Of a stretch of DNA of 16,648 nt, positions 1 through 16,648 are shown piece after piece; within the stretch, counting starts at the first letter, position 1, and each line of letters begins with the position of its first letter. Below the pieces are notes generated by a model. That model was given only the letters and a program-made list of their open reading frames with translations. It made no database searches and was not told the DNA's origin. Source of the stretch: Thermoflexales bacterium (lineage in GTDB: Bacteria > Chloroflexota > Anaerolineae > S140-20); contig WFUY01000311.1 in the NCBI GenBank assembly GCA_015484715.1, forward strand, positions 1 to 16,648, written 5' to 3'. Both the position numbers and the translations under genes were made by a program.

Positions 1-3000
1 ACGCTGCCGGTGCCAACCTGGCCGTCGCCTTCTTCTGGATCACTGTCCCGTTGGACGTGATCTCCTTTTGGCTGGTCCTCAGCTTCTTCCTCCATAGCTT
101 TCTCGTCTTCCCCGAAGAGGTGAGTTGGATCCGACGCCGCTCTTGGGTGGTGCCGACCATCCACCTGGTGAACCCCGTGGTCGCTGGCCTGGGGAGCTGG
201 CTGCTGGGCGGAGGAGAGGTCCTGCCCACCCGAGCCATTCTCTTCCGCCTCAGTTACCCCATCGGCGGGTTGATGCTCCTGATGGGAGTGGGGCGGCTCA
301 TCTACCTCTACCGGACCACCCATCGTCCTCTGGTGCGCACCCAGATCCGCTGGCTGGTCTGGGGGCTGGTGGTGGGAACGCTACCCTGGTTGCTCTTCTT
401 CAACCTCCCGATCATCCTTAGTGGGGAGCCTCTCCTTCCCTTGGGGCTGACCCTGGTGCCCCTCATCGCCATTCCCATCACCTTCACCTTCGCCGTGACC
501 CGCTACCGGCTGCTTTCCATTGATCGGCTCATCAACCGGAGCCTGGTCTACGGAGCGCTGAGCCTCGTCCTGGTCGTTTTCTACTTTGCCACCGTCGCCC
601 TCTTCAGCCGGATGGTGCAGATCGCGGCCGCCGGGGTGGAGGACACGACCATCGTCTTCTTCTCCACCTTGCTGGTCGCGCTTCTCTTCCTGCCGGCCCG
701 CCAGCGCATCCAGGCAGCCATTGACCGCACCTTCTACCGGCACAAGATCACCTTCCAGCAGGTGCCGGCCCAAGTTGGCCGGGAGCTGAGCACCACCCTC
801 GTCTTCGATCAACTGACCACCCTCCTGACGGAACGTCTCCCCCGGCAACTGGAGATCGCTGGCGCGGTCCTCTACATCCTCGACGAAGAGGCCTCCCGGT
901 TTATCCCTCACGGCTCCCTGACAGGGGAACCAATCCCCGCCCAGGCTCCCTTCCTCACCCCGCTGCGAGGGGGGAACAAGCCCCTCGTCTGGACGGGCGA
1001 GGAAGGGAAGGATGGCCTGTGGACTGTCGCCCCATCGGTAGCCCTCTGGCTGCCCCTCGTAGGGCGGGGCGGGCTCATCGGCCTCTATGGGCTGGGGGTC
1101 AAGGAGTCGGGGGACCTCTACACCGATGAGGAGATCGAGTCTTTGCGCCTCCTGAGCCACCAGATCGCCATCGCTGTGGAGAACGCCCGCCTCTACCGCC
1201 AGGTGGAGGCTTACAGCAAAGGGCTGGAAGCCCAGGTCCAGGAGCGCACCCAGGCCCTGGAGGCGGCCAACCAGGCCCTCTGCCAGGAGAAGAGCAAGCT
1301 GGACGCGGTGATCCACAACATTGCCGACGGCCTGGTCGTAACCGATTCTGCCGGGCACATCCTCCTGACCAACCCGGTCTTCCAGCGGATGGTGGGCCAG
1401 CCAGCGACGTGGCTTCGGGGGCAGTCCTTGGCCGATCTCCCCTTTGACGAAGGGCTGGTCATGGTCGTCGCCCAGGCGCTGGAGGAGGTCGGTCAGGTCT
1501 TCACCACCGACGTTCAGGCAGCCAAGCGCATCTATCGGGCCTCGGCCACCGCCCTCCAGACCGATGGACGGGCCACCGGCGTCGTCACCGTGCTGCGGGA
1601 CGTCACCCACGAGGTGGAGGTGGACCGGATGAAGACCGACTTCATTTCCACCGTCTCCCACGAGCTGCGCACCCCCCTCACCTCTGTCCTGGGATTCGCC
1701 CGCCTCATCCGCAAGGCTTTCGAGCGGGAGATCGTCCCGGTCCTGCCGGAGGTACGCCAGGTCCAACGGGCCAAGAAACGGATCCTGGACAACCTGACCA
1801 TCATCGAGAGCGAGAGCCAGCGGCTCACCCGCCTCATCAACGACGTGCTGGACATCGCCAAGATGGAAGCAGGGCGGATGGAGTGGCATATGGAGGAGAC
1901 CGACCTGGGCGAGGTGATCCGACAGGCCATCGCCGCCACCACCGCCCTGGCCGGCGAGAAAGGGCTGCCCATCCAGGTTGACTTTCCCGCGGAGGGGCTG
2001 CCCCCCGTCTGGGGAGATCGAGACCGACTGATCCAGGTGATGACCAACCTGCTCTCCAACGCCATCAAGTTCACCGAGCGGGGCCGGATCGAGGTGCGCG
2101 GCGAGGTGATCCCGGCAGAGGCCGCGGCCACCCTGCGATCAGGAGACGCTCCCCTGCCACCGGGGGAATGGGTAGCGGTCCATGTGGCCGACACCGGCGT
2201 GGGCATCCGGGCCGAGGACTTGCCCCACGTCTTCGAAAAGTTCCGCCAGGTGGGGAACGCGCTGACCAACCGCCCCCGGGGCACCGGGTTGGGGCTCTCC
2301 ATTTGCAAGGAGATCGTTGAGCACCACGGAGGTCGGATCTGGGTCGAGAGCCAGGTAGGGGTGGGCAGTACTTTCTCCTTTGTACTGCCGCTGACCGGGA
2401 CAGGGGCTGTGCCGGAATCCCCGGCCGAGCCCAAGCTGACCCCGCTGGTGGAGATCCGACGACGAGTCGAAGCTCAGCTTCCCCTGCCCCCATCGGGGAC
2501 GAAGACGATCCTGGTGGCCGACGACGAGGCCAACATCCGCGAACTGCTCCGGCAGGAGTTGGCCGAGGCCGGCTACCGGGTCATCGAGGCCGCCGATGGG
2601 CCGGAGGCGCTGGAGAAGGCCCGTCGGGAGCGGCCCGACCTGATCATCCTGGACGTGATGATGCCCGGTGTCTCCGGCTTCGACGTCACCAGCGTGCTCA
2701 AAGCCGACGAGCAGACCCAGGAGATTCCCATCCTCATCCTCTCCATCATCGAGGATCGGGAGCGGGGGCTGCGACTGGGAGCCGACGCCTACCTGACCAA
2801 GCCGGTCGAGGTGGATGCCCTGTTGACGACCATCGCCCGCCTCCTGGCGAAGGACCAGGGTCCCATCCGACGCAAGGTCCTGGTCATTGACCGAGACCAG
2901 TCGGCGGTGGAAGCCATCACCCGCACGCTGCGGGAACGCGGCTACGAGGTCGTCGAGGCTTACGACCCACGCGGGGCGATCCTGAAGGCCCGGCGGGAGA

Positions 3001-3215
3001 AACCGGACTTGGTCATCCTGGACGCGATGATCTCCCAAATGAACGACTACGAAGTGCTCAAGGCGCTGCGTTATCAGGACCGGGAGGGACGGACCTGCGT
3101 CATCGTCCTGGCGGGGGAGGTCTCGCCCCAGCAGGAGGCCGAAGCTCGGCGGCAGGGGGCCGATGACGTGGCGCGGCGGGAAGACCTGCCCGACCTGCTG
3201 GATGAAGGTCGGTAA
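1..3215 (+). CDS. Membrane hybrid histidine kinase with GAF, PAS and two receiver domains (5' end cut by window)
   Basis: Sensor kinase that autophosphorylates on His and passes phosphate to attached receiver domains. The frame is open from base 3 with hydrophobic codons, so the gene starts outside the window; TTG at 51 is only the first in-frame start-like codon and has no Shine-Dalgarno. Numbering from that TTG: about six hydrophobic segments within residues 1-215, GAF about 245-385, coiled-coil linker about 385-415, PAS about 412-525, HisKA with H537 in SHELRTP, and HATPase with N-box N666/N670, G1 box DTGVGI (714-719) and G2 box GTGLGLS (744-750). REC1 (about 818-935) has D824/D825, phospho-acceptor D868 and K917. 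REC2 (about 940-1054) keeps D991 but has R948 in the acidic pair, A1021 for Ser/Thr and R1043 for the conserved Lys, so it is probably non-canonical. The HisKA helix-helix loop is longer than usual. The ligand is unknown. The cyclase gene follows after 13 bases, so co-transcription is likely. Confidence 0.93.
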   Translation, partial: AAGANLAVAFFWITVPLDVISFWLVLSFFLHSFLVFPEEVSWIRRRSWVVPTIHLVNPVVAGLGSWLLGGGEVLPTRAILFRLSYPIGGLMLLMGVGRLIYLYRTTHRPLVRTQIRWLVWGLVVGTLPWLLFFNLPIILSGEPLLPLGLTLVPLIAIPITFTFAVTRYRLLSIDRLINRSLVYGALSLVLVVFYFATVALFSRMVQIAAAGVEDTTIVFFSTLLVALLFLPARQRIQAAIDRTFYRHKITFQQVPAQVGRELSTTLVFDQLTTLLTERLPRQLEIAGAVLYILDEEASRFIPHGSLTGEPIPAQAPFLTPLRGGNKPLVWTGEEGKDGLWTVAPSVALWLPLVGRGGLIGLYGLGVKESGDLYTDEEIESLRLLSHQIAIAVENARLYRQVEAYSKGLEAQVQERTQALEAANQALCQEKSKLDAVIHNIADGLVVTDSAGHILLTNPVFQRMVGQPATWLRGQSLADLPFDEGLVMVVAQALEEVGQVFTTDVQAAKRIYRASATALQTDGRATGVVTVLRDVTHEVEVDRMKTDFISTVSHELRTPLTSVLGFARLIRKAFEREIVPVLPEVRQVQRAKKRILDNLTIIESESQRLTRLINDVLDIAKMEAGRMEWHMEETDLGEVIRQAIAATTALAGEKGLPIQVDFPAEGLPPVWGDRDRLIQVMTNLLSNAIKFTERGRIEVRGEVIPAEAAATLRSGDAPLPPGEWVAVHVADTGVGIRAEDLPHVFEKFRQVGNALTNRPRGTGLGLSICKEIVEHHGGRIWVESQVGVGSTFSFVLPLTGTGAVPESPAEPKLTPLVEIRRRVEAQLPLPPSGTKTILVADDEANIRELLRQELAEAGYRVIEAADGPEALEKARRERPDLIILDVMMPGVSGFDVTSVLKADEQTQEIPILILSIIEDRERGLRLGADAYLTKPVEVDALLTTIARLLAKDQGPIRRKVLVIDRDQSAVEAITRTLRERGYEVVEAYDPRGAILKARREKPDLVILDAMISQMNDYEVLKALRYQDREGRTCVIVLAGEVSPQQEAEARRQGADDVARREDLPDLLDEGR

Positions 3216-3228
3216 AGGGTGAGGTAAG

Positions 3229-5118
3229 GTGGAAGAGAAGATCCGACTGCGAAGACTCCTCCCTTCCAAACAGGTTGCAGCACTGCTGGCCGACTTCGCG
3301 CCCCTTCTGGGCACGGATGTCGCCCTGGTGGTGACCGACCAGGATGGTCGGCCGCTGGGGAGCCATCTCACCTTCCCGTCCGAGGCCATCCGGCTTCTGC
3401 GGGAAGCGGTCCACGAAGCGGCGGAGATCGTGATCACCCCTCAGGGGGCCCTCACCCCCCTCCGGGCCGAGGGCTGTGAGGTGGGGTGGGTTCTGGCGCT
3501 CGGCCCCCTCCCCCCGGCCTCGCGGACGCGGGCTCTACTAAAGGCGTTGCGCCAGGCTCTAGAGATCTTGATCGGTGTCGCTTTGGAGAAGCGGGCCCTG
3601 GCTCGAGAGACGTTGGACCGCTACCGGGAGATCAACCTGCTCTACAACCTGGGGGAGACGCTGGCCACCTGTATGGGGGTGCAGGAGCTCCTCCAGCGGG
3701 TGCTGACCCAGGCCAGCCAGATCATCCAGGCCCGGCGGGGAGCCGTCCTGCTCTATGACGAGGAGGGCCGGCTGACCGTCGCGGCCAGCACCGGTTTGGA
3801 GGCAGGCGGAACGCTGGCCCAGGAGGGGCGAGCGCTGGCGGAGGAGGTGGCTCGCACGGGCAAGCCCCAGATCATCAACGACTTCACCAACGGCGAAGGG
3901 CGGGTCCCTCTCCTGGCCGTTCCGATGCGCACCTCGGAACGGCGGCTGGGAGCCATCCTCCTGGCCGACAAGGCGGATGGGGCGATCTTCACGGCGGGGG
4001 ATGAGAAGCTGCTGGCCGCCTTAGCCTGGCAGGCAGCTATCTTTCTGGAAAATGCCCGCCTCTTCGAGAACGTGCGTCGGCAGCGGGACGAGATCGCCAC
4101 GATGAAGCGCTACATGGATAACATCTTCGCCAGCATCGCCAGCGGCGTCATCACCACCGATACTCAGGATGTCATCACCACCTTCAACCGGGCTGCCGAA
4201 ACCATCCTGCGCGTCCCCGCCCACGAAGCGGTCAACCGCCCCTACCGTCAGGTGCTCGGTTTCTTGCGCGACACCCCGCTTCCCACCCTCATCGAGGAGG
4301 TCCGTCGGCACTGCAAGAGCCGCATTGCCCAGGAGATCACCTCTCGGCTTCCTCAGGGGGAGCAGCTTCACCTGAGTCTGAACCTCTCCACCCTTCGGGG
4401 GAGCAACGGGGAGACGCTGGGCGTGGCCATCGTGTTGGACGACGTGACGGAGAAGCGGCGCTACGAGCGGGAGCGGGCCTTGGTCCGCCGCTACCTGCCG
4501 CCTGAACTGGTAGACCGGCTGCCCGATGACCTGGCCGAGCTGGGGCTGCGGGGTGAGCGGCGGGTCATCACCGTCCTCTTCGCCGACATCCGGGGCTTCA
4601 CCAGCTTCAGCGAGGTGAACCCGCCTGAGCGCGTCGTCGAAGTGATCAACAACTACCTGGCCCTGGCCGAGGGGGCGGTCCGCTACCATCGGGGCATCGT
4701 GGACAAGTACATGGGGGACGCCGTGATGGCCCTCTTTAACACCCCTCTCTTGGAAGAGCAGGAGCATGCTTGGCGGGCGGTGCAGGCAGCTTGGGGCCTG
4801 CAGGAGGCCGTGGCGGCCTACCATCAGCGCGTCCCGCCGGAGGAACGGCTCTTTATGGGCATTGGGATCTGCACCGGCGAAGCGGTCGTGGGCAATGTAG
4901 GAACGGAAGACCGGATGGAGTACACGGCCATCGGGGACACGGTCAACGTGGCCAAGCGGCTGCAGGAGAACGCCCGTCCGGGGCAGGTGCTCCTGGGTCG
5001 GACGACGTGGGAGGCGGTGCGAGACCGGGTGCGGGTGAAAGCACTGCCCGCTGTGCGGGTCAAGGGTCGGCAGACGGTCACGCAGATCTACGAACTGGTC
5101 GGTCTCGTGGGGGAATAA
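3229..5118 (+). CDS. GAF-PAS sensor class III adenylate/guanylate cyclase
   Basis: Predicted soluble nucleotide cyclase making cAMP (or cGMP) from ATP/GTP. The GTG start at 3229 follows a GAGG-type Shine-Dalgarno. Residues 1-125 are an unrecognised N-terminal sensory region, 132-275 look like GAF, 293-410 like PAS (a DDVTEKR-type PAC end at 404-410), and 440-625 form the cyclase homology domain. Metal-binding Asp residues are D453 (FADIRGFT) and D497 (DKYMGD), the purine-contacting Lys is K493, and the transition-state pair N573/R577 lies in TVNVAKRL. The second purine-selecting position, Asp in classic adenylate cyclases, is T566 (EYTAIGD), as in class IIIb enzymes, several of which respond to bicarbonate. 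All catalytic residues are present in one chain, so a homodimer should be active. No membrane segment is visible, so it is likely cytosolic. It lies 13 bases after the hybrid kinase, suggesting a joint signalling operon. Substrate preference is an inference. Confidence 0.93.
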   Translation: MEEKIRLRRLLPSKQVAALLADFAPLLGTDVALVVTDQDGRPLGSHLTFPSEAIRLLREAVHEAAEIVITPQGALTPLRAEGCEVGWVLALGPLPPASRTRALLKALRQALEILIGVALEKRALARETLDRYREINLLYNLGETLATCMGVQELLQRVLTQASQIIQARRGAVLLYDEEGRLTVAASTGLEAGGTLAQEGRALAEEVARTGKPQIINDFTNGEGRVPLLAVPMRTSERRLGAILLADKADGAIFTAGDEKLLAALAWQAAIFLENARLFENVRRQRDEIATMKRYMDNIFASIASGVITTDTQDVITTFNRAAETILRVPAHEAVNRPYRQVLGFLRDTPLPTLIEEVRRHCKSRIAQEITSRLPQGEQLHLSLNLSTLRGSNGETLGVAIVLDDVTEKRRYERERALVRRYLPPELVDRLPDDLAELGLRGERRVITVLFADIRGFTSFSEVNPPERVVEVINNYLALAEGAVRYHRGIVDKYMGDAVMALFNTPLLEEQEHAWRAVQAAWGLQEAVAAYHQRVPPEERLFMGIGICTGEAVVGNVGTEDRMEYTAIGDTVNVAKRLQENARPGQVLLGRTTWEAVRDRVRVKALPAVRVKGRQTVTQIYELVGLVGE

Positions 5119-5182
5119 ATCTCAGAACATCCCCGGGCAGAACCACCCAGCGCTGTACTTCCTTGCACAAACAAGCGCAAAC

Positions 5183-5206
5183 AAAAAGGGGGGCCGTCGG
5201 CCCCCC
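5183..5206 (-). terminator. Intrinsic terminator of the Hsp20 gene
   Basis: A perfect 8-bp stem (GGGGGGCC at 5188-5195 with GGCCCCCC at 5199-5206) has a 3-base loop. On the minus strand it is followed directly by TTTTT and then a T-rich stretch, and it lies 24 bases past the Hsp20 stop codon. On the plus strand the hairpin is followed by AAATCGG, so it is not a good terminator for the cyclase gene. Confidence 0.9.
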
Positions 5207-5229
5207 AAATCGGTGCCCATCAACGGGAC

Positions 5230-5688
5230 CTACTTGGCCTTCACCTTGATCTGCTTGGGCCTGACCTCTTCCACCTTGGGGAGGGTCAGCGTCAGCACAC
5301 CGTTCTCGAACAGGGCCTCAGCCTTGTCTGCGTTGATGGGCACCGGCAACGACAGAGAGCGCTGGAAGGTGCCGTGGCGTCGCTCACGCAGGTGGTAGGA
5401 GCCCTTCTTGCCCTCGAACTCGTCCTTGATCTCACCCCGGATGGTCAGCACATCGCCCGAAACCTGGATCTCCACATCGTCAGGCCGCACACCCGGCACA
5501 ACCGCCTTCACGATAATCGCGTCATCGGTCTCGTACACGTCCATCGGCAGGTAGAGCTGGGTGCGGCCATCGCCGGTGCCGAACCACTCCCGGAAGGGCC
5601 AGACGAAGCTTTCCTCGAAGAGCCGATCCATGGCCTCGCGCAAGGTCATGACCTCCCGCATAGGATCCCACCGCATCAGCTCAGCCAT
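5230..5688 (-). CDS. Small heat shock protein, Hsp20/alpha-crystallin family
   Basis: ATP-independent holdase chaperone, 152 residues, expected to form cytosolic oligomers that bind unfolding proteins. The alpha-crystallin domain covers about residues 45-138, with PMDVYETDD at its start, the LTIRGE strand, the ERRHGTFQRSLSLP segment (102-115) and the family hallmark ENGVLTLTLPK (128-138). The C-terminal tail carries an I-x-V anchor (I147, V149) used in oligomer assembly. A GTG at 5697 would extend the frame by three codons, but it overlaps the ribosome-binding site. The ATG at 5688 sits 7 bases after a strong GGAGGT, so I chose it. The gene is monocistronic with its own terminator and is convergent with the cyclase gene. 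Upstream repeats may be its operator. Confidence 0.95.
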   Translation of the reverse strand: MAELMRWDPMREVMTLREAMDRLFEESFVWPFREWFGTGDGRTQLYLPMDVYETDDAIIVKAVVPGVRPDDVEIQVSGDVLTIRGEIKDEFEGKKGSYHLRERRHGTFQRSLSLPVPINADKAEALFENGVLTLTLPKVEEVRPKQIKVKAK

Positions 5689-5739
5689 GCGTCTCACCTC
5701 CCTTCTCTGCAGGTTTCTTTCCGGTACAATCCGGCCTCC

Positions 5740-5782
5740 ATGATAGCCACGTCGTGTTAGATGAACGCTAACAAAACGCTAA
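5740..5782 (-). promoter_or_regulatory. Candidate Hsp20 promoter/operator with phased AACGCTAA repeats
   Basis: Two identical copies of AACGCTAA (5764-5771 and 5775-5782) start exactly 11 bases apart, about one helical turn, and are flanked by partial inverted copies (GTTAG at 5756-5760, CGTTAG at 5788-5793). A TATCAT -10-like hexamer reads on the minus strand from 5745 to 5740, about 52 bases before the Hsp20 start. There is no good -35, which would fit activator dependence. This is not a CIRCE element. The assignment is inference from position and repetition. Confidence 0.45.
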
Positions 5783-5844
5783 AAATTCGTTAGACTCGGG
5801 AGTTGCGAGCCTGCATTCCGCATACCATCTCGATGGGGGCTTTC

Positions 5845-5912
5845 TTCACCGCAGAGCCGCCGAGGGCGCAGAGGGATTTCTGGGGTCTCTCGGCGTCCTC
5901 CGTGCCTTTGTG
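5845..5912. repeat. Dispersed palindromic repeat-like element (CGCAGAG type)
   Basis: TTCACCGCAGAG opens the element. CGCAGAG occurs twice (5850-5856 and 5867-5873, 17 bases apart), and CGCCGAG at 5858-5864 pairs perfectly with CTCGGCG at 5889-5895. From memory, sequences of the type TTCACCGCAGAG...CTCTGCG...GGTGAA are frequent non-coding repeats in Chloroflexota, Planctomycetes and similar genomes. Here the right arm is diverged, so this looks like an old copy. Family membership is inferred; only the pairing is seen directly. Confidence 0.5.
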
Positions 5913-5966
5913 TTAGAGAGAGCGCCGTCGAGCAGGCCAACACGATAGGGGGGAGCTGCCTATGCC

Positions 5967-5999
5967 GGGGAATCACCGAGGAATGCGCGGTGATTCCCC
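5967..5999. repeat. Perfect 12-bp inverted repeat
   Basis: GGGGAATCACCG (5967-5978) is the exact reverse complement of CGGTGATTCCCC (5988-5999), with a 9-base loop. No T-run follows on either strand, so it is not a standard terminator. The left arm plus loop resembles the sequence at 6125-6146 upstream of the ATPase promoter, so it may be part of a repeat family. Confidence 0.75.
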
Positions 6000-6029
6000 A
6001 CAAGTGAGCGAGAGAGTGGTCCGCAGCAG

Positions 6030-6106
6030 GCCGTCCACGAATTTCTCACCAATGCACGAATGAGGCGGTCCTTAATTCGTGTATTCGTGCCCCATTCGTG
6101 GACGGC
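6030..6106. repeat. Nested inverted-repeat element built from ATTCGTG units
   Basis: GCCGTCCACGAAT (6030-6042) pairs perfectly over 13 bp with ATTCGTGGACGGC (6094-6106). Inside it, GCACGAAT (6054-6061) pairs with ATTCGTGC (6083-6090). The unit ATTCGTG occurs three times on the right side (6075, 6083 and 6094) and its complement CACGAAT twice on the left (6036, 6055). It would fold into a long interrupted hairpin. It has no coding potential and most resembles a dispersed intergenic palindromic repeat or miniature element. Confidence 0.75.
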
Positions 6107-6122
6107 TAGTCACCCTATCTCC

Positions 6123-6135
6123 ATGGGTAATCACC
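6123..6135 (+). repeat. Left copy of a 13-base direct repeat flanking the AAA/DUF4276 module
   Basis: ATGGGTAATCACC lies 105 bases before the ATPase start. It matches 12 of 13 bases of ATGGGTAATCGCC at 8218-8230, after the second gene. It may mark an insertion boundary or may be just one more member of the local repeat family. Confidence 0.5.
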
Positions 6136-6148
6136 ACAGGAATGCGGG

Positions 6149-6177
6149 TTGCGAAGCGTGGTTAGCTAAGGTATAAT
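6149..6177 (+). promoter_or_regulatory. Sigma-70-type promoter of the AAA ATPase/DUF4276 operon
   Basis: TTGCGA (6149-6154, 4 of 6 consensus bases) and a perfect TATAAT (6172-6177) are separated by the optimal 17 bases. The predicted start of transcription lies near 6184, about 44 bases before the ATPase ATG. The ribosome-binding site (a GAGAG run just before the ATG at 6228) is weak. Confidence 0.8.
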
Positions 6178-6227
6178 GACGTCGGGAATCGTAGGCCAAT
6201 CGTTGGCAACCAAAAGAGAGACGACAT

Positions 6228-7514
6228 ATGATCCGGCGGGTGAGAGTCCGAGGGTACAAGTCGCTCAAAGAGATTGAGGTAAAGCTTCGACCGTTGACCG
6301 TTTTCATCGGTCCAAATGCTGCCGGCAAAAGCAACCTCTTCGACGCGCTGGGGCTGCTGAGCCGATCTGTGACTTCCCGGAATCTGGCCGAAGCGTTTAA
6401 GGAGCATCGCGGTGCCCCCTTGGAGGCTTTCTACTACGGTGATCAGGGGCTGAAGGGGCTCCTTGCACGACCTACTGTAGAGTTCACCATCGAAGTGGAT
6501 GTCGAACTCTCGTCTGAGGTCGTTCGGGCTGTTGAGCAGCGCATCCAGGATATGCGGGAGGGGCTGCCAGAAGACGGAAACACATCGGGGCCATCCCGGC
6601 GTCGGGTCACCGAGCCGTTGCTGCGGTACACGCTGACCGTGCAGATGGCTGTGGAGTCGGGGTATCTGCGGGTGATGGAGGAACAATTGGTTGCCCTAAC
6701 CCGCGATGGGAGGGTCAAAGCTTCCCGACGAGCATTCATCGAGCCCGTAAAAGGCCGTCTCCGACTCCGGTTGGAAGGACAGGCCCGGCCAACGGAATAC
6801 GAAGTTGGCCTGGATTACACGCTGGTCTCGATGCCTCTCTATCCACCTCACTATCCTCATATCACGGCCTTTCGAGAAGAACTCTCCCGCTGGCGTTTCT
6901 ACTACTTCGACCCAAAGACTATGCGGGCGGAGGTGCCTCTCAAAGAGGTTGAGAACCTGGGAGCCTTTGGGGCTGACCTGGCCGCTTTCTACAGCACTTT
7001 GAAGTCGCGGCACCCTCGGCAGTTCGAGGCTTTGAACCGGGCCCTCCGCTCTCTGCTGCCCGATGTCCAGCGTCTGGATGTCGAGCGTACCGATGAAGGG
7101 TTTCTGCGCCTACAGGTCTTCGAGAGAGGAGTTCCCTTCTCGGCTCGCATCATCTCCGAAGGCACTCTCCGTATCCTGGGGCTGTTGGCCATCACCAACC
7201 CCCTGTCACCGACAACGGTCATCGGATACGAGGAACCGGAGAATGGGGTTCATCCCCGGCGTCTCCAGCTTATCGCCGATCTGCTCAAGAACGCCTCCGA
7301 GACCGGAAAACAGGTCCTGGTCAATACCCACTCGCCTAAATTGCCTACCTACTTTGATCCCCAGGCTCTCATTGTCTGTCGCAAAGAGGGGGGTAAAACT
7401 TCTTTTCTCCCCCTTTTGGACTTGGGACCTGTGTTCCAACCAGCGCTTATTGAACAAGCCCTGGCCGAGACCCCGCTGTCGGAGCGGATCTTGAGGGGGG
7501 ATTTCGGTGGATGA
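6228..7514 (+). CDS. OLD/RecF-like AAA family ATPase (AAA_15/AAA_21 type), possible defence sensor
   Basis: ABC-type ATPase of the SMC/RecF/OLD superfamily, 428 residues. It has Walker A GPNAAGKS (28-35), an ABC-signature-like ISEGT (309-313), Walker B VIGYEEPENG (331-340) with catalytic E336 followed by PENGVHP, and an H-loop His at H368 (NTHSP). Residues about 50-300 form the insert between the two ATPase halves, without a recognised domain; no zinc hook, long coiled coil or C-terminal TOPRIM nuclease is fused. The nuclease-like function is instead supplied by the next gene, which overlaps by 8 bases. In known families, such ATPases paired with a TOPRIM partner (for example AriA/AriB of PARIS) act in phage defence. 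Local GC is lower than in flanking genes (31 of 60 bases at 6241-6300 against 41 of 60 at 12421-12480), consistent with acquisition by transfer. The ATPase fold is certain; the defence role is inferred. Confidence 0.93.
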   Translation: MIRRVRVRGYKSLKEIEVKLRPLTVFIGPNAAGKSNLFDALGLLSRSVTSRNLAEAFKEHRGAPLEAFYYGDQGLKGLLARPTVEFTIEVDVELSSEVVRAVEQRIQDMREGLPEDGNTSGPSRRRVTEPLLRYTLTVQMAVESGYLRVMEEQLVALTRDGRVKASRRAFIEPVKGRLRLRLEGQARPTEYEVGLDYTLVSMPLYPPHYPHITAFREELSRWRFYYFDPKTMRAEVPLKEVENLGAFGADLAAFYSTLKSRHPRQFEALNRALRSLLPDVQRLDVERTDEGFLRLQVFERGVPFSARIISEGTLRILGLLAITNPLSPTTVIGYEEPENGVHPRRLQLIADLLKNASETGKQVLVNTHSPKLPTYFDPQALIVCRKEGGKTSFLPLLDLGPVFQPALIEQALAETPLSERILRGDFGG

Positions 7515-8133
7515 AATTCGCATCGGATACTTCTTGGAGGATATAGGCCAGGAGCAGTTTCTGCGAACTTTGGTGGAGCGGGTCGCCCAAGAAGTTGGGA
7601 TCGCCTCCCAACAGCTTCGCCACGAAGTGCGAAATGCCACCGGAGGGCGAGGCAAGGTGCTGGACGAACTGCGGCGGTTCTTACGCGATGTCGGTCGTGA
7701 GCGCGAGAGTCCCTTTCCCTTGCTGATTGTCGCCATAGATGGCAACTGCAAGGGGTACCAGGAAAGGCGGAACGAAATCCACGCCATCGTCGAACGGAGT
7801 GGCTACAGAGGACGGGTAATCTGCGCCGTGCCCGATCCCCACATCGAGCGATGGTATTTGGTGGCCCCACGCACGCTTCAGCGGGTGTTGGGGGTCTCGG
7901 TCACTCCCGGCGTGCCTCCCTACAAATGCGAACGTGGCCGCTACAAACGGGCGCTCCGCGAGGCCATCCGGCAAGCAGGCATAATAGCGCCTCTGGGAGG
8001 CATCGAATACGGCCCTGACGTTGCAAGGGCTCTCGACTTGTACACTGTTGGTCGAGCCGATCCGGGATTCAAGCACTTCGTGGATGAACTGCGAGAGGGG
8101 TTGTCCCCTTTCGTGCGATCCCAGGACCCTTGA
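7507..8133 (+). CDS. TOPRIM-like DUF4276 family protein, partner of the AAA ATPase
   Basis: 208 residues resembling the DUF4276 family. The N-terminal strand GYFLED followed by QFL fits the TOPRIM pattern (E-G-x-x-x-x-x-F-L), with E11 as the catalytic Glu. A D-x-N motif (D78, N80 in AIDGNCKG) stands where TOPRIM folds have D-x-D. The family hallmark PDPHIERWYL (109-118, with E114 and W116) is clear. The GTG start overlaps the last 8 bases of the ATPase gene and has a GAGGGGGG ribosome-binding site inside it, which implies translational coupling and a fixed ratio of the two products. If it works like PARIS AriB, the ATPase would hold it until infection triggers release and nucleic-acid cleavage. 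That is inference; DUF4276 proteins are not all shown to be nucleases. It ends in a palindromic element. Confidence 0.85.
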   Translation: MDEIRIGYFLEDIGQEQFLRTLVERVAQEVGIASQQLRHEVRNATGGRGKVLDELRRFLRDVGRERESPFPLLIVAIDGNCKGYQERRNEIHAIVERSGYRGRVICAVPDPHIERWYLVAPRTLQRVLGVSVTPGVPPYKCERGRYKRALREAIRQAGIIAPLGGIEYGPDVARALDLYTVGRADPGFKHFVDELREGLSPFVRSQDP

Positions 8134-8135
8134 TA

Positions 8136-8226
8136 ATTACCCATATATGCGGGATACTTCGCGGTCCTCGGTGTAGAGATGCAACTGGAGTTGCATCCTG
8201 CTCAGCTGGGGAGACTTATGGGTAAT
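8136..8226. repeat. 91-base element with 10-bp terminal inverted repeats
   Basis: ATTACCCATA (8136-8145) is the exact reverse complement of TATGGGTAAT (8217-8226). The element begins just after the TGA of the DUF4276 gene and encloses a second perfect hairpin at 8178-8197. It is too small to encode a transposase and looks like a miniature palindromic element. The right arm contributes to the 13-base direct repeat that also lies before the ATPase promoter. Confidence 0.65.
8178..8197. repeat. Perfect 9-bp hairpin inside the 91-base element
   Basis: GATGCAACT (8178-8186) and AGTTGCATC (8189-8197) are perfect reverse complements separated only by GG. No T-run follows on either side, so it is unlikely to be a rho-independent terminator. 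As RNA, a 7-bp stem with a larger loop would be the realistic fold. Confidence 0.7.
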
Positions 8227-8230
8227 CGCC
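8218..8230 (+). repeat. Right copy of the 13-base direct repeat flanking the AAA/DUF4276 module
   Basis: ATGGGTAATCGCC differs from the left copy at 6123-6135 in one base. It lies 13 bases before the -35 box of the rsmD promoter, so the two-gene module and its promoter are exactly bracketed by the pair. Confidence 0.5.
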
Positions 8231-8242
8231 GACGTGCAACCG

Positions 8243-8270
8243 TTGACGGTTAGGCGAAAGGCCGTACAAT
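8243..8270 (+). promoter_or_regulatory. Strong promoter of rsmD, giving a nearly leaderless mRNA
   Basis: TTGACG (8243-8248, 5 of 6) and TACAAT (8265-8270, 5 of 6) are separated by 16 bases. Transcription should begin around 8276-8278, only 3-5 bases before the ATG at 8281. No Shine-Dalgarno precedes the ATG, which agrees with leaderless or near-leaderless translation. Confidence 0.8.
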
Positions 8271-8280
8271 ACGTAGCGCT

Positions 8281-8844
8281 ATGGTCCGTGTCATCGCCGG
8301 CACAGCCAAAGGACGAAAACTGCGGGTGCCTTCCGAAGGGGTCCGCCCCATCACCGACCGGGCCAAGACCGCCCTCTTCAGCATCCTGGGGCCGGCCGTG
8401 ATCGGTGCCCGCGTCCTGGACCTCTTCGCCGGGGCCGGGAGTGTGGGGATCGAGGCCCTCAGCCGAGGAGCCGCCCAGGTCGTCTTCGTGGAGCGCGACC
8501 CCACAGCGGTCCAGGCCATCCGCTGGAACCTGCGCCACACCGGCCTGTTGGAACGAAGCCGGGTGGTACGCAAGGATGTCTTCAAGTTCCTGGCCGGAGA
8601 GCCGGAACCCTTCGACCTCATTTACATCGCCCCTCCCCAGTACCGAGGGCTTTGGGCCGATACACTGCAGGCCCTGGACGCCCGGCCTGACTGGCTGGCC
8701 GAAGAGGGTCAGATCATCGTTCAAATCCACCCTCGCGAATACGAGCCCTTGCCCCTACAGCGGCTCTCCCTCTGCGACCAGCGGACCTACGGGGGGGTGA
8801 TGCTCTGCTTCTACGAACGGAGTGGAGTCCTCGTCGAGAGCTAA
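8281..8844 (+). CDS. rsmD: 16S rRNA (guanine-N2)-methyltransferase RsmD (m2G966)
   Basis: SAM-dependent methyltransferase that modifies G966 (E. coli numbering) of 16S rRNA during small-subunit assembly; 187 residues, the normal family length. Family marks are RVIAGTAKGRKL (3-14), VRPITDRAKTALFSIL (21-36), the SAM-binding motif I LDLFAGAGSVGIEAL (46-60) and the acidic end of strand 2 in FVERD (69-73). Motif IV, normally (D/N)PP(Y/F), reads APPQY (117-121): the Asp is replaced by Ala and a Gln is inserted before the Tyr. I believe this variant also occurs in other Chloroflexota RsmD proteins, but I cannot check. The start is fixed by the promoter 11 bases upstream. coaD, the frequent neighbour of rsmD, is not next to it here. 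Confidence 0.93.
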   Translation: MVRVIAGTAKGRKLRVPSEGVRPITDRAKTALFSILGPAVIGARVLDLFAGAGSVGIEALSRGAAQVVFVERDPTAVQAIRWNLRHTGLLERSRVVRKDVFKFLAGEPEPFDLIYIAPPQYRGLWADTLQALDARPDWLAEEGQIIVQIHPREYEPLPLQRLSLCDQRTYGGVMLCFYERSGVLVES

Positions 8845-8978
8845 GTGAGGCTTCCATCCTTCTACGGGCAAAACCGTCTCTTTGCTAACCCTTCCGCCTC
8901 TTCATACCCACCCTTGGGCGAGCCGCCATCGTCCCCCTCATTGAACGCCCCGCTCGTGAAGATATACACACATCTCTA

Positions 8979-9004
8979 TGTCAAAAGTGACAACTGTCAT
9001 ATGA
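8979..9004. promoter_or_regulatory. Candidate operator upstream of the CODH/ACS operon (TGTCA/TGACA half-sites)
   Basis: Three half-sites alternate: TGTCA (8979-8983), TGACA (8988-8992) and TGTCA (8995-8999), followed by the palindrome TCATATGA (8997-9004). The first two form a perfect 14-base dyad with a 4-base spacer, the size of an FNR-type site. The half-site sequence recalls the CO sensor CooA (TGTCR-N6-YGACA), but the spacer is 4, not 6. It is centred 60-75 bases before the predicted transcription start. The binding protein is unknown; it may also be a remnant of a palindromic repeat. Confidence 0.4.
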
Positions 9005-9023
9005 AATGAATGGCAACGATTAC

Positions 9024-9052
9024 TTGACTTTTCTCGGTCTTCCGGGGATGAT
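9024..9052 (+). promoter_or_regulatory. Candidate promoter of the CODH/ACS operon
   Basis: TTGACT (9024-9029, 5 of 6) and GATGAT (9047-9052, 4 of 6) are 17 bases apart, giving a leader of about 64 bases before the ATG at 9123. A second, weaker candidate lies upstream: TTGAAC (8941-8946) with TATACA (8963-8968), spacer 16. In that case the dyad at 8979 would sit just after the transcription start, as a repressor site would. Confidence 0.5.
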
Positions 9053-9122
9053 GTCCCCAAGGGATTGAAGAAGTTTTTGCCGTAATCTGTTCCTAAAAGG
9101 CACCAACAGGGGAGGGATGCCT

Positions 9123-9533
9123 ATGGCCACGTTGACCCTTGAGGTCCCGTTGATGTACGGTGACCATCACGTTACCGAGGTGAGGCGGCTCCTGCTGAGC
9201 TTGCCCGGCGTAGAGGATGTCTACGCCAGCAGCTGTTTCCACATCGTCGAGGTCCAGTACGACGAAGCTCAGGTGAGTCCTGAGGAGATCGAGGCCCGGC
9301 TGGGGGAAGCCGGCTATCTGGGAGAGTTGCCGGTGCCCGTCGAGGCCGGGGCCGTCCACGGGAATGGACAGGGGGACGGCCCGAAGCCCTCGTATCGCCA
9401 CACGACCGCCTATGAGCAGACCCGGCAGGTGATCAGCTTCGCCCAGCGCGTGCCCTATCGGGGACGCCCCCTGTGGCCCTGTCCCGGGATGGGGGTTCTG
9501 CGCAACGTAGAACTAGAAGAAGAAGGGAGGTGA
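9123..9533 (+). CDS. Small HMA-fold (ferredoxin-like) protein lacking the CxxC motif, leader gene of the CODH/ACS operon
   Basis: 136 residues. Residues 2-66 fit the beta-alpha-beta-beta-alpha-beta HMA fold of copper chaperones: TLTLEV, the loop, helix TEVRRLLLSLPGV, strands EDVYAS and HIVEVQYD, and helix SPEEIEARLGEAGY. Where such proteins have M-x-C-x-x-C, this one has MYGDHH (11-16), so both Cys are lost and H15/H16 stand in the loop. Residues 67-88 are a Gly-rich linker. The tail (90-136) contains a Cys in WPCPGMG (C120) and matches nothing I recognise. Of two ATGs (9117, 9123), 9123 has the proper 7-base distance from GGGGAGG. The stop lies 3 bases before the acsA ATG, and the acsA ribosome-binding site is inside this gene, implying coupled translation. 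A role in nickel delivery or assembly for AcsA/AcsB is possible but only inferred from position. Confidence 0.8.
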   Translation: MATLTLEVPLMYGDHHVTEVRRLLLSLPGVEDVYASSCFHIVEVQYDEAQVSPEEIEARLGEAGYLGELPVPVEAGAVHGNGQGDGPKPSYRHTTAYEQTRQVISFAQRVPYRGRPLWPCPGMGVLRNVELEEEGR

Positions 9534-9536
9534 CCG

Positions 9537-11552
9537 ATGGCCCGGAAGAAGCGCAGCCTCGAAGAGTTCAGCGCCGATCCTGCCGCTCAGGAGATGCTGG
9601 TACGTGCCGAGGAGATGGGGGTCTCGACGGCCTTCCATCGGGCCGATGCCCTCGCCCCCTGTAACATCGGGGCCGCCGGCATGTGTTGCAGCAACTGCGG
9701 CATGGGGCCTTGCCGGCTGACCAAGGATGGGCTGACCGGCGTCTGCGGCGCGACCATTGACACCATCCAAGCCCGTAACCTGGTCCGGGCCATCGCCGTG
9801 GGATCGGCGGCCCATTCGGACCACGGACGTGATATGGCCTTCACCCTCAAGGCGGTCGCCAACGGGGAGGCGGAAGGCTACGTGATCCGCGACGTGCCCA
9901 AGCTCCGCACCCTGGCCGCCCGTTACGGCATCCCCATCGAGGGGCGCTCCCCCGAAGAGATCGCCAACGACCTGGCCGACCTCTACATCGCCCAGTTCGG
10001 TCAGCAGGATGGCCAGGTGGTCCCCATTATCCGTGCGCCGGAGAAGCGTCAGAAGCTCTGGAAGAAGCTGGGCGTCATCCCCCGAGGTATTGACCGGGAG
10101 GTCGTCGAAGCGCTGCACCGCACCCATATCGGCGACGACCAGGATGCCGAGCACCTCCTGCACCACGCCATCCGCACCGCCCTCAGCGACGGCTGGGGAG
10201 GTAGCATGATCGCCACCGATGTCTCCGACATCCTCTTCGGGACGCCGGCCCCCCTCCTCGGACGGGCCAACCTGGGCGTCCTGCGGGAGGATATGGTCAA
10301 CGTCATCGTCCACGGCCACGAGCCAACCCTGAGCGAGATGATCGTCGCCGCCTCTCAAGACCCGGAGATCATCGAGTACGCCCGGGCCGCCGGGGCCAAA
10401 GGGGTCAACCTGGCCGGCATTTGCTGCACCGCCAATGAGATCCTGATGCGCCAGGGCGTCCCGGCCGCCGGAAACTTCCTGCACCAGGAGTTGGTCATCC
10501 TCACCGGTGCCGTCGAGGCTATGGTGGTGGACGTCCAGTGCATCATGCAGGCCCTCGTCGGCCTGGCCCAGAACTTCCACACCCTGATCATCACCACCTC
10601 CCCCAAGGTGAAGATCAAGGACGCGGTCCACATCGAGTTCGACGAGCACCAGGCTCTCACCATCGCCAAGGAGATCCTGCGCCGCGCCATTGACAACTTC
10701 AAGAACCGGGGCGAGGTCCACATCCCGGCGGCCCAATCGGAGCTAATCCCCGGCTTCTCCCACGAGTACATCAACTATATGCTGGGTGGGAGCTACCGCG
10801 CCTCCTTCCGCCCCCTCAACGACGCCATCATGGCCGGGCGCATCCGGGGTGTGGCGGCCATCGTGGGGTGCAACAACCCCCGCAGCACCCAGGACTACCT
10901 GCACTCCTACGTGACCCAAGAGCTTCTCAAGCAGGATGTGCTGATCGTGGAGACGGGGTGCGGGGCCATCGCCACCGCCAAGTTGGGCCTTATGCTCGGA
11001 GAGGCCGGCCTGGATCAGGTCGGGCCGGGCCTGCGCGAAATCTGCGAGACCGTCGGCATCCCACCGGTGCTCCACATGGGCTCCTGTGTGGACAATAGCC
11101 GCATCCTCACCGTGCTCACCCAAATGGTCGAGGAGGGCGGTCTGGGTGACGACATTGACCAGATTCCGGCGGTGGGGCTGGCTCCCGAGTGGATGAGCGA
11201 GAAGGCCCTCTCCATTGGTGCCTATTGCGTCGCATCCGGCGTCTACGTCATCTTCGGCGGGAGTTCGCCGGTGAGCGGGATGCCCGATCGGGTCTCTGAC
11301 AGCGACCTGGTCTCCCGCTACATCAGCGAGGGATGGGAGAAGCTCTACGGCGGCAAGCTGGAGTTCATCCCCGACCCCGAGGAGATGGTTCGCAAGACGC
11401 TGGAGCACATTGACAAGAAGCGTGCGGCCTTGGGGCTGCCGGAGTACGATCCCAGCCGCTTTGGCCGCAGCGGCGATGCCCGCATCCTGGAACTGGAGAA
11501 ACTCCCGTTGCCGGAGCGTCGGGAAGCGCTTTACGGTGTACCGGTGCGCTAG
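9537..11552 (+). CDS. acsA: Anaerobic Ni-containing carbon monoxide dehydrogenase catalytic subunit (CODH/ACS alpha partner)
   Basis: Catalyses CO2 + 2e- + 2H+ = CO + H2O; in the CODH/ACS complex the CO tunnels to AcsB. 671 residues, the family's usual size, cytosolic. The D-cluster ligands are C42 and C50; the B-cluster ligands C51, C54, C59 and C70 lie in the Cys-rich segment 42-70. The Ni-Fe-S C-cluster ligands are H261 (HGHEP), C296 (GICCTANE), C335, C445 (VGCNNPR), C475 (ETGCGA) and C517 (MGSCVDN). Likely acid-base residues are H93 (AAHSDHGRD) and K556 (SEKALSIG). Nothing essential is missing. GGGAGG lies 6 bases before the ATG. The gene sits between the HMA-like gene (3-base gap) and acsB (28-base gap) on one strand, so it belongs to the Wood-Ljungdahl operon rather than to a stand-alone CO-oxidising unit. 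cooS is an equivalent name. Confidence 0.97.
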   Translation: MARKKRSLEEFSADPAAQEMLVRAEEMGVSTAFHRADALAPCNIGAAGMCCSNCGMGPCRLTKDGLTGVCGATIDTIQARNLVRAIAVGSAAHSDHGRDMAFTLKAVANGEAEGYVIRDVPKLRTLAARYGIPIEGRSPEEIANDLADLYIAQFGQQDGQVVPIIRAPEKRQKLWKKLGVIPRGIDREVVEALHRTHIGDDQDAEHLLHHAIRTALSDGWGGSMIATDVSDILFGTPAPLLGRANLGVLREDMVNVIVHGHEPTLSEMIVAASQDPEIIEYARAAGAKGVNLAGICCTANEILMRQGVPAAGNFLHQELVILTGAVEAMVVDVQCIMQALVGLAQNFHTLIITTSPKVKIKDAVHIEFDEHQALTIAKEILRRAIDNFKNRGEVHIPAAQSELIPGFSHEYINYMLGGSYRASFRPLNDAIMAGRIRGVAAIVGCNNPRSTQDYLHSYVTQELLKQDVLIVETGCGAIATAKLGLMLGEAGLDQVGPGLREICETVGIPPVLHMGSCVDNSRILTVLTQMVEEGGLGDDIDQIPAVGLAPEWMSEKALSIGAYCVASGVYVIFGGSSPVSGMPDRVSDSDLVSRYISEGWEKLYGGKLEFIPDPEEMVRKTLEHIDKKRAALGLPEYDPSRFGRSGDARILELEKLPLPERREALYGVPVR

Positions 11553-11580
11553 AAGAGGAAGAGCAGGAGGAGGTAGCCCT

Positions 11581-13869
11581 ATGTCTCGTTACATCGCCAC
11601 CCGCGCCATCCGTGGCGCGCACGCTCTGGTCACAGAAGCCGAACTGATGCTCCAAAAGGCCCTGGCCGAGAAGGGGCCGGAGACTCCGGTCGCCTTTCCC
11701 AACACGGCTTACTACCTCCCCGTGATCTACGGCATGACCGGCATTCCCGTCGAGAAGCTGGGCCAACTGGAGCCGGTGCTCCAACACGCGCGCGCTCTGC
11801 TGCATCCCCTCCCCTCGGAGAAGCGATGGACGCCCTATCTGGGCGAAACCCTGGATTGCGGCATGGCGACGCTGCTGGCCGCCGAGGCCATCGAAGCCAT
11901 CCGTTTCGTCTACGGGCTGCAGCCGGAACCGATGCCCGGCTTCCGGCTGGCCGGTGGTACCGCCTTCACCAGTCCCGACAACGGGGCCGGCGGCGAGAGC
12001 CTGGACGGTCATCTCAACGGTCCCATTGACGACATCCAGTTGCGCACGTGGGGGATCCAGTTGGTGGACGGGCGGATGCCGGGCTTCGCTGCCATCATCG
12101 GCGCGGCCAAGTCCAACGAGGTCGCCGTGAAGATCGTGCGCGAGCTCCAGCAACGGAATATCCTCTGTTTTCTCGCCGGCAACGTCAACGGGCGGAGCAT
12201 CATCCACCAGTTGATCGAGGAAGGGGTCGAGCTGGGCTACGACACCTACACTGTCCCCTTTGGCACAGACACCATCAGCGCCATCTACGCCTTGGGCTTC
12301 GCCGTCCGCTCAGCCCTCACCTTCGGCGGCCTCAAGGGCGGCCAGGCCCGGGAGATCCTGCTCTACAACAAGGACCGCGTCTTCGCCTTCGTCCTGGCCC
12401 TGGGCGAGGTGGACGACCTGAAGTACGCCGCCGCCGCCGGCGCCATCAACTTCGGTTTCCCCGTCATCGCCGACACCGTCATCCCCGAGATCCTGCCCAC
12501 GGGCGTCACCACCTATGAGCACGTGGTCAGCATGCCCTTCAACGAGATCGAGGGCAAGGACGACTTGGAGCGGGCCGAGCGGCTGGTGCAGAAGTGCATC
12601 GAAGTGCGCGGCGTCAAGATCAAGGTCACCAAAGTGCCCGTCCCCGTCCCCTACGGCTCCGCCTTCGAGGGCGAGGTCGTGCGGCGGGCCGACATGCGGA
12701 TCGAGTTCGGCGGCAAGTACTCCCGCGCCTTCGAGTACCTCTACATGGCTCCTCTCAACGAGGTGGTGGACGGGCGCGTCGAGGTCGTCGGACCCGGCTT
12801 CGAGGAGGTCCCCGAACAGGGCCACATGGACCTGGGCATCGTGGTCAAGGTGGCCGGCCGGGGGATGCAGGAGGACTTCGAGCCGGTGCTGGAACGCCAG
12901 ATCCACTACTTCATCAACGGGGCCTCCGGCGTCCAGCACATCGGCCAGCGTGACATCGCTTGGATCCGCATCTCCAAGGCGGCGGCGGAGAAGGGCTTCA
13001 ACCTGGAGCACCTGGGCAAGATCCTACACGCCCGCTTCCACGCCGACTTCGGGGCCATCGTGGACAAAGTCGAGGTGACCATCTTCACCGATCCCGACCG
13101 GATCGAGGAGTGGCTGCGGGAGGCCCGCAAAGCCTACGACCGACGCAACAAGCGGCTGGCCGACCTGACCGACGAATCGGTCAACGAGTTTTACTCCTGC
13201 ACCCTCTGCCAGTCCTTCGCCCCCAACCACGTCTGCGTCATCAGCCCCCAACGGCTAGGACTCTGCGGGGCCTACAACTGGCTGGACTGCAAGGCCTCCT
13301 ACAACATCAACCCCACCGGCCCCAACCAGCCCATCAAGCTGGGCACCTGCATTGACCCGGTGAAAGGGTACTGGACGGGGATCAACGAGTACGCCCGCAT
13401 TGCCTCCCACGGCACCGTTGAAGAGGTGGCGATGTACTCGATTATGGAAAACCCGATGACCGCCTGCGGCTGCTTCGAGTGCATCGTCATGCTCATCCCC
13501 GAGGCAAACGGCGTGATGGTGGTCAGCCGGGAGGACTCCAGCATGACGCCGGCGGGCATGACCTTCAGCACCCTGGCCGGGATGGTCGGCGGCGGCATCC
13601 AGACCCCCGGCGTGATGGGCGTGGGCAAGTACTACCTGCTCAGCCCCAAGTTCATCTCCGCCGACGGCGGCTTCAAGCGGGTGGTCTGGATGAGCAGCAT
13701 CCTCAAAGAGACGATGGCCGAGGAACTCCACGCCGTCGCCACCCGCGAGGGCGATCCTGAGCTGATCTCCCGCATCGCCGACGAACGCTACGCCGTCACC
13801 GTCGAGGAACTGCTGGCCTGGCTGGAGGAACACGACCATCCTGCCCTGGCTATGCCGCCTATCTTCTGA
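11581..13869 (+). CDS. acsB: CO-methylating acetyl-CoA synthase (ACS beta subunit)
   Basis: Condenses CO, the methyl group from the corrinoid protein and CoA into acetyl-CoA at the Ni-Ni-[4Fe-4S] A-cluster, and can run in reverse. 762 residues from the ATG, which has a strong AGGAGGAGG ribosome-binding site; the frame stays open upstream inside acsA, but no other start is as good. The cubane ligands are C540, C543, C552 and C562, and the distal-Ni motif Cys-Gly-Cys is 629-631. Spacings (3, 9, 10 and 67 residues) equal those I recall for Moorella thermoacetica AcsB (506/509/518/528/595). The A-cluster is shifted by 34 residues compared with that 729-residue protein, so the extra length lies in the N-terminal, CODH-contacting part. 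Order and spacing put it in one operon with acsA. The next acs gene follows only after a 434-base structured gap. Confidence 0.97.
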   Translation: MSRYIATRAIRGAHALVTEAELMLQKALAEKGPETPVAFPNTAYYLPVIYGMTGIPVEKLGQLEPVLQHARALLHPLPSEKRWTPYLGETLDCGMATLLAAEAIEAIRFVYGLQPEPMPGFRLAGGTAFTSPDNGAGGESLDGHLNGPIDDIQLRTWGIQLVDGRMPGFAAIIGAAKSNEVAVKIVRELQQRNILCFLAGNVNGRSIIHQLIEEGVELGYDTYTVPFGTDTISAIYALGFAVRSALTFGGLKGGQAREILLYNKDRVFAFVLALGEVDDLKYAAAAGAINFGFPVIADTVIPEILPTGVTTYEHVVSMPFNEIEGKDDLERAERLVQKCIEVRGVKIKVTKVPVPVPYGSAFEGEVVRRADMRIEFGGKYSRAFEYLYMAPLNEVVDGRVEVVGPGFEEVPEQGHMDLGIVVKVAGRGMQEDFEPVLERQIHYFINGASGVQHIGQRDIAWIRISKAAAEKGFNLEHLGKILHARFHADFGAIVDKVEVTIFTDPDRIEEWLREARKAYDRRNKRLADLTDESVNEFYSCTLCQSFAPNHVCVISPQRLGLCGAYNWLDCKASYNINPTGPNQPIKLGTCIDPVKGYWTGINEYARIASHGTVEEVAMYSIMENPMTACGCFECIVMLIPEANGVMVVSREDSSMTPAGMTFSTLAGMVGGGIQTPGVMGVGKYYLLSPKFISADGGFKRVVWMSSILKETMAEELHAVATREGDPELISRIADERYAVTVEELLAWLEEHDHPALAMPPIF

Positions 13870-13968
13870 CAGACGCGCCGAGGGGTGGTCTCCCGCCGAG
13901 GCGTGCCATCGCTCCGCCACCTGTCGGACGTGGACCATAAGGCTGAACGGGGAAGCCCCCTTGACCTC

Positions 13969-13990
13969 GGCCGGAATGGGAATTCCGGCC
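13969..13990. repeat. Perfect 9-bp stem with GGGA loop after acsB
   Basis: GGCCGGAAT (13969-13977) and ATTCCGGCC (13982-13990) are exact reverse complements around GGGA. It lies 100 bases past the acsB stop. No U-tract follows, so simple intrinsic termination is unlikely; a stability or processing hairpin, or a palindromic repeat, is more plausible. Confidence 0.75.
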
Positions 13991-14056
13991 TGTGAGGCAG
14001 CTCGCCGGGTTGGGCTCCCTGGGCCTGTGGAACGTCCGGCCAGGATCGAGTGACCG

Positions 14057-14098
14057 ACGTCCCATGGGAGACCACCCGACGGAGAGGGTGGGGGACGT
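14057..14098 (+). repeat. Two-tier stem-loop between acsB and acsD
   Basis: An outer stem ACGTCCC (14057-14063) / GGGACGT (14092-14098) encloses an inner stem CCACCC (14072-14077) / GGGTGG (14086-14091). The right arms are contiguous, while the left arms are separated by 8 bases, giving an asymmetric bulge. It is followed by a pyrimidine-rich run (TCTCTTCCCTCCCC). It could act as a weak terminator, attenuator or processing site; this is inference. Confidence 0.6.
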
Positions 14099-14204
14099 TC
14101 TCTTCCCTCCCCGTCTGGGACGGCCCTCCTCTTCCCCTCTTCCAGGTTGAGGTGAGCTGCAATCCGTGAATTCGTTCGGGATTCGTTGACTGGATGCCGA
14201 TGGA

Positions 14205-14220
14205 GCGACCCGCAGGTCGC
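14205..14220. repeat. 6-bp hairpin with CGCA tetraloop before acsD
   Basis: GCGACC (14205-14210) pairs perfectly with GGTCGC (14215-14220) around CGCA, about 84 bases before the acsD start. It is the third hairpin in the gap. No function can be assigned from sequence. Confidence 0.5.
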
Positions 14221-14303
14221 CCGTAGGCGCGGAGCTTGGCCGGTGCTGTATCGCACCTCCAAGCCCATCCAGACGAGAGACCGGAAATACGCAGGAGTGA
14301 GCT

Positions 14304-15287
14304 ATGCCTCTCGAAATTCCGAAAGACAAATGGCCCGGTTCCGTTCGCACCATCACCATCGGGGCCACCCCCGAGGAGGGGGGGACCCGTGCCTGTACCG
14401 TCACCGTCGGCGGGGAGACGACGATGCCCTTCCTCCACTTCGAGGGCGAAATCCCCCACCGACCGGTGGTGGCCATCGAGATCCGAGACCGCCGGCCCGA
14501 CGATTGGTCCCCGCTGCTCCTGGAGACCTGGGGGGAGGTGGTGAACGACCCGGCCGCCTGGGCCAAAGCGGCCGAGGAGGCCGGCGCCGACCTGATCCAG
14601 CTCTCCCTCAGCCTGACCGACGGCGACGGGGAGACCACCACCCCCGAGGCCGCCGTCGCCGCCGTCCGGGCGGTGCTTCAGGCCAGCGGGCTGCCGCTGA
14701 TGGTCTTCGGGCCCGGCCAGGCCGCGGTGGACAACCAACTGCTGGTCGCGGTGGCCGAGGCAACCGCCGGGGAACGGCTGGTGCTGGGCATCCGCGAGGA
14801 CAAGAACTACCGCACCATCGTCGCCACGGCGATGGCCAACGGCCACCTGGTCAACGCCCGCACCCCGATGGACGTCAACCTGGCCAAGCAGCTCAACATC
14901 CTCATCAGCGATATGGGCTTTCCCCTCGACCGCATCCTGATGGACCCGACCACGGCCGCCCTGGGCTACGGCATCGAGTACGGCTTCTCGGCGATGGAAC
15001 GGCTGCGCCTGGCCGCGCTCCAGGGGGATGCCATGACCCAGTTCCCGATGCTCGTCACCCCCGGCTTCGAGGCCTGGAAGACCAAAGAGGCCAAGGTCGG
15101 TGAGGACGTGCCGGCCGCGTGGGGCGACTGGCTGGAGCGGGCCGTCCATTGGGAGACCCTCACCGCCGTCACCCTGCTGGAGGCCGGGGCCGACATCCTC
15201 GTCCTCCGCCATCCCGAGAGCGTGCGCCGGGTCAAGGCTGCCATTGACGACCTGATGACCGTGCGCGAAGTGGAAGCAGTGGCGTGA
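14304..15287 (+). CDS. acsD: CODH/ACS complex delta subunit (corrinoid iron-sulfur protein small subunit)
   Basis: TIM-barrel subunit that forms the heterodimeric corrinoid iron-sulfur protein with AcsC and helps cap the corrinoid. The dimer takes a methyl group from methyltetrahydrofolate, via AcsE, and delivers it to the A-cluster of AcsB. 327 residues, close to the usual 310-325. Recognisable segments are PVVAIEIRD (54-62), GADLIQLSL (94-102), DPTTAALGYGIEYGFS (214-229) and GADILVLRHPES (295-306). The ATG follows AGGAGTGA by 3 bases. It is separated from acsB by the structured gap and from acsC by 15 bases. No Fe-S ligands are expected or seen. The partner methyltransferase acsE is not in the window. 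Confidence 0.95.
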   Translation: MPLEIPKDKWPGSVRTITIGATPEEGGTRACTVTVGGETTMPFLHFEGEIPHRPVVAIEIRDRRPDDWSPLLLETWGEVVNDPAAWAKAAEEAGADLIQLSLSLTDGDGETTTPEAAVAAVRAVLQASGLPLMVFGPGQAAVDNQLLVAVAEATAGERLVLGIREDKNYRTIVATAMANGHLVNARTPMDVNLAKQLNILISDMGFPLDRILMDPTTAALGYGIEYGFSAMERLRLAALQGDAMTQFPMLVTPGFEAWKTKEAKVGEDVPAAWGDWLERAVHWETLTAVTLLEAGADILVLRHPESVRRVKAAIDDLMTVREVEAVA

Positions 15288-15302
15288 TAAGGAGACAGCG
15301 CT

Positions 15303-16646
15303 ATGGCCCTGACGGGAATCCAGATCTACAAGCTTCTGCCCAAGACCAACTGCAAGGATTGCGGCTTCCCCACCTGCCTGGCCTTCGCCATGAAGCTGGC
15401 CGCCAAACAGGTGGAACTCTCCGCTTGCCCCCACATCAGCGAGGAGGCCAAGGCGGTCCTCGCCGAGTCCGCCTCTCCGCCCATCCGGCTGGTGACCCTC
15501 AAGGCCGATGGTTACGAGGTCAAGGCGGGCAACGAGGTGGTCCTCTTCCGCCACGAGAAGAAGTTCTACCACAAGCCCGGCTTCTTCATCCGGGAGCGTG
15601 ATGATGCCTCCTTGGACCAGATCAGGGAGAGGGTAGCCGCCACCGATGCCTACACCGTGAACTACGTGGGGATGGACCTGACGCTGGACGGCTTCGCCGT
15701 GGAGTCGGCCTCCGGCGACCCGACCACCTTCTCCCAGGCGATCAGCGCGGTCCGGGCCGTCAGCCAACGCCCCCTCATCCTGATGAGCCGGGACCCGGGG
15801 GTGATGGCGGCCGGCCTCCAGGCAGTGAATGGTGAGGCCCCCCTCATCTACGCCGCCGACGCCGACAACTGGGAGGCGATGGCCGACCTGGCCAAGCAGC
15901 ACCAGGCTCCCCTGGCCGTCTTCGCCGACTCCCTGGAGGGGCTGGCCGACCTGACCCAGAAGATCAAGGCCAGAGGCGTGGAGGATATGGTCTTGGACCA
16001 CGGGGCGCGGGACCTGGGCACCTCCCTTGCCCGCAACACCGTGATCCGTCGCCTGGCCCTGAAGAAGACCTTCCGTCCCCTGGGCTATCCCATCATCGCC
16101 TTCCCCGGCGACGCCGGCGATGCAGCCTGGGAAGCGATCTTGGCCGCCCACGCCGTCGCCAAGTACGCCGGTTTCATCGTCCTGGACCACACCGCGCCGG
16201 AGATGCTCTACCCGCTGCTGGTCCTGCGGGAGAACATCTACACCGACCCGCAGAAGCCGATCCAGGTCCAGCCCGGCCTCTACGAGATCAACGACCCCTC
16301 GCCGGAGGACCCGGTTCTGGCGACCACCAACTTCAGCATCACCTACTTCAGCGTAGCCAATGAGGTGGAAGGGGCCGGCCTGCCCGCCTGGCTCCTGGTG
16401 ACCGATGCCGAGGGGATGAGCGTCCTCACCGCCTGGGCGGCGGGCAAGTTCGACGCCGAGCGCATCGCCAAGGATGTCCGGCGCTTCCACGTCCCCGACA
16501 AGGTCCATCGCAAGCGGATCGTCATCCCCGGCCACGTGGCGGTCATCTCCGGGGAGCTGGAGGAAGAGCTGCCCGACTGGGAGGTGCGCGTTGGCCCTCG
16601 GGAGGCGGTTGACCTGCCCACCTACATGAAAGAGGCCCTCGTGTGA
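15303..16646 (+). CDS. acsC: CODH/ACS complex gamma subunit (corrinoid iron-sulfur protein large subunit)
   Basis: Large subunit of the corrinoid iron-sulfur protein, 447 residues, about the same as characterised homologues. The N-terminal 4Fe-4S domain carries C17, C20, C25 and C42 in the NCKDCGFPTC pattern; this cluster reductively reactivates Co(II) corrinoid. A central TIM-barrel covers about residues 60-320, and the C-terminal segment from about 325 (TTNFSITYFS at 341-350, then EGAGLPAWLLVTDAEG at 356-371) is the corrinoid-binding Rossmann-like domain. The start has an AAGGAG ribosome-binding site and lies 15 bases after the acsD stop. The TGA ends two bases before the window does, so downstream partners (for example acsE or maturation genes) would lie just outside. 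Confidence 0.96.
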   Translation: MALTGIQIYKLLPKTNCKDCGFPTCLAFAMKLAAKQVELSACPHISEEAKAVLAESASPPIRLVTLKADGYEVKAGNEVVLFRHEKKFYHKPGFFIRERDDASLDQIRERVAATDAYTVNYVGMDLTLDGFAVESASGDPTTFSQAISAVRAVSQRPLILMSRDPGVMAAGLQAVNGEAPLIYAADADNWEAMADLAKQHQAPLAVFADSLEGLADLTQKIKARGVEDMVLDHGARDLGTSLARNTVIRRLALKKTFRPLGYPIIAFPGDAGDAAWEAILAAHAVAKYAGFIVLDHTAPEMLYPLLVLRENIYTDPQKPIQVQPGLYEINDPSPEDPVLATTNFSITYFSVANEVEGAGLPAWLLVTDAEGMSVLTAWAAGKFDAERIAKDVRRFHVPDKVHRKRIVIPGHVAVISGELEEELPDWEVRVGPREAVDLPTYMKEALV

Positions 16647-16648
16647 CC

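Follow-up and report, generated by a model that had tools for sequence, protein, structure and literature searches.

Two overlapping genes in a Thermoflexales bacterium, one for an ATPase and the other for a DUF4276 protein, raise the question of whether they form a defence system and, if so, of which kind. The window analyzed here is the whole of contig C311 (16,648 bp, 11 called genes), which belongs to a genome that is 70.6% complete and consists of 588 contigs. A first-pass annotation had proposed the pair as a candidate for a poorly described defence or toxin-like system that resembles PARIS. The evidence considered below suggests that it is probably a defence system, some relatives of which lie beside Hma genes, and that this kind of pair already has a name.

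The two genes and their surroundings

The upstream gene (6228..7514, plus strand) encodes an ABC/SMC-head ATPase of 428 amino acids, which resembles HEC-01A, MAD3 and AriA according to PADLOC, NCBIfam and Pfam matches. It contains the Walker A motif GPNAAGKSN (residues 28-36), SEGTLR (310-315), EEPENG (335-340) and H368, and matches the Pfam families AAA_21 (2.4e-28, 100.5 bits) and AAA_15 (1.2e-20, 74.9 bits); no nuclease domain was found in this protein by the Pfam search, in agreement with the earlier description of an OLD/RecF-type ATPase without a fused nuclease. The downstream gene (7507..8133, plus strand, GTG start) encodes a DUF4276 protein of 208 amino acids, a predicted TOPRIM-like nuclease related to HEC-01B and MAD4 on the basis of Pfam, PADLOC and NCBIfam matches and a structural model. 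Its Pfam DUF4276 match (7.3e-10, 39.8 bits with a cut-off of 30.2) extends over the whole protein. Both open reading frames lie at the positions first assigned to them and share the 8-nt overlap noticed before (7507-7514), and the DUF4276 gene is probably translationally coupled to the ATPase gene.

The pair is flanked by an HSP20 gene on the opposite strand and by rsmD, with CO dehydrogenase/acetyl-CoA synthase genes beyond, and no metabolic link to these neighbours is evident, as the annotation had stated. The CO dehydrogenase/acetyl-CoA synthase genes (catalytic, alpha/beta, delta and gamma) occupy 9537-16646, 3' of the pair, and suggest Wood-Ljungdahl metabolism. The lower local GC content is also real: the two genes have GC contents of 0.58 and 0.60 and a GC3 of 0.66, compared with 0.62-0.69 and 0.78-0.91, respectively, in nine neighbours. 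A promoter of its own had been claimed for the pair, and a putative one, TTGCGA-17-TATAAT, is present at 6149-6177 on the plus strand, 50 nt 5' of the ATPase start, as a match to the consensus only; promoter-like sites number five in 5700-8400, compared with 0.8 (sd 0.9) in shuffled sequence. Rfam RNA and tRNA searches of the window found none.

Repeats had been reported on both sides of the pair, which is partly right. Upstream, a MITE-like interspersed repeat of about 149 bp (5987..6135) has inverted ends GGTGATTACCCAT, the left one degenerate, and a stretch of about 5974-6151 is part of a genome-wide repeat with at least 39 other copies of 86-97% identity (40 of 138 candidates were scored). 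Downstream, a 99-bp stretch (8132..8230) that touches the DUF4276 stop codon has similar inverted ends, GATAATTACCCAT ... ATGGGTAATCGCC, which resemble the inverted repeat of the upstream family, but its interior has no other copy in the genome, nor has the downstream 147 bp. Sites with the ATGGGTAATCRCC inverted repeat occur 71 times in the genome, whereas a reversed control pattern occurs 0 times; a wider-spaced inverted-repeat pair on contig C261 encloses no recognisable transposase. The bracketing of the pair by two MITE-like elements was noticed after the fact and may reflect past movement. Further upstream of the MITE-like repeat lies a purine-rich intergenic stretch of the 'CGCCGAGGGCGCAGAGGG' type (5845-5920), which is covered by no scored repeat copy except the window itself.

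A conserved pair with a patchy distribution

A scan of genome contigs yielded 45 DUF4276 loci from many phyla. With 24 ATPase rows as tblastn queries, each of these loci showed an ATPase relative on the same strand, no more than 2 kb upstream. The match reached E<=1e-20 in 43 loci; it is weak in L038 and L046, both of which are truncated by a contig end. Several of these ATPases (e.g., in L021 and L032) had been overlooked by gene calls and were recovered by tblastn, which found no ATPase relative downstream of DUF4276 in any of the 42 loci with sequence there. The 8-nt overlap is available in 38 of the 45 loci. In addition, the distance matrices of the two proteins are correlated (r = 0.87 over 35 rows, a value reached in none of 1000 permutations). 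Gene pairing is thus beyond chance, and the pair is a conserved module of an ATPase and a predicted nuclease.

The distribution of this module is patchy. A profile of the window's subfamily matched 27 of 346 genomes of the class, its own genome included (G195 only at 9e-5), and members of the wider DUF4276 family were matched in 102 of the 346 genomes, in 88 of them above the cut-off, compared with 6 of 150 for DUF4435, the effector family of PARIS. The DUF4276 protein itself matched in 9 of 60 relatives, a set in which its own genome is counted; none of the other 59 belongs to the same family as the host. An rsmD query matched all 60, five of them weakly (E 3e-4 to 8e-8), perhaps through other methyltransferases.

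The ATPase tree of 40 rows is divided into two groups with support of 100/100, the same two as in an earlier tree of 35 rows: one of 21 rows, of which 15 are Chloroflexota, five come from other phyla and one is the window, and one of 19 rows from many phyla. The window's row clusters with those of L013 and L053, and L012 (80% identity) adjoins this cluster. Transfer is suggested, though not proved, by label changes across the tree, and the pair is probably mobile. Inheritance looks vertical in genus g126, because six genomes (L120-L125) share the neighbours of the pair. Carriage by phages, plasmids or viruses was also considered and rejected; tblastn of phage and plasmid records with the DUF4276 protein and a scan of viral contigs revealed no relative.

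The DUF4276 protein and the comparison with named systems

The TOPRIM fold is characterized by a catalytic Glu after strand 1 and a D-x-D motif after strand 3. The first-pass annotation had pointed to a retained E11, a D-x-N motif and IERWYL, all of which are present (E11, D78-G-N80 and PDPHIERWYL), together with E114 and KCERxRYK. All of 34 homologues keep E11, D78 and E114. At position 80, a more diverse set of 42 rows has N in 38 rows, D in 3 and a gap in 1. As the 45 loci were picked by patterns spanning the E11 and E114 stretches, conservation of these two residues in the 42-row set is partly built in; that in the 34 homologues is less affected by this choice.

In the predicted structure (pLDDT 91), E11 and D78 occupy TOPRIM-like places, N80 standing for the second D of D-x-D, and TOPRIM domains of OLD and PARIS proteins rank first in the structural comparison (8ux9_A in second place). 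Their Z scores are middling (7.0-7.9), and Foldseek returned nothing at E<=0.001, with a kinase, EF-Tu and lumazine synthases among its first rows. Sequence comparisons gave little: searched against solved structures, the DUF4276 protein alone found only designed SAKe and construct proteins, its profile of 34 rows retrieved no solved chain at E<=10, and the DUF4435 protein of L160 likewise retrieved none. Alignments of the DUF4276 profile with OLD TOPRIM and DUF4435 by hhalign were weak, the one with DUF4435 being collinear and not significant on its own, and only 15 columns of the window's subfamily aligned with 30 canonical DUF4276 rows. The TOPRIM fold claimed for this protein is therefore supported by the model, in the ranking of OLD and PARIS structures and in the similar placement of E11, D78 and E114, but not decisively.

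Among named systems, the closest is HEC-01 of PADLOC-DB 2.0 (HEC stands for Hma-embedded candidate), followed by MAD3-MAD4. The ATPase belongs to the HEC-01A family (6.5e-61; residues 1-372 align to positions 1-390 of 464 of model PDLC04184), its partner is a DUF4276 protein, and relatives lie beside HmaB and HmaC. The window pair differs in a best HEC-01B match of only 29 bits (1.9e-7; the other models gave 7.9e-6 and 0.033), and it is not embedded in an Hma operon, since no HmaA-, HmaB- or HmaC-type protein was found among the 11 called genes by Pfam and NCBIfam. Despite its name, the metal-binding domain PF00403 ('HMA') at 9117-9533 has no connection with these proteins. On contig C148 (L129, 6711-8574) the same genome holds another ATPase-DUF4276 pair that matches HEC-01A (3e-170) and HEC-01B (2.4e-82, 274 bits) well, so that the window contains another, more divergent pair of this kind. 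As in MADS, both proteins match the MAD3 and MAD4 models (NF047739, 3.9e-44; NF047734, 2.8e-6), but far below the equivalog cut-offs (151.5 of 420 bits and 27.6 of 160 bits, respectively). The label 'poorly described', if it means that the pair has no name, is thus not supported, because HEC-01 in PADLOC and, for relatives, MAD3/MAD4 in NCBIfam are existing names. A full-text search for DUF4276, in a collection that includes neither the paper on MADS nor the preprint on HEC, returned no paper. Profile searches, which had been proposed as a check, carried both proteins over the Pfam cut-offs and placed HEC-01 nearest in PADLOC.

The annotation had likened the layout to AriA and AriB of PARIS (class 4 OLD) with another TOPRIM family in the second place, and this comparison is borne out: both have two genes with the ATPase first, the effector fold is probably common to them, and the ATPase passes the thresholds given for PARIS (74.9 bits for AAA_15 and 100.5 for AAA_21, compared with 32 and 27 in the consulted part of PMC9122126). 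The window pair is not PARIS by name, because the partner is DUF4276 (the only family found at E<=0.001) and not DUF4435, for which the 70.6% complete genome has no match. OLD nucleases of classes 1 and 2 (TsOLD, GajA) likewise have an ATPase head and, as the model suggests for DUF4276, a TOPRIM-like fold; however, theirs are fused, whereas the window has two separate genes, and no helicase gene adjoins them.

Neighbourhoods, competing explanations and a possible mechanism

When neighbours were clustered across 57 loci with the pair, two families recurred near it, one in 8 loci and the other in 6, and every one of these loci belongs to the set of 45. PADLOC identified the former as HmaC (L024, L032, L034, L038 and L046 were scanned) and the latter as HmaB (L024, L032 and L034), so 8 of the 45 loci have HmaC close to the pair. 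Five of these (L024, L034, L036, L044 and L049) fall in the sister clade, L038 and L046 are unplaced in the tree, and L032 is at the base of the window's clade in the 40-row tree; the ATPases of L034 and L036 are identical. The pair sits between HmaB and HmaC on one strand in L024, L032, L034 and L049, and HmaC is six genes from it in L046. Among 99 neighbours from 25 loci (99 of 104 genes), 7 matched HmaC and 5 matched HmaB. In L024 (a Limisphaera MAG, 6273-8243), an extra NsnB/AriA-like ATPase gene separates the pair from the HmaB-like gene. The Hma operon has been named as a candidate defence system (PMC8565338, in part), and several Hma-embedded candidates, including HEC-06, showed antiviral activity in a 2026 report, the consulted portion of which does not name HEC-01 (PMC12988326).

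For the window's own clade, 110 neighbours (of 142 genes in 21 loci taken as near the window's pair) were compared with 110 control genes (of 152 in 16 of 20 random regions, picked by position before their content was known), and no clear excess of defence genes was detected. Among the top 25 families, mad3 had 5 members near the pair versus 2 in the control and mad2 had 3 versus 2, with few other repeated families; in the control batch, which includes type I restriction genes, none of the top 25 families had more than 2 members among the 110 genes. The neighbours matched 182 families and the controls 165. Four loci of this clade adjoin defence-type genes: L032; L054, where the pair follows a gene for a DrmD-like helicase (3.7e-203); L020 (an Anaerolinea MAG, 294-7732), where the genes just ahead of the pair encode a type III methyltransferase (1035 bits) and a HEC-05-like protein, and the 1018-aa product of the gene before them had no match to PADLOC models at E<=1e-10; and L013 (isolate SJ583, a near relative), with two different HEC-01-type pairs (4749-6499 and 7633-9538) on either side of an alcohol dehydrogenase gene, the one that neighbours the window-type pair matching HEC-01A at 1.7e-150 and HEC-01B at 1.1e-68. 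Ordinary genes surround the pair in the window, L012, L014 and L015. Association with defence genes is clear for relatives beside Hma genes; the defence context is thin in the window's own clade.

Such ordinary surroundings in four loci, the comparison of 110 with 110 genes and the neighbours common to the g126 genomes are what would be expected of a domesticated module, in which the Chloroflexota pair is not, or no longer, directed against phages and has a host function such as DNA repair or chromosome maintenance. The OLD-family ATPase Cran1, which acts in the cell cycle of Sulfolobales (PMC12796447, in part), offers a precedent. However, just 27 of the 346 genomes searched in the class match the subfamily, the pair has a low GC3, and L013, L020, L032 and L054 of the same clade adjoin defence-type genes, which makes domestication rather improbable, though the strongest of the alternatives. 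Strict coupling and order of two genes would also be found in a toxin-antitoxin-like addiction pair, with an ATPase that only neutralises a constitutively toxic DUF4276 nuclease and senses no phage, and the solved AriA chains were deposited as 'AriA antitoxin'. This is somewhat less probable still: the DUF4276 protein has no plasmid match, and the analogous PARIS, which needs both genes and both active sites, is not a toxin-antitoxin system, because deleting either gene was non-toxic (PMC9122126, in part).

The least probable reading regards DUF4276 as a diverged AriB and the pair as a PARIS subtype. An AAA_15/AAA_21 ATPase ahead of a TOPRIM-like partner, the second rank of 8ux9_A and the weak collinear profile match to DUF4435 are in its favour, but that match is not significant alone, Pfam finds no DUF4435 in the DUF4276 protein, and the ATPase is much closer to HEC-01A (6.5e-61) than to AriA (1.2e-27) in PADLOC. 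With reasonable though not high confidence, we favour the view that the pair is a divergent defence module of the HEC-01 type, split-OLD in its architecture and isolated in the window, in which an ATPase sensor would gate a TOPRIM-like nuclease effector.

In PARIS, as described in part of PMC12409363, an ATPase hexamer holds three AriB and detects phage proteins, and AriB cuts tRNA. By analogy, a similar logic is plausible for the HEC-01-type module. The ATPase would oligomerise and serve as sensor and gatekeeper, and the DUF4276 protein would be a nuclease effector with a TOPRIM-like two-metal site formed by E11, D78 and probably E114. In an uninfected cell, the ATPase might hold the effector or fail to activate it; a phage trigger would then alter the state of the ATPase, so that the nuclease is freed or positioned, and its cleavage of tRNA or DNA would arrest growth or the replication of the phage.

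A broader and more tentative proposal, which we regard as possible but doubtful, is that DUF4276 adds one more family to the TOPRIM nucleases, and that the mainly Chloroflexota clade forms a separate split-OLD class, ATPase-gated and marked by the D-x-N metal site and the PDPHIERWYL / KCERxRYK signature, which can work outside Hma operons and cuts RNA (e.g., tRNA); HEC-01, MAD3-MAD4 and PARIS would then be one superfamily of ATPase-controlled TOPRIM effectors. The TOPRIM reading of DUF4276 is directly testable through E11 and D78. DUF4276 is far commoner than DUF4435 in the class, and a TOPRIM-like fold under the control of an SMC-type ATPase, if true, would give HEC-01 and MAD3-MAD4 one mechanism.
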